From positions 3,134,452-3,198,451 of the forward strand of contig NZ_JHEG04000001.1 in assembly GCF_000760695.4 (NCBI RefSeq): a stretch of DNA of 64,000 nucleotides. The letters run 5' to 3'. The DNA is from Tolypothrix bouteillei VB521301. GTDB lineage: Bacteria > Cyanobacteriota > Cyanobacteriia > Cyanobacteriales > Nostocaceae. Made by a program: the position numbers and the translations under genes. This document shows, piece by piece, positions 1-64,000 of the stretch (positions are counted from its first letter, which is position 1; each line of letters begins with the position of its first letter). The notes under the pieces are model-generated. The model was not told the DNA's origin, searched no databases, and saw nothing but the letters and a program-made list of their open reading frames with translations.

Positions 1-602
1 TAGACAAACAAACGGTTGGCTCGAAACTCAGCTTTAACCTGAGAAGGACCGGGAGAATACTTGACCACATCTACGCCATTGGGAATCACGGCGATATTAT
101 CTTCCGGAACTCCCAAGCGTGCTAACAAATCTCGCTGAATCTGGGAAAAAACTATCGTGCGATCGTAGTTGCCCAGAAAAGGTGCGTAGAGTTGATAAGC
201 TAAAAGCTGTGTTCCCGATACAAGTTTTGCTCCTTTACCTGCAAAGGGGGTATGAAAAGTCGCAATTAGAGGCAAGTTCAGCTTTTCACAAATTTCCGGT
301 AAAACAAAGTCAAGGGGAGACAGAGTCAGCGAAGCATGAACTATATCTGGTTTGATACGTCGCAATGACTGAGTCAACACCTTAGTCGCGTTCAAAGTCG
401 GAATTGTGTAAACCTGGGACTTGTAAATGAAGGGTAAAGTTACTTCTTGGCAATTAGGCCAATTGTCCGAATCAGATTCTTCTTGAGCAAAATGAAGAAA
501 GCTAACTTGATGTCCTCCGTCTAGCAATGCGTTTGTAATTTCTCTGCTATAGGTGACATTACCGCAAAAGGGAGATTTTTTTCCAATCCAGGCTATACGC
601 AT
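1..602 (-). CDS. Glycosyltransferase family 4, N-terminal part (cut by window edge)
   Basis: The reading frame opens at the ATG at 602 (protein begins MRIAWIGKKSPFCGNVTYSR) and runs off the left edge after about 200 codons. The start MRIAWIG.SPF.GN, the segment IVHASLTLSPLDF and the later VIPNGVDVVKYSPG are the usual N-lobe and inter-lobe linker of GT4 (GT-B fold) enzymes, which move a sugar from a nucleotide-sugar donor onto a glycan or lipid. The C-terminal donor-binding lobe with the EX7E motif is outside the window, so the sugar and acceptor cannot be judged. No partner gene is visible on this side. Confident on family, not on substrate. Confidence 0.85.
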   Translation of the reverse strand, partial: MRIAWIGKKSPFCGNVTYSREITNALLDGGHQVSFLHFAQEESDSDNWPNCQEVTLPFIYKSQVYTIPTLNATKVLTQSLRRIKPDIVHASLTLSPLDFVLPEICEKLNLPLIATFHTPFAGKGAKLVSGTQLLAYQLYAPFLGNYDRTIVFSQIQRDLLARLGVPEDNIAVIPNGVDVVKYSPGPSQVKAEFRANRLFV

Positions 603-1119
603 TCTTTGTTAGCTATCAGGAAAGCGAAATTAATTATATTAACTTTTTGTCTTTTTTTGATCGGTTCTGTTTGAAATTTTACTTGTTGGTTATTGAGTCA
701 TCATAAAGACTTCAAAAATCACTGCCTTTACAGAAAAGCTGAAATCTTTCCGGACAGTAAATCTTTGACTTCACTTACTCTCTCAAGAATATTAATTCAA
801 CAAAACATTTCCCAGATACTAACGATCGCATTCAGTGACAGTCTTTGTCAATTCCCAATAAGCATGAGAAAAGATCGACGATCGCTGGTCATCGGTTACT
901 GGTTGAAGCCTTTGTCGATACCCAACAAGTATGAGAGAACTCTTCAATGTGGTAAGTTTACCATGAAAAGCGAAGCTTTCAGTCAACAAGCAAGCAATAA
1001 AAGCTGAATCTTGACTCAAATAATCATTCAAAAATAAAGAACTCCAAGCAAGAGGGGTTAGCTACCTCAGGACACCGGAAATCAACTGCTAATTGTCTGC
1101 TTTACCTAGCACTTTTTAT
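603..1119. other. Gene-free stretch with a degenerate direct repeat
   Basis: No convincing gene: the ORFs on both strands have no family character. Two imperfect 30-bp direct repeats lie at about 843-872 and 910-939; both read CTTTGTC..T.CCCAA.AAG.ATGAGA. A HIP1-like CGATCG occurs twice. The left part holds the upstream region of the glycosyltransferase gene. Confidence 0.5.
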
Positions 1120-2790
1120 TCATTCTGTTGCGCCCAGTTCAGGAGACGATGACTTGGAAGAGTTGAACCAGGTTAATACACCACCTGAAAAGACGATCGC
1201 AGCTAATGCCAAAAAGACTGCTTGCAATCCAATAAAAGTTTCCGCCAAACCAGCCAGTGCTAGAGGTAGAGTCAGAGCGATGTTAATAACGTTGTTTTGC
1301 AAACCAAAAACTTTGCCACGCATTTCTGCAGGAGTTTCTGTTTGGATAGCCGTTTGCATGGGAATACCTATCAATGCCCCAAAAACACCAACTAGCGTTA
1401 CTAACGCCAGAACAACCCAGAGTTGTTTGGTAAATATCGATAAACCAATAAGAGATGCGCCCACACCCAAACAACCAAATAAACTGAGTTGAGTGTATGA
1501 AAAGCGCTGACAGAACAGCCCTAAAATTGTTGCTCCTAAAGCAATGCCAACTCCACCTGCAGCCAGCAAGAAGCCAAATTGAGATGCTTTTAAATGCGGA
1601 ATAACTTCTGCCATCCGAACAGCAAGAACGGTTAAAGCAGCAAAGACGGAGAATAATATTATAAGTTGCAGCAAAGCATTGCGAAGACGAGGATTTTCTC
1701 CCAAATACCGAAACCCATCCCGCAAGTCAGCTAAAACATGAGGTGCTTCTTCATCAGGTTTGTGCGGTTTTTCGTGAGTGGTTAGGAGTAACAAAATAAT
1801 TCCTGCGATCGCATAGCTACCACCAACCACTATTTCTTTCCCGAGCCCGTAACTCCCACCAAGTTGCGCCCAAATTCGATCTGCCACACCCAACAGAGGT
1901 TCCCCTACCGCAAACCCAACTATCACCGACGCCATCATCGTTGTGGTGTAAAGTGAGTTAGCAGAAAGTAAATGTTGCTCTTGTACCACTAAAGGAATTG
2001 CAGCTTGCTCTGCAGGTGCAAAAAATTGTGTAAGCGTGGACACTAAAAAAGTAACCGCCAAAATGATGACAAATCCTACTGGCAAAACTCCTAGAAACGG
2101 TTGCCAATCTTCAGTGAGCCATAAAAGTAGCGGAATGCTCAAAACTAAGATACCCCGCCAAACATTTGTTGATACCAAAACTACTTTTTTTGACCAGCGA
2201 TCTACAAACACACCTGCAAGAGAACCAAATAGTACTGCAGGAATGGTAAAAAACATCATCAGCGCCGATACCCAACCACTGATGGTCTGGTCGCTTGCTT
2301 GGAAATGAGTACTAATGATGGCAATCATCAGTACCAAATAAACCTTATCTGCTAGTTGACAAAAAACTTGTCCACCCCAAAGAGCAAGAAAGTTGGGATT
2401 TCTTAATACTGGAAAAAAGCCCCCATCTTCTTTTTTTTCATCTGATGCTATCTTGCTATTGGAATCAGATGCAGCTGTGACATTATCAGTTCCTGCTGGG
2501 ATATGTCCGGAACCGTTGCCGTTGCCATTGTTATGACTATAAGTAGGTTGGGATTCCCATTTTTTTTCACAGTCATTTGTGAAATTGGGTTTGGGTACTT
2601 CCGGTTTCTCATTTTTGTATTTGCCAGAAAGGTCGTTTGCTGACTTTTCCTGGAGATAAACCTGATTGGAGACAGGTTTAGTCACACTAGGGTGATTTGT
2701 GACTTGCTGTACCGAAGCCCTACTTTGTTTCTTAACATGGCTTGGTGGTGTTGGCTGGATTTTTGTGTCTAAATCAGACGGTTGCATCAT
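1120..2790 (-). CDS. MFS transporter with a long hydrophilic N-terminal extension
   Basis: Integral membrane transporter of the major facilitator superfamily (MFS_3/enterobactin-exporter-like group). From about residue 120 the protein reads [21 protein letters not shown] and then shows about 12 hydrophobic segments. The loop [14 protein letters not shown] after TM2 is the classic MFS motif A. The first 115 residues are polar and low in complexity, with a run of Asn/Gly (NNGNGNGSG), which is unusual for the family. The frame can be opened with a TTG at 2814, but two consecutive ATGs (2790, 2787) are more credible. The start lies inside the recO 3' end (about 17 bp overlap), so the two are probably translated together. 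Substrate unknown; this family usually exports drugs or siderophores. Confidence 0.85.
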
Positions 2791-3712
2791 GGTGGGTAGC
2801 AAAATAAGAATCAATTAAAGCAGCAGAGCGAATCGAGCGACCAAGGTGGTATTGAGCATATTGGCGCAAAATTTGCTCGACAGAAAACCAGCCGTAGTTT
2901 TTGGCTATATCTTGCATTATCTCTGGTTGTGATAACTGTTGGAGTATGGAAAGCTCTATAGCATCCAACCGACTGGAAATAACAGGTAATTCTTGTTGAT
3001 GGACAACAGTTTTGTAACTAGTAGTCTTTTCTTTAACAGAAGGTGGGGATGGGGTAGACAGGGGAGAAGATGCTCCCTTATCCCCCTTGTCCCCCTTGTC
3101 CCCCAGCCTCCTTATCCCCTCTTCCTTCAAGCGTTTCCATGTTGTCAGGCAAACTGTTCCACCAGTAGGAATGCTAAATCCTACTTGCCAATCGGGGTTG
3201 GTAAAATCTGGAGTCAAAGTGTTTCCTGTCAGACAGCAAGCTTGTACCTGTGGGGTGAGTCCTGCTATGGCTAAAAGGTGAAATAATCCATGTGCCAAAT
3301 GTGCTATGACAGCTGATGGCTCGTGGCTTGGTAATTCTTCTATACGGCTGAGGTGTTCCTTCAATAATTCATACAACTCTTCTTGAGGTTGCTCGCTTAA
3401 CGCCTGACACAGTACTACCTCTGCTAAATACTGACTGGCTGCAAGTTTTCCCAAATTTGTTGCAAGTCCTGGGAAAGTTTTTATAGTTTGAGCTTGGGTA
3501 ATTTTGTCTAGCGATCGCCCCTTAGCAATCAATAACTCATTTACCACAAACATTCCACTTCTACCGCCCAAACTAGACTTGTGCTTGCGCGATCCAGGAG
3601 CAACAGCGCGAATCAGACCAAACTCTCGTGTCAAAATTGTCACTAGTCTATCTGATTCTCCTATCGCTTGGGTTTTCAAATTAATTCCAGTTGTTTTATA
3701 AGTTTTACTCAT
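2774..3712 (-). CDS. recO: DNA repair protein RecO
   Basis: RecO helps load RecA on gapped DNA in the RecFOR pathway. The N-terminal OB-fold pattern is clear: [19 protein letters not shown], then [21 protein letters not shown], then a helical middle part with [12 protein letters not shown]. The start was set at the ATG at 3712 (MSKTYKTTG); the upstream in-frame extension MTEDKRQ is encoded by a short tandem repeat and is unlikely to be translated. Around residues 205-240 there is a low-complexity insert (DKG repeated three times, then Ser/Pro-rich) made by an intergenic-type repeat inside the gene. deoC lies just upstream on the same strand and the MFS gene overlaps the 3' end. Confidence 0.9.
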
Positions 3713-3785
3713 TTGTCTTTTGTCCTCTGTCATTTGTCCTTTGTCTCATACTAATGACTCATGACTAATGACTCATGACTAATGA
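3713..3785. repeat. Short tandem repeats between deoC and recO
   Basis: Two kinds of short repeat abut: TTTGTCcTcTGTCATTTGTCC-like units and ACTCATGACTAATG units repeated almost three times. This is the short tandemly repeated repetitive sequence (STRR) type common between cyanobacterial genes. It fills the whole gap upstream of the recO start. Confidence 0.75.
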
Positions 3786-4466
3786 TTACTTGCTACGATC
3801 CAGCCTATCGCGCTGTCGGAGCAATTCAACACTTCGCGAGGTTCCCAAACGAGTGGCTCCCTCTAATATCAAGTCTAAAGCTTGGTCAATAGTGCGAATT
3901 CCCCCAGAGGCTTTAATTCCTACCCTTTCTCCTGCGACTTCCTTCAAAAGTTTGACATCTGCCACTGTTGCACCACCATTCCAACCCGTACTGGTTTTAA
4001 GAAATGCTGCTCCAGCATCCATAGCAAGTTCCGCCGCCAGTCTTTTCTCTTCGTCAGTCAGCAGGTTTGTTTCCAAAATCACTTTTACTGTTTGCCCGGT
4101 TTCTTCACAAATTTCAGCAATTTCCCGATGCACGTCATCGCTTTTGCCAGCTTTCAACCATCCCAAGTTGATCGTGACATCTAACTCTGTTGCACCATTT
4201 TCCACAGCTTCTTGAGCTTCGTACAATTTAGTTGCTGAAGTCACCGCGCCTGTAGGAAAGCCAATAACTGTACAGACTTTAGGCTGTTTGCCCTGCAAAA
4301 GTTCTGCTGCTTGCCTTACGTGTACGGGGTATACGCAAACTGCCGCAAAATGAAATTTGTCTGCTTCTTCACACCATTGCTCTACCTGCTCTGGAGTAGC
4401 TGTTGGCATCAACAAAGCATGGTCAATGAATGGCGCAATATCAATGTCTGTATAATCTGCTGCCAT
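3786..4466 (-). CDS. deoC: Deoxyribose-phosphate aldolase
   Basis: Cytosolic class I aldolase that splits 2-deoxyribose 5-phosphate into glyceraldehyde 3-phosphate and acetaldehyde in deoxynucleoside breakdown. At 226 residues it has the normal length. Key parts seen: [11 protein letters not shown] near the N-terminus, [34 protein letters not shown], the Schiff-base lysine segment FLKTSTGW, and IKASGGIRT near the phosphate site. The ATG at 4466 gives the expected short N-terminus. It reads toward recO, 74 bp away, an order I know from other cyanobacteria. Confidence 0.95.
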
Positions 4467-4892
4467 CGTTTTTTTGTAGTTGATTATTAACCTTTATAAA
4501 GAAATTTAAAACTCTTTAGATAAATTAAATCATAATTCTTATGAATTTCCGCTAAAGCTTTTTCCTTTATTAGGTGTAATCAATGACTGATTGTGATAGG
4601 GCTAACTTTAGCTTAGACACCTACTCTCTCAAAGAAAGCAATTTTTTAGACTAACCAATTATCCTTAGATAAATTGTATCAATCTATATTTAGAATTATA
4701 TAGTAGTCTTTGGGAGTGTGGAAAAGTCAAAGGCAAAGAGAATTCTCAGATGGGCAAGACTCGCCTTTGCTCACTGGCTCTTGCAGTGTAGTCTTGTCGC
4801 ATTGTGTAGCGCGTGCTTTACGTATAGTATATGTCTAAGGATATACCCAGAAAAACCTCGCTTGTACAGGAGCAAATTTTCTTCACCTTTTG
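4467..4892. other. AT-rich gene-free stretch
   Basis: Upstream region of deoC on one side and the 3' flank of the methyltransferase gene on the other. A 67-codon plus-strand ORF at 4718-4921 overlaps the methyltransferase end and has no family character. No clear hairpin or repeat stands out. Confidence 0.5.
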
Positions 4893-6032
4893 TCAGATAT
4901 CGTCTAAAAAACCCAAAATAGTTTGAGCTAAAGCCTTTGAAGCTAAATAAGGAACGCCATTACCAATTGTTTTAAACATATTTGTCAGTGACATACTGTT
5001 GGGAAGTGAAAAACTTGCAGGCAAAGATTGAATTGCTAAAGCTTCAGCAACGGAAATTCGCCGCATTTTGTAGGGATGTAAATGTACTTCATTGTTACCG
5101 TAGCAAGCTGTGGGAGAATAACGCCATCTGTGAAGGCGTTTGTAAGATTTTTTGGAATCGTCTCCTTCATCAATAGTAGCGAATTTTCTGATACCTGCCC
5201 TTGGTTGAAAATAGTGCTGAGTATTGGGATGCTTCAGTACATCATTTTTTCTAAACCAGTACTCAACAGTAAGTTCTTGAGGAATACCATCAGGACAGGG
5301 CAAAATAGAGCCTTCCCGAAAGGGTTCGCAACGGCTCCAGTTATGGGAAAAAACTTTCTCTTTGGTATATACAATATATTTTTCCCAAGGAAAAACCCCT
5401 ACAGGTAGAAATTTTTCCCCATTGAGTTTTATCCCCAAATCCCCAACCAACTCAAGTTGAAATCCAAGAAGAATAATTCTTTCTCTATCTTGTGGAACAC
5501 CATATTCTATGGAATTGATTAACCTTTCTGTAAGTACATAACCAGCTTGAGTTAATTTTTGCTTTAGCCCTTCAAAGAACAAACGGTGTTTCTTTGTCTT
5601 CCACAAACCCTTTACATTCTCGAACAGAAAAAAATCTGGTAAAGCTTCACAAATTAATTCAACATAAGCAGCCGACAGTTTGCCATTCTCTCCAAATTGC
5701 CCTCTATTTTTTCCACCAATAGAAAAATCAGGGCAGGGAGGACCACCAATAAATCCCACAATATTATTAGATTTACGGCAATCAGCTACCAATTCACGCA
5801 AGCGCAAAATTTGTGCTTCTTCAGTCAGTTTTGCTACGTCGCCTTCTTCCCTTTGATGATAACCGTATTCTGGCAATGGAAGGTTGAGACTAGAACGTGA
5901 ATAGCGGTATGCCTCCATGAAAGGAGAGAAAACTTCATTCACATAAACAATATGGAAACCACTCGTTTCAAAACCCAAATCTAGAAAACCCGAACCAGCA
6001 AAAAAGGAAAATATTCTGGGGCTTAAATTCAT
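4893..6032 (-). CDS. DNA (cytosine-5-)-methyltransferase, orphan
   Basis: Transfers a methyl group from S-adenosylmethionine to C5 of cytosine in a specific DNA site. The 379-residue protein has the ordered m5C motifs: motif I FSFFAGSGFLDLGFE (residues 8-22, SAM binding), motif IV GGPPCPDFS with catalytic Cys100, motif VI FENVK, motif VIII QDRERIILLG, and motifs IX/X RRISVAEALAIQSLP and GNGVPYLASKALA. The target recognition region between VIII and IX is about 120 residues. No restriction endonuclease, Vsr nuclease or specificity gene adjoins it, so it may be solitary. The target sequence cannot be read from the protein. Confidence 0.92.
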   Translation of the reverse strand: MNLSPRIFSFFAGSGFLDLGFETSGFHIVYVNEVFSPFMEAYRYSRSSLNLPLPEYGYHQREEGDVAKLTEEAQILRLRELVADCRKSNNIVGFIGGPPCPDFSIGGKNRGQFGENGKLSAAYVELICEALPDFFLFENVKGLWKTKKHRLFFEGLKQKLTQAGYVLTERLINSIEYGVPQDRERIILLGFQLELVGDLGIKLNGEKFLPVGVFPWEKYIVYTKEKVFSHNWSRCEPFREGSILPCPDGIPQELTVEYWFRKNDVLKHPNTQHYFQPRAGIRKFATIDEGDDSKKSYKRLHRWRYSPTACYGNNEVHLHPYKMRRISVAEALAIQSLPASFSLPNSMSLTNMFKTIGNGVPYLASKALAQTILGFLDDI

Positions 6033-6445
6033 TTAATAACTGTGACACGCTTTGATAATATTTAATGGCATTTTTTAATTAATCTATTTTTGTTATGTCC
6101 CCATCTGACTGGGACATTATTGCCCTCACTCTAGAAGAGTGGGGCTATACAAACAAAGCCTGCCTTCGCAGGCTAATTGTATGCAGCTTCATATTAAATT
6201 GGTATAAGATGCGATCGCCGTTAGTCACTGCGATATCTTGTCCGGCAAATTAAGTATAATAAAACCTCGGTAGACTTGTTTGTGTCTTTACGCTTTTGCG
6301 TGAAATAAACCATAATTGTTTAACTGGACATAATGGTAGTCGTTGTTGACGCAGTAAAGAGATCGCTGCTGAGAGCTAGTTTCCTTTGAAAGCAGTGTTA
6401 GATTCTGCCGAGCAACGGGGAAAACTGGAAATAGGTGTTTAAATA
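6033..6445. other. Gene-free stretch with an interspersed repeat
   Basis: Contains at about 6130-6175 the motif GGCTATACAAACAAAGCCTG followed by a small hairpin (GCCTGC ttc GCAGGC). The GGCTATACA core recurs in this window near 48580, 50100 and 56970. One HIP1-like GCGATCGC is present. No gene was recognised. Confidence 0.55.
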
Positions 6446-7002
6446 ATGTTCTTTATGAAAACATCTTTTCCAACACAAAAGGATGCTGTTATTGGTTGCT
6501 TACTTGGAACAGCTATTGGAGATGCTATTGGGCTGCCTTTGGAAGGGTTATCTCAGAAAATGACAGTGCTCAAGCAAATCACACAGCAGCATTGTTTGCG
6601 GCTCAGTGTAAAATTAGTTCTGGTATTAGTGGCTACGTATATCACACCGTACCTGTCGTTGTCCAAGTTTGGTTGAGACACCAGCGCAGCTATAGGGATG
6701 CAATTGAAGAAATTGTTCGCCTTGGAGGAGATACCGACACTACCGCCGCTATTGTAGGTGGAATTATAGGTGCTGGTGTAGGCACATCGGGTTTACCTAA
6801 AGATTGGCTGAATAGCTTGTACGAATACCCTAGAACTGTGGAATGGATGAAATCTTTGGGTGAAAGATTATTTGAGGTATCAAGTAGCGGTAAAAATCAA
6901 CTTCCTTTGCCCTTATCAATACCAGGACTATTGGTGAGAAATGTGCTTTTCTTGTTGATTGTCCTCGGACATGGATTTCGTCGATTACTGCCGCCTTATT
7001 GA
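6446..7002 (+). pseudogene. Broken ADP-ribosylglycohydrolase (DraG family)
   Basis: The first reading frame starts well (KDAVIGCLLGTAIGDAIGLPLEGLS, the N-terminal DraG-family signature) and then runs into unrelated sequence and a stop at 6676. A second frame over the same DNA carries the family's C-terminal part: ALFAAQCKISSGIS, VQVWLRH, YRDAIEEIVRLGGDTDTTAAIVGGIIGA and LPKDWLNSLYEYP. GGDTDT is the metal-binding motif. The two halves are out of frame. Roughly 130 residues of the middle of the roughly 300-residue family are missing, so an internal deletion plus frameshift has inactivated it. Intact members remove ADP-ribose from proteins. Confidence 0.8.
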
Positions 7003-7289
7003 TTAAATTATTACTGCTTCAAGCAAAAAATTTGCTTGGCAAAAATCTTTATAAAGACTCGACATGGGACTCTATCTATATATATGAAAATTTTTCTAAC
7101 AAACCAAAATCCGAGCAGTGTTGTATTCAAATGTAATTTTATTGCTTCCTCTTGATTTATAAAAGTTACCCTATTTTAAAATCGCGATCGCCAACCATAA
7201 CTGGTCTAACTTTGAGTTTCCTCGCTGTTGCCAATTCTACAGTTAAGCGATCGCTCAATAGAGCGGTAAAAATTTGCACAAACTACCCA

Positions 7290-8756
7290 CTAAGCAACAG
7301 TCTCAGCAGCAGTTAGTTCAGCTTCAGGGACTTCTGGTAACAGACGCTTGACGCCTTGCTTAACAAAGCCCTGCAAAAATCCGATTTGCTGGCTTTGCTG
7401 AAACACCCTTTGCAAATTTTGCCCCAACTTCTCAAGATTTAACGCAGTTCCAGAATTTGTAGCTATTTCCTGCTGTTGGAAATATTCCACTAAACTCAAT
7501 CCCGCCAATCGGGTGAGGTAAGCTGCACTGACTCCCTGTACTAAACCACCTGCTACAAAGGTGACAGCATTACTCTTAAGTACGATACCAATTGCTTTGG
7601 AAGAAAGTTCCACTAAACCCAGTTTTACCATCAAACTTCCCATTGTTCCCGCTACAGTTTGTGCTTGTTCCAAGGAAAGTTTTTGCTGGTAGATTTTACC
7701 CAAATCCACAACCATTTGGGCATTAATCGCGGCTGTTGCCAGAACATCAAGCGCTGGAACTGGGTTGGCAAATGCAGCTGCTGCTGCTATCCACTGATAT
7801 TGTTCAATAATTGGTACGCTGCGATCGCGTCTGATACCATTGAGTAAATCTTTTGCTTCAGCTTTCAGCAACAAAGCTTTTCTCATGGTCGTTCCCCACA
7901 CAAGTTGCTGTGCTTGCTGTGCCAAAACTTCACCCAAGTGCTGGGTTAACTGCTGAACATCTGGGGCTGGTACCTCCAGCCATTCTTGTATGGAACCATC
8001 TTCCTGATGCTTGCGTACTTTGATAGTTGCAGGAGAGGCTGCAACTGCGACTACAGATGAAGGTACGCGTTGTTTTAGGGACTGCAAAACGCTCACACGT
8101 TCATCTGGCAAATACTGGTCTTGTTTGTTAAAAACCAGAATTGTGCTTTGATTTGCACCCTTGAGTTGCTGTAAGGCTTGAAATTCAGTATCTGTTAAAT
8201 CCCCATTTGTAAGAAATAGGACGAGATCGGATTTTTGTGCTTCTACAAACACATCAGCATCTGACTTCTCGCCTGCTTCTACAAACAAAGGAGATGTTTC
8301 TTGGAAATGTAGGGACGATCGGTATCCTGTCTCTACACTTTGCTCGAGCACCTCAATCAAGGTAGTTTTACCTACTAACTTACCGCCAGTGACAGTAGCT
8401 AGAATCTGTTGCCTGTCTAACTCCGCCGTGAGATTTGCAACTTGTTCTTGTTGTAGAGAAGCGATACGTCGCTTCTCTACAGAGTCTTCTGCTTCTTGTG
8501 TTAGTTGGTTAACCACAGATTGGGTTTTTGCAATAGCAACTTCCACTGTTTCCCTATCTACAGGCATACCATTTAGCAGTTGGGTACTATCCTTGGGACG
8601 GTTTTTTTGAAACAACCACAAACCGCCGCCAACTGCTAAGAGACTCAGTAAGCCAAATTCACCCACCTGTACCAATGAATCTTGCAAACTGTCTAACATC
8701 CAAAGGGAAAAGGACAGTCCCAATCCTCCCACTAAAATTGGTCGCCGCAACTTCAC
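7290..8756 (-). CDS. Membrane-associated GTPase with DUF697-type C-terminus
   Basis: The 488-residue protein starts with two hydrophobic segments (about residues 8-25 and 33-50), so it is probably anchored in a membrane. A coiled-coil-like stretch follows, then a GTPase core with P-loop GGKLVGKTT and G4 motif NKQD. There is no good DxxG switch; LFLTNGDLTD may sit near that place. The C-terminal third (YQWIAAAAAFANPVPALDVLATAAINAQMVVDLGKIY) matches the DUF697/YcjF-type helical domain of cyanobacterial dynamin/Era-like GTPases. No cellular role is established that I can cite. It stands alone, 250 bp from the tRNA gene. Confidence 0.75.
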   Translation of the reverse strand: MKLRRPILVGGLGLSFSLWMLDSLQDSLVQVGEFGLLSLLAVGGGLWLFQKNRPKDSTQLLNGMPVDRETVEVAIAKTQSVVNQLTQEAEDSVEKRRIASLQQEQVANLTAELDRQQILATVTGGKLVGKTTLIEVLEQSVETGYRSSLHFQETSPLFVEAGEKSDADVFVEAQKSDLVLFLTNGDLTDTEFQALQQLKGANQSTILVFNKQDQYLPDERVSVLQSLKQRVPSSVVAVAASPATIKVRKHQEDGSIQEWLEVPAPDVQQLTQHLGEVLAQQAQQLVWGTTMRKALLLKAEAKDLLNGIRRDRSVPIIEQYQWIAAAAAFANPVPALDVLATAAINAQMVVDLGKIYQQKLSLEQAQTVAGTMGSLMVKLGLVELSSKAIGIVLKSNAVTFVAGGLVQGVSAAYLTRLAGLSLVEYFQQQEIATNSGTALNLEKLGQNLQRVFQQSQQIGFLQGFVKQGVKRLLPEVPEAELTAAETVA

Positions 8757-8940
8757 AAACCTAGTTCTCCGTAATCTTTGGATCGATTCTTCTTAAGAAT
8801 AGCTCACAAGCCTGCTTCTCCAAACTCCATTGGCGAATGCACCAATTTTTCTTTACATTCAGCAACTTGCACGATTTAAGTTTGGTCGGATTACCGATTT
8901 CTTCAAGAAGTTGCTCATCTGACCAATTATCAAATACAAA

Positions 8941-8978
8941 AAACGAAACCCTACAATGATGATTGTAGGGTTTCGTTT
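8941..8978 (-). terminator. Strong hairpin downstream of tRNA-fMet
   Basis: Arms 8941-8957 and 8962-8978 pair perfectly over 17 bp with a 4-nt loop (GATG). On the minus strand the hairpin lies 8 nt after the tRNA 3' end and is followed by T-rich sequence, as expected for an intrinsic terminator. Confidence 0.8.
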
Positions 8979-8986
8979 TAATTTGG

Positions 8987-9060
<74 letters not shown>

Positions 9061-9216
9061 TCGCTCTGTCTTCTCTACTATAGCAACAGGTTTAGAAATT
9101 TGACAAGTCCTAATAAAAAAATTTTGGAATTTTCTGGGGAGCAGGATCTGGGGTTAGGGAAAAGACTGCTCGTAATTCCACTTTTGCTAACACCCCAAAC
9201 CCTTATCCCTAACCCC

Positions 9217-10170
9217 TTACAATAAGGATAATTCTCCCAGAACTTCTAAACGCTTGTACTTACCGAAGTTCATAAACTTTTCCGACAGGACATCCGCTAC
9301 GCTGGGAGTAATCCAGCCTAACTGCTGAAGTATATGAATGGCCGCAGCGTGTTTTGCTCGCTTCGATCCATCAATAACTTTAATTGCCAATCCCATGCCT
9401 TCACCGAGTCTGCCAATGCACTGTACGCCCTCAGCACCGGATTTACTGACCAGTTCGCCCGGTGTGGCACGCATCAATTCCGTGTCAAATTCTCCCTCCC
9501 CTGCTACCATAACTGGATGATGGGTCATGGCTCGGACGATGCGCTCCATATCTAAACTGCTACGAGAAGCTAGCTGAGCGTATAGTGCTCCCATTTGCCC
9601 AAGTTGTAACAAGTAGGTAGGAGCACCACAATCGTCATGGGCGCTGATAAATTCTTCGGATGGCATTCGCAGCAATTCCGATACTTTACTAAGAATCAAT
9701 TGCTGCACTGGGTGTCTGCGGTGCAAATAGTTATTGAGCGACCAATTACACTGCTGACAAACAGCTAGCATTCCAGCATGTTTACCAGAACAATTGTATT
9801 CTAGGGGGCTGCGTTTACCTTCAGGAATGGGACATTGGAGTGCTGAAGGGTCTACATCAGCCCGCCAAAGAATATTAAATACTTGTCTTACTTGCTCTAT
9901 CGTTCCCTTGTGGGAACTGGTAACGATCGCTAGGTCTTTGTCGCTGAGGTCATAGCGTTCTAGGGTACCTGTGCTAGTCACAGCGAGTGCTTGAAATGGT
10001 TTCAGTGCTGAACGAACAAACGTGCTTGTTTCAGCATTACCAGCAACGGATAGAATCCGCCCGCGATTATCACAGATCGCTGCTTGGACTATGTGCTTTG
10101 ACTCTATAATGCCTTCTCGCAGTAACCTAACTTCTAGTGCGGTGGCTTGTGTTCGTTTTCCCATTGTCAT
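9217..10170 (-). CDS. L-asparaginase II family protein
   Basis: Member of the Asparaginase_II family (the Rhizobium etli type, unrelated to E. coli AnsA/AnsB), expected to hydrolyse asparagine to aspartate and ammonia in the cytosol. Over 317 residues it shows VRSALKPFQALAV, IVTSSHKG, YNCSGKHAGMLAVC (the S-G-K-H block is near-invariant in the family), HDDCGAPTYLL, MTHHPVMVAGEGEFDTELMRATPG, and SKSGAEGVQCIG with a C-terminal GLAIKVIDGSKRA. The start could be either Met of MTMGKR. It is the last gene of the rsfS-CGLD27-asparaginase string, which I know as a common cyanobacterial gene order. Confidence 0.88.
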   Translation of the reverse strand: MTMGKRTQATALEVRLLREGIIESKHIVQAAICDNRGRILSVAGNAETSTFVRSALKPFQALAVTSTGTLERYDLSDKDLAIVTSSHKGTIEQVRQVFNILWRADVDPSALQCPIPEGKRSPLEYNCSGKHAGMLAVCQQCNWSLNNYLHRRHPVQQLILSKVSELLRMPSEEFISAHDDCGAPTYLLQLGQMGALYAQLASRSSLDMERIVRAMTHHPVMVAGEGEFDTELMRATPGELVSKSGAEGVQCIGRLGEGMGLAIKVIDGSKRAKHAAAIHILQQLGWITPSVADVLSEKFMNFGKYKRLEVLGELSLL

Positions 10171-10195
10171 GGGTAAAAGTATACCATAATTGTGT

Positions 10196-10264
10196 CAATT
10201 GTCCTCAGTCCTCGGTCATTGGTCATTTGTTTTGTGCAAATGACCAATGACAAATGACCAATGA
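10196..10264. repeat. Intergenic inverted short repeats
   Basis: GGTCATTGGTCATTTGT is followed after a short loop by AAATGACCAATGACAAATGACC, giving a repeat-rich potential hairpin between the CGLD27 and asparaginase genes. This is a common cyanobacterial repeat type. Confidence 0.6.
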
Positions 10265-10268
10265 CTAT

Positions 10269-10769
10269 TTAAACTAAGTGCCAAACTATCGTACCAGCAA
10301 CGAACAACACAGCCAAGCCAGCAAATGAAATTTGTAATCTCTGAAGGATGGGTTTGATCGAGTAGGTCACTATCAGTCGATCGCGTGTTACGATTTCCTG
10401 TGGTTTTGTCCAGGTTTGACCGTCGTACCAACCCGACTCTTCGTAAAAAATAATCGGACTCATCAGGCGGTCTCGGATATAAGACCAACCCAAATATAAC
10501 CGCACCAGTACTAATATGACTCCAACACTTGCGCCTGCGGCACTGCTGAGAATAAATTGTGCTGTATGCTTGTGTGGAGCAAAACTTGTCGCCGCTATTG
10601 GTCCTGCTACTATTGACGATAACACCCAAATAAGCGCGATTTTAGTGATATACTCGCTCCAATTTAAGGTACAGTCACGAAATAGCCAGGACGATTTTAA
10701 TTCTTCGTACTCGTTAAGCGGTTGTTGTTCTGTTGGTACTGGGCAATTTGAGACCGAAGACTTTATCAT
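10269..10769 (-). CDS. CGLD27 family membrane protein (DUF1230)
   Basis: The 166-residue protein matches the conserved-in-green-lineage-and-diatoms CGLD27/DUF1230 family. Typical parts are VPTEQQPLNEYEELKSSWLFRD near the N-terminus, a first hydrophobic pair (residues about 43-65 and 72-92), then LGWSYIRDRLMSPIIFYEESGWYDGQTW and a final hydrophobic segment. A chloroplast homologue has been linked to iron homeostasis, but the molecular activity is unknown. It lies 36 bp after rsfS. Confidence 0.88.
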   Translation of the reverse strand: MIKSSVSNCPVPTEQQPLNEYEELKSSWLFRDCTLNWSEYITKIALIWVLSSIVAGPIAATSFAPHKHTAQFILSSAAGASVGVILVLVRLYLGWSYIRDRLMSPIIFYEESGWYDGQTWTKPQEIVTRDRLIVTYSIKPILQRLQISFAGLAVLFVAGTIVWHLV

Positions 10770-10805
10770 GTTGGCTGACTCCCACCGTCTGATTTACAAA
10801 GCTGG

Positions 10806-11267
10806 TTACTCCAGTTCGCGTGCTTTTGTTGCGGATGTTATATACTCTATACGTTCTGCGTGTCCCCAGAACGCTTCCAAATTATAAAACTCCCGTTCTT
10901 TGGGAAACATAACATGAACAATAACCTCGCCGTAATCTAACAGCACCCACGTTGCTTCTGCTTTCCCTTCTGTCCGCAAGGGGCGTCTTGACCACTCAGT
11001 TTCTAATTTATCTTCCACTGCATCCGCTATCGCCCTGACCTGTACCCTGGAGTAGCCCGTCATGACGACGAAGTAGTCCGCCAAATAAGAGACATCTCCT
11101 ATCTTAAGTATCAGAATATCACCTGCTTTGCGGTCAGACCCTGCTTCGGCAATAGTCCAAGCCATCTTTCCACTCACGTCGTTGTCATCTATAGGTGGGT
11201 TTCCTGCTGAACTGTTTGTCACCGTGATAGATTGCCTTGGGAAATTTGTTTGAAAAGAATCAGTCAT
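10806..11267 (-). CDS. rsfS: Ribosome silencing factor RsfS (Iojap family)
   Basis: Binds ribosomal protein uL14 on the 50S subunit and blocks subunit joining when the cell slows down. The conserved core runs from about residue 35: AWTIAEAGSDRKAGDILILKIGDVSYLADYFVVMTGYSRVQVRAIADAV, then EGKAEATWVLLDYGEVIVHVMFPKEREFYNLEAFWGHAERI. The first 30 residues are a variable Ser/Asn-rich tail, which makes the protein slightly longer (153 residues) than typical E. coli RsfS. It is the first gene of a three-gene string with CGLD27 and asparaginase. Confidence 0.93.
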   Translation of the reverse strand: MTDSFQTNFPRQSITVTNSSAGNPPIDDNDVSGKMAWTIAEAGSDRKAGDILILKIGDVSYLADYFVVMTGYSRVQVRAIADAVEDKLETEWSRRPLRTEGKAEATWVLLDYGEVIVHVMFPKEREFYNLEAFWGHAERIEYITSATKARELE

Positions 11268-11547
11268 TAAACCTCAGCTGCTGTATCTCTTTAGTAATAT
11301 TTTTTTACAAGTTCTGCCAAACAATCAAGAATTGGAATGAACTTTGCAACTGTGAGACCTGGTTTTTTTGAATACTAACAAAAAAACAGGTGTCTGTGCA
11401 TTATGCTCTACACCTTAGAGCCTTCGATGTCCATCCTTGAAGAAATCAATTACGCCTTGTATGACTTGCTAAGGAATTAAGCAAGAATTTTCTAGTAAAA
11501 ATCTGAGATTGCAATCGCAGGTCAATCACAAAGCGCGATCGATGTTT

Positions 11548-11766
11548 TCATGGCTTGCAATTCTTAAAGCTTGCAATTCTTAAAGCTTGCAATTCGGAAG
11601 CGTTGCCGCCTCTTGATTCCAGTTTGTGTGATAAAAACACAATACAGGAATGCGGACTCATGCCCAGTCTATCCAAAGTACGATCGGCTATAGCTTGCAA
11701 TACTTCTTCATCATTCACATAAAATCTATCCATTACCAGGATAGCACTTAGGTGTGGATTTAACAC
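11548..11766 (-). CDS. Hypothetical 72-residue protein, uncertain
   Basis: I do not recognise it. The frame codes for a plausible soluble sequence (RFYVNDEEVLQAIADRTLDR), but the last 14 codons overlap a 16-bp tandem repeat, so it may be a fragment of an older gene extended by the repeat. No clear ribosome-binding site precedes the ATG at 11766. Confidence 0.25.
   Translation of the reverse strand: MLNPHLSAILVMDRFYVNDEEVLQAIADRTLDRLGMSPHSCIVFLSHKLESRGGNASELQALRIASFKNCKP
11553..11597. repeat. Tandem 16-bp repeat, about 2.8 copies
   Basis: GCTTGCAATTCTTAAA is repeated directly (11553, 11569) with a partial third copy at 11585. Confidence 0.8.
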
Positions 11767-12007
11767 GTGGAAGCGATCGCCAAAAGTTGTTGATTGTTGA
11801 CTGTCAGCAATTAACAGTTAGCAAGCAACAACTATTGCAATAGCTGCGACCGTTTGCAAATCAAGATTGTAAGGTTGTGTAGAGTGTACCCTGTCGTAGA
11901 GAAAATTAAGCCCTACTTGTTTAGATGCTGTGGTGTTGCGTACTATCTGATTTGCAATTCCTGGTCTAGCTATCAAAATTCACAACGTTACGAATGCTCC
12001 AGAGGTG

Positions 12008-13279
12008 TCAAACTTCCTGTTCTGATACGATTTTTGGCTCAATCACTGAGTTCTCGTCTGTCAGCGAGTAAAATAGGGATTCATACTGGCTTAAAGCTTG
12101 ATCGAAAGAATACTGGTCAATAGCAAATTTCCGACTATTGTATCCCAAAGTTTTAACTTTTTCTGGATGTTGATACAACTCTAAAATAGCGTCTGCTAAA
12201 GCCTGTGGGTCTTCTGGAGGGACAATCACCCCACCACCACTTTGTTTAATAGCTCTTGCTGCCGTACCATTTTTGGGAACAGAACCAATCAATGCTCTAC
12301 CACTAGCCAGTAAAACTTGAATCTTCGAGGGCATATTGAAGGAAATCACATTTTTCTTTTGCACAACCAAACCTACGTCAGCGGCTGCTAGCATTTCTGG
12401 CAGAGTTTCGCGAGGCTGAAAAGGTAGTAGTAAAACATTATCTGCACCCGATGCATGACAAGCGTTATGCAATCGCTGTAAACCTTTCTCCTCACCAACA
12501 ATCACAAAAGCAATCTCTGGAATATGACGCAGCATAGCAGCTGCTTTCACCACAGTTTCTAAACCTTGGGTGAGGGCGATATTGCCAGAATATGAAATAA
12601 CAAATTTGCCCTCTAAATTGTGTTTTGCGCGGAAAGTGTTATTTTCTTTAGACAGGGGGCGAATAAAGTTGGTATCAACCCAGTTAGGAATTTGGACGAT
12701 TTTTCTTCCCGGTACACCTTTAGCCTGCAAGTTATCCACAAAACCGTCAGCGATGACACTGATTTTGGTAGCACTTGCGTAAGCAAATTTTTCCAGTAAT
12801 GCAAAGGCTCTAATAAGCCATTTATTCTTTAATAAACCAACGTGAACAGCAGCTTCTGGGAGTATATCCTGGAGATTTAAGACAACAGGGCAGCTGTGCA
12901 GCACGCCAAGAAGAGCCGTTGGCAAACAACTAGGTAGAGATGGAGAAGTCGAAAGAATAACATCCGGACGCCAACCAAACAGCGCTGGGAAGAAACTTGT
13001 GAACACGTAGCTTGCATCTAGCAACATCCGATCTAGTAGATTGGGCTGCGGACGAATCCACACGTAACTTCTTTGAATTTCAACCCCATTTTTGTATTCA
13101 GTATGGTACCATTTGCCCCGATAGTCCTTGTAGATCTGACGTTCTGGGTAATTAGGCATAGCGGTAACGACACGCACTTGGTGTCCGCGTTTAACCAATC
13201 CCTCAGCGAGTTCAGTCATCAAGGGAGCAATGCCTATCGGTTCTGGGTAATAGTTGTACGAGTAAATTAAAATACGCAT
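12008..13279 (-). CDS. WbuB/WcaI-like glycosyltransferase family 4
   Basis: GT-B fold sugar transferase, probably for extracellular polysaccharide. The 423-residue protein begins MRILIYSYNYYPEPIGIAPL with TELAEGLVKRGHQVRVVTAMPNYP, the N-lobe pattern of the WbuB/WcaI group. It continues with NLQDILPEAAVHVGLL, the linker IVQIPNWVDTNFIRP, the donor-lobe start FVISYSGNIALTQGLE, and SFNMPSKIQVLLASGRALIGSVP where the EX7E-type helix lies. The next gene upstream on the same strand is a sugar-phosphate transferase fusion 516 bp away, which supports a capsule or envelope polysaccharide role. Donor and acceptor are unknown. Confidence 0.85.
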   Translation of the reverse strand: MRILIYSYNYYPEPIGIAPLMTELAEGLVKRGHQVRVVTAMPNYPERQIYKDYRGKWYHTEYKNGVEIQRSYVWIRPQPNLLDRMLLDASYVFTSFFPALFGWRPDVILSTSPSLPSCLPTALLGVLHSCPVVLNLQDILPEAAVHVGLLKNKWLIRAFALLEKFAYASATKISVIADGFVDNLQAKGVPGRKIVQIPNWVDTNFIRPLSKENNTFRAKHNLEGKFVISYSGNIALTQGLETVVKAAAMLRHIPEIAFVIVGEEKGLQRLHNACHASGADNVLLLPFQPRETLPEMLAAADVGLVVQKKNVISFNMPSKIQVLLASGRALIGSVPKNGTAARAIKQSGGGVIVPPEDPQALADAILELYQHPEKVKTLGYNSRKFAIDQYSFDQALSQYESLFYSLTDENSVIEPKIVSEQEV

Positions 13280-13795
13280 AATTGGTTATTCTTGTACTCC
13301 TAGTCTGAAGAACCCTGGTGTCTTATTAATGACAACATTTGCTTGTGACCTGTTTCCGCACGTTATGTGTGCTTAATTAAAATTTTCGCTTCAGAACCAT
13401 TCAAATGTCAGTTTTTTTTGTTGAAGATTAAGTAAAATTTGATGCTTCATTTTTGAGCATACGTAATAAATTTAGAGTTAAGAATATTTTGTATTTATAT
13501 TTTTGAAATAGTGTATATACTTAGATAGAAATTTTATTTCTATAGGTTATAGTCCTGATGTAAAAACTCAGAAAAAGACGTAAAAGGCATAAATTTCAGA
13601 GCTAAGGTTTGAAAAAATTCTGGGTTTCACTATGAAAAGTTAGATACCTAACTTCTTAAAGAAGCCGGAGATCCAGAATTGTCAACTTTATCTCGGTATA
13701 GCAAATAAAAAAACACGGAGAAAAGTACTGAAATTTCCTCCGTGTTTCTAGCATCAGGCTCTATCGTAAGGTTTGAATTCAATCTGATTTATTGC
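13280..13795. other. Gene-free AT-rich stretch between two exopolysaccharide genes
   Basis: Holds the intrinsic terminator of the upstream sugar transferase gene (13711-13747). At about 13650-13676 it also holds a partial copy (ACTTCTTAAAGAAGCCGGAGATC) of the palindrome seen complete at 54612-54656. The rest is probably promoter and leader region of the glycosyltransferase gene. No gene was seen. Confidence 0.5.
13711..13747 (-). terminator. Intrinsic terminator after the STAS-sugar transferase gene
   Basis: Arms AAACACGGAG (13711-13720) and CTCCGTGTTT (13738-13747) pair over 10 bp. Read on the minus strand the hairpin is followed by a run of T residues. Confidence 0.75.
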
Positions 13796-14836
13796 TCAAA
13801 CAGCTCCACTGTTTTTATTAAACAAAATCATAACTGTTCTAAAAATCAGCTTCAAATCGTACATAAAGCTCCAATTTTTCTGGTATTGCAAATCCATCCG
13901 AATAACATCCTCAAATTTACGGATAGTAGAACGACCGTTAACTTGCCATTCTCCAGTCATTCCTGGCTTGACATCCAAACGTTGCCATTCTGGAACTTCA
14001 TAACGCTCGACTTCGTCTGGTGTAGGTGGTCTAGTTCCGACTAAACTCATATCTCCTTTGAGAACGTTCCAAAATTGTGGCAGTTCATCTAAACTACTAC
14101 GCCGCAAAAAACGACCTACTTTAGTAACTCTCGGGTCATTGTCTATTTTAAAAAATGCCCCTTGTACCTGGTTTTGCTTCTCTAATTCAGCTTTGCGAGC
14201 TTCAGCATCAATGTACATTGAACGAAATTTCCAAATCTGAAAGCGCTGTCCCATCCAACCACAACGGGTTTGAGAGAAAAAAATCGGACCCGGACTGTCG
14301 AGTCTAATTGCAAGAGCAATGGGAATCAATAAAATCCCTGTGATAAACAAACCAATTAACGAACCCACAATATCTGTTAACCGCTTCATCCAAGAACGGA
14401 CAGAAGGATGGGTGGCTGGTAGTTGCTCTTCTAATTGGCGGTTGATAGATGGACTTTCCGCTTGAGACTCTAAATTGAAAACTTTGTCTAACCCTGTAAG
14501 ATTAAGTACTGCCGTGACCTGCGGAGTTACGTTACGAAGTGTAAATTTAATATTTTTTTCTTGAGCTATTTTGAGGTTACTGACTAGAGCACCTAAACCA
14601 CTACTATCCATGAAAATAGTTTGATGAAAATCAATGATGATTTCCATCGGACTGGGGGTTCGCTCAGTTATCTCTTGGCAGGTCTGCTTAAAGGCTACAG
14701 CCTCTAGCACACTTAACCGTGCGGGTACCTGCACAATTGCCGTGTCATTTGAGAACATTATAGGAAAATTCACCTCTTTGGGTTGGCCAGTCATTAAGCC
14801 CTGCACTTTCATTGCCATGTCTATATAATTTGCCAA
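13796..14836 (-). CDS. STAS domain fused to undecaprenyl-phosphate sugar transferase
   Basis: Two modules lie in one 346-residue protein. Residues about 20-130 form a STAS (anti-sigma-factor-antagonist-like) domain, with NDTAIVQVPARLSVLEAVAFKQ and the phosphoacceptor-region motif IFMDSSGLGALVSNLK. Residues about 148-346 form a bacterial sugar transferase (WbaP/HepC-type) with one membrane segment (DIVGSLIGLFITGILLIPIALA) and the family blocks GPIFFSQTRCGWMGQRFQIWKFRSM, FLRRSSLDELPQFWNVLKGDMSLVGTRPP and RLDVKPGMTGEWQVNGRS. The transferase moves a sugar phosphate onto undecaprenyl phosphate to start exopolysaccharide assembly. The STAS module suggests control by a partner-switching kinase/phosphatase. 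It lies upstream of the WbuB-like gene. Confidence 0.9.
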   Translation of the reverse strand: MANYIDMAMKVQGLMTGQPKEVNFPIMFSNDTAIVQVPARLSVLEAVAFKQTCQEITERTPSPMEIIIDFHQTIFMDSSGLGALVSNLKIAQEKNIKFTLRNVTPQVTAVLNLTGLDKVFNLESQAESPSINRQLEEQLPATHPSVRSWMKRLTDIVGSLIGLFITGILLIPIALAIRLDSPGPIFFSQTRCGWMGQRFQIWKFRSMYIDAEARKAELEKQNQVQGAFFKIDNDPRVTKVGRFLRRSSLDELPQFWNVLKGDMSLVGTRPPTPDEVERYEVPEWQRLDVKPGMTGEWQVNGRSTIRKFEDVIRMDLQYQKNWSFMYDLKLIFRTVMILFNKNSGAV

Positions 14837-15172
14837 ACAAATTGTGTTCTAGCAAATAGTCACTACTGATAAACTATCAGTGGTAAAAATAACTAGTCAC
14901 TAGGAAGTTGATTGAGAGGAGCGATCGTTAGGAACGATTCAAAATAGAACAAGAAGTTACTGAAAGTCTGAAGTTTGAAAAACAAAGGATGATACAAGCA
15001 TAAAGGATAAAAAAACGAGGTATGAATTACTTTATACTTCAATTTCCACTTCGTTATTCTTGACTTTTGTCTTAAATTCATACTTCACGCCTTATACTTC
15101 ATACTTCTTTCATGAAACATACACATTCCTGTTCTTGTGCCAACGAAGGCGCATACGCGTTGCTAACATCAC
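14837..15172. other. Gene-free stretch between divergent genes
   Basis: Upstream regions of the minus-strand STAS-sugar transferase gene and the plus-strand queE-like gene. It contains degenerate TATACTTCA/TTCATACTTC repeats near 15030-15110. No gene was recognised. Confidence 0.45.
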
Positions 15173-15970
15173 ATGACTGCTAAAACTACTGTTACACCTA
15201 CCGCACGCCTGATAGAAATTTTTTCCGCCATACAAGGGGAAGGACTGAATGTAGGAACACGTCAGATCTTTATTCGCTTTGCTTTGTGTGACTTGCGCTG
15301 TCACTTTTGTGATAGCGCTCATACTTGGCATGCACCCGCCACCTGTAGGATAGAACGGACCCCTGGATTGCGTGACTTTGAAACTTACTCTAACCCCGTT
15401 ACACTACCTGCGTTACTTCAGTGGGTCGAGTGGCAGAATTTGCCTTTCGTACATGATACTATCAGCCTAACAGGAGGCGAACCTCTTCTGCACGCATCAT
15501 TCTTGCTAGAATTCTTACCTCAAGTGCGCTCTGTTACGGGTTTGCCAATATACTTGGAAACTGGCGGACACCGTCCAAAACAACTAGCGGCAATATTACC
15601 TTATTTAGATTCAGTAGGGATGGATTTCAAATTACCCAGTACTAGTGGTGAAAGTCACTGGCAAGAACACGCAGAGTTTCTCCAACTCTGTCATACTGCA
15701 AAAGTTGAACTCTTTGTCAAGCTCATTGTTTCTCAAACAACTGACCCTTCAGAATTGGAACGTTCGGCGGAATTGGTGGCGTCTGTCGATCCATCGATCC
15801 CAGTCTTTTTACAGCCCGTTACTCCTCTAGATACCTCGCTGAATCTGACAGATAAACCTCAACTTGCGCCTTTTCCAGAGCAAGTTTTAACTTGGCAAGC
15901 TTTGATGAAGCGATTGGTTAAGCAGGTGCGGGTGATACCTCAAACTCACAAAATGCTGAATCAGCTTTAA
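15173..15970 (+). CDS. queE: 7-carboxy-7-deazaguanine synthase-like radical SAM enzyme
   Basis: Expected to carry out the radical ring contraction that makes 7-carboxy-7-deazaguanine from 6-carboxytetrahydropterin, a step toward queuosine and other 7-deazapurines. At 265 residues it has IEIFSAIQGEGLNVGTRQIFIRF at the start, followed by the radical SAM cluster CDLRCHFC (C-x3-C-x2-C). The QGEG near the substrate, ISLTGGEPLLH (GGE motif) and MDFKLPST are typical of QueE. The queC and queD partners are not in this window. The ATG at 15173 opens the frame with no strong ribosome-binding site. Confidence 0.88.
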   Translation: MTAKTTVTPTARLIEIFSAIQGEGLNVGTRQIFIRFALCDLRCHFCDSAHTWHAPATCRIERTPGLRDFETYSNPVTLPALLQWVEWQNLPFVHDTISLTGGEPLLHASFLLEFLPQVRSVTGLPIYLETGGHRPKQLAAILPYLDSVGMDFKLPSTSGESHWQEHAEFLQLCHTAKVELFVKLIVSQTTDPSELERSAELVASVDPSIPVFLQPVTPLDTSLNLTDKPQLAPFPEQVLTWQALMKRLVKQVRVIPQTHKMLNQL

Positions 15971-15984
15971 GTAAATGGTTAGTG

Positions 15985-16063
15985 GTTAGTAGTAATAAGA
16001 ACCACTAACTATTAACTAATTTATGTGAATAGTTAATAGTTAGTAGTAATAAGAACCACTAAC
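15985..16063. repeat. Two 25-bp direct repeats, 54-bp period, hairpin-forming
   Basis: GTTAGTAGTAATAAGAACCACTAAC occurs at 15985-16009 and 16039-16063. In the first copy, flanking TTAGTGGTT also pairs with AACCACTAA to form a hairpin just behind the queE-like gene. Confidence 0.75.
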
Positions 16064-16199
16064 GACTCGCTAATTTATAAAGATATTATCAAGTAAAACT
16101 CTATTACGTGAAGTTTTGAAGTAGTAAAGATTACATATTCAATATTTAACCTGTTCTTAATAGGGAGGTCGGATGCTAAAAAAATCAATTTCCTAATCC

Positions 16200-17678
16200 T
16201 TGACCATGATTTACATAAAACACATACTTTGTGCGATCGGGTGTTCGTTTATCATGTCTAGCTTGAGTATCGCAGGGTTTGCCTCATCAGCACGCGGTAT
16301 TTCCCTGGCTAACACTCTTGTGCTCCCCGCTGAAGGTACAGATTTATACCCATTTCCAGGAAGCAGTGCCAATATTAATCGTTTGGGATATTTCTCCGAT
16401 CTCTACTACGATCGCTATAACAACGTGTACTATGCATTAGGCGATCGCGGTCCTGGAGGTGGAGTCATCTCCTACCAAACACGAGTACAAAAATTGACTT
16501 TAGATGTAGACCCTAAGACTGGAGCCATTTCCAACTTTAAGGTACTAGAGACCATCTTATTTACCAAAGATGGTCAAAATTTTAACGGTTTGAATCCAGA
16601 AAAACTCAATGGCAATCCAAGCAATTTAGGGCTCAGTCTCGATCCTGAGGGGTTTGCCATTGCACCCAATGGGAATTTCTACATTTCTGACGAATACGGT
16701 CCATCCGTCTATGAATTTAAACCAGATGGTTCTTTTGTAAGAGCATTTGCAACACCACAAAATCTCCTGCCTAAAGAAACTAATGGTGATTTAAACTTTG
16801 TTGATGGGCGTCCCACCATTACCAACGGTCGCCAAGACAACAGAGGATTTGAAGGATTAACTCTTAGCCCAGATGCAAAAAAACTGTATGCTTTGCTGCA
16901 AGATCCTTTAGTTAATGAAGGTTCACCAGATGGAAGACGCAGCCGCAACCTAAGGTTGGTAGAATTTGACACAGCAACAGGACAAAATACTGCTCAGTAT
17001 ATTTATCAGCTTGAAAGTCTCACTAGTATTAACGATCGCATTCCTGGAACAAAAGATGATTTTGGAGACAACTCCCAAGGGCGTAATATTGGTATCAGTG
17101 CTATTTCAGCCTTGAACGATAAAGAATTCTTAGTGCTAGAAAGAGATAATCGCGGGATTGGAGTAGACGATCCATTGGGAACAGCACCTGTTGCTAGCAA
17201 ACGTGTCTACAAAATTGACTTAACTGACGCAACAGATGTAAGCAATATTAGCTTAGTAGGAACTAACACTTTACCTACAGGGGTTAAAGCGGTTGGTAAA
17301 ACCTTATTCTTAGACATTGCTGAGTCTTTGAAGACAGCAGGACAAACAATACCAGAAAAGTTTGAGGGTCTGGCGATCGGTCCCAAACTCAGTGATGGTT
17401 CTTATGCACTCTTATTGGGAACTGATAATGACTTTAGCGTTACCCAAAATGATGACGATGTTCAATTCGATGTTTGTACTAACGGTACTCAAGTCGCAAT
17501 TGACAGTGGCTGTCCAGATGGCAGTTCTCTAATTCCCGCATACCTTTATTCATTTAAGGTAAGTGCTTCTGAGTTAGGCAAATTTATTCCATCCCAAAAA
17601 GTACCCGAGCCTACAGCAACTATTGGGCTGTTATTACTGGGTGGTATAAGTAGTTTATTACTCAAGCAACGTAAATAA
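16200..17678 (+). CDS. Secreted esterase-like/phytase-like protein with PEP-CTERM signal
   Basis: The 492-residue exported protein has an N-terminal signal peptide (hydrophobic residues about 8-28, possible cut after FASSARG). It has the esterase-like activity of phytase domain: RLGYFSDLYYDRYNNVYYALGDRGPGGG, LSLDPEGFAIAPNGNFYISDEYGPSVYEF, DNRGFEGLTLSPDAKKLYALLQ and FEGLAIGPKL. This looks like a beta-propeller. The C-terminus VPEPTATIGLLLLGGISSLLLKQRK is a PEP-CTERM sorting signal, so an exosortase should anchor or release it at the surface. The substrate is unknown; phosphoester hydrolysis is only suggested by the family name. The frame opens at ATG 16206 or 16200. Confidence 0.87.
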   Translation: MTMIYIKHILCAIGCSFIMSSLSIAGFASSARGISLANTLVLPAEGTDLYPFPGSSANINRLGYFSDLYYDRYNNVYYALGDRGPGGGVISYQTRVQKLTLDVDPKTGAISNFKVLETILFTKDGQNFNGLNPEKLNGNPSNLGLSLDPEGFAIAPNGNFYISDEYGPSVYEFKPDGSFVRAFATPQNLLPKETNGDLNFVDGRPTITNGRQDNRGFEGLTLSPDAKKLYALLQDPLVNEGSPDGRRSRNLRLVEFDTATGQNTAQYIYQLESLTSINDRIPGTKDDFGDNSQGRNIGISAISALNDKEFLVLERDNRGIGVDDPLGTAPVASKRVYKIDLTDATDVSNISLVGTNTLPTGVKAVGKTLFLDIAESLKTAGQTIPEKFEGLAIGPKLSDGSYALLLGTDNDFSVTQNDDDVQFDVCTNGTQVAIDSGCPDGSSLIPAYLYSFKVSASELGKFIPSQKVPEPTATIGLLLLGGISSLLLKQRK

Positions 17679-17774
17679 TTATTAAAGCGATCGGCAATCA
17701 GCAACACATGAGCGATCGCCGATCGGTCCAGTCCTGCAGGCGGATTTCCCGCCCCAGGAAACTGGCAAAACCAT

Positions 17775-17796
17775 ATAGCCTGCGGCATTGCGTAGC
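17775..17796. repeat. Interspersed repeat ATAGCCTGCGGCATYGCGTAGC
   Basis: The 22-bp segment matches 57045-57066 with one difference. It is a short dispersed cyanobacterial repeat in the gap behind the PEP-CTERM gene. Confidence 0.6.
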
Positions 17797-17822
17797 ATCC
17801 CCGTAAGGAGATAGGATCACTC

Positions 17823-18467
17823 TTAAAATGCTCCCTCTTCTAAATTTTTAGATTTTGCCTTTGCTTTATTCGCACTCCGCTTGAGAGAGGAAAGCCTTGC
17901 TTCAAATTTAGACCGTTGCCGTTTGCTAGGAGTTGTATCAATTAAAGTTTTTAAAGCACTCCCCAAGCTTTTGTAAGCGTTGGGAAGAGTATAGCCAAAA
18001 CGAGTTGCTAGGGCTATAGCCTTCTCATCAGCTTCTACTAATTCTTTTAATTGCTTCTCACCATTGTTTTTTTGGTACAGCCGCCAGCCTGAGACTCCGC
18101 ACAAAGCCAAAGCCAGTACTAGCAGCAACCCATCTTGAACCCACAGTTCGCCAACAGCACCACCCAAACCAATTGCAAGGGCTGCCATTTCCCAACCGTC
18201 TTTAGGAATAGTATCATTTTGAATGCGAGCGACTTCATGCCAGAATAACAAGTTGCGCTGATCCATTGCCAGTGCATCCCATTTAGCCAAGTCAATTTGA
18301 ATTTCTACCTGGTCTTTACCAATTTCTTCAGAACGAATCAGGGGTGGATTCACCTCAGTCGTACCTTCAACCGTAACCCAGCTTTGTAATTCTGGCGGTA
18401 ATAAGCCTTTTAACCGCCTGAGTTCGCTCATTTCTGCTCTAGCACTAGAGGTTGCATAAGATGTCAT
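17823..18467 (-). CDS. DUF3318 domain membrane protein
   Basis: A 214-residue cyanobacterial protein of unknown function. It opens with EMSELRRLKGLLPPELQSWV and contains FWHEVARIQNDTIPKDGWEMAALAIGLGGAVGELW, the DUF3318 core. Two hydrophobic segments (about residues 95-112 and 115-130) are followed by a lysine-rich cytosolic tail with KFEARLSSLKRSANKAKAK. It follows the YbjN-like gene on the same strand by 76 bp, and the two may be co-transcribed. Confidence 0.8.
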   Translation of the reverse strand: MTSYATSSARAEMSELRRLKGLLPPELQSWVTVEGTTEVNPPLIRSEEIGKDQVEIQIDLAKWDALAMDQRNLLFWHEVARIQNDTIPKDGWEMAALAIGLGGAVGELWVQDGLLLVLALALCGVSGWRLYQKNNGEKQLKELVEADEKAIALATRFGYTLPNAYKSLGSALKTLIDTTPSKRQRSKFEARLSSLKRSANKAKAKSKNLEEGAF

Positions 18468-18543
18468 ATTATTCAGAAGGGTGAAAACTTCAGTATATAG
18501 AGAGTATCACTTTGGAGTATAGCGATTTCACCAGCAAAACGGC

Positions 18544-19119
18544 TCAGTCGTTCGGAAAACTCCCACGCCTTTTTCGGGCTTCCATTGCCTTTTCCAAAAC
18601 GTCTAGCAATCCTGGAGCTTGTTCTTGAATGCTCAATAAAATTCTCTCTCCAAGTTCCACATTCCCCGGATCTTGACCTGTTTCCATAACTTCTGTCAGT
18701 CGGGGCACTGCCACCGTATCTACAAGCTGAATTAACCCGTGCAAACAACGGTTAAATTGCTTTTCTGTCAGAATTGAGTCTTCTAGTGGAAACTCAATAA
18801 TAGCACGAATTTCACCGTCTGATGGGTCGTACTCCCATTGCAACATTTTCGTTTCCCAGGAAATGGAAAGCATTGTTTGCAGTATCGCAGCTTTGTAAGG
18901 ATGTTCTTGGATACCCGATAGCACTTGGGGCGCAAAGAGACGGAAGAACCTTCCTTCTTCATCCAGTTGAACAACAATGAGAAAATCCTCTAAGTTATCA
19001 CTTTCTACTCCTGTAATAATACGGTCATCTTCTTCATCAATACGATATTCCCAACCAAGGTTGTCTAAATACTTGGCGATTTGCTGCAGATTTGCTGCCA
19101 TAAAAGCCTCATAGTTCAA
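18544..19119 (-). CDS. YbjN domain-containing protein
   Basis: A 191-residue soluble protein. The N-terminal two thirds match the YbjN/T3SS-chaperone-like fold seen in cyanobacteria and plants: YLDNLGWEYRIDEEDDRIITGVESDNLEDFLIVVQLDEEGRFFRLFAPQVL, then LSISWETKMLQWEYDPSDGEIRAIIEFPLEDS and FNRCLHGLIQLVDTV. No enzymatic role is known; homologues are treated as putative chaperone or sensory proteins. The ATG at 19119 or the one at 19101 (MAANLQ) could be used. Confidence 0.8.
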   Translation of the reverse strand: MNYEAFMAANLQQIAKYLDNLGWEYRIDEEDDRIITGVESDNLEDFLIVVQLDEEGRFFRLFAPQVLSGIQEHPYKAAILQTMLSISWETKMLQWEYDPSDGEIRAIIEFPLEDSILTEKQFNRCLHGLIQLVDTVAVPRLTEVMETGQDPGNVELGERILLSIQEQAPGLLDVLEKAMEARKRRGSFPND

Positions 19120-19610
19120 TGGAGCCTGCGTTACCAGACCTAGTTTAACCTGCCAGGGTCAAGACGTAGAATGCTATTGTTACCTTCTGTTTTATTGACT
19201 CCTGTTCTCTACACACAAGTATTTGTCAAATAAATGACACCAAAATGACAGAAACCCATGTTTTTAAGGTCGATTGTTCTTTAAAGCTCATTTTTTAGAC
19301 TGTTACCTTCTACTAAATATTTTACCAAATTGCGTTTTAATATATGATACACAACGGGACTATAAAAATTTACATAAAAATAATAATCACTCCGACTAAC
19401 TGTACCAGAAAAAAACTCAGTAATTTTCTGTAATTTTCAGCAAGCATTGGTTGTTAGGATTTAAAAATTTAATTCATTTTTTTCATAAAAAAATCTGGAA
19501 TTAAGACTCACCAACGAGAAGTAAACTTGTACATCCGGAAAGATTTTTAGCTAGTTGCAGCGTGGCATGATTGTAAGTATCGCAGTTTTAATTGCGAGGG
19601 GGGCGATCGC
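19120..19610. other. AT-rich gene-free stretch before a histidine kinase
   Basis: Divergent upstream regions of the YbjN and kinase genes. Short ORFs near the right end (MQRGMIVSIAVLIAR...) are hydrophobic but are not in frame with the kinase. I see no intact membrane sensor domain here, although related kinases have one at this place. Confidence 0.45.
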
Positions 19611-21782
19611 ATGGGTTGGGAAGAACTTACCTCAGTTTACGAGCAACTACATCATTGTGCATTTCAAATTGAAGACATTGCCAGAGTTAAGGAGCGTCAA
19701 CGTATCGCCCGCGACCTGCATGATTCGTTGGGACACGCGCTGACAGCGCTCAATATTCAGTTGCAAACTGCTCTCAAGCTTTGGAAGCTTGACCCTGCTA
19801 AGGCTGAATGTTTTCTCATACAGGCTCAACGGCTTGGCACAACCGCTATGAAGGAGGTGCGGCAATCTGTCTGTTCTTTACGAGCAACAGCAAAGGCGGA
19901 CCAGTCTCACCAGTCTCTAGAACCACTGATTGAATCTTTAGTAGAAGATTTTCGGCAAGTTAGCGACGTATCAATTTCGACTTGTATAACTCTGTCTGCT
20001 ATTTTGCCTCCTGAGGTAAGTACTACACTCTACCGAGTTGTGCAAGAATCTCTAACTAATATTCGCAAGCACGCAGCAGCAACAGCAGTACAAATTAAGA
20101 TTCACCCCACTTCGTATGGAGTGCGGCTTGTAGTTGCTGACAACGGCAAAGGATTTAAACAGGATACCCTATCAAAGGGATTCGGACTTCAGGGGATGGC
20201 AGAACGAGTAGCAGCATTGGGAGGTCAAATAGACATTTATACAGAGCCGGGGAAGGGCTGTCAGATTAGGGCTGAGTTACCCTTACAACAGCAGCCTCCA
20301 GTACAGAAGTCTCTAGATTTTGGCGTTGATGTTTCTCCCTTAAAAGTTGCAGATTACCTAAAGCATTTGGTTCTTGCTGACAAACAATCGTTACAAAAGT
20401 TTGAAGCGAAGCCAAGAAAGCGCAGCCAAATAACAGTCGATTTGCCCTTACAGCAGCAGATTCTCACGCAGAACTCACTAGATTTTGCTGCTAGTGACGC
20501 CACCATAACTATAGTCAAGCCTGTAAAGCCCTTGGTTCTCAGTCGCGATCTCTCAATTCAGTTAGAAGAGATTTTAACCGAATACGTTGGCTCTATTGCC
20601 ACAACCTTGCTGCAGAAACTAACAGAACAAACACAAAATCGTCAAGAACTTGTTACAAAACTACTGTTTTATATTCCCGAGCAGCAACGAACCGAGTTTG
20701 AGCAGCGCTTGTCGTTTCTTTTTGACTCATCCCCCAGCCCAGAGGAAATAATTTCAAGAGACTGGGGAAAAGAGCAGGGAGCCAAAGGAAAGGAAACACC
20801 TTCCCCTTCCTCTTTACCCTTGACGCTTTACCCTAATTTCTCTAAGAATTCTAAGTTACCTCTTCTTCAACTTAACGTTGAAACGGAGCAAGAATTGGGT
20901 GTCAAAATTGCGGTTGAGCAGCCGTTACAAGAGCAAGCTATGGCACAAGAGTGGCGAGATTTTGCTGCTAGTGTCTCTACCTCAGAAGTAGCAGACCTAA
21001 GAGAGCGTTTGGTTCTTTCTAACGAGCAATTGTTGCAGTTGGAAAACATTTTGGCAGAATACATTGGAATCACAATTGCCCCAATGCTATTGCAAGAAGT
21101 CGTAGAACAAACGACGACCTGTCAAGAACTTGTTGCAGAACTATTGCTTTACATTTGTGCTTCACAACGAACTGAATTCGAGCAGCAGTTGTCGTTTCTG
21201 TTTGACTCAAACCCTAGCGTAGATGAAACAACTCAAGAGCACTTTTCCGATCTCAGTTTTCAAACCATCAATGAGAGTTTTATTCGTCAGTGCGAGGAAC
21301 AACTGATTGATTTGATAGGACCGTTTGCTCCGGTGTTGATTCAGGAAACGCTTCAGTCTTCACCTGGAATTTCTGCCTCGGAATTGGTAGAAGCCATAGC
21401 AACAAAAATTCCTGATGCTCAACTAGCTGTCGAATTTCGACAAGCATTAAGCAGTTTTCCTAACATTGAAACAGAGCAAGAAATTTTATCTTACATTCCT
21501 GCCGTTCGGGAAACTGAATTTGAGGAGCAAGTTGCATTTCTGTCTAATCCAGTCTCTAGAGAATATGACCTTGACTTGACCTATCAAAGCATTAATAAGA
21601 ATTTTTTGTACCAATGCGAGCAACAACTAATAGATTTAGTAGGACCGATCGCTCCATTGCTTATTGAGGAAACGCTTGAGTCTTTGCCTGGAATTTCGCG
21701 AGCGGAATTGGTAGAAACAATAGCAGCAAAAATTCCCGATGCTCAAGTGGCTGGCGAATTTCAACGACGGATGGGTCTCTAA
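19611..21782 (+). CDS. NarL-family histidine kinase (soluble) with C-terminal helical repeats
   Basis: The 723-residue protein begins almost directly with the HisKA_3 dimerisation/phosphoacceptor domain: RQRIARDLHDSLGHALTALNIQLQ, phosphoacceptor His37. A HATPase domain follows at about residues 120-225, with N-box VVQESLTNIRKHA, G1 box VVADNGKGF and G2 box GFGLQGMAERVAALGG. No membrane sensor domain precedes it. After about residue 300 come four related helical units (about 306-375, 465-535, 551-610, 659-723) with the pattern L.EYIG..AP.LL.E and ISASELVEAIATKIPDAQ..EF, resembling the DUF8082-type modules of cyanobacterial signalling proteins. A low-complexity Pro/Ser insert lies at about 384-415. 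A GAGGGGG stretch precedes the ATG. The partner regulator is 120 bp downstream. Confidence 0.85.
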   Translation: MGWEELTSVYEQLHHCAFQIEDIARVKERQRIARDLHDSLGHALTALNIQLQTALKLWKLDPAKAECFLIQAQRLGTTAMKEVRQSVCSLRATAKADQSHQSLEPLIESLVEDFRQVSDVSISTCITLSAILPPEVSTTLYRVVQESLTNIRKHAAATAVQIKIHPTSYGVRLVVADNGKGFKQDTLSKGFGLQGMAERVAALGGQIDIYTEPGKGCQIRAELPLQQQPPVQKSLDFGVDVSPLKVADYLKHLVLADKQSLQKFEAKPRKRSQITVDLPLQQQILTQNSLDFAASDATITIVKPVKPLVLSRDLSIQLEEILTEYVGSIATTLLQKLTEQTQNRQELVTKLLFYIPEQQRTEFEQRLSFLFDSSPSPEEIISRDWGKEQGAKGKETPSPSSLPLTLYPNFSKNSKLPLLQLNVETEQELGVKIAVEQPLQEQAMAQEWRDFAASVSTSEVADLRERLVLSNEQLLQLENILAEYIGITIAPMLLQEVVEQTTTCQELVAELLLYICASQRTEFEQQLSFLFDSNPSVDETTQEHFSDLSFQTINESFIRQCEEQLIDLIGPFAPVLIQETLQSSPGISASELVEAIATKIPDAQLAVEFRQALSSFPNIETEQEILSYIPAVRETEFEEQVAFLSNPVSREYDLDLTYQSINKNFLYQCEQQLIDLVGPIAPLLIEETLESLPGISRAELVETIAAKIPDAQVAGEFQRRMGL

Positions 21783-21902
21783 GTCGATTGGATTCCCTTA
21801 GATTCCTTCAGATTCTGCAGCGCTGTGAACCTAATGGTAGATTCGCCTCCAAATACTACGCAGCAGAATATCCATACATGAGTTTGACTTGAGGTGAATT
21901 AG

Positions 21903-22556
21903 ATGATTCGTCTGTTACTGGTAGATGACCAAAGTTTAGTGCGTGACGGTATTAAAGCTATGCTTAGCTTAGAACCCGATTTGCAGATTGTTGGTACGGC
22001 TGACAACGGAAAAACCGCGATCGAGCTAGTAGAAGCACTGCAACCAGATGTGGTTTTGATGGATGTGCGGATGCCGATTATGGATGGTAAGGAAGCTACT
22101 CGCTCGATCGTCCAACACTTTCCAAAAGTTAAAGTCATTGTTCTCAGTACCTTTGATGATGATGAATACATTACCGAGTCGATACGGGCTGGAGCAAAGG
22201 GTTATTTGCTCAAAGATATGTTATCTGAAGAATTGGCAGAGTCAATTCGGTTTGTCCATCGCGGTTACTCACAATTAGCTCCCGGACTGCTGGAAAAGTT
22301 GGTCACTCAAGCTGCGGATTCAGCATCGAGGCGTAGCGAGACAACTCCAACAGTTTTGGCTGAGTTAACTGCTAGGGAACGAGATGTGTTGCGCTTAATT
22401 GGTAGGGGTGCTACCAATCGCGAAATTGCTCAGCAGCTTATTATCTCCGAAGGTACGGTGAAGACTTACGTTACCAATCTTTTTAACCGTTTGAACTTGA
22501 AGAACCGCTCGCAGCTTGCCATTTATGCTAATTCTGTAAGCTGGAATGAAAGTTAG
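21903..22556 (+). CDS. NarL/FixJ-type response regulator
   Basis: The 217-residue two-domain transcription factor has a receiver domain (acidic pair D8-D9, phosphoacceptor Asp54 in VVLMDVRMP, switch Thr in VLSTFDDD, Lys in GYLLKDM). A LuxR-type helix-turn-helix follows (LTARERDVLRLIGRGATNREIAQQLIISEGTVKTYVTNLFNRLNLKNRSQ). Its position right after the HisKA_3 kinase makes it the expected phosphorylation target. It would bind DNA as a dimer. Its targets are not known; the two-block motif 45 bp behind it is a candidate for testing. Confidence 0.93.
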   Translation: MIRLLLVDDQSLVRDGIKAMLSLEPDLQIVGTADNGKTAIELVEALQPDVVLMDVRMPIMDGKEATRSIVQHFPKVKVIVLSTFDDDEYITESIRAGAKGYLLKDMLSEELAESIRFVHRGYSQLAPGLLEKLVTQAADSASRRSETTPTVLAELTARERDVLRLIGRGATNREIAQQLIISEGTVKTYVTNLFNRLNLKNRSQLAIYANSVSWNES

Positions 22557-22600
22557 GACAAACATTGACGAAAGTTTTAAGAAGATCTACTTATTGGCAA

Positions 22601-22660
22601 ACTTTAGTCAGGGTGAATTTATCTATTTGTTGAAGTAGAAATTAAGACATTTTTCAGATG
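22601..22660 (+). promoter_or_regulatory. Conserved two-block motif, site 1
   Basis: Block 1 ACTTTAGTCA (22601-22610) and block 2 AAGACATTTTTCAGATG (22644-22660) lie 70 bp before the histidine kinase gene at 22731. The same two blocks at almost the same spacing recur at 36679-36739 and, inverted, at 48206-48266. Confidence 0.6.
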
Positions 22661-22730
22661 ATTATTAGTAGTTAACAATTTAGGATAGAAGTATAAAGTG
22701 ATTGAAAAGTATTTTTATCAAAACTAGATT

Positions 22731-23597
22731 ATGTTTGTTCGCGATATCAACAAATGCCAACAGCCTTTCTTGACTTTACAAAGGGCACAAGAAGCACCAG
22801 AACAAAAAGTGCGAAAGCTTCTTGCTAAATTAAGTTATATGAACGAGCAATTATGTCATGAGAAAGCTTTACGTTTGCGGGCGGAGGCGGAACTAGAAAA
22901 GTCTCTTGCATTGACAAAGAAAGAGCCATTAGTTTCTATGATTTGCCATGAATTCCGTTCTTCACTGAACGTTATCTCCTTCTCCACTAGTTTACTTAAA
23001 CGTCACCATCACAATTGGAGTGAGGAGAAAACACTACAGTATTTCCAGCGTCTTCAAACAACAGTCGAACAGCTCGGTCAACTGATGGACGAACTTCTAA
23101 CGATCGAGAGAGCAGAAGCAGGAAAGCTAGAGTTTGAGCCTACATCGGTTAATTTGATCTCATTCTGCCATGATATATTAACTCAAATGAATTTGAGTGA
23201 AAACTCTCAGAACGCAATTAATTTTGTGATACAAGGTGATAGCAAAGCAGTTTGTATAGATAAAAAATTATTGCAGCCTGTTCTTACGAATTTATTATCG
23301 AACGCGATTAAATATTCCCCCAATGGTAGTACAGTTGATATGATACTCTCCTATCTAGATGAAGAAGTTATTTTTACGATAAAAGATAGGGGAATTGGCA
23401 TTCCAAAAGCAGATCGACAACGGCTGTTTGAGCCATTTCATCGTGGTGGAAATGTCGGTGATAAACCGGGTACTGGATTGGGTTTAGCAATTGTCAAAAA
23501 ATTTGTGGATATACATGGTGGGGAAATCATTATAGAGAGTGAAGTGGGTGTTGGTACTACGTTTACGATCGCATTGCCATGCCAAATGTGTCACTAA
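22731..23597 (+). CDS. Soluble HisKA-type sensor histidine kinase
   Basis: The 288-residue kinase has no membrane segment. Residues 20-65 form a charged coiled coil (KVRKLLAKLSYMNEQLCHEKALRLRAEAELEKSL). The HisKA domain follows with phosphoacceptor His73 in MICHEFRSSLNVISFS, then HATPase_c with N-box LLSNAIKYSPNG, G1 IKDRGIGIPKADRQRLFEPFHRG and G2 GTGLGLAIVKKFVDIHGG. The sensor input must come from a partner or from the coiled coil. It forms a pair with the AraC-type regulator 117 bp downstream. The conserved two-block motif sits in its upstream region. Confidence 0.9.
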   Translation: MFVRDINKCQQPFLTLQRAQEAPEQKVRKLLAKLSYMNEQLCHEKALRLRAEAELEKSLALTKKEPLVSMICHEFRSSLNVISFSTSLLKRHHHNWSEEKTLQYFQRLQTTVEQLGQLMDELLTIERAEAGKLEFEPTSVNLISFCHDILTQMNLSENSQNAINFVIQGDSKAVCIDKKLLQPVLTNLLSNAIKYSPNGSTVDMILSYLDEEVIFTIKDRGIGIPKADRQRLFEPFHRGGNVGDKPGTGLGLAIVKKFVDIHGGEIIIESEVGVGTTFTIALPCQMCH

Positions 23598-23713
23598 TAC
23601 CTACACAGTGAGGTAATACCAACTTGAGAAAAGAAGGCAACAAATAATTGAGCGAAATTAAGTCCAAGCAGGACTTTGTCAATCTATAATCGAAAATCCA
23701 AAATATACAAACT

Positions 23714-24505
23714 ATGACAAAAGTTTTAGTAATTGAAGATGAAGTAGAAAGTCGAAATATATTTCTTGAATGCCTCGAAGCAGAAGGGTTTGATACTATC
23801 AGTGCAGAAAACGGTCTGATAGGCGTTCAGAAAGCACAAGAAAACTTGCCCGACCTCATTATTTGTGACGTTTCCATGCCAGAATTAGATGGTTATGGTG
23901 TCCTCACCTCATTACGCCAAAACACGGGAACAGCAAGGATTCCCTTTATTTTTCTTAGTGCCAAGAGTACAAAGGCTGAGGTGCGTCAAGGCATGACGCT
24001 TGGTGCTGATGACTATCTCACCAAGCCTACTACAGCAGAGGAATTATTAGAAGCGATCGCTACCCGACTGAAAAAACAAGCAACTATTAAGGAGTGGTAC
24101 GAGACTCAATCACCACAAGTCACACCACCTCCTGCTAATACCGCTCCATCAGCCGACTCCCAGTCATCCTCTCCTGCTAGCCCTCAGTTGAAGGAGGTTT
24201 TTGACTTTATCGAAGCCAATTATCACCAAGCTATAAGCTTAAGTGACGTAGCCCAAGCCGTGGGTTATTCCCCAGCATACTTAACTGACTTAATGCGACG
24301 CCAAACAGGAAAGACGGTACATCAATGGATCGTAGAGCACCGAATGACAAAGGCATGCTCATTGCTTTTGGAAACCAAGCAGTCAGTAGAACAGATTGCG
24401 GAAGCAGTGGGTTATCAATATGTAGGGTGTTTCTTTCGTCAATTTCGTATCAGCTTTGGAACTACCCCTCAAGTTTGGCGCAACCAGAAGATACGCAAAG
24501 ATTGA
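23714..24505 (+). CDS. Response regulator with AraC-type DNA-binding domain
   Basis: The 263-residue protein has a receiver domain at residues 1-125 (D9, phosphoacceptor Asp52 in IICDVSMPELDG, FLSAKS, DDYLTKP) and a Pro/Ser-rich linker (about 135-155). Residues about 160-260 form the double helix-turn-helix of AraC regulators: FDFIEANYHQAISLSDVAQAVGYSPAYLTDLMRRQTGKTVHQWI, then MTKACSLLLETKQSVEQIAEAVGYQYVGCFFRQF. It probably receives phosphate from the adjacent HisKA kinase. Targets are unknown. Confidence 0.92.
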   Translation: MTKVLVIEDEVESRNIFLECLEAEGFDTISAENGLIGVQKAQENLPDLIICDVSMPELDGYGVLTSLRQNTGTARIPFIFLSAKSTKAEVRQGMTLGADDYLTKPTTAEELLEAIATRLKKQATIKEWYETQSPQVTPPPANTAPSADSQSSSPASPQLKEVFDFIEANYHQAISLSDVAQAVGYSPAYLTDLMRRQTGKTVHQWIVEHRMTKACSLLLETKQSVEQIAEAVGYQYVGCFFRQFRISFGTTPQVWRNQKIRKD

Positions 24506-24567
24506 AGTCAGGGGCTTCCACATAAGGAATATCTCAAAATTTCTTATTATTAATAGAAATTTATTTA

Positions 24568-26271
24568 TTAATAGCTATTCCTAACACTACCATTAGGCAT
24601 GATAGTTTTATGAAATATTGCTCCTGACAAATTTGCACCTTCTAAAATTGCACCTTCAAAGTTAGTATTAGTGAGATTAGCGTTGCTGAGATCGGCATAA
24701 CTTAAATCAATATATTTCAAAATAGAATTACTTAAGTTTGTATTAGATAAATCAACTTCACGTAAATTAATTTTACTAAAAAAGATATGAGATAGATTTG
24801 CACCTGCTACAAGATATATAGCTTTTGATAAATCAATACCATTAGGAAAAATAGTAGCTGAATTATAAAATGCTCCCCTGAAATCGGTATTAGCTACTAT
24901 ACTGTAGCTGAGGTCAGCATTACTTAAATCAGCCCCAGCTAAACGAGCATTTGTAAGGTTAGTACCTGCTAAGTTTGTACCTTTTAAATTTGCATGACTT
25001 AAACGAGTATTACTAAGATTAGATTCACTCATGTTAGTACCGCTAAAATTTACATCATTTAAATAAAGACCACTTAAGTTAGCTCTACTTAAATCAAGTG
25101 AGTGTAAATCTTTGCAAGATAAAAGAGATTTGCCATATCCAGACAAATCTACACCAGAGGTAATTGGTATAGCTTGGGATAAATCCACATTTTCAGGGAA
25201 AATTGTTTCTGAACAGTAAATTGCTTCACTTAAGTTTGCCCCTGCTAAGTCTGCTTCACTAAAATTGGCACGTATTAAATCAGTCTTACTGAGATTTGTA
25301 TTTCTTAATATAGCTCTGGTTAAATTTGCTTTATTCAGTATTGCTCTGGCTAAATTGGCATTACTTAAATCGGCTTCTGTTAAGTTAGCATTTATTAAAT
25401 CTGTTAAAACAAAACCATGTTCACCTACATCTAATCTAGCTCCTTTTAAGTTAGCTTTTTTTAAATTACTTCCTCTAAAAGATGTGCTACTTAATTTGCT
25501 TTCTTCTAAATTGATACCTTCTAAATTAGCATTTAGGAAAAAAATTTCAATTAACCAAGCACCACTTAAGTTCGCATTACTCATATTTACATCTTTTAAA
25601 GAAGCATTCCATAGTTTTATGCCAGGAAGCTGTACATCACTTAAATTTACTCCTTGCAAATCAGAAAGCCTTAATTCTACACAACTAAAATTATTAGTAA
25701 AATCTCTTTCTCCTCGTGCATAGCGTAGCAACAAAGTATCCTTAATCGCCGCCGGATTACGATTATTGTTACAAATACTACCGCTTGGCATAATAGTGTT
25801 GCACAAAATAGCATGCATTAATTCTGGAGAGCCACTTGTATTCTCAACTTGAGCATTACGTAAATTCGTATTTTTCAGATTTGTATCTTCAAGATTTGTG
25901 TCAATTATTACTGTATTTTCTAGATTTGCATCCTCTAGATTTGCTCCTTCTAAACTGCTTTCAAGTATTGTACAATTTATTAAATTCGCCCTTTTTAAGC
26001 TGGCGTACTGAAAATTGCAGTTAGTTAAATTGGTATTACTCAAATCTGCTTCATCTAGAACTGCGTAGCGTAAGCTAGCACCTTCTAAATCAATGCCTCT
26101 AAGAATAGTTCGTTGAAGATTAGCTCCATGTAACTCGGCATCTCTTAACTTAGAGTTGCTTAAATTAGCACCGCTCAAGTTAATCCCTATTAAATTGGCA
26201 CTCCTTAAACTAATGCCTATAAAATTTCTTTCCCCAGAGGTGTACTGTGTGAGTAAATTTTCAATATCCAT
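24568..26271 (-). CDS. Pentapeptide-repeat protein, 567 residues
   Basis: Most of the protein consists of A(N/D)LxN/S pentapeptides (SGANLSNSKLRDAELHGANLQ, ANLTNTNFEGAILEGANLSG), which fold into a right-handed quadrilateral beta-helix. Interruptions with conserved patterns (NPAAIKDTLLLRYARGERDFTN; SATIFPNGIDLSKAI) divide it into about four blocks. The opening MDIENLLTQYTSGERNFIGISLRSANL recurs in part at the first interruption (LLLRYARGERDF). No signal peptide or membrane segment is visible, so it is probably cytosolic. Function is unknown; such proteins are very common in cyanobacteria. It reads away from the regulator pair. Confidence 0.9.
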   Translation of the reverse strand: MDIENLLTQYTSGERNFIGISLRSANLIGINLSGANLSNSKLRDAELHGANLQRTILRGIDLEGASLRYAVLDEADLSNTNLTNCNFQYASLKRANLINCTILESSLEGANLEDANLENTVIIDTNLEDTNLKNTNLRNAQVENTSGSPELMHAILCNTIMPSGSICNNNRNPAAIKDTLLLRYARGERDFTNNFSCVELRLSDLQGVNLSDVQLPGIKLWNASLKDVNMSNANLSGAWLIEIFFLNANLEGINLEESKLSSTSFRGSNLKKANLKGARLDVGEHGFVLTDLINANLTEADLSNANLARAILNKANLTRAILRNTNLSKTDLIRANFSEADLAGANLSEAIYCSETIFPENVDLSQAIPITSGVDLSGYGKSLLSCKDLHSLDLSRANLSGLYLNDVNFSGTNMSESNLSNTRLSHANLKGTNLAGTNLTNARLAGADLSNADLSYSIVANTDFRGAFYNSATIFPNGIDLSKAIYLVAGANLSHIFFSKINLREVDLSNTNLSNSILKYIDLSYADLSNANLTNTNFEGAILEGANLSGAIFHKTIMPNGSVRNSY

Positions 26272-26647
26272 ACATAACTCAAATAAATTGTTTAAATACT
26301 AATAACAGTATCTCCTTATAAGATAAATCCTGCCACTAAGTTAAGTGCAACCTTGCAAGAAATGTACGCAGCACTGGCTACTGAAAGCTTTGCTATCCCT
26401 CAACTATGACAATTAATGTAAGAATTTTCGCACTGGATTTTCTGACTTAGTCAAGCCTGAAATAAGGGCAATAACAAATTTAGACATTGAGATTAACCAA
26501 ATTCCGTGTTATTGCAATACTGCTCTGCGGGTTCATGTGCTTATACGTACTTAGTAATTTCCCACCCTATTTTCCCTTAACCGAGCAGTAGTAAATTCCA
26601 TTTATAAAGGACGGGTAAGAAAACCCGTCCCAAAATCAGGGATTTTA
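26272..26647. other. Gene-free stretch between pentapeptide and subtilase genes
   Basis: Contains the hairpin at 26609-26630 and the upstream region of the pentapeptide-repeat gene. No gene was seen. Confidence 0.5.
26609..26630 (-). terminator. Hairpin behind the subtilase gene
   Basis: GGACGGGT (26609-26616) pairs with ACCCGTCC (26623-26630) over a 6-nt loop. On the minus strand it lies 17 bp after the stop codon and is followed by TTTATAAA. Confidence 0.6.
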
Positions 26648-27943
26648 CTATTTGTAGTTTTCTAAAAAGACGTTGGCTTGTAGCTTGTACGAAAGTTGAT
26701 CAACGCTTGAGTGAACTAGAGCAAGACTCAAGCTAGACTTAGTTCTGGTTTTAGACTTTTGCTGATTGCGTTGCAGAAAGACACCAGCAATTAAAACACT
26801 GACACACAGCAAAGCAGGAACTGCCGAAGGTTCGGGGATAGTTGTTGGTTTAGGCTGAACTCCCAGCGATAAGATCGCTCGATCTGCTCGAATCAAACCA
26901 TAACCATATCTGGAATCAAAACCGGACAAAGGACTTTCAGCTGTATTTCTCAAAGCGTTATAGATTTCAGTAGGCGTTGCGTTCGGATTTGCCTGTAGTA
27001 GCAGCGCTGCGACTGCAGCAGTATACGGAGCAGACACCGAACTTCCGAAGAAGCTAAAGAATTGAGGATTGTCATAAGGACGAGCTTCTCCAGTCAAGTT
27101 GAAAGAAGTTGGTAGACCATCCGGAGCTACAACATCCGGTTTTAGAGATCCTGGATTCCCTTCCGAAGAGAAAGGCTCTATTTGCCCCTGCGTAATAGTA
27201 AGACCAGATCGAGTTGTGTAAAACTGTGCATTCCCATAGTACACAGCTCCGACACTCAATGCATTTGGGTTATTGACGTGCCCGTATATTGGTAAATTGG
27301 GAAACTCATTACCTGCGGAACTAAAGTAAGAAATTCCCCGATCGAAGACTGCGTTAATTGCTTGGTTGATCGGTCCGTCTGGCGGCTCCAAATCCTGCAA
27401 GTTTGAAGGTACATCAGGAATACTTTGGGGGAATAAACCTCTATCATCCACAATAATATTGGCTCCGACAGCCCCTAGAGCTTGAATACCCTGACTAATA
27501 ACATTTACGTCTCCCGCACCCGAGTAAAACGCTAATTTAGCGCCTGGAGCTATAGCATGAACGATCTGCAAGATAGCGCGACCCTCATCTGTAGGATCGT
27601 CCTCAGTAATGGTAGGGTCTGCATCTGAATAGTCCTGTAAAACTTGAATATTTGAGGGTAGGTAACCGTCGGCAATATTAGTGGCATAGTTATCGACCTT
27701 CCCCAAACTGTCAAAACTGTTTGGCGAAGTATTAAAGCTGTCAGATATTACACCGATGGTGATTCCAGTACCATCCAAACCATAGCGATCGCGTAAAATA
27801 TCGACTCCTGTGGCTTTGGCAGCGGCTTCAATTGGTAAGGAGAAGGTAGCTGCTTGAACCTTGGCAACAAAGCCTACCAGGGCAACAGTTGTTGCGATCG
27901 CCCCTGAAGTAACAGTTTTTTGAAAGAGTTTCACATTTTTCAT
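26648..27943 (-). CDS. Secreted S8 (subtilisin-like) serine peptidase with PEP-CTERM region
   Basis: The 431-residue exported protease has a signal peptide at residues about 1-32 (AIATTVALVGFVAKVQA, then AT). The catalytic triad as read is Asp68 (GVISDSF), His129 (AILQIVHAIAPGA) and Ser302 (FGSSVSAPYTAAVAALL), with oxyanion Asn212 in SSAGN. The catalytic serine motif has S in place of the usual T (GSS rather than GTS). A PEP-CTERM-like segment (IPEPSAVPALLCVSVLIAGVFLQRNQQ) lies at about 367-395. About 36 further residues follow it, which is longer than the usual short basic end. It is the nearest peptidase to the precursor array (380 bp away, same strand), but a role in leader removal is only a possibility. 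Confidence 0.85.
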   Translation of the reverse strand: MKNVKLFQKTVTSGAIATTVALVGFVAKVQAATFSLPIEAAAKATGVDILRDRYGLDGTGITIGVISDSFNTSPNSFDSLGKVDNYATNIADGYLPSNIQVLQDYSDADPTITEDDPTDEGRAILQIVHAIAPGAKLAFYSGAGDVNVISQGIQALGAVGANIIVDDRGLFPQSIPDVPSNLQDLEPPDGPINQAINAVFDRGISYFSSAGNEFPNLPIYGHVNNPNALSVGAVYYGNAQFYTTRSGLTITQGQIEPFSSEGNPGSLKPDVVAPDGLPTSFNLTGEARPYDNPQFFSFFGSSVSAPYTAAVAALLLQANPNATPTEIYNALRNTAESPLSGFDSRYGYGLIRADRAILSLGVQPKPTTIPEPSAVPALLCVSVLIAGVFLQRNQQKSKTRTKSSLSLALVHSSVDQLSYKLQANVFLENYK

Positions 27944-28325
27944 AGCGTTTACAAACCTTCACAAGATTTTTCGTAAAACGTAAAATTTTATACTTATTTT
28001 GTCTGGTTAAGCTTACACTTAAACCATTAGCTTTCCGTACTATCGTGCCTTCTGCTTCTTTAGGAGTATTTAGCGTGCAATTTCTACATAAAAGCTACAG
28101 CTTGAAAGGACAACGAATACGGAAACTAGAATATCAATATAAAAACTACAACTTCAATTTGAATTCTTTAGGAAAGACAATCAAAAAAATTAACAGTCAT
28201 TGAATGAGAGACTTAAGTGCTAATTATGCAACAAAACCCAGTGAACGAAGAAGAATTCTCTATAAAAGTTCACTGGGTTATAACAATTTGTCACTGGACG
28301 TAATTACCAAAAAGTTCAGTTTAGC
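27944..28325. other. Gene-free stretch between precursor array and subtilase
   Basis: Contains the hairpin at 28235-28279 that probably ends the precursor transcript, and the upstream region of the subtilase gene. No further precursor-like ORF was found here. Confidence 0.5.
28235..28279 (-). terminator. Candidate terminator of the precursor array
   Basis: AACCCAGTGAAC (28235-28246) pairs perfectly with GTTCACTGGGTT (28268-28279) across a 21-nt loop. It lies 46 bp behind the last precursor gene; on the minus strand TTTT follows. Confidence 0.6.
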
Positions 28326-28529
28326 TTAGACGGATTTGTTGGCGTTCCGGGCAAAACTCCAAGCAACGCAAGCTTTTACGAAACTCCAACCCAGACATAC
28401 GCCACCTGCAACTTCTTCGAGAGCTTCATCAGATAATTCGCCTTCGGTCTTGGGTGCAGTTGATTCCGTGTTGAACTCGGTGTTGGTATCGAGAGCTTGA
28501 GAGATGGCTTGATTGAGTTCGTCTTGCAT
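28326..28529 (-). CDS. Class II lanthipeptide precursor, variant A (promoter-distal)
   Basis: The 67-residue peptide has a 43-residue leader ending ELSDEALEEVAGG and a 24-residue core. The leader starts MQDELNQAISQALD, unlike the KQV of the repeated copies. The core reads VCLGWSFVKACVAWSF, then ARNANKSV; it differs from the repeated core at two positions (FVKA for FAKV). The double glycine is where the C39 peptidase should cut. The two Cys and three Ser are the candidates for thioether rings by the LanM at 32132. It is separated from the rest of the array by 277 bp and may have its own promoter. Ribosome-binding site AGGAGAC. Confidence 0.85.
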   Translation of the reverse strand: MQDELNQAISQALDTNTEFNTESTAPKTEGELSDEALEEVAGGVCLGWSFVKACVAWSFARNANKSV

Positions 28530-28806
28530 TTTTTTGTCTCCTATTTTTTAATTTGTTGAGCGAGTGAAAGTCAGTAGCTCGCAAACTTGGGTAAATCAAT
28601 GTAGAAATAAGGGTTTCAGCCATTGTCACTCTGATAGGTAAAGAGCATTTGTTTAATAGAAATCGCCTTGTGAAAGTGAAGGTCGTGACCTTGGCCGAAA
28701 TACTGATGAGAATGTGTTTTCTCAATACAAGAGCGTCCTACTAAAATCTTCATGTAGTAACACTTCTAAAAACTTTGCGATCTACTGACAGTAATTGGTA
28801 TAAGTC
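28530..28806. other. Spacer between variant A and variant B precursors
   Basis: This 277-bp gap is five times the usual 55-bp spacer. It holds a 45-codon minus-strand ORF at 28616-28753 (begins MKILVGRSCIEK) with a weak ribosome-binding site, which I cannot assign and do not call a gene. A CGTGACCTT segment and GAGAATGTGTTTTCTC palindrome are present. Confidence 0.4.
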
Positions 28807-29016
28807 TTAGACGGATTTGTTAGCGTTATAAACAAAACTCCAACCCCTGCAAGGTTTTGGTTTTAGATGAGTCCAACCCAGACATATGCCACCTGCAACT
28901 TCTTCGAGGGCTTCATCGGATAATTCGCCTTCGGTCTTTGGTGCAGTTGATTCCGTGTTGAACTCGGTGTTGGTGTCGAGAGCTTGAGAGATAACTTGTT
29001 TGAGTTCGTCTTGCAT
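28807..29016 (-). CDS. Class II lanthipeptide precursor, variant B (divergent core)
   Basis: The leader protein sequence is the same as in the nine repeated copies, and the DNA up to the double glycine is almost identical. The core is different and two residues longer: ICLGWTHLKPKPC, then RGWSFVYNANKSV. Thr replaces the first Ser, and a KPKP segment widens the gap between the two C-x-x-W-S/T units. The upstream spacer is also identical to the array spacer. The change is thus confined to the core coding part. Confidence 0.87.
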   Translation of the reverse strand: MQDELKQVISQALDTNTEFNTESTAPKTEGELSDEALEEVAGGICLGWTHLKPKPCRGWSFVYNANKSV

Positions 29017-29071
29017 TTTTTTGTCTCCTATTGTTTCAATTTGTCAAATGAGTGAATTGTTGAGCTAAATC

Positions 29072-29275
29072 TTAAACGGATTTGTTGGCGTTCCGGGCAA
29101 AACTCCAAGCAACGCAAACTTTTGCGAAACTCCAACCCAGACATACGCCACCTGCGACTTCTTCGAGGGCTTCATCGGATAATTCGCCTTCGGTCTTTGG
29201 TGCAGTTGATTCCGTGTTGAACTCGGTGTTGGTGTCGAGAGCTTGAGAGATAACTTGTTTGAGTTCGTCTTGCAT
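29072..29275 (-). CDS. Lanthipeptide precursor, repeated type, copy 9
   Basis: The 67-residue peptide has a leader of 43 residues (MQDELKQVISQALDTNTEFN ... ELSDEALEEVAGG) and a core of 24. The core holds two similar hexapeptides, CLGWSF (residues 45-50) and CVAWSF (54-59), and ends NANKSV. Predicted modification is dehydration of Ser49, Ser58 and perhaps Ser66, with Cys45 and Cys54 adding to form rings. The acidic, helical leader with terminal GG is the type recognised by LanM and PCAT proteins. This copy is the farthest from the promoter of the nine. Confidence 0.92.
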   Translation of the reverse strand: MQDELKQVISQALDTNTEFNTESTAPKTEGELSDEALEEVAGGVCLGWSFAKVCVAWSFARNANKSV

Positions 29276-29330
29276 TTTTTTGTCTCCTATTGTTTCAATT
29301 TGTCAAATGAGTGAATTGTTGAGCTAAATC

Positions 29331-29534
29331 TTAAACGGATTTGTTGGCGTTCCGGGCAAAACTCCAAGCAACGCAAACTTTTGCGAAACTCCAACCCAGA
29401 CATACGCCACCTGCGACTTCTTCGAGGGCTTCATCGGATAATTCGCCTTCGGTCTTTGGTGCAGTTGATTCCGTGTTGAACTCGGTGTTGGTGTCGAGAG
29501 CTTGAGAGATAACTTGTTTGAGTTCGTCTTGCAT
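29331..29534 (-). CDS. Lanthipeptide precursor, repeated type, copy 8
   Basis: Protein identical to the gene at 29072-29275; the surrounding 259-bp unit is also the same. Confidence 0.92.
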   Translation of the reverse strand: MQDELKQVISQALDTNTEFNTESTAPKTEGELSDEALEEVAGGVCLGWSFAKVCVAWSFARNANKSV

Positions 29535-29589
29535 TTTTTTGTCTCCTATTGTTTCAATTTGTCAAATGAGTGAATTGTTGAGCTAAATC

Positions 29590-29793
29590 TTAAACGGATT
29601 TGTTGGCGTTCCGGGCAAAACTCCAAGCAACGCAAACTTTTGCGAAACTCCAACCCAGACATACGCCACCTGCGACTTCTTCGAGGGCTTCATCGGATAA
29701 TTCGCCTTCGGTCTTTGGTGCAGTTGATTCCGTGTTGAACTCGGTGTTGGTGTCGAGAGCTTGAGAGATAACTTGTTTGAGTTCGTCTTGCAT
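29590..29793 (-). CDS. Lanthipeptide precursor, repeated type, copy 7
   Basis: Same peptide and same spacer as copy 9; own AGGAGAC ribosome-binding site. Confidence 0.92.
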   Translation of the reverse strand: MQDELKQVISQALDTNTEFNTESTAPKTEGELSDEALEEVAGGVCLGWSFAKVCVAWSFARNANKSV

Positions 29794-29848
29794 TTTTTTG
29801 TCTCCTATTGTTTCAATTTGTCAAATGAGTGAATTGTTGAGCTAAATC

Positions 29849-30052
29849 TTAAACGGATTTGTTGGCGTTCCGGGCAAAACTCCAAGCAACGCAAACTTTT
29901 GCGAAACTCCAACCCAGACATACGCCACCTGCGACTTCTTCGAGGGCTTCATCGGATAATTCGCCTTCGGTCTTTGGTGCAGTTGATTCCGTGTTGAACT
30001 CGGTGTTGGTGTCGAGAGCTTGAGAGATAACTTGTTTGAGTTCGTCTTGCAT
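29849..30052 (-). CDS. Lanthipeptide precursor, repeated type, copy 6
   Basis: Same peptide as copy 9, no substitutions seen. Confidence 0.92.
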   Translation of the reverse strand: MQDELKQVISQALDTNTEFNTESTAPKTEGELSDEALEEVAGGVCLGWSFAKVCVAWSFARNANKSV

Positions 30053-30107
30053 TTTTTTGTCTCCTATTGTTTCAATTTGTCAAATGAGTGAATTGTTGAG
30101 CTAAATC

Positions 30108-30311
30108 TTAAACGGATTTGTTGGCGTTCCGGGCAAAACTCCAAGCAACGCAAACTTTTGCGAAACTCCAACCCAGACATACGCCACCTGCGACTTCTTC
30201 GAGGGCTTCATCGGATAATTCGCCTTCGGTCTTTGGTGCAGTTGATTCCGTGTTGAACTCGGTGTTGGTGTCGAGAGCTTGAGAGATAACTTGTTTGAGT
30301 TCGTCTTGCAT
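30108..30311 (-). CDS. Lanthipeptide precursor, repeated type, copy 5
   Basis: Same peptide as copy 9; middle unit of the array. Confidence 0.92.
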   Translation of the reverse strand: MQDELKQVISQALDTNTEFNTESTAPKTEGELSDEALEEVAGGVCLGWSFAKVCVAWSFARNANKSV

Positions 30312-30366
30312 TTTTTTGTCTCCTATTGTTTCAATTTGTCAAATGAGTGAATTGTTGAGCTAAATC

Positions 30367-30570
30367 TTAAACGGATTTGTTGGCGTTCCGGGCAAAACTC
30401 CAAGCAACGCAAACTTTTGCGAAACTCCAACCCAGACATACGCCACCTGCGACTTCTTCGAGGGCTTCATCGGATAATTCGCCTTCGGTCTTTGGTGCAG
30501 TTGATTCCGTGTTGAACTCGGTGTTGGTGTCGAGAGCTTGAGAGATAACTTGTTTGAGTTCGTCTTGCAT
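30367..30570 (-). CDS. Lanthipeptide precursor, repeated type, copy 4
   Basis: Same peptide as copy 9, no substitutions seen. Confidence 0.92.
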   Translation of the reverse strand: MQDELKQVISQALDTNTEFNTESTAPKTEGELSDEALEEVAGGVCLGWSFAKVCVAWSFARNANKSV

Positions 30571-30625
30571 TTTTTTGTCTCCTATTGTTTCAATTTGTCA
30601 AATGAGTGAATTGTTGAGCTAAATC

Positions 30626-30829
30626 TTAAACGGATTTGTTGGCGTTCCGGGCAAAACTCCAAGCAACGCAAACTTTTGCGAAACTCCAACCCAGACATAC
30701 GCCACCTGCGACTTCTTCGAGGGCTTCATCGGATAATTCGCCTTCGGTCTTTGGTGCAGTTGATTCCGTGTTGAACTCGGTGTTGGTGTCGAGAGCTTGA
30801 GAGATAACTTGTTTGAGTTCGTCTTGCAT
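30626..30829 (-). CDS. Lanthipeptide precursor, repeated type, copy 3
   Basis: Same peptide as copy 9, no substitutions seen. Confidence 0.92.
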   Translation of the reverse strand: MQDELKQVISQALDTNTEFNTESTAPKTEGELSDEALEEVAGGVCLGWSFAKVCVAWSFARNANKSV

Positions 30830-30884
30830 TTTTTTGTCTCCTATTGTTTCAATTTGTCAAATGAGTGAATTGTTGAGCTAAATC

Positions 30885-31088
30885 TTAAACGGATTTGTTG
30901 GCGTTCCGGGCAAAACTCCAAGCAACGCAAACTTTTGCGAAACTCCAACCCAGACATACGCCACCTGCGACTTCTTCGAGGGCTTCATCGGATAATTCGC
31001 CTTCGGTCTTTGGTGCAGTTGATTCCGTGTTGAACTCGGTGTTGGTGTCGAGAGCTTGAGAGATAACTTGTTTGAGTTCGTCTTGCAT
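30885..31088 (-). CDS. Lanthipeptide precursor, repeated type, copy 2
   Basis: Same peptide as copy 9, no substitutions seen. Confidence 0.92.
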   Translation of the reverse strand: MQDELKQVISQALDTNTEFNTESTAPKTEGELSDEALEEVAGGVCLGWSFAKVCVAWSFARNANKSV

Positions 31089-31143
31089 TTTTTTGTCTCC
31101 TATTGTTTCAATTTGTCAAATGAGTGAATTGTTGAGCTAAATC

Positions 31144-31347
31144 TTAAACGGATTTGTTGGCGTTCCGGGCAAAACTCCAAGCAACGCAAACTTTTGCGAA
31201 ACTCCAACCCAGACATACGCCACCTGCGACTTCTTCGAGGGCTTCATCGGATAATTCGCCTTCGGTCTTTGGTGCAGTTGATTCCGTGTTGAACTCGGTG
31301 TTGGTGTCGAGAGCTTGAGAGATAACTTGTTTGAGTTCGTCTTGCAT
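31144..31347 (-). CDS. Lanthipeptide precursor, repeated type, copy 1
   Basis: Same peptide as copy 9. Its upstream spacer carries the first differences from the consensus unit, marking the edge of the homogenised block. Confidence 0.92.
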   Translation of the reverse strand: MQDELKQVISQALDTNTEFNTESTAPKTEGELSDEALEEVAGGVCLGWSFAKVCVAWSFARNANKSV

Positions 31348-31402
31348 TTTTTTGTCTCCTGTTGTTTCAATTTGTCAAATGAGTGAATTGTTGGGCTAAA
31401 TC

Positions 31403-31606
31403 TTAAACGGATTTGTTGGCGTTCCGGGCAAAACTCCAAGCAACGCAAGCTTTTATGAAACTCCAGCCCACACATACGCCACCTGCAACTTCTTCGAGGG
31501 CTTCATCGGATAATTCGCCTTCGGTCTTGGGTGCGGGGAGTTCTGTGTTGAACTCGGTGTTGGTGTCGAGAGCTTGAGAGATGGCTTTGTTGAGTTCGTC
31601 TTGCAT
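31403..31606 (-). CDS. Lanthipeptide precursor, variant D
   Basis: The 67-residue leader plus core differs from the repeated type in the leader (DELNKAIS; ELPAPK in place of ESTAPK) and in the core: VCVGWSFIKACVAWSF, then ARNANKSV. The Cys and Ser positions and the NANKSV tail are unchanged. It is the second gene after the promoter; spacer to the next copy 55 bp. Confidence 0.9.
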   Translation of the reverse strand: MQDELNKAISQALDTNTEFNTELPAPKTEGELSDEALEEVAGGVCVGWSFIKACVAWSFARNANKSV

Positions 31607-31659
31607 TTTTTTGTCTCCTATTGTTTTAATTTGTCAAATGAGTGAATTGTTGAGTTAAG

Positions 31660-31863
31660 TTAGACGGATTTGTTGGCGTTATGAATAAAACTCCACTTAA
31701 CGCAAACTTTTGCGAAACTCCAACCCAGACATACGCCACCTGCAACTTCTTCGAGGGCTTCATCGGATAATTCGCCTTCAGTCTTGGGTGCGGGGAGTTC
31801 TGTGTTGAACTCGGTGTTGGTGTCGAGAGCTTGAGAGATAGCTTGATTGAGTTCGTCTTGCAT
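31660..31863 (-). CDS. Lanthipeptide precursor, variant E (promoter-proximal)
   Basis: First gene of the array. The leader has DELNQAIS and ELPAPK. The core is VCLGWSFAKVCVKWSF, then IHNANKSV, with changes only in the second unit and the residues just before the constant tail. Translation is set by AGGAAAC, slightly weaker than the AGGAGAC of the other copies. The start codon lies about 50 nt behind the predicted transcription start. Confidence 0.9.
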   Translation of the reverse strand: MQDELNQAISQALDTNTEFNTELPAPKTEGELSDEALEEVAGGVCLGWSFAKVCVKWSFIHNANKSV

Positions 31864-31918
31864 TTTCCTGTTTCCTATTTTCTAATTTGTTTCTGTCAAT
31901 TTATCTTTGATACTTATC

Positions 31919-31948
31919 AGAATAGCGATATGTAAATAAAAGCGTCAA
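31919..31948 (-). promoter_or_regulatory. Predicted sigma-70-type promoter of the precursor array
   Basis: On the minus strand TTGACG (-35, 31948-31943) and TATTCT (-10, 31924-31919) are separated by 18 nt. This would start a transcript about 50 nt before the first precursor. It lies in the 268-bp divergent region shared with lanM. Confidence 0.5.
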
Positions 31949-32131
31949 TTTGATTTTTTTAGGAAGACAAACAAAAAAAATAAGAGTAAATAATAACAGG
32001 AAAACTTTTAGACTATAAAAATTGCAGTCTTTTCTAAAAAAATTGAATTGTAATTCTTGTTTTAATTTTCTAAACTAAATATCGAAAGAGAATCAGTCAA
32101 GTATTTTGGCAATCAGATAGGGTAAACATAA

Positions 32132-35100
32132 ATGGAAGTTTCACAACAAGATTTACGAAAAATAGTAGAACAAGCTAGTAATATTGAAGAAAGATTGAGC
32201 AATTGCTTTGTTCCAAATGAAGCTGAAGACAACAATAAGCTGGCTATGTCTCGCTTGAAAACTTGGTGTCAGCTTGTTACACAAGGGAATTCAGAAAAGT
32301 TAGCCAAACGCCTTGTATGGGACAATCTAGATGTTAGTACAATGGTTAGGGTTCTCGGTGCTGTCCGCCTTGCTGATGGGCAACAACTCCCCTCATGGAC
32401 AGACACTTTGCGGGAAGCTTTGCAAACTGATTGGGAAACAGCTTATGCAAGCGTCTATCATTGTTTGGAAGCTGAAAAGCCAATTCCCTTTGAAGAAGTT
32501 TATCTACCCTTTGTTCATGTAGCGCGGCAAAAACTTATTGCACGAGCTAATGCTAATTTGCACCTGCTGTCCGAAGCAGTTCACTTATATTTGGAATGTC
32601 AGCTACTATTAAAATTAGCGTCTCTTTGCGCTCAATCTCTAGAATTTGAGTTTTCACAATTTAAAGCAGTGAAGCAGTCTGCGTCCATATCTTTACCAGA
32701 ACAACAGGCTAGCCATTCTAACGTACAGTACCAAAATTTTGTTAAAGACTTGAAAGCGGGAGGGTTATTATCTTTTTTCCAGAAGTACAGTGTTCTAGCG
32801 CGATTGGTGGCAACAGCAGTGGATTTCTGGGTAGAGGAAAAAGCGGAATTCCTTCAGCGTTTGGCATCAGATTTACCCAGCATCCAGCAAAACTTCCAAG
32901 AAAGTACAGGTCAAGTCGTTAAAATCCAAGGAAATTTCTCTGACTCTCACAATCAAGGACGCTCCGTCATAGCGCTGACCTTTGCATCCGGCTTAAAACT
33001 CATATACAAACCTAGAGGCTTAGCCTTGGAAAGTGCTTATTTTCAGTTACTGACTTGGTGCAATCAGCATTTTGTAGAGATGCATACAAAGTCTTTGCAC
33101 CCGTTCAAAATACTAAAACTTATCAACAGCACCACCCACGGATGGATGGAGTATGTAGAGCATTTACCTTGTGAAGATGAAACTGCTGTAGAGCGATACT
33201 ACCAACGTGCTGGGATGGTTTTGTGCCTGCTCTACCTGCTGCAAGGGAACGACTGCCATGAGGAAAATCTAATCGCTAGTGGGGAACATCCGGTGCTAGT
33301 TGATCTAGAAACACTTGTACATCCTCGTGCTCGTGAGGTTAACCCTACAGAGGAAGTAGAAGCGCAATCTTTAGTAAATCAGCAATTTTTTCAAGATTCG
33401 GTGCTGCGGACTGGACTGTTACCAAGATGGGAATTGGGCGCAGATGGAGGAACTGCTCACGATATTAGTGGTTTGGGGGGTGGAAATGGCGGGGAAATTC
33501 CTATTCGCATACAAAAGTGGCAGAACATTAACACTGACAATATGACATTGGAATACGAGTCTGGTTTCATGTCACCCTCTGCTAATATACCTCTCCTTAA
33601 TGGGCTCGTTGTGTCATCCCACGATTACGTCAATGAAATCGCAGATGGTTTTCGGCAGATGTATCAGTTCCTGGTACACAGGCAAGAAGAACTTTTAGCA
33701 GCTGACAGTCCATTAGCCGCCCTAGCCCGTCAGAAAGTTCGATTTTTGTTTCGCAATACCCAAGTATACGGTCATATTCTAGAAAAAACTCTTAATCCGA
33801 AGTTTTTACAACATGGTGTAGATCGCAGTATTCAACTAGATGTCTTAAGTCGGGCATTTTTGGCAGCCGATGAAAAACCCCCAATTTGGTCAATTCTTGG
33901 GGTTGAGATCCGAGCAATGGAACAAATGGATATTCCTTATTTCATTGCTAACTCCAGTAGTGATGCTCTGGCACTTAATTCAGATCTAATTGTTAAGGGA
34001 TATTTTAGAGAACCTAGCTATAACCGAATGATTTCTTGTCTGCAACAGCTTAATGACACAGATTTAGCTCAACAAATCTCAATCATTCGGGGTTCTTTTT
34101 ACTCGCGGGTTGCTCAAGGAATGACCAGTACTCTATCCACCGAGCGTGCTAGTGCTAATCTAAATTTGGATGCACTTGCTCCCATAACATCAACACAACT
34201 GGTGCAGGAAGCGGTAGAGATTGCAAAGGACCTGCAACAACGAGCAATCTACGCCTCCAATGGTAGCGCTACTTGGATTGGGATGGCATATCTCCCCAAG
34301 GCAGGACGGATGCAACTTCAGCCTTTAAGTGATGGTTTATATGATGGTGTTTGTGGAGTTTCTTTATTTTTAGCAGCGCTGGCAAAAGTAACTGGTGATG
34401 CAAGATTTCGCGATGTAGCATTGAGCGCCTTACAAAACATAAGAAAGCCCTTGCAGGACATACGAGACCCAAACATTCAGCATAAAATTGCCAAGCAAAG
34501 TGGTATCGGTGGCGGCATTGGATTGGGGTCTATAGTGTATACTTTGGTACGAGTCAGTCAGTTTCTAGATGAACCGGATCTGTTGGACACTGCCAATTGT
34601 GCCGCTTCGTTCATCACTCAGGAAAGCATTGCCAGCGATCGCTCATTTGACACAATAGCAGGAGCGGCTGGAGCAATACTGGGATTACTGACTCTGTACC
34701 AAACAAAGGCAAACCCAACTGTTCTCGATCGCGCACAAGCTTTGGGTTATCATTTACTCAACAACCGGACTAAGAGTGAGACTGGATTTAGAGCTTGGGC
34801 TACCCTAGAAGGCAAGTTAGCAACGGGATTTTCCCACGGTGCAGCTGGTATTGCCTACGCTTTATTACGATTGTATAAAACCACACAAGACCCAGTTTTT
34901 CTAGAAGCAGCAGAGGAAGCGATCGCCTACGAACGCAGTATCTTTTCACCCACTCAAGGAAACTGGCCAGATGTAAGAAATTTCTCCTTAAATAAGAGCA
35001 AGCCATCTTTTATGACGACTTGGTGTCACGGTGCTCCTGGTATTGGTTTAGCCCGTTTGGGGAGTCTGGAGATTCTGGATACAGCAGAAATTCGGCAAGA

Positions 35101-35419
35101 AATTGCAGTTGCTATAAATACAACACAGCAGTTTGGTTTACACAATATTGACCATCTCTGTTGCGGTAATTTCGGCAGAATGGAAGTTTTATTGGTGGGA
35201 GCGTGCAAGCTGTCGCGTTCGGATCTTTGGGATACCGTTCAAAAACAAGCAGCTTGGGTTGTTGCAAGAGCAAAGCAAGCTGGTAGTTTTTCTCTGTTTC
35301 CCGAACTTTCTGGAGATGTTTATAACCCTGGTTTCTTTCAAGGTAGTGCTGGAATCGGTTATGAACTCTTGAGGCTAGCATATCCGGAATCGCTTCCTTC
35401 CGTATTGTTGTGGGAGTAG
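32132..35419 (+). CDS. lanM: Class II lanthipeptide synthetase (LanM), CCG-type cyclase
   Basis: The 1095-residue bifunctional cytosolic enzyme phosphorylates and eliminates Ser/Thr of precursor peptides, then adds Cys thiols to make (methyl)lanthionine rings. The N-terminal dehydratase (about residues 180-600, DUF4135) shows the kinase-like residues Lys293 (IYKPRG), Asp374 and His376 (GNDCHEENL), Asp391/Glu393 (VDLETL) and the HDISGLGG segment. The C-terminal LanC-like cyclase (about 720-1090) has repeated GxG turns (GLYDGVCGVS, GIGGGIGLG, GFSHGAAGIAYAL, FQGSAGIGYELL). Its zinc ligands are Cys965 (TWCHG), Cys1010 and Cys1011 (HLCCGNFG). The CCG in place of CHG is the mark of the ProcM-like group, known for broad substrate use. 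Divergent from the 13 precursor genes, which are its evident substrates. Confidence 0.96.
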   Translation: MEVSQQDLRKIVEQASNIEERLSNCFVPNEAEDNNKLAMSRLKTWCQLVTQGNSEKLAKRLVWDNLDVSTMVRVLGAVRLADGQQLPSWTDTLREALQTDWETAYASVYHCLEAEKPIPFEEVYLPFVHVARQKLIARANANLHLLSEAVHLYLECQLLLKLASLCAQSLEFEFSQFKAVKQSASISLPEQQASHSNVQYQNFVKDLKAGGLLSFFQKYSVLARLVATAVDFWVEEKAEFLQRLASDLPSIQQNFQESTGQVVKIQGNFSDSHNQGRSVIALTFASGLKLIYKPRGLALESAYFQLLTWCNQHFVEMHTKSLHPFKILKLINSTTHGWMEYVEHLPCEDETAVERYYQRAGMVLCLLYLLQGNDCHEENLIASGEHPVLVDLETLVHPRAREVNPTEEVEAQSLVNQQFFQDSVLRTGLLPRWELGADGGTAHDISGLGGGNGGEIPIRIQKWQNINTDNMTLEYESGFMSPSANIPLLNGLVVSSHDYVNEIADGFRQMYQFLVHRQEELLAADSPLAALARQKVRFLFRNTQVYGHILEKTLNPKFLQHGVDRSIQLDVLSRAFLAADEKPPIWSILGVEIRAMEQMDIPYFIANSSSDALALNSDLIVKGYFREPSYNRMISCLQQLNDTDLAQQISIIRGSFYSRVAQGMTSTLSTERASANLNLDALAPITSTQLVQEAVEIAKDLQQRAIYASNGSATWIGMAYLPKAGRMQLQPLSDGLYDGVCGVSLFLAALAKVTGDARFRDVALSALQNIRKPLQDIRDPNIQHKIAKQSGIGGGIGLGSIVYTLVRVSQFLDEPDLLDTANCAASFITQESIASDRSFDTIAGAAGAILGLLTLYQTKANPTVLDRAQALGYHLLNNRTKSETGFRAWATLEGKLATGFSHGAAGIAYALLRLYKTTQDPVFLEAAEEAIAYERSIFSPTQGNWPDVRNFSLNKSKPSFMTTWCHGAPGIGLARLGSLEILDTAEIRQEIAVAINTTQQFGLHNIDHLCCGNFGRMEVLLVGACKLSRSDLWDTVQKQAAWVVARAKQAGSFSLFPELSGDVYNPGFFQGSAGIGYELLRLAYPESLPSVLLWE

Positions 35420-35450
35420 ATAGCTGTCGTTTTGTCCTTGCTACTCTCAC

Positions 35451-35472
35451 AGAAGCCGTCCTTGCGGCTTCT
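35451..35472 (+). terminator. Hairpin behind lanM
   Basis: AGAAGCCG (35451-35458) pairs with CGGCTTCT (35465-35472) over a 6-nt loop, 32 bp after the lanM stop. The T-run after it is poor, so this is a weak terminator or a repeat. Confidence 0.45.
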
Positions 35473-35654
35473 ACTTGTACTCATAGTTTTATCTACTCAA
35501 TAGTGGTTGCCTTTTAACACTAAAGTGCAACTACAAACCAAAAAGCTATAAATCGAAAGATTTGCAAGTCCGATCGAAACGTTGTGCATTGCGATAAGCC
35601 GGAGGCTTAACGGAGTACAGCCGTATCGCAGGTTACTTTCTCTATACTGCTACT

Positions 35655-36566
35655 ATGAATTACTGGCTTAAAACTCAATCTCATCCCATCCGCTGTTTGC
35701 TTTACTTGGAATGGGGGTTCCTTGCGATAGCAAGCATGGCTAGCTTTCTCGAACTTGTATTAGCACCACAAATATGGCAGCACAAAGTCTCAGATCTGCT
35801 CGTGCTGGCTGTATTTGCATTACTTGGCGTTACCTCATACATAGATAAATTTGCTACTAAAACTATCTATGTATGCATGCACTTTAGTCTAGTTTTGATA
35901 TGGCTACCTTTTAGCGGAGCGTTGTGGCTGTTATCAATTCTGTTACTAATCCTCATGATTCGCTGTTTCTTTATGTTGCCATTGCAAGGGCGTTGGATAA
36001 TAGCGGGGTTAGCTTTTGGAATTGTGTTGCTTGCACGAATGCAACAACTTTACAGCACTCACAAACTCCTTGCGTTCAGCCAGTTATCGCAACAATGGAT
36101 GAGCCAGTGGAGCGATGTTTTTTGGTTTGGAATTGTGTTGTTATTACTTACGCAATTAATGCAGCAGGTGCTAATAACGCAACAGATTCAACAGCAACTA
36201 GCACGAGAGCAACAAAGGTGGCGACAATATATCCAACAACAGCAAAAACTCATTGCACTCCAAGCACGACACCACGTTGCTTGCGAAAGCTATGATGCTT
36301 TGGGTCACGCGTTAGCAGCCATCAACATTCAGATACAAAGCGCTCTGAAATTCTGGTCTATCGATCCGAATCAAGCACAAGAGTTTTTAACACAAGCGCA
36401 ACGGGTGGGAGTCACCACTATGCAGGAAATTCGCAATTCTCTCCGTGCGCTACGCATCCACACTATACCACCACAGATACAACTCCCATTGGAACAGAAA
36501 CACGATGTGACAGTTTCTTTCTCTCCTCAAGATTACCTAGCAATGAATTACAACAAACGCATCTAA
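35655..36566 (+). CDS. Degenerate membrane histidine kinase lacking His and ATPase domain
   Basis: The 303-residue protein has about five or six membrane segments in residues 10-175, then a Gln-rich coiled coil (QQIQQQLAREQQRWRQYIQQQQKLI). A HisKA_3-like domain follows, very close to that of the kinase at 19611 (YDALGHALAAINIQIQSALKFW; QAQRVGVTTMQEIRNSLRALR). The phosphoacceptor His is replaced by Tyr213, and the preceding R-DLH motif is altered to CESY. The HATPase domain is absent: after the dimerisation helices only about 35 residues remain. It cannot autophosphorylate in the usual way. It could be a decaying gene or a membrane partner that dimerises with an active kinase. Confidence 0.82.
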   Translation: MNYWLKTQSHPIRCLLYLEWGFLAIASMASFLELVLAPQIWQHKVSDLLVLAVFALLGVTSYIDKFATKTIYVCMHFSLVLIWLPFSGALWLLSILLLILMIRCFFMLPLQGRWIIAGLAFGIVLLARMQQLYSTHKLLAFSQLSQQWMSQWSDVFWFGIVLLLLTQLMQQVLITQQIQQQLAREQQRWRQYIQQQQKLIALQARHHVACESYDALGHALAAINIQIQSALKFWSIDPNQAQEFLTQAQRVGVTTMQEIRNSLRALRIHTIPPQIQLPLEQKHDVTVSFSPQDYLAMNYNKRI

Positions 36567-36957
36567 CTACAGGGGATATGGATCGTTTGCATCTGAAAAG
36601 AGCGTAGAAAGGTTGCAATACGCTGTAAGCTACAGTTTTTTATGACTTTAATTTTAAGTAATTATACTTCTTGACTCGACTTTAGTCAGAGGAAATTTGT
36701 CTATTGCGTCCATCTAGAATTCAAGACGTTTTTCAGATGTTTGATTTGGCTTGAATCTCTACGATTGATATAGTTCCTTATCTCAGTTTACTACAGGAGT
36801 TTTATTTAATTTTTTAAATACAAATAGGGTAAGCTTTGCTATCACATAGTGCTTGAGATAATGTTTACTCTAAAGTAATTAAGATGAAGAAAAAACAGCA
36901 ATAAAATTTTATCTAATCAAGAATTGTCATTGACTTTAATATTGGTAGTTAATTATT
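36567..36957. other. Gene-free stretch with conserved regulatory motif
   Basis: Holds motif site 2 (36679-36739). Near 36620-36630 CTGTAAGCT matches the last codons of the NarL-type regulator gene at about 22533-22541, at a similar distance from the motif, hinting that a regulator gene once stood here. The right half is AT-rich leader of the haem sensor gene. Confidence 0.45.
36679..36739 (+). promoter_or_regulatory. Conserved two-block motif, site 2
   Basis: ACTTTAGTCA (36679-36688) and AAGACGTTTTTCAGATG (36723-36739), 218 bp before the haem sensor gene at 36958. Total span 61 bp against 60 bp at site 1. Confidence 0.6.
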
Positions 36958-38046
36958 ATGTGGACAAAAATTAAAAAAGCGATATTATACCATTCCAAGC
37001 TTACTACCAAATTTACTCTACTTCTTTCAATCGTTTTTATTGGTGCTATCTTAATCAGTAGTTTTGCTTTATCTAAAGCACTTGAGCAAAGATCGGAAGA
37101 TGAAATAAATTACAGAGGGCAAGTTATCATGCAAATGATAAATTCATTAAGAGAGTATACAACCATCAATATAACAACTCTATTAACCTCTAATCCAGAT
37201 AATCAACAAAATTTTATCCCAGAAATAGTACCGAGTTTTGCAGTTAGAGAGGTATTTGAAAATTTACGTAAAAATAAAGAATATAGAGATTATTATTACA
37301 AAGATGCTACTCTTAATCCCACTAATCTACGAGATAAAGCGGATGATTTTGAAACAAATCTTATAAATAAGTTTCGCGATCGACCAAATTTGCAAATCTT
37401 ATCAGGATTTCGAGATTTGTATGGAGAAAAAGTGTTTTATAGTGCTCGTCCTTTTACTATAAAAAAATCCAGTTGTCTTCAATGCCATAGTACTCCGGAA
37501 ATTGCACCTAAAAATCATTTAAAAACTTATGGGACAGAGAATGGTTTTGGCTGGAAGCTCAATGAAATTGTTGCATCTCAAGTTGTTTATTTTCCCGTAA
37601 GTGAGGTTTATAACAGAGCTTCTCAGGCTTTTTCTTTATTTATTGCAATTTTTATTGGTGTCTTTACCCTGGTTCTTCTTACAATTAATCTTTTACTAAA
37701 GCGAAATGTCATCGATCCTCTCAAACCAATGGCGCAACTGGCTCAGAAAATTAGCACAAATACATTTGTTTACAGTCAAGCTGAAGAATTTGAATTCAAA
37801 AATTTAGTTGCGATCGCTAAGCGCACTGATGAGTTAGGTCATCTAGGGCGTATCTTCCTGAGAATGGTTTGTGAAGTCTACGATCGCGAGCAACGCATGA
37901 AACAACAAATGCGCGAACTTAGTATTAGAATTAACGAAACTAAGAAGGCTCGTGAAGTGTCTGAAATTGTAGAAGCTGACTACTTCCAGAATTTAAGCGC
38001 ACAAGCAAAAGCTATTAGAAATAACTGGGCAAATTCTGATGAATAG
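36958..38046 (+). CDS. Membrane haem sensor: Tll0287-like (DUF3365) domain plus HAMP
   Basis: The 362-residue protein has a first membrane helix at about 17-38 and an extracytoplasmic DUF3365/Tll0287-like domain (about 40-215) with a c-type haem motif C173-L-Q-C176-H177. A second membrane helix (about 222-245, FSLFIAIFIGVFTLVLLTINLLL) and a HAMP-like linker with helical tail (RNVIDPLKPMAQLAQKI) follow. No kinase, cyclase or methyl-accepting domain follows, so output must go through a partner. Such domains are thought to sense redox state or gases through the haem. The MinD-like ATPase gene follows 75 bp downstream and the two probably form an operon. Confidence 0.87.
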   Translation: MWTKIKKAILYHSKLTTKFTLLLSIVFIGAILISSFALSKALEQRSEDEINYRGQVIMQMINSLREYTTINITTLLTSNPDNQQNFIPEIVPSFAVREVFENLRKNKEYRDYYYKDATLNPTNLRDKADDFETNLINKFRDRPNLQILSGFRDLYGEKVFYSARPFTIKKSSCLQCHSTPEIAPKNHLKTYGTENGFGWKLNEIVASQVVYFPVSEVYNRASQAFSLFIAIFIGVFTLVLLTINLLLKRNVIDPLKPMAQLAQKISTNTFVYSQAEEFEFKNLVAIAKRTDELGHLGRIFLRMVCEVYDREQRMKQQMRELSIRINETKKAREVSEIVEADYFQNLSAQAKAIRNNWANSDE

Positions 38047-38121
38047 AAGAATCAACGCTCCAAGGAAAAACTAATATTCTTCCTTTCTTTTCAGAAACTA
38101 TTAAATATTTGGAAATACATC

Positions 38122-38952
38122 ATGTCTAAAATTGTGTCAATCCATTCATTCCGTGGTGGAACAGGCAAATCAAACGTAACTGCTAACCTAGCAACTATTA
38201 TGGCTCGTTCCGGTAAACGGATTGGTATTGTGGATACTGATATTCAGTCGCCTGGAATCCACGTGCTTTTCGGTCTGAATGAGGAAAAGATAGGCTACAC
38301 TCTAAATGATTATCTGTGGGGGCGCTGTGCTATTGAAAATGCTGCCTACGATGTTACGCAAATTCTTAATCTAAGTCACAAAGGTGCTGCGATCGGGGGT
38401 AGTATTCATCTGATTCCCTCTAGCATTAAAACTGGGGAAATATCTCGAATACTGCGTGAAGGATACGACGCACGCCTGCTTAATGACAGCTTCCGCAATC
38501 TCAGTCGCCGCTTGAAACTAGATTACCTGTTTATTGATACTCACCCTGGTATTAACGAAGAAACCCTGCTTTCTATTATCATTTCTCATGTCTTAGTTAT
38601 CATCCTGCGTCCAGACCACCAAGACTACCAGGGTACTGCTGTCACTGTAGATGTTGCTCGCAAGTTAGAGGTGCCTAAAATGCTGTTAGTAGTGAATAAG
38701 GCACTGCCATCTCTCAACTTTCAAGCGATAGCACAACAAATGCAAAAAAGTTACAACACAACTGTAGCTAGCATCTTACCAGTTTCTGAAGAAATGTTTC
38801 AATTAGGCAGTCGTGATGTTTTTTGCTTGCGCTATCCCAACCATCCTTGGACTCAAGGTGTAAGTGCGATCGCAAAGCAAATTCTCTTTGAGGATAATAA
38901 GAGTTCGATGAACTTCAAAACTCCACTCAGTTGGTTCAACGGACGAAGATAA
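38122..38952 (+). CDS. MinD/ParA-like ATPase
   Basis: The 276-residue P-loop ATPase has the deviant Walker A motif FRGGTGKSN (residues 10-18; signature lysine Arg11 in place of the usual Lys), the A' motif GIVDTDIQSPGIH and the Walker B-like LDYLFIDTHPGIN. The C-terminus SSMNFKTPLSWFNGRR is not a clear MinD amphipathic helix. Proteins of this family position partners at membranes or on DNA. It follows the haem sensor, so a role in relaying the sensor state is possible. No ParB, MinC or MinE neighbour is present. Confidence 0.87.
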   Translation: MSKIVSIHSFRGGTGKSNVTANLATIMARSGKRIGIVDTDIQSPGIHVLFGLNEEKIGYTLNDYLWGRCAIENAAYDVTQILNLSHKGAAIGGSIHLIPSSIKTGEISRILREGYDARLLNDSFRNLSRRLKLDYLFIDTHPGINEETLLSIIISHVLVIILRPDHQDYQGTAVTVDVARKLEVPKMLLVVNKALPSLNFQAIAQQMQKSYNTTVASILPVSEEMFQLGSRDVFCLRYPNHPWTQGVSAIAKQILFEDNKSSMNFKTPLSWFNGRR

Positions 38953-39224
38953 GACTGCGGTTTTATTCTGTTAATTGCAAACTGTCAGGGCGAGGGGACT
39001 TACAAAGAAAGGCAAAGGGAAGGAGGCAGAATACCTCCTTCCCTCTGAAATAAAAATGCGCGTTGTGGGAGTAGCGCCCACTAAAAAAAGATGTTTTTCC
39101 GAGATGCGTAGGACAAGAAAAAACAGCGTCCTTGTTTCAATCCCCTGTCTTTACCCCTACGGTGGTGTACAGATCTCTACAAAAGAGATGAAACATCGTG
39201 AAAAGGGAGAATTGGAATGAAGTT

Positions 39225-39244
39225 CCCCCCTTTTTTAAGGGGGG
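39225..39244. terminator. Hairpin between convergent operons
   Basis: CCCCCCTT (39225-39232) pairs with AAGGGGGG (39237-39244) over TTTT. It lies between the plus-strand ATPase gene and the minus-strand exporter operon and could serve either. Confidence 0.5.
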
Positions 39245-39482
39245 TTAGGGGGGATCGAAACCGCAATGAATGCACTATATAAGACTTGTGTACACCACCT
39301 TAGGTCTTTAGGCAGGGGTTCTTCTACCCTCTGCCCTCGTACTTCAGGCCTCTGAAAATACTTCCTTCCGCTTCCACAACTGACAGATCGACTTCCCAAG
39401 TGCAAAAATAAATAAGTTTGTTTGTAGTATAATATACAAACTCTACCTTCACCAGAAAGCAGAGCAAGGTTTTTCAATACAA

Positions 39483-42419
39483 TCACAGCATTTGCCGCGC
39501 CATAAGCTGGGAAAACAGCCCCTGTTGATGTGCCAGTTCCTCGAAACTACCGTGTTGCACAACTCTACCGCTCTGGAGTACATAAATCCGGTTAGCGTTA
39601 CGGATCGTGCTGAATCGGTGAGCGATCGCAATTCGAGTCACTTGCAGCCGCTCTAAACTTTGACTGACAATAGCTTGCGTTCTGTTATCTAAAGCACTAG
39701 TCGCTTCGTCAAATAGCAAAATCCGGGGTTTCAACACCAGTGCGCGAGCAATTAACAGCCGTTGTCTTTGCCCTCCAGAGAGGTTAGAACCTCCTTCACT
39801 GACTACAGTATGCATACCCATTGGCATAGCTTCGATATCATCCGCCAAACCAGAGGCTCGGGCTGCTTCCCACGCTTCATCCATCGTCACTAGCGCACCA
39901 CTAGCAATATTCTCAAAGATAGAACCTGACATCATTCGGCTATTTTGTATGACCACACCTAACTGTCGGCGTACTGCATTGACATCCAACCCAGCCAAAT
40001 CTTGTCCGTCGTAGTAAATGGTTCCTGATTCTGGAAAGTCAAATCCCAGCAGTAACCGGAACAAAGTAGATTTACCGCTTCCAGAAGGTCCCACAATCGC
40101 AATATACTCTCCTGGCTCAGCTCGAATACTCACATCATCTAATGTGAGGGGTCCATCATTTCCATAGCGGAAAACCACATGGTCTACAACCACTCTACCT
40201 GATAATCTACCAGGATCGGTTTTGCTAGAATTTAATTCCGGTGTCGCTGAAAGAATTGGCTGTGCTCGATTCCACAAAGGTAAGACTTCTAAAACATCCA
40301 CAACCGTACTGCTGAGACTGGTTGCTCCACTAATAAAAGTGGCATAAGCAGAGTTAAATGCCAAAAAAGTACCAGTAGACAAGGCTCCTGCATTCAGTTG
40401 TTGTCCGGATGTTGTATTTAATGTCTGGACAGCAAACCAAAAAAGGATGGCATTTGTTAAAGGTGGTAGCACCTTATTGGTGACGGTAAGAAAGTCTTCT
40501 ATCCCCTGCGTACTTAGCATGAGTTTTAGCTGTTGGCTGTACTGCTTACCCCAGTAGGCAAAAGCCCGTGCTTCAGCCCCAGCGACTCGGAGTTTAGCAA
40601 CTCCATCGATCAACTGCACCATGACACCAGATATCTCCCCTTCTATCTCTAGCAGGGGGCGAACCTTATGAAGGGTGAGAATGCCAGAAACGACAGTGAC
40701 CCCAATATTTACAAGAGCTACAACGCAGGCTATCAAAGCTAATGAAACGTTATAGTAAAACAGCAGCCCCAAATTGAGCAATGAAAAAAGACTGGAGAAA
40801 ATAGTTTTTAAAACAGTACTACTTAGTTTCTCTCGGATTTGAGTGACAGCATTGACCCGAGAGTTCAAATCACCAATAGAGTATTGACGAAAAAAGGAAG
40901 CCCTCAGATTCAACAGTCGATCCCATACGGCTGCTTGGGTAGAGGCATCTGCAAAAGTTTCTAACCTAATAATGGCAAACCCTTGAGTGAGTTGAAAAAT
41001 ACTTTCTCCAAAGGCAGCAGCTAGCAAACCCAAAGCGATTTGTATCAACACTTCTCGCTTAGCATCTGGGATTGCATTGTCAATCAGAATGGCAGTAGCT
41101 GTTGGGGTCAGCATTCCCAGCAAGGTCGTTGCAATACCAGTACACAAAATAACAATCAATTCCCTTGAGTGACCTTGCAATGCAAACTTAAGTAAATCCC
41201 AAGTTTTGAGTTTTTTCTCAGGGAGAGGGCGGTAAAATACGTAGGCATTGGGAACTAGCTTGGAAGTAGTACGGGCATTTACAGGGGTACGGGTCTGCGC
41301 TACTGGATCGAAAATCTCGTAGCGATTGTCAGATAAGGGTAACAAGGCAACTGGGTGATTGTCTTCTATGGTGTAGGTTAGCATTGGTCCCGAGTCCTTC
41401 TTCCACCACCGATCGGTTAATGCAATCCGACGCATCCTGATTTGCGAGGCTCGGGCGATCGCTTCTAAGGGGTCTTGAATTCTTGTAATATTTTCCGACT
41501 TAGCAGGGGGGCGAATCGTAACTCCCAAAGCCCGTCCCACGGCACCAGCGGCGATGAGTAGAGCTTCGTCCGGATCGCTCGTTGGTGTGACCGCTGGGTA
41601 AAAGACGGTTTTTCTCTGTTGCAGTACGGATGAAAGTTCTCCTAATGTCTCTTTCATCACCTGATAATTGAGACGTTCTCTTTCCTGGAATCTACGCAAT
41701 TCTGCTGAAATTTCCTGCTGCTCCAACAGCTGAATGTAGTCGAGGAAATAAGTTGCTAGCAAAGTTAAACTGTCTGCTAAGGTATCTGCATCTTGAATTG
41801 CAGAGATATCCTCACTGGATAGCTCGACTTCATCTGTAGCCTGCAACCACATCTTTGAGTCTAAGGGCAATATTCCGGATAAAGGCAAAAGTGGCAGTTC
41901 CTCAAACCCCATCCAGTTGACACACCCTTGCTGGATTTGCACCCAAGTTACAGTGTCATGCTGAGGCTGGAAAATATCGCCACTCCCTAAAGAAAAGTAG
42001 TTTATGCCTTCAGGTTGCACTGGCATTGTGGGTGCAGTAACGTCGGATAGTAAAGAGCTGAATCGATGAATCCAATTCTCTACCAAAGCAATTGCTTGGC
42101 GATCGCCTTTAACAATCCATTTGCTAAAATCTTCTACTGGCACTCTAATGAGTTCTGTCTCCTCCATCGACACCGCGAGAATTTGGCACACCTCGTCTTG
42201 AGAACTTGGTGTAGTTGAGAACATTGCCTCCGACGCTTCTACGTTGAATAAATAACGACGAGAACCTTCTGCAATACCGTGTTTGACTTTAATGCTAAAA
42301 AGTGCTAAAGAACCAGATTTTACAACCCAAACTGTCTCGCGATCGTCTAGCAGGATTGGTTCATTACCTTTAATAATATATTGCTGCTGCGCTATTCCAA
42401 ACTTAATTTGCTCGACCAT
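39483..42419 (-). CDS. NHLM-type bacteriocin export ABC permease/ATPase
   Basis: The 978-residue membrane ABC protein matches the second (peptidase-free) ABC protein of NHLM/NHLP RiPP export systems. The N-terminal 400 residues are regulatory, starting with a cNMP-like beta-roll segment (FGIAQQQYIIKGNEPILLDDRETVWVV). The transmembrane domain spans about 415-700 (LIVILCTGIATTLLGMLTPTATAILIDNAIPD). The ATPase carries Walker A GPSGSGKST (about 774), signature NLSGGQRQR (about 877) and Walker B ILLFDEATSALD. It lies 87 bp after the PCAT gene and is the last gene of the export operon. Its exact task beside the PCAT is not known. Confidence 0.9.
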   Translation of the reverse strand: MVEQIKFGIAQQQYIIKGNEPILLDDRETVWVVKSGSLALFSIKVKHGIAEGSRRYLFNVEASEAMFSTTPSSQDEVCQILAVSMEETELIRVPVEDFSKWIVKGDRQAIALVENWIHRFSSLLSDVTAPTMPVQPEGINYFSLGSGDIFQPQHDTVTWVQIQQGCVNWMGFEELPLLPLSGILPLDSKMWLQATDEVELSSEDISAIQDADTLADSLTLLATYFLDYIQLLEQQEISAELRRFQERERLNYQVMKETLGELSSVLQQRKTVFYPAVTPTSDPDEALLIAAGAVGRALGVTIRPPAKSENITRIQDPLEAIARASQIRMRRIALTDRWWKKDSGPMLTYTIEDNHPVALLPLSDNRYEIFDPVAQTRTPVNARTTSKLVPNAYVFYRPLPEKKLKTWDLLKFALQGHSRELIVILCTGIATTLLGMLTPTATAILIDNAIPDAKREVLIQIALGLLAAAFGESIFQLTQGFAIIRLETFADASTQAAVWDRLLNLRASFFRQYSIGDLNSRVNAVTQIREKLSSTVLKTIFSSLFSLLNLGLLFYYNVSLALIACVVALVNIGVTVVSGILTLHKVRPLLEIEGEISGVMVQLIDGVAKLRVAGAEARAFAYWGKQYSQQLKLMLSTQGIEDFLTVTNKVLPPLTNAILFWFAVQTLNTTSGQQLNAGALSTGTFLAFNSAYATFISGATSLSSTVVDVLEVLPLWNRAQPILSATPELNSSKTDPGRLSGRVVVDHVVFRYGNDGPLTLDDVSIRAEPGEYIAIVGPSGSGKSTLFRLLLGFDFPESGTIYYDGQDLAGLDVNAVRRQLGVVIQNSRMMSGSIFENIASGALVTMDEAWEAARASGLADDIEAMPMGMHTVVSEGGSNLSGGQRQRLLIARALVLKPRILLFDEATSALDNRTQAIVSQSLERLQVTRIAIAHRFSTIRNANRIYVLQSGRVVQHGSFEELAHQQGLFSQLMARQML

Positions 42420-42506
42420 GAATCGCTTTGCTCCAATTCAAATTAAAAATTTCTTTTTTAACTTTTAAATACCAATTCACTTTCTCCCCAAACCCCCAGA
42501 CTCAAT

Positions 42507-44759
42507 CTAAAGTGCTTCCCCTTCACTGCGAATTAATTGCAAGTAGGCACCCTCGATATTCTTTAATTCTTCATGAGTTCCTCTTTGAACGACCTTTCCC
42601 CGCTCCAAGACAATAATTTCATCACAATCCCGGATGGTACTTAATCGATGCGCCACAATAATACAAGTACAACCTCGCTGGCGGAGTTTGCGGTCAATAA
42701 TTTTTTCCGTCTCGGTATCAAGGGCGCTAGTAGCTTCATCCATCACTAAGATGGTGGGGTTATTTACTAAAGCTCGGGCTATTTCCAAACGCTGTCGCTG
42801 TCCTCCACTCAAGTTGCTAGCACCTTCTAGGAGATGGGTACTGTAACCTCTTGGCATTGAGAGCACAACATCATGAATCGCTGCGTCTTGACAAGCCCGC
42901 ATAATGTAATTGTCAGGTACAGTGGTATCCCATAGAGTTAAATTGTCCCTAACACTGCCTGCAAACAGAAAAATATCCTGCTCCACCAAAGCAATCGAAT
43001 TTGCAAGTACTTGGCGAGGAATTTGCCCTCTGAGTTTACCATCGAAGCAAATGTCACCTTCCCAAGGTTCATAGAGCCCACATACTAGTTTGGCAATTGT
43101 AGACTTGCCAGAACCGCTTCCCCCCACCAAAGCAACTCGCTGTCCCGGTTTGAGCGAAAGATTAAAGTTTTCAATCAAGGGAGGAGCAACACGGTTATAC
43201 CCAAAAGTAATATTCTTTAACTCGACATATCCCTGTAATTTGGCATGAGATAGAGAAGGTGGAAGAGAAAGTAAACCATCATTTTCTCCCTGCTCCCTTG
43301 CTTTCTTACCCCCTTTCCTCTTATCCTTTTCCCCTTGTTCCAATTGCGAATCTATAGGGTTGCGTAAAACATCATCTAAACGATTCAAATCGCCTTCTAC
43401 TTCTTGGAGGTTACTTCCAAGAGTCACAAGCTCGTTAACAGGTTGTAAAAATGCTTGCATTAAACTCTGAAAAGCCACTAGCATTCCAATGCTTAAATAT
43501 CCATCTATCACCCGGAAACCGCCCACAACCAAAAGCAGCATGGAGGAAAGTGTGGAAAGAAAAGACGGTAGCACTCCTAAAGTTTGGTTTGTTACATCCA
43601 TTTCCTGCTTGGCATTAATTGACTTAGCATAATAGCCAGCCCATCGGGAAAAGAAATCTGACTCCAAACCGGATGCTTTTAGTGTTTCCATACTCTGAAG
43701 ACCAGAAATCGAAACTCCAGCTACTTTTCCTTCATCCTGTTGCAATCTCATATTTGCATCTACGCGCCATCTCCTCACCCATTGCAATGCAAGAAGATTG
43801 ACAGCGACAAAGGCGATTCCAATCGAGGTTAAGACAGTGTCATACTGCAGCATGACAGCTGCGTAAAAAACAACTGTCACTGCTGCGATCGCTGTAGTCG
43901 CTAACTTACCTGAGAGAATGTCAGCTAACTTATCGTTCAGTTGGACGCGATTGCTAATTTCCCCAGCAAAGCGTTGGTCGTAAAAACTGACAGGTAGACG
44001 CAAAATATGCCATAGGAACTGACTGGACATCCCCACAGATAGCTTAATTTTCATGTGACGCAGGGATTGCAACTGTAGTAGAGTTAAAAATCCCATCAGC
44101 CCCGCTACAAGAACGATCCCCAAAATGAGCGGTCGCAACCAGTCGTTTCTACCCTCAATCAAAACATTGTCTATAAAAACCTGAGAGAATGTTGGTATTG
44201 CCAATCCGGGAATTACAAGCAGAAATCCTGCGAACACGGAGTAGGCTAGCGCCCCTCCAGACTTTTGCAGCCTTTGCCATAGAGCCAGGAGTGTATTGGG
44301 TTTGCGACCTCCTTTTTTAAACCCCGGACCGGGCTCGAGAACCAACACAACACCAGTATAGGCATCACTGAATTCTTGTAAAGAAACAGTACGCACTCCA
44401 GATGCGGGGTCGTTAAGATAAACTCGTTCCCTACCAAATCCTTCTACCACCAAATAATGGTTGAAGTTCCAAAATACAATATAGGGACATTCCAGTTCTT
44501 GCAAGGCTTCCAAATCTATTTTAAAACCTTTTGCCTTCAGACCATAACTTCTAGCAGCATTAAGAATATTAGAAGCTTTGCTTCCGTCTCGCGAGACTCC
44601 GCAGTCTTGACGAAGTCTTGAAAGTGCGACAATTCGACCATAATAACCTAAAATAATACCTAAGGCAGCAGCACCGCATTCCACTGCCTCCATTTGCAAA
44701 AGAGTCGGTGTACGACGCCGGATGCGCTTGCGCCAAAAAAATAAATTTCGTAGAAACAT
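42507..44759 (-). CDS. Peptidase-containing ABC exporter (PCAT, NHLP family)
   Basis: The 750-residue protein cuts double-glycine leaders and exports the core. The C39 peptidase domain (residues 1-140) has oxyanion Gln22, catalytic Cys28 (MEAVECGAAALGI), His101 (FWNFNHYLVVEGF) and Asp117 (YLNDPASG). The membrane domain is at about 165-440. The ATPase has Walker A GGSGSGKST (about 549), signature NLSGGQRQR (about 650) and ILVMDEATSALD. A Lys/Gly-rich low-complexity insert lies between membrane and ATPase domains (about 475-505), made by an intergenic-type repeat. This is the only PCAT in the window, so it should process both the 13 lanthipeptide precursors and the two Cys-free peptides. It starts 3 bp after the HlyD gene. 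Confidence 0.95.
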   Translation of the reverse strand: MFLRNLFFWRKRIRRRTPTLLQMEAVECGAAALGIILGYYGRIVALSRLRQDCGVSRDGSKASNILNAARSYGLKAKGFKIDLEALQELECPYIVFWNFNHYLVVEGFGRERVYLNDPASGVRTVSLQEFSDAYTGVVLVLEPGPGFKKGGRKPNTLLALWQRLQKSGGALAYSVFAGFLLVIPGLAIPTFSQVFIDNVLIEGRNDWLRPLILGIVLVAGLMGFLTLLQLQSLRHMKIKLSVGMSSQFLWHILRLPVSFYDQRFAGEISNRVQLNDKLADILSGKLATTAIAAVTVVFYAAVMLQYDTVLTSIGIAFVAVNLLALQWVRRWRVDANMRLQQDEGKVAGVSISGLQSMETLKASGLESDFFSRWAGYYAKSINAKQEMDVTNQTLGVLPSFLSTLSSMLLLVVGGFRVIDGYLSIGMLVAFQSLMQAFLQPVNELVTLGSNLQEVEGDLNRLDDVLRNPIDSQLEQGEKDKRKGGKKAREQGENDGLLSLPPSLSHAKLQGYVELKNITFGYNRVAPPLIENFNLSLKPGQRVALVGGSGSGKSTIAKLVCGLYEPWEGDICFDGKLRGQIPRQVLANSIALVEQDIFLFAGSVRDNLTLWDTTVPDNYIMRACQDAAIHDVVLSMPRGYSTHLLEGASNLSGGQRQRLEIARALVNNPTILVMDEATSALDTETEKIIDRKLRQRGCTCIIVAHRLSTIRDCDEIIVLERGKVVQRGTHEELKNIEGAYLQLIRSEGEAL

Positions 44760-44762
44760 AGA

Positions 44763-46202
44763 TTATTGGATACCGCTCCAGGATCTAAGGATGGGAAAGA
44801 CAAAGGTGATGGGCGCTTGTTCCTCCACAGTCACTCGTACAGAGGTAGTAATTCCAGGAGACATTTTCATCTGCGGACCTTTAGAAGAAGACCACTTGTA
44901 GTGACTGAAGGTGGAAGTGTCTGGTTGAAGTTCGGCTATGACTTGGAGGTGAGGACCCTGAGTCATTAAACTTTCTACGATTTCGGGGTTGCCTATCATA
45001 TTAGAGGCACCCTCTTTAGTAATAGGAAAAGAAGATACTTTCTTAACAGTGCCCACAATTCCGCCAAAGCGTTCTCGCTTAACTGTAGAGGGTGTAATTT
45101 GCAATGTCATACCCTTTTGAATCTTCTTGCCTTCGCTCACTGGAAAAAATGCAACGCTCGCTAGTTTAGCAGATGGCTCTTGCGCTTCTATTGACCCAAT
45201 ACGAGTTCCTTGACTGAGAATTTGTCCGGGAGTTATGGTAAGTTCCAAAATGCGTCCGGTATATTCGCTCTTTATATGGCTATTGTTATTTAATTGCAAT
45301 TCTATTTGAGTAATATTCCGTTTTAATTCTTGAATTTGATTTTGTCGGGTAATTGCGGATTGAAAATTTTGCTCAGCCAGAATTTTTTCCTTACTATCTA
45401 GTTCTTTTAACTGGGTTTTAATATCAGCAATTTGGCTCCTATTTTCACGATAGGATTTTTCAGCTTGAACCTGATTGATATCCAATTGCTTTAACTGGTC
45501 TTCAAGATCGGCAATTTTTTTAATACCATCAAGGTAAGTTTGTTGCGCTTCTAAGAGCGTATCTTCTGAAATCGCCCCTTCGATCTTTAACTTTTTGCGC
45601 CGCTCGAGTCTGTCTTTGAGAGTAGGAGTCAAAGACTTAGATTCCAAAAGGCGTTGTTTGAGATTTTGTCGCTGTTGCTGAATTGCGCCTATGTCTTTAT
45701 CCCTAATAATTGGAGTTAGGGACTGAGCTTCTACAAGGCGTTGTTGCAAGCTTTGGCGCTGCTGTTGCATTGCTATGATTTCCAGCTTGCTGCGTTGGGT
45801 TTGAAGCAAACTAGCATCCTGATTTTGAGCTTTGAGTTCTGCTAGCTTGGCATACTGCTGCAAAAGTTGTTTTTGCAGTTCTGATTGGGAGATTGTAGCT
45901 AGCACCTGTCCTTTCCTAACGAAATCCCCAACACGTACATTTATGCTTTGCAACTGACCGGAGCTTGATGCTTGAAACGTCACAACCTTGCTAGGATAAA
46001 CAAGTACTCCCTGACCCGTAACGGTAATAGGGATACGACCCACGATACTCCAGCTTAGCCCTGCTGCAACCAGTGTGCCTAAAGCAGCCAACGGTAACCA
46101 CTTCTTAGGGCTGACGACTTGCATCAGTTGATCTAGCTGTTCGGGAGAAGATGAATGTTCTAAAGCTTGTTGGCGAAACAAGTTATTTTTTGGAGTTACC
46201 AT
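44763..46202 (-). CDS. HlyD-type adaptor of the NHLP bacteriocin export system
   Basis: The 479-residue periplasmic adaptor has one membrane segment at about 35-55 (WLPLAALGTLVAAGLSWSIVG), then the biotinyl-lipoyl half GVLVYPSKVVTFQASSSGQLQSINVRVGDFVRKGQVLATIS. A very long coiled-coil hairpin (about 115-320, with the repeated QQQRQ.LKQRL.ESKSLTP unit seen twice) and the second lipoyl half with GRILELTITPGQILSQGTRIG follow. It connects the inner-membrane exporters to the outer membrane. The order cNMP protein, HlyD, PCAT, ABC fits NHLM systems. Confidence 0.9.
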   Translation of the reverse strand: MVTPKNNLFRQQALEHSSSPEQLDQLMQVVSPKKWLPLAALGTLVAAGLSWSIVGRIPITVTGQGVLVYPSKVVTFQASSSGQLQSINVRVGDFVRKGQVLATISQSELQKQLLQQYAKLAELKAQNQDASLLQTQRSKLEIIAMQQQRQSLQQRLVEAQSLTPIIRDKDIGAIQQQRQNLKQRLLESKSLTPTLKDRLERRKKLKIEGAISEDTLLEAQQTYLDGIKKIADLEDQLKQLDINQVQAEKSYRENRSQIADIKTQLKELDSKEKILAEQNFQSAITRQNQIQELKRNITQIELQLNNNSHIKSEYTGRILELTITPGQILSQGTRIGSIEAQEPSAKLASVAFFPVSEGKKIQKGMTLQITPSTVKRERFGGIVGTVKKVSSFPITKEGASNMIGNPEIVESLMTQGPHLQVIAELQPDTSTFSHYKWSSSKGPQMKMSPGITTSVRVTVEEQAPITFVFPILRSWSGIQ

Positions 46203-46270
46203 TATTTTTATTAGTTGTTAGTTGTGAGTTATTATTTGTTAATGATTAGTTGTTAATACGCAACTAAGCA

Positions 46271-47371
46271 CTAACTATTCCCAAGAATTCTTTTTAACAT
46301 CCAATCAAATCTGGCTCCAGCCAGTGCTACTTGAGCCAAAAAATCGGAACTCAGTTCATTTTCATATTTCAAGTTTTTATCTAAGGGCTGACCAGTGCTG
46401 TAAATAAGCCTGCCATAACCTAGCCGACTGACTATTGCCTGCTGTTTGTCTGCTAACAAAACTGCAAGCACTCGATAAAATCGCGCAGCAAAACTTACGT
46501 CATGCAACAATTTTGCTGCTAGTCTCCATCGAGGAATAGACAATACAAGAGAGTTTTCTAATGCTTTGACAGTAACAAAGGGTGGACGAGCTTCGACAAA
46601 GGGCGTTTCTCCTACTATCCCACCTCGAGATAATCTGCCGAACTCACGCTCTGGAGTTTCGCTGTTTTCTAAGCTTGAAAAAGCGCGAGCTAAGGGATTG
46701 CGCTCATCCTCAAAGACAGAAAGGGTCATTTTTCCATCTAATAGGATATGGAGTGCTTCAGCCGGTCTTCCTGCATGAATGAGGACAGATCCTGCAAAAA
46801 TTCTGTTTACATTACCAGCGGCAATTAACCAATCGATATCACTATCATGCAATTGTGCAAAAATAAACAGGATTTCTCTAAGCTGGGGTTGAGCAAGAAC
46901 AAGCGTGCTATGACCAAGTTGGTTGACTATCCTCTCCAATCTGTCTGCAAGCAGAATTGCACTTGCTCGGTAAAGATGGGCTGCAAAACTGACATCTTGT
47001 TGTAGTTTTGTCACTAATTCCTGTTGTGGAATCGATAGTATTAGGGACTTTTTTAGCGCTTTAACAGAAGTAGAGGGTTGATAAGCTTCTATAAAGGGCA
47101 TTTCTCCCACTACCTCACCACTTGATATCAGCGCGATTTCACGCTCTGACATTTCGCCACCTTCTAAGGCGGCAAAAGCTCGACCTAATGGATTATCACT
47201 AGCTTGAGAGATGGAAACTGCCAAAGCACCATCTAACAGGATATGTAGTGCATTAACAGGCTGACCTTGACGGATAAGAACTCTACCGGGAGGAATTTCT
47301 TCTCTGATACCCGTCGCCAACATCCAGTCAATATCGCTATTACTAAGTTCTTTCAGTAGAACCTCTGTCAT
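46271..47371 (-). CDS. Protein with two cyclic-nucleotide-binding-like domains
   Basis: The 366-residue soluble protein consists of a duplicated cNMP-binding beta-roll. Repeat 1 (about 5-165) reads LSNSDIDWMLATGIREEIPPGRVLIRQGQPVNALHILLDGALAV with GEVVGEMPFIEAYQPSTSVKAL. Repeat 2 (about 190-345) reads LHDSDIDWLIAAGNVNRIFAGSVLIHAGRPAEALHILLDGKMTL with GGIVGETPFVEARPPFVTVKAL. The Arg of the canonical phosphate-binding cassette (RxA) is replaced by Ser-T/V-V, so binding of cAMP is doubtful. Such proteins often accompany NHLM exporters and may regulate them. It lies 68 bp upstream of the HlyD gene. Confidence 0.85.
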   Translation of the reverse strand: MTEVLLKELSNSDIDWMLATGIREEIPPGRVLIRQGQPVNALHILLDGALAVSISQASDNPLGRAFAALEGGEMSEREIALISSGEVVGEMPFIEAYQPSTSVKALKKSLILSIPQQELVTKLQQDVSFAAHLYRASAILLADRLERIVNQLGHSTLVLAQPQLREILFIFAQLHDSDIDWLIAAGNVNRIFAGSVLIHAGRPAEALHILLDGKMTLSVFEDERNPLARAFSSLENSETPEREFGRLSRGGIVGETPFVEARPPFVTVKALENSLVLSIPRWRLAAKLLHDVSFAARFYRVLAVLLADKQQAIVSRLGYGRLIYSTGQPLDKNLKYENELSSDFLAQVALAGARFDWMLKRILGNS

Positions 47372-47599
47372 AATTTGACTCCCTTGAGTTTAAGAAGAGC
47401 GGGAGAATATCTTTGCTAATCACTTGCAGCCGTTTTTTAATAAAGGTAGGATGGGCAACGCTTGCCAATATGAAAACTAAGAGTTAGTGGGATATCGGCT
47501 TTGCGTTGTCCATACAGACTACACTCAATAGCGTTCTTGATAGCAGTGCAATATTGAACTTTAACAAGTGCAAGTGTTTGAACATGAGGAGCTTAGCAC

Positions 47600-47833
47600 T
47601 TAATTCTCTACAGCTCTAGTCGTAGAAACATCATTTAGATCCAAGGCGATAAACTGAAAAGCAGAAGCAACTGCATTCATCGACTTGAGAACTAGTGTTG
47701 AACTGCGATCGGGGCCGGAATTGGTTAGGTGAGAAACAAACTTATGATTTTCCTCTGTACCTCCTGCTACAACCTCTAATTCTTGCTCTGTAAGCTCTAC
47801 ATCTGCACTGTCTTCAAAAACTTCATCTGACAT
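47600..47833 (-). CDS. Double-glycine leader peptide, Cys-free (CTB-type bacteriocin-like)
   Basis: The 77-residue peptide has a short acidic leader (MSDEVFEDSADVELTEQELEVVAGG in outline) ending at GG, and a 52-residue mature part with no Cys but many Ser/Thr (NSGPDRSSTLVLKS; VSTTRAVEN). The leader fits the CTB/double-glycine bacteriocin style known from cyanobacteria. Without Cys it cannot form lanthionines, so it is probably cut and exported unmodified or only dehydrated. It is the second gene of the export operon, 228 bp before the cNMP protein gene. Confidence 0.8.
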   Translation of the reverse strand: MSDEVFEDSADVELTEQELEVVAGGTEENHKFVSHLTNSGPDRSSTLVLKSMNAVASAFQFIALDLNDVSTTRAVEN

Positions 47834-47880
47834 AATGTTTCCTTTTTTTCAATTGTTATAGATTGATAAAATAGAGGCAT

Positions 47881-48078
47881 TTATGAAAAGCTATTTTGGT
47901 TCAAAACGTATTGAACCCTGCCTAGAGTTTCTCTAACCTTTTCTGCCTCTTTTCTAGCTTGTTCGCCACTAGTAACACCACCAACAATATTATCTAAGTC
48001 ACTATCATCTAATTCAAAAATTTGTTTGGAGTTACTGGAGAACTGATTCTGTTTTTGAAATTCATGATGGTTAGGCAT
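47881..48078 (-). CDS. Second double-glycine leader peptide, Cys-free
   Basis: The 65-residue peptide has a polar leader with IFELDDSDLDNIVGG (GG at residues 33-34) and a 31-residue mature part beginning VTSGEQARKEAEKVRE. It is predicted helical and highly charged, with no Cys. A strong ribosome-binding site (AGGAGG) precedes the ATG at 48078. It is the first gene of the export operon; motif site 3 lies 127 bp upstream. The mature part is unlike the other peptide, so the two may work as a pair. Confidence 0.75.
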   Translation of the reverse strand: MPNHHEFQKQNQFSSNSKQIFELDDSDLDNIVGGVTSGEQARKEAEKVRETLGRVQYVLNQNSFS

Positions 48079-49089
48079 AGTATTCCTCCTAATTGGAATT
48101 CATGAAAATGAAAACATTACTTTAGAATTGAGTAACTCGAAATTAATTTAGGAGTTTTCTCAATTCCTTTATGATTTCTATCCTAGAGGTTGAACTAAGA
48201 ACAAACATCTGAAAAACGTCTTGATTCCTGCTTCAACAAAATAGATAAACCTTCTTTGACTAAAGTTGCTCCTACAAGTAAATCTGCTTATGACTTAAGT
48301 AGGAGGAAAAGTTCACAATATAACCAAGGCGCTTCCAAATCAAAAATTGGCTAAAATTTTTTGTGTGGGGAGAGGATCGCTGTGCGGGGCTTTTAGCCCG
48401 CCATTAGTATAGAACGGTTAAGGACACCCGTTCCACTTTCTGGAATTATTGATTTCCAGGAAATTATTAACACTCAGTATTATACGGGTTATACCGCAGA
48501 GGTGTACCAGAGAAGTTGCGTGCGGTGATACCGAATCCGTTTTTATCATCCCAATAAGCCCTAGTGATTAGAAATCACGGCTATACAAACGAAGTCCCTC
48601 CGGGTTCGCCAGTCCCCAGGGCGCGGGAAACCCGCCTGCTTTCCCTGGACTCACCGCCTGCGCGGACTCAATTATAAAAGGGGTATAAGACGCGGATTTA
48701 GTATGAGTCCAGTCTTATAGACGGGTTTCCCACACTCTAGCGCCCTTTCGATCGCGGGGTTGTGGGGATCTTCAAGGATGAGATATTGTTAGCTGAACCG
48801 TATTGAACCTTACTCAGTCAGAAACTGAAGATGAAGCAAAGATAAGTAAAATTTGCTACTAAAAAGTACTTTTACCAAAGGATGGCGATCGCATATCCGT
48901 TGCATCTTTTTCAACCCGTTTCTGTGCAACCTAGAAAAATGGCACAAGTGAGTTACAGGCAAAATAATTTAACAATCGGGAAAAATCGATTTCAAAGTTT
49001 TTGAGGTATGCTCTAACTTGGGTATAATCATTACTGGCAGACGGTATCAGCAGCGTAGAATTTCTTTTGTTTAGATATGAATCATAAAT
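48079..49089. other. One-kilobase gene-free region with motif site 3 and repeats
   Basis: The left part is the control region of the export operon. From 48480 to 48780 it is filled with dispersed repeats: GGCTATACAAACGAAG near 48580, then several GC-rich palindromes (GCGGGAAACCCGC; AGTCCAGGG..CCCTGGACT type). A 65-codon minus-strand ORF at 48931-49128 overlaps the hydrolase start and is probably not a gene. Confidence 0.5.
48206..48266 (-). promoter_or_regulatory. Conserved two-block motif, site 3
   Basis: On the minus strand ACTTTAGTCA (48266-48257) is followed by AAGACGTTTTTCAGATG (48222-48206), total span 61 bp. It points at the export operon, whose first start codon is at 48078. Between the blocks TATCTATTTTGTTGAAG resembles TATCTATTTGTTGAAG of site 1. 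Confidence 0.65.
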
Positions 49090-50091
49090 ATGTCCAATTA
49101 TAACACCATAATAGATACCATCATTCAACGAACAAAAGCATTTGAAGATAACCTTCCAGTAAAAAATAATGCTTGCCGCTCAAAATTCTTTTTTCACCCA
49201 CAGCCTACTTCTAAAGTTTGCCTTTTCTTTCATGGATTTACAGCTGGTCCTTACCAGTTTGAACCAATAGGAAAAATCTTATTTGAAGCTGGTTATAATG
49301 TTTTAGTTCCCTTACAGCCCGGTCATGGAGTTGCAGGAAATTGGGATGGTCATAATCCGCCTCCTCTTCCTACGGAAGCAGAAGTTTATCAAGAATTTGC
49401 TCTTTATTGGTTAGAGGTAGCACAAACTTTAGGGGAGAAAATTATAGTAGGAGGACTCTCTACTGGGGGGAATATATCTGCTTGGTTATCCCTAGAACGT
49501 CCCCAAGCAATTAACAAAGCAATACTGTTTGCTCCTTATATTAGTGGGACTAATTCACTAGTAGATTTATTTATAGAAGTTGTACCAATTTATGTGGAAT
49601 GGTTAAATAAGGATAATCCTGGAAATTTTGGATATCAAGGATTTCGCGTTCCGGCTTTACGGCTTTTTTTAGATCTGGGTGAAGAAACCCTCGAAAAGGT
49701 AAAAAACCAACCAATAGCACCAATTTTTGTGATTGTTGCGGAAAGCGATCGCGCAATTGAGCGTCGTGAATTAGAAGATTTGTTCAGAAATTCACTTCAA
49801 CATCAACCAAAGTCCTGGTATTTCTCCTTTGATAAAATTTTTGATATTCCTCACACCATGATGACTAAATCTGAGGGTAATCAATACCAAGATTTACTCA
49901 TTACTATAGCTAAATCTTATATTGAAAGCGATATTACTTGGTTTGAATTCATGGAAATTGGTCATCAGATACTGCAAGGAAAAACATTTGAAACTGCTGC
50001 GAAAACCCTAAATTTAACTCAACGAGTGTCTTCAGATTTGTCTGTTATGTTCGCTGTCATCAATAAGAAAATAATTATTGATAACGAATAG
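49090..50091 (+). CDS. Alpha/beta hydrolase (carboxylesterase/lipase-like)
   Basis: The 333-residue soluble protein has an alpha/beta hydrolase core: LFFHGFTAGPYQFEPIGKIL (oxyanion HG), VLVPLQPGHG, nucleophile elbow GLSTGG with Ser124, IFVIVAESDRAI (acid Asp region) and DIPHTMM (likely catalytic His). The C-terminal 60 residues (WFEFMEIGHQILQGKTFETAAKTLNLTQRV) are an extra helical part. No signal peptide. It might release lipid or ester bonds; substrate not predictable. Its upstream region is the repeat-rich gap that also controls the peptide export operon, on the opposite strand. Confidence 0.82.
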   Translation: MSNYNTIIDTIIQRTKAFEDNLPVKNNACRSKFFFHPQPTSKVCLFFHGFTAGPYQFEPIGKILFEAGYNVLVPLQPGHGVAGNWDGHNPPPLPTEAEVYQEFALYWLEVAQTLGEKIIVGGLSTGGNISAWLSLERPQAINKAILFAPYISGTNSLVDLFIEVVPIYVEWLNKDNPGNFGYQGFRVPALRLFLDLGEETLEKVKNQPIAPIFVIVAESDRAIERRELEDLFRNSLQHQPKSWYFSFDKIFDIPHTMMTKSEGNQYQDLLITIAKSYIESDITWFEFMEIGHQILQGKTFETAAKTLNLTQRVSSDLSVMFAVINKKIIIDNE

Positions 50092-50132
50092 AATTCGTCG
50101 CTATACAAACAAAACCCACCTACGTGGGTTTC
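50087..50132. repeat. Dispersed repeat with hairpin (GAATTCGTCGCTATACA family)
   Basis: GAATAGAATTCGTCGCTATACA, then a hairpin AAACCCAC ctac GTGGGTTT. It closely resembles 56957-57004 and starts within the last codons of the hydrolase gene. Confidence 0.75.
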
Positions 50133-50177
50133 TCAAAATATTTGCAATTTCGCTACAATGTTTAGTAATTGTACTTT

Positions 50178-50609
50178 TCAATTTTTTGGTGGATGCCAAC
50201 CAGCTAATACCCAGTAACTGCGAACTTCTATTGCATCGGGATCGTCACTCAGATGTAATACTGCAACTGTTGCCCGACCAGTTGGTGTTTTCCCAACAAT
50301 ACGCAAACCATCTTCACTCCAGTTAAAATGCTCGGACCATACTTGAGTGCGTGGGTTAAAAAGTTTGATAGTGTCTCCCGTTTCCGGATCGACCCCTGTA
50401 GTTTTATCACTTTTATAGCCATTGCATAGAGGACAAGCTAACCACAAATTTGATTCATCATTACTGCCTCCTTTGGAAATTGGGGTAAGATGTTCAATTT
50501 CCAAACGAGCCATAACTAGATGCTGAGGACTTAAGCAATAACCACAACGGTTACGGGCATCTTTCCGAACACGACGTTCTATTTCAATAGGAATGTAACT
50601 TCGAGTCAT
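50178..50609 (-). CDS. HNH endonuclease
   Basis: The 143-residue nuclease has RVRKDARNRCGYCLSPQ, LEIEHLTPISKGGSNDESNLWLACPLCNGYKSDKT, i.e. the two CxxC zinc pairs and the EIEHLTPIS..G..NDE.NLWLAC HNH core typical of the McrA-like subgroup abundant in cyanobacteria. The C-terminal 60 residues (TQVWSEHFNWSEDGLRIVGKTPTGRATVAVL) are shared by this subgroup. It follows the small gene upstream by 5 bp, so the two are certainly one operon. Biological target not known. Confidence 0.9.
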   Translation of the reverse strand: MTRSYIPIEIERRVRKDARNRCGYCLSPQHLVMARLEIEHLTPISKGGSNDESNLWLACPLCNGYKSDKTTGVDPETGDTIKLFNPRTQVWSEHFNWSEDGLRIVGKTPTGRATVAVLHLSDDPDAIEVRSYWVLAGWHPPKN

Positions 50610-50614
50610 CGCCG

Positions 50615-50977
50615 TTAGTTGAGAGGAGGTTTTAATCCCCGTTCAACAGCGACTTTCAAAGCTTTTGCTTTACGCACCAATCCTCGTCGGTAGATCTGCA
50701 TTAGTTCATCTAATTGGCTCACATCTAACTCATTAAGTTGACCTTCCCGGTTACGTGCCAAGAGATCGCTCAAAGACTCTTGCTGTTGAGGAACCATCTG
50801 TAGATCGCACAAAGCCAAAAGCTGTTCATTCGGCAATGACTCTACAGGTAAGTCAGTAATGGCGCGGTCAATGAATTCTACTAATACATCTTCAAGTCGT
50901 CGATGGGTAAGGGCAGCAAATTCTTTGACCTGTTGTGCTAGCATCTCAGGAAGTTCTATAGTGACGATTTCAACCAT
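50615..50977 (-). CDS. Small protein paired with the HNH nuclease
   Basis: The 120-residue, probably helical protein begins MVEIVTIELPEMLAQQVKEFAALTHRRLEDVLVEFIDRAI, resembling a ribbon-helix-helix or antitoxin-like N-terminus. A second half, SLSDLLARNREGQLNELDVSQLDELMQIYRRGLVRKAKALKVAVERGL, follows. It is a recurring companion of cyanobacterial HNH genes, as far as I know, but has no assigned role. It might control or dampen the nuclease. Confidence 0.7.
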   Translation of the reverse strand: MVEIVTIELPEMLAQQVKEFAALTHRRLEDVLVEFIDRAITDLPVESLPNEQLLALCDLQMVPQQQESLSDLLARNREGQLNELDVSQLDELMQIYRRGLVRKAKALKVAVERGLKPPLN

Positions 50978-51162
50978 CTCTTACCAGCTTTGTCTTTTAA
51001 CTTCCATTATAAACAAGAGTTACACGAGTATATAAAAGGTTTAAACTCGCAGCTACTCGAGTTGTTAAATACTAGCAGTGCTTGGGAATACTGAATGAGA
51101 CGCAAGGGTTAACGATTAGCCAATGCTAGCTAATAACCTAATTTAGCAACTAGGAGAACATT

Positions 51163-52545
51163 GTGATACCAGTAACAGCAACATTTTTACTTGCAGATTG
51201 GATTGTCAAGGGATTGGCAGATGGAACTTTGGAACGAGTTGGAGGTGTGATTCGGTATGTTGCAACAAAACAAGTTGCTGCTTGGTTAAGAGATGTTCAA
51301 CTAAATTCTTCTTCCTCTTCAAATAATCTCCTGAACTTAATATTGTCTGGAACAAACGCAGTTGGTTCGGTAGCTAATGCAGCTATTACAGGCACAGGAC
51401 TTTCAAATGTCAATCAAAAACTAATTGGAGTAGAACAAGCAAGTTTAAGTAATCTTGTTATTTCAGGAGGAAACTTATTAGCAACAGCTGTTGGTGCGGC
51501 TGTGACAGGAAAAGAACTAGCTGATGTCAATCAGCGATTGGGTGGCATTGAAAATCAGTTAGGTGCTGTAGAGCACAGTCTACAACTTACTCAAGGGATT
51601 TTGCAAGTAACTACTGCTGCCAGTATGCTTAATCTTGGTATCTCGGTAATGGGTTTTGCTGTCATAGCACAGCGTCTTAAAGAATTAGAACAACGTCTAC
51701 ACCAAGCAGAAGAACTTTTAAACAAAATTAATCGTAAAATCGACATTGGCTATTATGCTAATTTTCGTGCTGCCCTAGATTTAGCTGTTAACGCTTTTAC
51801 AATGAGCAAACCTGAAAATCGCAGAAGCAGCGCTTTACAAGCTATCAACCGCTTTTTAGAAGCAGAACACATTTACACTGGCTATACAGATACAGAACTA
51901 GAGCAAAAGAGCCAAATTGCTGACGAATATCTGCTAACGTTGTCTTTAGCCTATCTCGCTGAAGCACGTTGCTATTTGGAATTAGAAGAACATGAAACGG
52001 CGCTTCACCGCTTTCAGGAAGGGGCAAATGTTTTGCGATCGCGGATTCAAAAATACGTGGAACTTTTGTTAACCTCCAATCCATCTGCATATCTACTTCC
52101 TAAGTTTAAAGGTCAAATTGATTTGCGGAGATTGACTCGAATTTATCAATGGCTGGATCCAAACTTGGATGAAAATGATGTATTTGATATGCAACGTGAA
52201 AACCTGATTAAGCTAGTGCAAGACCCCAATCAATGGATAGATTCTTTACCAGCCGCAATTTTAACTCAAGTTGAAGTTAAAGGAGGTTGGTTCGGTCCCA
52301 ATAAAGATGATTTGAAGCAAGAGGCTTACAAACGACTTCCTCAAATTTTGGAAGTCATAGAATCAATGGTTGAAACAAATCGCCGTTTTGAGGCATATCA
52401 ATTAGAAGTACAAGCGATCGCAAAATTAGGAATAAGTTTTCATGAATGGCTTAAGTTAACTCCCACTACAGAAGAAAAACCAGACAGAGCAAATTTAATG
52501 TTTATCATTCCAAACCAACCAATAGAAGTGAAATTAGCTCGCTAA
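51163..52545 (+). CDS. Unknown protein with duplicated Gly/Ala-rich N-terminus and coiled coil
   Basis: I do not recognise this 460-residue protein. It opens with a GTG at 51163 preceded by AGGAG. Two similar units lie near the start: NLLNLILSGTNAVGSVANAAITGTGLSNVNQKLIGVE (about 55-90) and SNLVISGGNLLATAVGAAVTGKELADVNQRLGGIE (about 93-128). A coiled coil (about 130-200, with hydrophobic MLNLGISVMGFAVIAQ inside) and a helical domain with TPR-like character (about 205-300, LSLAYLAEARCYLELEEHETALHRFQEG) come next. The C-terminal part is unmatched. The glycine-rich repeats plus coiled coil would suit a protein that inserts into membranes, but that is speculation. Confidence 0.7.
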   Translation: MIPVTATFLLADWIVKGLADGTLERVGGVIRYVATKQVAAWLRDVQLNSSSSSNNLLNLILSGTNAVGSVANAAITGTGLSNVNQKLIGVEQASLSNLVISGGNLLATAVGAAVTGKELADVNQRLGGIENQLGAVEHSLQLTQGILQVTTAASMLNLGISVMGFAVIAQRLKELEQRLHQAEELLNKINRKIDIGYYANFRAALDLAVNAFTMSKPENRRSSALQAINRFLEAEHIYTGYTDTELEQKSQIADEYLLTLSLAYLAEARCYLELEEHETALHRFQEGANVLRSRIQKYVELLLTSNPSAYLLPKFKGQIDLRRLTRIYQWLDPNLDENDVFDMQRENLIKLVQDPNQWIDSLPAAILTQVEVKGGWFGPNKDDLKQEAYKRLPQILEVIESMVETNRRFEAYQLEVQAIAKLGISFHEWLKLTPTTEEKPDRANLMFIIPNQPIEVKLAR

Positions 52546-52817
52546 AGGAAAAATCCGCAGTCATGGAAATTTCACTATTTGCTTCAGATGTCAAGCAGTA
52601 GCAGCAATACCTGCGATCGCTATTTAATACTTGATAATGATTTTGATGGACTGCAAGATTTTCAAGAATGGTGGACACTGCCCACCATTCACTTCTACTA
52701 CAATGTAGCTCCACTTTTTATACTGACTTTCCCTAACCCCACCTAAAATGTAAATGTCTTTTTAGTATTTTTAGGTGGGGACTGCGAGAAAGCATTACTG
52801 TTCAAAAACTGGTGTCA

Positions 52818-54512
52818 TTAATTAATCTTGAACACAGACTCAACAGTGGACTTAATAGAATCCCGTGCATCTTTCAAAGTCTGGGCTATGGGATGCTTTG
52901 TTTGCAAAAAGACTCGCGCACAATTGCGTCCCGGCATTCCTGAAATGGAACCACCTGGATGAGTCCCCGCACCTGTCAGGAACAGATTTTCAATTGGTGT
53001 TTTGTAGTTCGCTATTTCTGGCAAAGGACGGAAAAATACCATTTGATCTAAGGTCATATCAATGTGGTAGTAATTCCCCTTATACGCACCCAATCTTTCT
53101 CCCAACTCTGCCGGACTTTCTACACGACGGGCTATTATTGCATCTTTCACATTCGGTGCGTACTCTGCTAATTTATCAACGACTCTATCTGCAACTTTAT
53201 TCTTAAGTTCATCTGTCCAACCAGTACCTTTTAATCCCGTACCATTTGCATTGGCAATTTGATATGGGGCAAAAAACTCAATCCATACAGTGTGTTTTCC
53301 TGGTGGTGCCATTGATGGATCTAGCATTGTTGGCACTACTACGTACATGGATGGGTCGGAATCTGGAATTTCTCCCAAAGTACATTTACTATGAGCCTGC
53401 TCTACATGGGCGATAGAATCAGCAATTAATACAGAGCCAATGAGATATTCATCTCTATGTTGGTAGCGTTCAAAACGTGGAGCTTCGTTTAAAGCTAAAT
53501 CTATCTTGAGGATCGTTTCGTTGTTATTGACAATGCGGCGTTCTAATCTTTCTCTAAGATTGGGATCGGCTGCGTCTACATCGCTTGTATCCATTAATTG
53601 TAAAAAGAGTCGCTTGGCATCAATATTAGAGATAACTCCATATTTAGCACGATACTCCGTACCGTTTTCAACTTGTACGCCGACTGCACGACCATCATCT
53701 ATCAAAATCTTCTTAACTTGTCGATCCGTTAAGATTGTACCGCCCTTACTTGTTACTAAATTAACGAGAGCTTGTACTAATGCCCCAGTACCACCACGAG
53801 GTCTTGCCATACCGGGGTCGTGACGCATTGCCATCATAATTGCACCAATAGCAATGGTTTTCTGTGAGGGTGGCGCACCTAATTCAGCAGCGAGTCTTGC
53901 AAGGGGTGCTTTCAAAAATTCTGAATCAAACCACTCATTGAGAAGATCTTCTGCGCTGGTCATCATGTTGCGAATAAAATCCAGCGTTTTGTTAGGAGAA
54001 CCTATCACTGAAAATAAATCTTTTATCTTTGCAATATCGTAATTGCCTAGTATATCTAATACTGATTTTGGTGGTGCGTTAAACATGGGAATCATTGCAC
54101 CAAGTGCTCGCTGCCAATAATTTGTAAATTCTGCGTATTTTTTGGCATCGCGATCGCTATAACGAGCGATTTCTGCACAAGTTTTTTCTAAAGATTTATG
54201 ACCTAAGAAATACTTTCCATCAGGATGGGGACAGAAAACAACTGGATCGCACTCTAAATATTCTAAGCCGTACTTGTGAAGCTCTAATTCTTCTACAACT
54301 GGTCCTAAGTGAATAAATTCGTGGTCAATAGCACACAAGTTAAACTTAAATCCTGGTGCTTCCTTTGGCAAACATTCTTCTGTTGTTGCTGCACCACCGG
54401 GAACAGAACGCTTTTCCAATAGCAAGACGCTGTAACCCGCTTTTAACAAGTACGCAGCACAAACTAACCCGTTGTGTCCTGCTCCAATAATTACAACATC
54501 ATACGTTTGCAT
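52818..54512 (-). CDS. crtO: Beta-carotene ketolase CrtO
   Basis: FAD-dependent oxidoreductase of the phytoene-desaturase fold that adds keto groups to beta-carotene (echinenone/canthaxanthin route). The 564-residue protein begins YDVVIIGAGHNGLVCAAYLLKAGYSVLLLEKR (Rossmann GxGxxG) and continues with VPGGAATTEE, NLCAIDHEFIHLGPVVEEL, ARPRGGTGALVQALV and GVISNIDAKRLFLQL. It ends with the FAD-binding FLTGAGTHPGGSISGMPGRNCARVFL. From memory the sequence is very close to Synechocystis and Nostoc CrtO along its length. It stands upstream of no obvious operon partner; the CYP110-like genes lie next to it on the same strand. Confidence 0.93.
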   Translation of the reverse strand: MQTYDVVIIGAGHNGLVCAAYLLKAGYSVLLLEKRSVPGGAATTEECLPKEAPGFKFNLCAIDHEFIHLGPVVEELELHKYGLEYLECDPVVFCPHPDGKYFLGHKSLEKTCAEIARYSDRDAKKYAEFTNYWQRALGAMIPMFNAPPKSVLDILGNYDIAKIKDLFSVIGSPNKTLDFIRNMMTSAEDLLNEWFDSEFLKAPLARLAAELGAPPSQKTIAIGAIMMAMRHDPGMARPRGGTGALVQALVNLVTSKGGTILTDRQVKKILIDDGRAVGVQVENGTEYRAKYGVISNIDAKRLFLQLMDTSDVDAADPNLRERLERRIVNNNETILKIDLALNEAPRFERYQHRDEYLIGSVLIADSIAHVEQAHSKCTLGEIPDSDPSMYVVVPTMLDPSMAPPGKHTVWIEFFAPYQIANANGTGLKGTGWTDELKNKVADRVVDKLAEYAPNVKDAIIARRVESPAELGERLGAYKGNYYHIDMTLDQMVFFRPLPEIANYKTPIENLFLTGAGTHPGGSISGMPGRNCARVFLQTKHPIAQTLKDARDSIKSTVESVFKIN

Positions 54513-54611
54513 AATTTATTTCAAGCCTCTCGATATACTTCAGATATTAGAAAATCCTCAGTCACCTTTCATCGCTCGTGAGTTAGAAAAATTAACCTTT
54601 AGGAAGATACC

Positions 54612-54656
54612 GCATTCAGATCCCCGACTTCTTAAAGAAGTCGGGGATCTGAATGC
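54612..54656. repeat. 22-bp perfect palindrome (GATCCCCGACTTCTT type)
   Basis: The left arm 54612-54633 pairs without mismatch with 54635-54656 over a single-base centre. This cyanobacterial repeat could form a cruciform or act as a bidirectional terminator between the DUF2993 gene and crtO. Confidence 0.85.
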
Positions 54657-54762
54657 AGTCGAGATTAGTCAAGGTTAACCCTTAACATTACTAAACCTAA
54701 AAGCTACATTCAAAAATTCAATTTCCCAATTTTAAGCTTTCAGTTACTGCTTGCCGATCGCT

Positions 54763-55497
54763 CTACGAAGGTAGATGTTTTACATAAGCTTCTACCAAAA
54801 GTATTAAGCTTTCCTTTTGTACTTTCATCTCTTTCACTCTTATAGCCATATCCTCAAATACAAAATATGGTAGAGCAAGCAGTTCTTTTACCTTTTCCAT
54901 TAAAGCAACAACTATATCTAGAGCTATCCCTTCTCCCTCCGTGCAGTTGAAATTTTCTAGCATCACGGGTTTATCCTGAGTCCGGGGACTAGCCATTGCT
55001 GCAAAACATACCGATTGAGTCTTACCTCGATCTTGTACCAGGATTTTTCCATTAAACGTCATCTTACCATTTCCTGGCAAGTAAATCTGTATTTCTTGTG
55101 GCTTAAGGGTGACAATTCTGTCATCTACATTCAAATAAAAATCTGGTATTTTGCTGCGAATGTAGTTTGACTTCAAAGCATTGTTTATATCTGCTTCTGC
55201 AAGCACAACACGAGCAGTTGCATTGACTGGTTTGTTAAGCTCAACTTGACCAAACAGAGCACTTAAAGGATTAACAGAAATACCATCTGTTTGCAGTACT
55301 AATTCCTGCAAGCGGATATCTTTTATAACTAGCCCTCGACCTGCAACCGAAACTCCATCAGCTTCTCCCTGAATTATCTTCAGCAGATCTGTTTGTACGT
55401 CTACTTCTATTTTGTCTGCACTATCCATCTGCTGAGATAGCGTCTTTTCTGCAACTTGTGACAGCATTTGTTCTTCAATTTTTTGCTGTTCCAACAT
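54763..55497 (-). CDS. DUF2993 domain protein
   Basis: A 244-residue protein of the DUF2993 (LmeA-like, lipid-binding fold) family common in cyanobacteria. It shows IEVDVQTDLLKIIQGEADGVSVAGRGLVIKDIRLQELVLQTDGISVNPLSALFGQVELNKPVNATARVVLAEADINNALKS in order, with the C-terminal MKVQKESLILLVEAYV. The opening 25 residues are a polar helix, with no clear signal peptide. Role unknown; a lipid- or pigment-binding task next to crtO and P450 genes is a guess. It starts 89 bp after the first P450. Confidence 0.85.
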   Translation of the reverse strand: MLEQQKIEEQMLSQVAEKTLSQQMDSADKIEVDVQTDLLKIIQGEADGVSVAGRGLVIKDIRLQELVLQTDGISVNPLSALFGQVELNKPVNATARVVLAEADINNALKSNYIRSKIPDFYLNVDDRIVTLKPQEIQIYLPGNGKMTFNGKILVQDRGKTQSVCFAAMASPRTQDKPVMLENFNCTEGEGIALDIVVALMEKVKELLALPYFVFEDMAIRVKEMKVQKESLILLVEAYVKHLPS

Positions 55498-55586
55498 AAA
55501 TTCACTATCTCCTACCCTACATCTCTTATCGCCTAATTTAGACGTGGATAGTTAGGAAGTGTATCTGCATGAAGATATAGAAAATC

Positions 55587-56930
55587 TCATCCATCGCTAA
55601 TACTTTTTATAACCATCTTAACGCCCCCTGAAGGAACAATGGTAATTCCCCTACGCACTGGATGTACTGGACGATTGTCAGCCAGTTCTAATTGAAAGCG
55701 CATCAAAATTGTTGCCAACACTAATTTTAGCTCGTACATGGAAAATGCTGTACCAATGCAACCGCGATAACCTCCACCAAAAGGCAAATATTCATAAGGC
55801 GAAAATTTCCGCTCTAAAAATCTCTCCGGGAGAAATTTTTTTGGTTCTGGATAAGTTTCAAGACGCTGATGTGCTAAGTAGATACAGGGAACTAAAACTG
55901 TTCCAAATTCATATTTCTGACCTGCAATCTCTACTTTATCTTTAACCATTCTTGGGGTGCAAATTAAGGCAATGGGATGCACTCTCAGAGTTTCTTGGCA
56001 AACAGCACTCAAATAGGGAAGTTGAGTTATGTCTTCAGGAGAGGCTTTACTGTCCAAACTATTTAGTTCTTTTAACAAATTATCTTTGACTTGTGGGTGA
56101 GAGTGAATTAAATAAAATACCCAAGTTAAAACAGCAGCTGTAGTTTCATATCCTAAAAGTAATAGTGAGACTAATTGGTCGCGTAACTCTATATCTGTCA
56201 TTTTTTGCCCGTCTTCGTCACTCGCTGACATTAACAGGCTGAGAACATCTGTGCGAGAATTACTGTCTAAATTCTTATTTTCCACCCGGCGTTCGGAAAT
56301 TTCTGCATAAATGAGTTTATCAATGTCCTCAATCCGTTTTTTGTAATTTCCCCAAGGACTCCACGTACCTAAATCTTTCTGGAGTGGTGGAAAGAAAAAG
56401 AAAGTAGAGTATAATGGTTTTGTAATATCTTCTAGTAATGAAGTTAATTTTTTTCTAAGTTGTTGATAGCGATCGCCTGGACGAAGACCAAAGACAACTT
56501 GCAGAATAATTTGCAAAGTGATATCTGGCATAATTTTTTGCATAGAAACTATTGTCCCTACTTGCCAGTTTTGTGTGGCTTCTTCTGTTATATTGCAAAT
56601 AGCTTCACCGTAAGTTTTCATGCGATCGCCATGAAAAGGTGGCATTAATAACTGACGCTGTCGGTTGTGCGATCGTCCTTCTTGTAAAACTATAGAATTT
56701 GAGCCAAACAAAGGTTCAAACACATGAGTCGCTTTTTTAAAATCCAACTCTTTAGCTGGTACTGCGAAGCACTCTGCAATGGCTTGAGGATGACTAAAAA
56801 ATACCACAGGTGGAGAATTCAGTCCTAATACTCGGACTGAGAAAGGGTCACCATATCGAGCAGCACTGTTTTCTAAGAACTTTATCGGGTTGATTATTAA
56901 TTGGATTGTTTGTAATAACGGTAATTTCAT
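55587..56930 (-). CDS. Cytochrome P450, CYP110-like (1)
   Basis: The 447-residue haem monooxygenase has I-helix GYETTAAVLTW (oxygen activation), ExxR ETLRVHP, and haem-binding loop FSPYEYLPFGGGYRGCIG with the axial Cys. The N-terminal pattern PVVFFSHPQAIAECF, SIVLQEGRSHNRQRQLLMPPFHGDRM is typical of the cyanobacterial CYP110 group, which hydroxylates fatty acids, terpenes and related compounds. No membrane anchor is visible. It is the most diverged of the three P450s (GYRGC where the others have RRC; GYETTA for GHETTA). Redox partners are not encoded nearby. Confidence 0.92.
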   Translation of the reverse strand: MKLPLLQTIQLIINPIKFLENSAARYGDPFSVRVLGLNSPPVVFFSHPQAIAECFAVPAKELDFKKATHVFEPLFGSNSIVLQEGRSHNRQRQLLMPPFHGDRMKTYGEAICNITEEATQNWQVGTIVSMQKIMPDITLQIILQVVFGLRPGDRYQQLRKKLTSLLEDITKPLYSTFFFFPPLQKDLGTWSPWGNYKKRIEDIDKLIYAEISERRVENKNLDSNSRTDVLSLLMSASDEDGQKMTDIELRDQLVSLLLLGYETTAAVLTWVFYLIHSHPQVKDNLLKELNSLDSKASPEDITQLPYLSAVCQETLRVHPIALICTPRMVKDKVEIAGQKYEFGTVLVPCIYLAHQRLETYPEPKKFLPERFLERKFSPYEYLPFGGGYRGCIGTAFSMYELKLVLATILMRFQLELADNRPVHPVRRGITIVPSGGVKMVIKSISDG

Positions 56931-56953
56931 AATAAATTTTTTGATTTTTACCC

Positions 56954-57121
56954 CGGCGAATAGAATTCGCGGCTATACAGGCGAAACCCACCTACGTGGG
57001 TTTCAAAATCTCCAACCGTTAGTCCGCGTATAGCCCTTACGGGCATAGCCTGCGGCATCGCGTAGCGTGCGCTTTGCGCTTAGGCGGACTTTGTTTGTAT
57101 AATACCGGATTCTATTCGCCG
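56954..57121. repeat. MITE-like element between two P450 genes
   Basis: A 168-bp element bounded by 13-bp perfect inverted repeats (CGGCGAATAGAAT at 56954-56966 and its complement at 57109-57121). It has a hairpin AACCCACctacGTGGGTT inside and the dispersed ATAGCCTGCGGCATYGCGTAGC repeat at 57045-57066. No coding capacity. Related pieces are seen near 50087 and 6130. Confidence 0.75.
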
Positions 57122-57190
57122 AAAATTTTTCCTTTTGAACCGCACCAGGCGCAGAGTACGCAGAGGACAGAGGTGAGGGAGATAGAACAC

Positions 57191-58570
57191 TTAACCGGAA
57201 ATAGATTCCAAAAGTTGAGATTTAATGCTATGCGGACTTGCAACTGCCATTTCTATGGGACGATGAGGACCTGTGACTAATCCACGACGTTTTGGTTTAA
57301 TATCATCTTTTGTAACTAACGCCAAGTCAAGTTGAGACAGAATTGTTGCTAACACCACTTTCATCTCAAATTGAGCAAATGCAGTACCAATGCAGCGCCT
57401 GACACCACCGCCAAAAGGTAAATATTCGTATGGCGAAAATTGCCTTTCTAAAAAACGTTCTGGTTTAAACTGCTTGGGTTCGGGATATAAGTCCTCGCGC
57501 TGATGTGTGAGGTAAATTGAGCCAAGTAGAATTGTACCGGGTTCGAGGTCGTAACCGCACATTGAGACAGGGGTTTTGACTACCCTTGGAAAGGTCAGCA
57601 TTCCTACTGGATAAATCCGGAGAGTTTCACAGCACACAGCATTGAGGTAGGGTAGTTTCAACACGGTACTATAATCCAAGCGAGCGCTCAACGAATCGAG
57701 TTCTGCTTGCAGTTTTTCTTTGACTTCTGGTAGCTTGTGAATCCAGTATATTGCCCAAGTTAAGGCTGTTGCGGTTGTTTCGTGACCGGCTGTAAGTAAG
57801 GTCACTAACTCGTCGCGTAATTCTTCATCTGTCATCGGCTGACCATCTTCATCTGTAGCAGCCATAAGCAAGCTTAGGATATCAGTGCGGGATGCGTCTG
57901 GTTTTTCTCGTCGTTCTTGAATTTCCTCTTGTAGAAGTTGGTGAACTTTTGCTCGATTGCGAAGAAATCTTCCCCAAGGGCTTTGCGGTCCCAAATCTTT
58001 TTGTAAAGCAGGAAAATAGAGTTGAAGAACTCTTATAGGAGTATTTTCGCGTTCATCTAACAACAAACATAAAGTTTTTTCTATTTCTTCAGCGCGATCG
58101 CTATCATACAATCCAAATACGGCTTGCATGATAACGCGCAAAGCAATTGTTTGCATTGCATTTCTCAGAGAAAATGGCTTATCTATTTGCCATTGACTCA
58201 TAACTTCTTCAGTAACTTTGCTCATCACTTGTCCGTAGACTTTCATTCTGTCACCGTGAAATGGAGGCATTAATAATTGCCGTTGTCTTCGGTGTGCTTC
58301 TCCGCTTAAAGTAATTACGGAATTCTTCCCAAGCATTGGTTCAAACACAGTATTCCAATCGCTAGGTGCTTCAAATTCTTTTGTATCACTAGTTAATATT
58401 TGTTGTAGCGCTTGAGGATTGCTAACAAAAACAACTGGTTGCATCAAGTTTAGTGTAAAAATGTCACCATAGCGTTTGGCACAGGCTTCCATTTGCGCCA
58501 TAGGGCTGAGAATCCAATGTAGAATTTGGATAAGACCTGGAGTTCGGACAGTGTTTGGTAGTTTCATCAT
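57191..58570 (-). CDS. Cytochrome P450, CYP110-like (2)
   Basis: The 459-residue P450 has I-helix GHETTATALTW, ETLRIYPVGMLTFPRV (ExxR region) and haem loop YLPFGGGVRRCIGTAFAQ. Its N-terminus begins MMKLPNTVRTPGLIQILHWILSPM and lacks a strong anchor. The middle segment KFLRNRAKVHQLLQEEIQERR and PMTDEELRDELVTLLTAGHE are family features. Very similar in plan to the P450 at 59236, suggesting a tandem duplication. Substrate unknown; fatty acid or terpenoid hydroxylation is usual for CYP110. Confidence 0.93.
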   Translation of the reverse strand: MMKLPNTVRTPGLIQILHWILSPMAQMEACAKRYGDIFTLNLMQPVVFVSNPQALQQILTSDTKEFEAPSDWNTVFEPMLGKNSVITLSGEAHRRQRQLLMPPFHGDRMKVYGQVMSKVTEEVMSQWQIDKPFSLRNAMQTIALRVIMQAVFGLYDSDRAEEIEKTLCLLLDERENTPIRVLQLYFPALQKDLGPQSPWGRFLRNRAKVHQLLQEEIQERREKPDASRTDILSLLMAATDEDGQPMTDEELRDELVTLLTAGHETTATALTWAIYWIHKLPEVKEKLQAELDSLSARLDYSTVLKLPYLNAVCCETLRIYPVGMLTFPRVVKTPVSMCGYDLEPGTILLGSIYLTHQREDLYPEPKQFKPERFLERQFSPYEYLPFGGGVRRCIGTAFAQFEMKVVLATILSQLDLALVTKDDIKPKRRGLVTGPHRPIEMAVASPHSIKSQLLESISG

Positions 58571-58803
58571 ATCTTGTTATCTCACCGACTTTTTTACCAA
58601 TGAAACTAACTTTAGATAAACATTTTTTTTGAAGTTGATAGATTGGCTACTTATCAGAATTCTATTTTATTTGTAAAATTTTTGAAGTTGGTGCAATTTC
58701 AACAGGTAATGAGTGTACCTTCGCTCCGGATTGAAAGGGAGAGAGGAATTAATGCTTGACTGAGTAAAATTATCAACTTAAGGTTGTTGTACTTCACAAC
58801 TAG

Positions 58804-58845
58804 TTAATCCCTTAGCTCTTTTATATTAGTATCAACTGCCACCAT
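58804..58845 (-). pseudogene. Remnant of a PIN-domain (VapC) toxin gene
   Basis: Overlapping the antitoxin stop, an ATG at 58845 opens MVAVDTNIKELRD and stops. MVAVDTNI is the exact opening of PIN toxins (followed by L/V in intact genes), including the first catalytic Asp. The remaining 120 or so codons are missing. Confidence 0.65.
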
Positions 58846-59095
58846 GCCATGATTCCTCTATACCCTGACGAATAGCATCATCCATTTCTTCAACAGTTTT
58901 TGGTGTTCCTTGGTATTTTAAGCATCCAGCAACATCAGCCAGTGTTGTTTCTAAAAAAGGTTTTTTTGGTTTCAGAAGAATTCCGTCACCCATATCAATT
59001 GCTATCAGTTCCTGTTCTACTTCCCAGCCATGAGACTTTCGCAATGGTTCGGGAATTATTACTTGTCCTTCATTGGATATTTTTGTGATTTCCAT
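58832..59095 (-). CDS. AbrB/MazE-type antitoxin-like protein
   Basis: The 87-residue swapped-hairpin AbrB-fold protein begins MEITKISNEGQVIIPEPLRKSHGWEVEQELIAID, the DNA-binding beta-alpha-beta core. A charged tail follows (LADVAGCLKYQGTPKTVEEMDDAIRQGIEESW), of the kind that wraps around a PIN toxin. The toxin gene behind it has been lost to a 13-codon remnant that overlaps the antitoxin stop. It may survive as a lone repressor. Confidence 0.88.
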   Translation of the reverse strand: MEITKISNEGQVIIPEPLRKSHGWEVEQELIAIDMGDGILLKPKKPFLETTLADVAGCLKYQGTPKTVEEMDDAIRQGIEESWHGGS

Positions 59096-59235
59096 AATTG
59101 AGATCGGGGAACATATAATTATCCTATTGAAATTATAGCAGTATAAGCGTCACCTAATAGCTTCCATTTATTACATGGCTCTATTTTATTTTTGAAATAA
59201 ATGAACTGTAAATACGCAAAGGTTACAAAGAAAAA

Positions 59236-60636
59236 TTACAGAGGTTTTTCTACCAATTCCAAGGAGGATGTGCTGGGGATTGGTTTAGTTTTATGTTGAT
59301 TTTTAATTACTAATTCAATGGGACGATTGGGACCTGTTACTAAACCGCGACGTTTTGGTTTAACTTCATGATAATTGACTGAAGCTAAGTTATAAGTTGA
59401 TAGAATTTTTGCCAGCACGAGTTTCATTTCAAATTGAGCAAAGGCTAAACCAATACAGCGCCTAATTCCACCACCAAATGGTAAAAATTCATAAGGTGAA
59501 AATTGCTTTTCTAGAAAACGTTCTGGCTTGAAATTTTCTGGTTCGGGGTATGTTTCTTGACGTCGGTGAGCAAGGTAAATCGATCCAATTACGTCTGTAC
59601 CGGGTTCTATTGTGTGTCCCATGAGTGAAACTGATGTTTGAGCAACTCGTGCAAAGGTCAGCATTCCTACTGGGTAAATACGTAAGGTTTCACAGCAAAC
59701 TGCATTGAGGTAGGGGAGTTTAAAAACAGTCATGGGATCTGGATTTTCGCCTAAGTTATCTAGTTCTTGCAGCAATTGTTCTCGAACTGCAGGCAATTTG
59801 TGAATCCAGTACAACGCCCAGGTTAAAGCTGTGGCTGTTGTCTCGTGTCCTGCTGTCAGTACAGTGATGAGCTCGTCGCGCAACTGTTCATCGGTCATTT
59901 GTTCTCCCATTTCATCTCTTGCAGCTACGAGCATACTGAGAATATCTGTACGCAAGCAGTTACCCTGCTTGCGACGCTCTTGAATTTCTGAGTAAATCAG
60001 TTCGTCTGCTTTTTGCTGACGGCGCATTCCTTTTTCCCAGAGCCACGAACCTGGATAACTCATTCTTAATGCTGGGAAAAACAGCAAAGTCATGGATAGC
60101 AGGGAACTCCCTCGATCTAAGATCGCAGCTAACAGTTGCTCTAATTGTTGGGCGCGGGAACTGTTGTACAGTCCAAACACGGCTTGTATGATTACGCGTA
60201 AGGTTATGGCTTGCATTGCAGAACGAGCACAAAAAGGTTTACCGATTTGCCATTGGCTCATTATCTGTTCTGTTACATCGTTAATGACTTGTCCGTAGCT
60301 TCGCATCCTATCACCATGAAAAGGAGGCATTAATAATTGCCTTTGACGCTGATGTGCTTCTCCACTTAAGGTGAAAACCGATTGTTTCCCAACTAGGGGT
60401 TCAAATTCTGTATTTAACTCTCCTGGAGATGTAAACTTTTCTGTATCGTTGGTTAAAATTTCTTGCAAGGCTTGGGGATGACTCGTGACTACCAAAGGTG
60501 GAGTGTTGCGACCTAACTGGAGAGTAAATATGTCGCCGTAGCGTTTGGCGCATTCTTCCATCTGTGACAAGGGAGTGAAAATCCACTCCAATAGCTGTAC
60601 CGAAGGTGGCTTCTGCACCGGATTTGGTAGTATCAT
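59236..60636 (-). CDS. Cytochrome P450, CYP110-like (3)
   Basis: The 466-residue P450 has I-helix LTAGHETTATALTW, ETLRIYPVGMLTFARV and haem loop FLPFGGGIRRCIGLAFAQ. The opening MILPNPVQKPPSVQLLEWIFTPLSQMEECAKRYGDIF mirrors the P450 at 57191. The C-terminal tail (KTKPIPSTSSLELVEKPL) is longer than in the other two. First gene in transcription order of the P450 group. The antitoxin remnant locus interrupts the spacing to the next P450. Confidence 0.93.
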   Translation of the reverse strand: MILPNPVQKPPSVQLLEWIFTPLSQMEECAKRYGDIFTLQLGRNTPPLVVTSHPQALQEILTNDTEKFTSPGELNTEFEPLVGKQSVFTLSGEAHQRQRQLLMPPFHGDRMRSYGQVINDVTEQIMSQWQIGKPFCARSAMQAITLRVIIQAVFGLYNSSRAQQLEQLLAAILDRGSSLLSMTLLFFPALRMSYPGSWLWEKGMRRQQKADELIYSEIQERRKQGNCLRTDILSMLVAARDEMGEQMTDEQLRDELITVLTAGHETTATALTWALYWIHKLPAVREQLLQELDNLGENPDPMTVFKLPYLNAVCCETLRIYPVGMLTFARVAQTSVSLMGHTIEPGTDVIGSIYLAHRRQETYPEPENFKPERFLEKQFSPYEFLPFGGGIRRCIGLAFAQFEMKLVLAKILSTYNLASVNYHEVKPKRRGLVTGPNRPIELVIKNQHKTKPIPSTSSLELVEKPL

Positions 60637-60833
60637 AAATTTTCTTATATAAAAATCTTTTTACTGAACCTACCATAAAGCCATTCAATTATGTGATGCA
60701 CGACATTCAAGATTATTATCGTTGTATGACTAAATAGTAATTTATTCTGACAACATGAAAGTTGTAAAATTTTTGTTAAATTGAACAAGCATTTATTTTG
60801 CCTCTTCAGAACACTTCGATAAAGGTACTCAGC

Positions 60834-63047
60834 ATGACAGCAACTACCCCAAAGGAAACTTCAACGGCTCCTAATTTTTGTGAAGGAATTCAATACTTTG
60901 GCGGAGCTATCCCAGGTTTTGAAACTTATGGCAAAATACCAGCAGTAGATTCGGGTGATTGTGCGATCGCCAATGCCTCAGATCCAGCAGCTGTCTTCCA
61001 AACCTTACTTGCTGCTGATGCTTTGCGCTATCTAACATTGCAAATTACTGGTAGTAAAGCCTCCGGACACCCTGGTGGGTTTGCCAGCCAAGCGGAAGCT
61101 TACGCATCGCTTGTCATGCTCGGTTACAAAAATATTATTACCGAAGTGGGACATCATGCCCCTGGCTTTTACAGTGCCATGTTCTTAGATCGTTCGTTAG
61201 AGGACATGGGAATTTACACGGTGCAGCAATTGCGCGATCGCTTCCGAGAAAAGCACGGGTTGTTAGGGCATCTCTCCGGCTACATTCCCGGTATTTTAGC
61301 ACCTGCTGGTCCTTTAGGACAGGGGCAACATTTTGCAATGGCGGCTGCGCTGCTGCACAAAGACAAGCTTTTTCCCTTTACCATTGGCGATGGTGGGTTG
61401 GGCGAACCTTATGTCATGAGTTCAATGGCGCACTTCCACACCGCTTTTCCTGGCGTGACTAATTTCTTACCTGTGTTGGTATGGAACGGTTACAGTCAAG
61501 AACACCACAGCATGGTATCTCTCAAAACTAACCAACAGATGCTCGAATACTGGCGGGGTAACGGTTTTGAGGAAGTCGTGTTAGTTGATGCTAAAGATTT
61601 TGACGACACAAACCAATCGGGAGATTATGTTGACAGTACTGCTTTTTCCTTTGAGAAGAGGTTAGCGTTTACTCAAGCTGTACTCTCAGGGGTGGATAAA
61701 GCTGCGCGTTCGGCGTTGGGGGGTAAGCTGACTGTTTTTATTATCAAACAACTCAAAGGCGCGGGAGTTCACGCACGAGGTGCTAAGTCTCACAACCTCT
61801 ATCCGAAAGATACTTTAGACGCACCCCACATTGTTAGTGCTTTGAAAGAACGAGCTTTACCTGTAGAAGCTTGGGAATTGGTAAGAACAAATTGCGAGCG
61901 TGCGGGTGGGGGTCCTGCAGCGAAGACTGTTGTGACAGAATTTGAATATCCTTTGCCAGATTTAGGCAAATTGCCTTTAGAAGAATACGCTGTTGGAGGG
62001 GAAGCAAAAGTTTCTACCACAGCCATGGGACAATTGGTAGCAAAAGTTGGACAGATAGACAGTCACTTCCTTGTCACCAATGCTGATGGTAACGAAGCAT
62101 CTGGGATCGGTAATATTAACCAAGCACTGAAGATCATTCACCCCACCACTGACGATCTATACAACCAAACACCCAACGGACAAGTTTACGAACCTTTGAG
62201 TGAAGATGCTTGTGCGGGGTTAGCTGTTGGCTTGTCTTTAATGGGTGCGAGAACGTTATGGTGTTCTTATGAATCTTTTGCTATCAACGGGTTACCTATT
62301 TGGCAAACTGTGACCCAAGCAATGGCAGAATTGCGCCGTCTTACACCTTCGACTATTACGTTATTTACTGCTGGTGCGTTGGAGCAAGGGCGCAATGGTT
62401 GGACTCACCAACGTCCGGAAATTGAAGCTTATTTTGCTTCTATGATGCGGAACGGTAATGTGTTTCCTGTTTTTCCTCCGGATGCTAATAGCATTCAAGT
62501 TTGTTATGACTGGGCGCTAACAACTAAGAATAAGGGAATTGTCATTACTGCTAGTAAATCTCCTTTACCCATTCGCACGACTTTTGAACAAACTCGTCAG
62601 GGATTGCATGATGGTGCGATCGCATTGCATGAAACTTCTGGTAAGAAGAAAGTTGTTTTTGCTGTAATTGGCGATATGACTTTAATACCAGTGTTTGAAG
62701 CTGCTGCTTCCTTAGAACAAGAGGGTATTGGAGTTAAGATAGTTTCTGTTATTAACCCGCGTCGTTTGTATCGTCTTGGTGATACGGCTTGGGATACCTG
62801 TTCCGAACCTGATGGCGATTTTGTAAGCGATGAAAAATTTGCTGAATTGTTTGATGGTGATGCTTTGATTGGTGTAACTGGTGGTGCTAGTGCTATGCTT
62901 GAACCTATTATGTTGAGAAGTACTAGTAAGCGTGATACTTTCGCTTGGAAGCGTGGAGAAACAACTGCAAGTGCTGGCGAATTGATGGCGTTTAATGGTT
63001 TAACTGCTGCGGCTTTAAAGAAACGGGGGCTTGAGTTGGTAGGTTAA
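60834..63047 (+). CDS. Transketolase/phosphoketolase-like thiamine diphosphate enzyme
   Basis: The protein of about 737 residues has both thiamine diphosphate halves. The N-terminal half reads LRYLTLQITGSKASGHPGGFASQAEAYASLVMLG (HPGG as in transketolase and phosphoketolase), IGDGGLGEPYVMSS (the GDG metal/ThDP motif), NGYSQEHHSMVS and FIIKQLKGAGVHARG. The C-terminal pyrimidine-type half reads LVTNADGNEASGIGN, EPLSEDACAGLAVGLSLMGARTLWCSYESFAING and SPLPIRTTFEQTRQG. It differs from the common 800-residue Xfp phosphoketolase and from ordinary Tkt. The start was placed at ATG 60834 with AAAGG upstream; the longer TTG start at 60798 is less likely. The reaction is not settled by sequence alone. Confidence 0.8.
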   Translation: MTATTPKETSTAPNFCEGIQYFGGAIPGFETYGKIPAVDSGDCAIANASDPAAVFQTLLAADALRYLTLQITGSKASGHPGGFASQAEAYASLVMLGYKNIITEVGHHAPGFYSAMFLDRSLEDMGIYTVQQLRDRFREKHGLLGHLSGYIPGILAPAGPLGQGQHFAMAAALLHKDKLFPFTIGDGGLGEPYVMSSMAHFHTAFPGVTNFLPVLVWNGYSQEHHSMVSLKTNQQMLEYWRGNGFEEVVLVDAKDFDDTNQSGDYVDSTAFSFEKRLAFTQAVLSGVDKAARSALGGKLTVFIIKQLKGAGVHARGAKSHNLYPKDTLDAPHIVSALKERALPVEAWELVRTNCERAGGGPAAKTVVTEFEYPLPDLGKLPLEEYAVGGEAKVSTTAMGQLVAKVGQIDSHFLVTNADGNEASGIGNINQALKIIHPTTDDLYNQTPNGQVYEPLSEDACAGLAVGLSLMGARTLWCSYESFAINGLPIWQTVTQAMAELRRLTPSTITLFTAGALEQGRNGWTHQRPEIEAYFASMMRNGNVFPVFPPDANSIQVCYDWALTTKNKGIVITASKSPLPIRTTFEQTRQGLHDGAIALHETSGKKKVVFAVIGDMTLIPVFEAAASLEQEGIGVKIVSVINPRRLYRLGDTAWDTCSEPDGDFVSDEKFAELFDGDALIGVTGGASAMLEPIMLRSTSKRDTFAWKRGETTASAGELMAFNGLTAAALKKRGLELVG

Positions 63048-63300
63048 GTTTTGATTTTGAGCTACAGATGCACGCAGATGAACGCGGATAAATTAGCGTT
63101 TTATGCGTGTATCTGTAGTTTTATTAAGGACTTCCAAATTAAAAAATCTCTAAATTTTTCTTGTATCATAGGATTAGTGTCCGTCTTAAAAATAGGCAGG
63201 AAAAGACGCTCACTTCGCAATAGGGGATAATTTACTTCTTGGAAATTCCTTCGATTTAACTATATATTGCACCTGATGCTCAATTTGGTACAAATTATTT

Positions 63301-63519
63301 ATGAAATTCAAGGTGATTTTTACATTTGATTCGGAATATGAAGGGTATGTTGCTGAAGTTCCTGAACTTCCTGGTTGTGTAAGTCAAGGTAAGACGTTGG
63401 ATGAAGCGATTGAAAATATTAAGGATGCGATTAAAGGCTATCTTCACGTTGAAGCCAAGCACGGTAAGCCCTATGTTCCAAAAGAATCTCAAACCTTTAT
63501 TGGGGAAGTCATAGTTTGA
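63301..63519 (+). CDS. hicB: HicB-type antitoxin
   Basis: The 72-residue RNase-H-fold antitoxin reads MKFKVIFTFDSEYEGYVAEVPELPGCVSQGKTLDEAIENIKDAIKGYL, the core of the HicB family. It lacks the C-terminal ribbon-helix-helix domain of long HicB proteins. It would neutralise the HicA gene product downstream. Confidence 0.9.
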   Translation: MKFKVIFTFDSEYEGYVAEVPELPGCVSQGKTLDEAIENIKDAIKGYLHVEAKHGKPYVPKESQTFIGEVIV

Positions 63520-63710
63520 AGAAGGCAGAAGTACGAAGGCAGAGGGCAGAAGGTTCCATTTAGAAGGGGATTCAGACCCCTCCTAAATGGTAGCGACTGA
63601 ACGGAGTTCAGTCGGGGTCTTAAACCCTTGTTCCCTTTGGTAACTCGCAGAGAGCGGAGCCAGTATTCCCTTCTGCCTCCAGCAAAGCTGCCCTCTGCCT
63701 TTCTTGATAA
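63520..63710. repeat. Repeat element separating hicB and hicA
   Basis: 191 bp bounded by an inverted repeat (GAAGGCAGAGGGCAG near 63534 and CTGCCCTCTGCCTTTC near 63690). Inside lie two hairpins, CCATTTAG..AGGGG/CCCCTCCTAAATGG and GACTGAACggaGTTCAGTC. No coding content. Confidence 0.75.
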
Positions 63711-63929
63711 ATGGGACGTTTATCAAATATTTCTGGTAAAGAAGCGGTAAAAATTTTTGAGAAGTTTGGTTACGTCTTAGATCATCAAACTGGGAGCCAC
63801 ATGATTCTTTCGCACATATTAAAACCAACTTTATCAGTTCCTAATCATCGGGAATTAGCGCCAGGTTTACTTAGAAGTTTGATTCGACAAGCAGGAATGA
63901 CAGTAGATGAATTTTTAGAAAATCAATAA
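63711..63929 (+). CDS. hicA: HicA-type mRNA interferase toxin
   Basis: The 72-residue toxin with double-stranded RNA-binding fold contains SGKEAVKIFEKFGYVLDHQTGSHMILSH with the catalytic His of GSH, and ELAPGLLRSLIRQAGMTVDEFL. It is complete. In most hicBA or hicAB pairs the genes nearly touch; here 191 bp of repeat lies between them. The ATG follows the repeat by a few bases, with no evident ribosome-binding site. Confidence 0.9.
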   Translation: MGRLSNISGKEAVKIFEKFGYVLDHQTGSHMILSHILKPTLSVPNHRELAPGLLRSLIRQAGMTVDEFLENQ

Positions 63930-64000
63930 AAAACGCTACAAATATTTTATAGAAGGATAAAACTATCACTTCTATAAAAGAATAATTTACTTTAACCACT

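What the first reader, a model, noticed from the sequence alone, without database searches (positions are those of the whole stretch)
28326..31863. Thirteen-gene lanthipeptide precursor array with nine identical copies
Thirteen precursor genes lie in tandem on one strand; nine code for the same 67-residue peptide in repeat units of exactly 259 bp that look identical. Known multi-precursor LanM systems such as prochlorosins usually have many different cores with one shared leader. Here the cell instead holds many copies of one core, which suggests selection for gene dosage or a very recent amplification.
Basis: seen in the sequence. Interest (0 to 1): 0.93.

Follow-up and report, generated by a model that had tools for sequence, protein, structure and literature searches.

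The report
Nine-copy cyanobacterial lanthipeptide gene array
A filamentous cyanobacterium carries thirteen tandem genes for a small, probably ring-containing secreted peptide, nine of them perfect copies, so a peptide system that often varies its product has here multiplied one version; similar copy runs are already known in other bacteria.

Summary
Thirteen precursor ORFs lie on the minus strand at 28326-31863. Nine have identical 204-bp CDSs for one 67-aa peptide, and a perfect 259-bp period runs for 2463 bp. They lie beside a ProcM-type (CCG) class II synthetase and an NHLM-type exporter set. The assembly has 2 contigs, so a repeat artefact is unlikely, but no reads were available.

Most likely this is a class II lanthipeptide operon whose cores diversify between strains while recombination among 90-95% alike units amplifies whichever core is current. 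Runs of 2-3 identical precursors with other cores occur in 3 of 14 related LanM loci and in a fourth fetched later; nine is the longest I saw. Identity through the noncoding spacers supports recent amplification or homogenisation; selection for dosage is untested.

Side findings: Cys-X3-Ser/Thr is strongly enriched in the family's cores, predicting rings with Cys before Ser, as shown for MppE; and the 43-aa leader looks like an NHLP leader without its middle ~55 residues. Identical-precursor arrays are already published (13 and six copies in Bacillus cereus), so this is a new variant of a known kind.

The parts
31660..31863 (-). A1, precursor, 67 aa, core VCLGWSFAKVCVKWSFIHNANKSV; first gene of the array
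31403..31606 (-). A2, precursor, 67 aa, core VCVGWSFIKACVAWSFARNANKSV
29072..31347 (-). A3-A11: nine identical precursor genes (67 aa, core VCLGWSFAKVCVAWSFARNANKSV), one per 259-bp unit (204-bp CDS + 55-bp spacer with an AGGAGA ribosome-binding-site-like sequence)
28807..29016 (-). A12, precursor, 69 aa, core ICLGWTHLKPKPCRGWSFVYNANKSV; leader DNA identical to A3-A11 up to CDS nt 119
28326..28529 (-). A13, precursor, 67 aa, core VCLGWSFVKACVAWSFARNANKSV; last gene, after a 277-bp spacer
28898..31360 (.). stretch of perfect 259-bp periodicity (2463 bp)
28235..28279 (.). 12-bp inverted repeat 3' of A13 followed by a U-rich stretch on the array strand; terminator-like
   Evidence: z -2.78; 4 of 200 shuffles as stable; not listed by the scan, which allows loops of 3-8 only and found 0 sites in the region against 4.9 in shuffles
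31864..32131 (.). 268-bp divergent intergenic region between A1 and lanM, presumed promoter region
   Evidence: promoter-like matches in 28000-32300 no more frequent than in shuffles (5 against 5.1)
32132..35419 (+). lanM, class II lanthipeptide synthetase, 1095 aa, TIGR03897 1011 bits, CCG zinc motif
26648..27943 (-). S8 (subtilase) peptidase 3' of the array, possible trimming protease
39483..42419 (-). NHLM ABC transporter without peptidase domain (TIGR03797)
42507..44759 (-). NHLM ABC transporter with C39 peptidase (TIGR03796, PF03412), presumed Gly-Gly cleavage and export
44763..46202 (-). NHLM HlyD-type adaptor (TIGR03794)
46271..47371 (-). cyclic-nucleotide-binding bacteriocin-transport-associated protein (TIGR03896)
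19611..24505 (+). regulators: HisKA_3 kinase 19611, LuxR-type response regulator 21903, HisKA kinase 22731, AraC-type response regulator 23714
   Evidence: at least one of the four has a match in 12 of 14 related loci, some partial or weak

Best explanation
This is a class II lanthipeptide cluster of a filamentous cyanobacterium. The 13 precursors are probably one operon read away from the divergent lanM. LanM (ProcM-like, CCG zinc site) dehydrates Ser/Thr of the 24-26-aa cores and closes two small rings, in the main core Cys2-Ser6 and Cys11-Ser15, each with Cys N-terminal to the Ser; the C39 peptidase transporter cuts after Gly-Gly and exports the peptide, and the neighbouring S8 peptidase may trim it. 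The nine identical genes arose by recent tandem amplification and/or gene conversion (recombination between like leader/spacer stretches), making one core 9 of 13 gene doses. Across relatives the same process repeatedly amplifies whichever core is current while the core itself diversifies. Shown: array anatomy, cluster content, recurrence in relatives, CX3[S/T] enrichment. Inferred: transcription unit, ring pattern, export, recombination mechanism, biological role (extracellular antagonism or signalling).
For: Array anatomy and perfect period including spacers, with diverged copies on both flanks as expected for recombination within an array. The homogenised tract ends in A12 at CDS nt 119, about 10 nt short of the core. 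One LanM in the genome, TIGR03897 over 1011 bits. CCG motif in 18 of 18 LanMs compared, against CHG in LicM2 and CylM. NHLM exporter set in the cluster. Gene order partly kept in the Scytonema/Brasilonema-type loci. Runs of identical precursors with other cores in L037 (3 copies, 0 nt differences), L039 (3, 0-1 nt), L043 (2, 0 nt) and L074 (3 at protein level); the nearest LanM by tree (L037, 100/99) has amplified a different core. Ser/Thr at +4 from Cys: 175 for 258 Cys against a shuffle mean of 27.6 (max 42 of 300 shuffles), and 75 for 126 in cores under 50% identical (13.9, max 26). Published CX3[S/T] rings: MppE Cys79-Ser83 (PMC11791876, first of three parts read), NpuA Cys5-Thr9 and proposed Cys14-Ser18 (PMC13060382, passages).
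Against: No expression, reads or mass data. The promoter scan gives nothing above chance and the terminator scan lists none. The core shuffle control ignores common descent, and the cores were gathered by similarity to the query; the pattern used to collect them also missed A13. 24 of 122 Cys-containing cores have a Ser/Thr before the first Cys, so forward rings are possible in some. Ser/Thr at -5 from Cys is also raised (57 against 26.8, max 41), as the twin-motif spacing implies, so Ser6-Cys11 cannot be excluded. The exporter genes lie about 7.6-14.3 kb from the array and were not linked to these precursors by experiment.
Confidence: 0.75

Rival explanations
1. The copy number is an assembly artefact: fewer real copies, expanded by the assembler, or differences polished away.
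For: Copies are perfect repeats and no reads were inspected; identical units are the class most affected by assembly.
Against: The array sits inside a 9.49-Mb contig of a 2-contig assembly, and 2.5 kb is short for long reads (that long reads were used is inferred from the contig number). Diverged copies flank it. Short-read assembly tends to shrink such arrays or to end contigs in them; in L038 the contig begins 673 bases before lanM.
Confidence: 0.08
2. The amplification is neutral: a recombination by-product with no benefit from dosage, soon to collapse.
For: Zero differences over 2463 bp means the copies are too young or too homogenised to show selection. Small runs recur with other cores, as a mutational process alone would give.
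Against: Nothing tested here speaks against it; all nine ORFs are intact, but with no mutations at all that is uninformative.
Confidence: 0.4
3. Copy number is selected: many doses of one precursor raise output of a peptide needed in quantity.
For: Nine of 13 genes encode one core; each of the nine has its own AGGAGA site; identical-precursor arrays exist in B. cereus (PMC7268733 section 6, PMC3951391 passages).
Against: No copy-number comparison among strains was possible (one genome per species is held; the one same-genus genome listed, G193, has no match).
Confidence: 0.45

Closest known systems
Prochlorosins (ProcM / ProcA, marine picocyanobacteria)
   Same: CCG-type LanM with precursors of conserved Gly-Gly leader; PMC10783134 (passages) describes CCG LanMs, conserved leaders and less conserved cores
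   Different: Leader here does not reach the Nif11 cut-off (12.3 against 32.3 bits); precursors form one tight array dominated by one core rather than many different cores
Cerecidins and other identical-precursor clusters of Bacillus cereus
   Same: Several identical precursor genes in one cluster: six in strain Q1, 3+3 in FRI-35 (PMC3951391 passages), 13 in a class III cluster (PMC7268733 section 6)
   Different: Different phylum; their leaders, cores and zinc motifs were not compared here
MppE/MppM lanthipeptide of Moorena producens
   Same: Cyanobacterial LanM closing one lanthionine between Cys79 and Ser83 of the core ACWRWSG, a C-X-X-W-S motif as in both halves of this core (PMC11791876, part 1 of 3 read)
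   Different: Nif11-like 77-aa leader, 7-aa core, halogenase and prenyltransferase genes present; one precursor gene named
Nostolysamides (NpuA/NpuM, Nostoc punctiforme)
   Same: ProcM-clade LanM forming a CX3T ring and a proposed CX3S ring, with both ring directions (PMC13060382, abstract and passages)
   Different: Acylated Lys; four rings, three of them overlapping
NHLP-leader precursors (TIGR03793)
   Same: Leader ends match: consensus MQDELKNVISQAMNTNSEFE / ELSDEALEAVAGG in the short forms and MHEELKQIISQAMNTRFEFE / ELSEEALETVAGG in 9 long relatives; in L041, L044, L074 and L075 the long forms lie beside LanMs 65-73% identical to this one
   Different: The ~55-residue middle is absent and the model cut-off is not reached (14.3 against 50.9 bits)

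Membership tests
Class II lanthipeptide cluster | LanM synthetase with dehydratase and LanC-like cyclase domains | tested here: met
   TIGR03897 1011.4 bits, cut-off 304; PF13575 (DUF4135) and PF05147
Class II lanthipeptide cluster | Adjacent precursors with leader and Ser/Thr/Cys core | tested here: met
   13 ORFs, Gly-Gly leader, 2 Cys and 3 Ser/Thr in each core (read)
Class II lanthipeptide cluster | (Methyl)lanthionine in the product | not testable with these tools
   needs co-expression and MS
ProcM-type (CCG) LanM | Cys in place of the third zinc ligand His | tested here: met
   HLCCGNFGR against LCHG in LicM2 and CylM
Prochlorosin precursors | Nif11-type leader (TIGR03798) | tested here: not met
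   12.3 bits, cut-off 32.3
NHLP precursors (TIGR03793) | Full nitrile-hydratase-like leader | tested here: not met
   14.3 bits, cut-off 50.9; 4 of 4 long-leader relatives scanned score 95.0-99.5 bits; ends of the leader conserved
NHLM export system | C39-peptidase ABC, second ABC and HlyD adaptor | tested here: met
   TIGR03796, TIGR03797, TIGR03794 all over cut-off; C39 domain PF03412
Identical-precursor lanthipeptide arrays | Several tandem genes for the same precursor | tested here: met
   nine identical CDSs

The most novel reading that the evidence does not exclude
Cyanobacterial CCG-LanM clusters switch between two modes on the same machinery: a library mode (several different cores per strain) and a monoculture mode, in which one core is amplified and kept identical by gene conversion whose tracts stop near the leader-core junction, so that copy number tunes dose and the array can be re-seeded with a new core. 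The window would be the extreme monoculture case, running on a leader reduced to the two ends of an NHLP leader.
Probability: 0.3. Interest if true: 0.65.

Novelty: new variant of a known kind. Interest (0 to 1): 0.48.

Why it matters
ProcM-type systems are cited as natural combinatorial libraries. A relative that has multiplied one core, beside strains with different cores on the same leader, gives a natural series for asking what favours diversity and what favours dose. The conserved CX3[S/T] spacing in otherwise variable cores gives a testable ring prediction for a whole family, and the shortened leader suggests which parts of an NHLP leader a LanM may really need.

Tried and rejected
Viral origin: one scan of viral contigs with the precursor alignment matched 339 stretches by pattern, none of them encoding a relative. 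Rfam: no family at gathering score in 24000-50000. Per-unit promoters: the spacers hold TTGACA but no -10 at the right distance by eye, and the scan lists no site on the array strand inside the array (it lists one on the + strand in the A12-A13 spacer), so a single operon was preferred. Wider survey: the order-level search matched 13 of 388 genomes and does not list several relatives such as G020, G026 and G086; they may not have been drawn, and at most 15 candidates a genome were scored, so its blanks are not evidence of absence. PF28158 is listed for a few relatives but my Pfam scan of one of them, P0029, did not report it; not used. P0003, an A1-like protein with a shifted stretch in its leader on a 5.75-Mb contig, hints at a second assembly of a near strain; I did not get its DNA. 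Structure prediction, fold search and covariance models were not used. ProcM paper PMC11667668 was searched for the zinc site without result. Limits of the core sets: the script required a pattern that A1 and A13 do not fit, so A13's core is absent (A1's core entered through P0003); one search's 52 cores include two cut by locus ends; one search dropped cores under 15 aa and 3 proteins without a recognised leader end, and one search listed 120 of 128 hits. One search's 41 short precursors include those two cut ones and P0003. Precursors in loci were found by ATG-start ORFs with a leader-end pattern, so others may be missed. In one search rows under 25% query coverage, and ABC rows under 40% identity, were dropped.
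Full report
Observation. Searches confirm the array in full: 13 minus-strand ORFs at 28326-31863, nine with identical 204-bp CDSs at a 259-bp step, and 2463 bp of unbroken 259-bp periodicity. The six pairings among A1, A2, A13 and the array copy differ by 11-21 nt (A12 is 6 nt longer and was not counted). The window lies in a 9.95-Mb, 2-contig genome (contig 9,494,340 bp). A search of that genome with the precursor finds these 13 genes only, and a LanM search finds one LanM.

What it is. The divergent neighbour (32132-35419) is a LanM (TIGR03897, 1011 bits). Aligned with the solved LicM2 and CylM it has Cys where they have the zinc-site His; 18 of 18 LanMs compared share CCG. PMC10027976 and PMC10783134 (passages) tie CCG to promiscuous ProcM-like enzymes. 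Further along lie a complete NHLM export set and a cyclic-nucleotide-binding protein; on the array's other side an S8 peptidase and two-component regulators. tblastn of 16 window proteins against 14 related LanM loci shows much of this order kept in the Scytonema/Brasilonema-type loci, with losses and rearrangements in others (several loci end at contig ends). An S8 peptidase hit of 65% identity or more is present in 7 of these 14 loci, and hits of 66.7% and 64.6% in two of three loci fetched later.

Relatives. Precursor relatives were found in 16 of 217 family genomes including the window's own. Of 14 LanM loci, 4 show one precursor (one of them, L038, at a contig end) and 10 show two or more; in 6 of the 10 all cores differ, and in 4 at least two cores are the same. 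Identical precursors: L037 Brasilonema angustatum, three (0 nt differences, 350-bp unit); L039 Tolypothrix campylonemoides, three (0-1 nt); L043 Scytonematopsis contorta, two (0 nt). In L046 two precursors share a core but differ at 3 nt, one leader residue. In the LanM tree the window pairs with L037 (100/99), whose amplified core is unlike this one, so core change and amplification both happened since those two parted, if the clusters descended together. By contrast Scytonema sp. HK-05 has at least six different cores on locus tags between 02700 and 02760. Draft assemblies tend to collapse such repeats, so counts in relatives are lower bounds.

How the copies arose. Identity runs through the noncoding spacers, so protein-level selection cannot explain it. 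Outer copies are diverged on both flanks, the usual pattern for unequal recombination or gene conversion inside an array. The identical tract ends within A12 after CDS nt 119, in codon 40, just before the core at codon 44. Whether dosage is selected remains open.

Predicted product. Over 125 distinct family cores, Ser/Thr lies four residues after Cys 175 times for 258 Cys (shuffle mean 27.6, max 42); in 61 cores under 50% identical, 75 times for 126 (13.9, max 26). In one search, 33 of 52 cores had two such motifs; the offset from the first Ser/Thr to the second Cys varied (5 in 19, 6-9 in 14), whereas the within-motif spacing is fixed by that selection. This favours rings within each motif, Cys first. 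Against it: Ser/Thr at -5 is raised too (57 against 26.8), 24 of 122 Cys-containing cores have a Ser/Thr before the first Cys, the shuffles ignore descent, and A13 was missed by the collecting pattern. MppE (C-W-R-W-S) and NpuA (Cys5-Thr9) are experimental precedents (PMC11791876, PMC13060382). The tail N-A-N is nearly fixed (N19 and N21 in 20 of 20, A20 in 19 of 20 24-aa cores); its role is unknown.

Leader. The first 20 and last 13 leader residues of 41 short precursors match those of nine long NHLP-leader relatives; about 55 central residues are absent in the short ones. Four of four long ones scanned exceed the TIGR03793 cut-off; the window's precursor does not. The eight LanMs with this short leader form one clade (96/100), with long-leader LanMs outside it. 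I infer loss of the middle, but the tree outside that clade is unresolved and the direction is not proven. PMC10027976 (passages) links NHLP leaders to CHG LanMs and Nif11 leaders to CCG LanMs; in L041, L044, L074 and L075 NHLP-type leaders lie beside CCG LanMs.

Literature. Seen: PMC7268733 section 6 and passages; PMC3951391, PMC3140520, PMC2887384, PMC10027976, PMC10783134, PMC12328550, PMC12715784, PMC13060382 and PMC11667668 passages only; PMC11791876 part 1 of 3. PMC3140520 reports cyanobacterial precursors densely arrayed, one up to sixteen copies. I saw no report of this array or of this shortened leader in the listings of searches or in those passages; the library covers open-licence PMC papers only and the listings were cut.

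Verdict. Real, well-delimited and informative; the longest identical run I saw in this family, but of a kind already described.

Noticed in passing
window 47600-47833 and 47881-48078 (-): Two small ORFs with Gly-Gly-type leader ends beside the cyclic-nucleotide-binding transport gene; possible further bacteriocin-like precursors whose tails lack Cys.
   Followed up: no
A2, A3-A11 and A13 cores in 28326-31606: Eleven of the 13 genes encode cores of exactly the same mass, because the differences are swapped Ala/Val and Leu/Ile residues.
   Followed up: partly
L047:453-647: A precursor with the same MQDEL leader type but a His/Gly repeat core without Cys, Ser or Thr, which LanM could not cyclise.
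   Followed up: no
L076:6242-7925: Three precursors with a 23-aa leader (MLDELKTNEGELTDEALEAVAGG in two, one variant) beside a 65% identical LanM: a still shorter leader.
   Followed up: partly
L040:9317-9472: One of four precursors has a core of only VCLYTSRCV.
   Followed up: no
window 36958-38952 (+): A Tll0287-like/HAMP gene and a ParA/MinD-like gene each have matches near lanM in 8 of 14 related loci (two of the Tll0287 matches partial); role unknown.
   Followed up: partly
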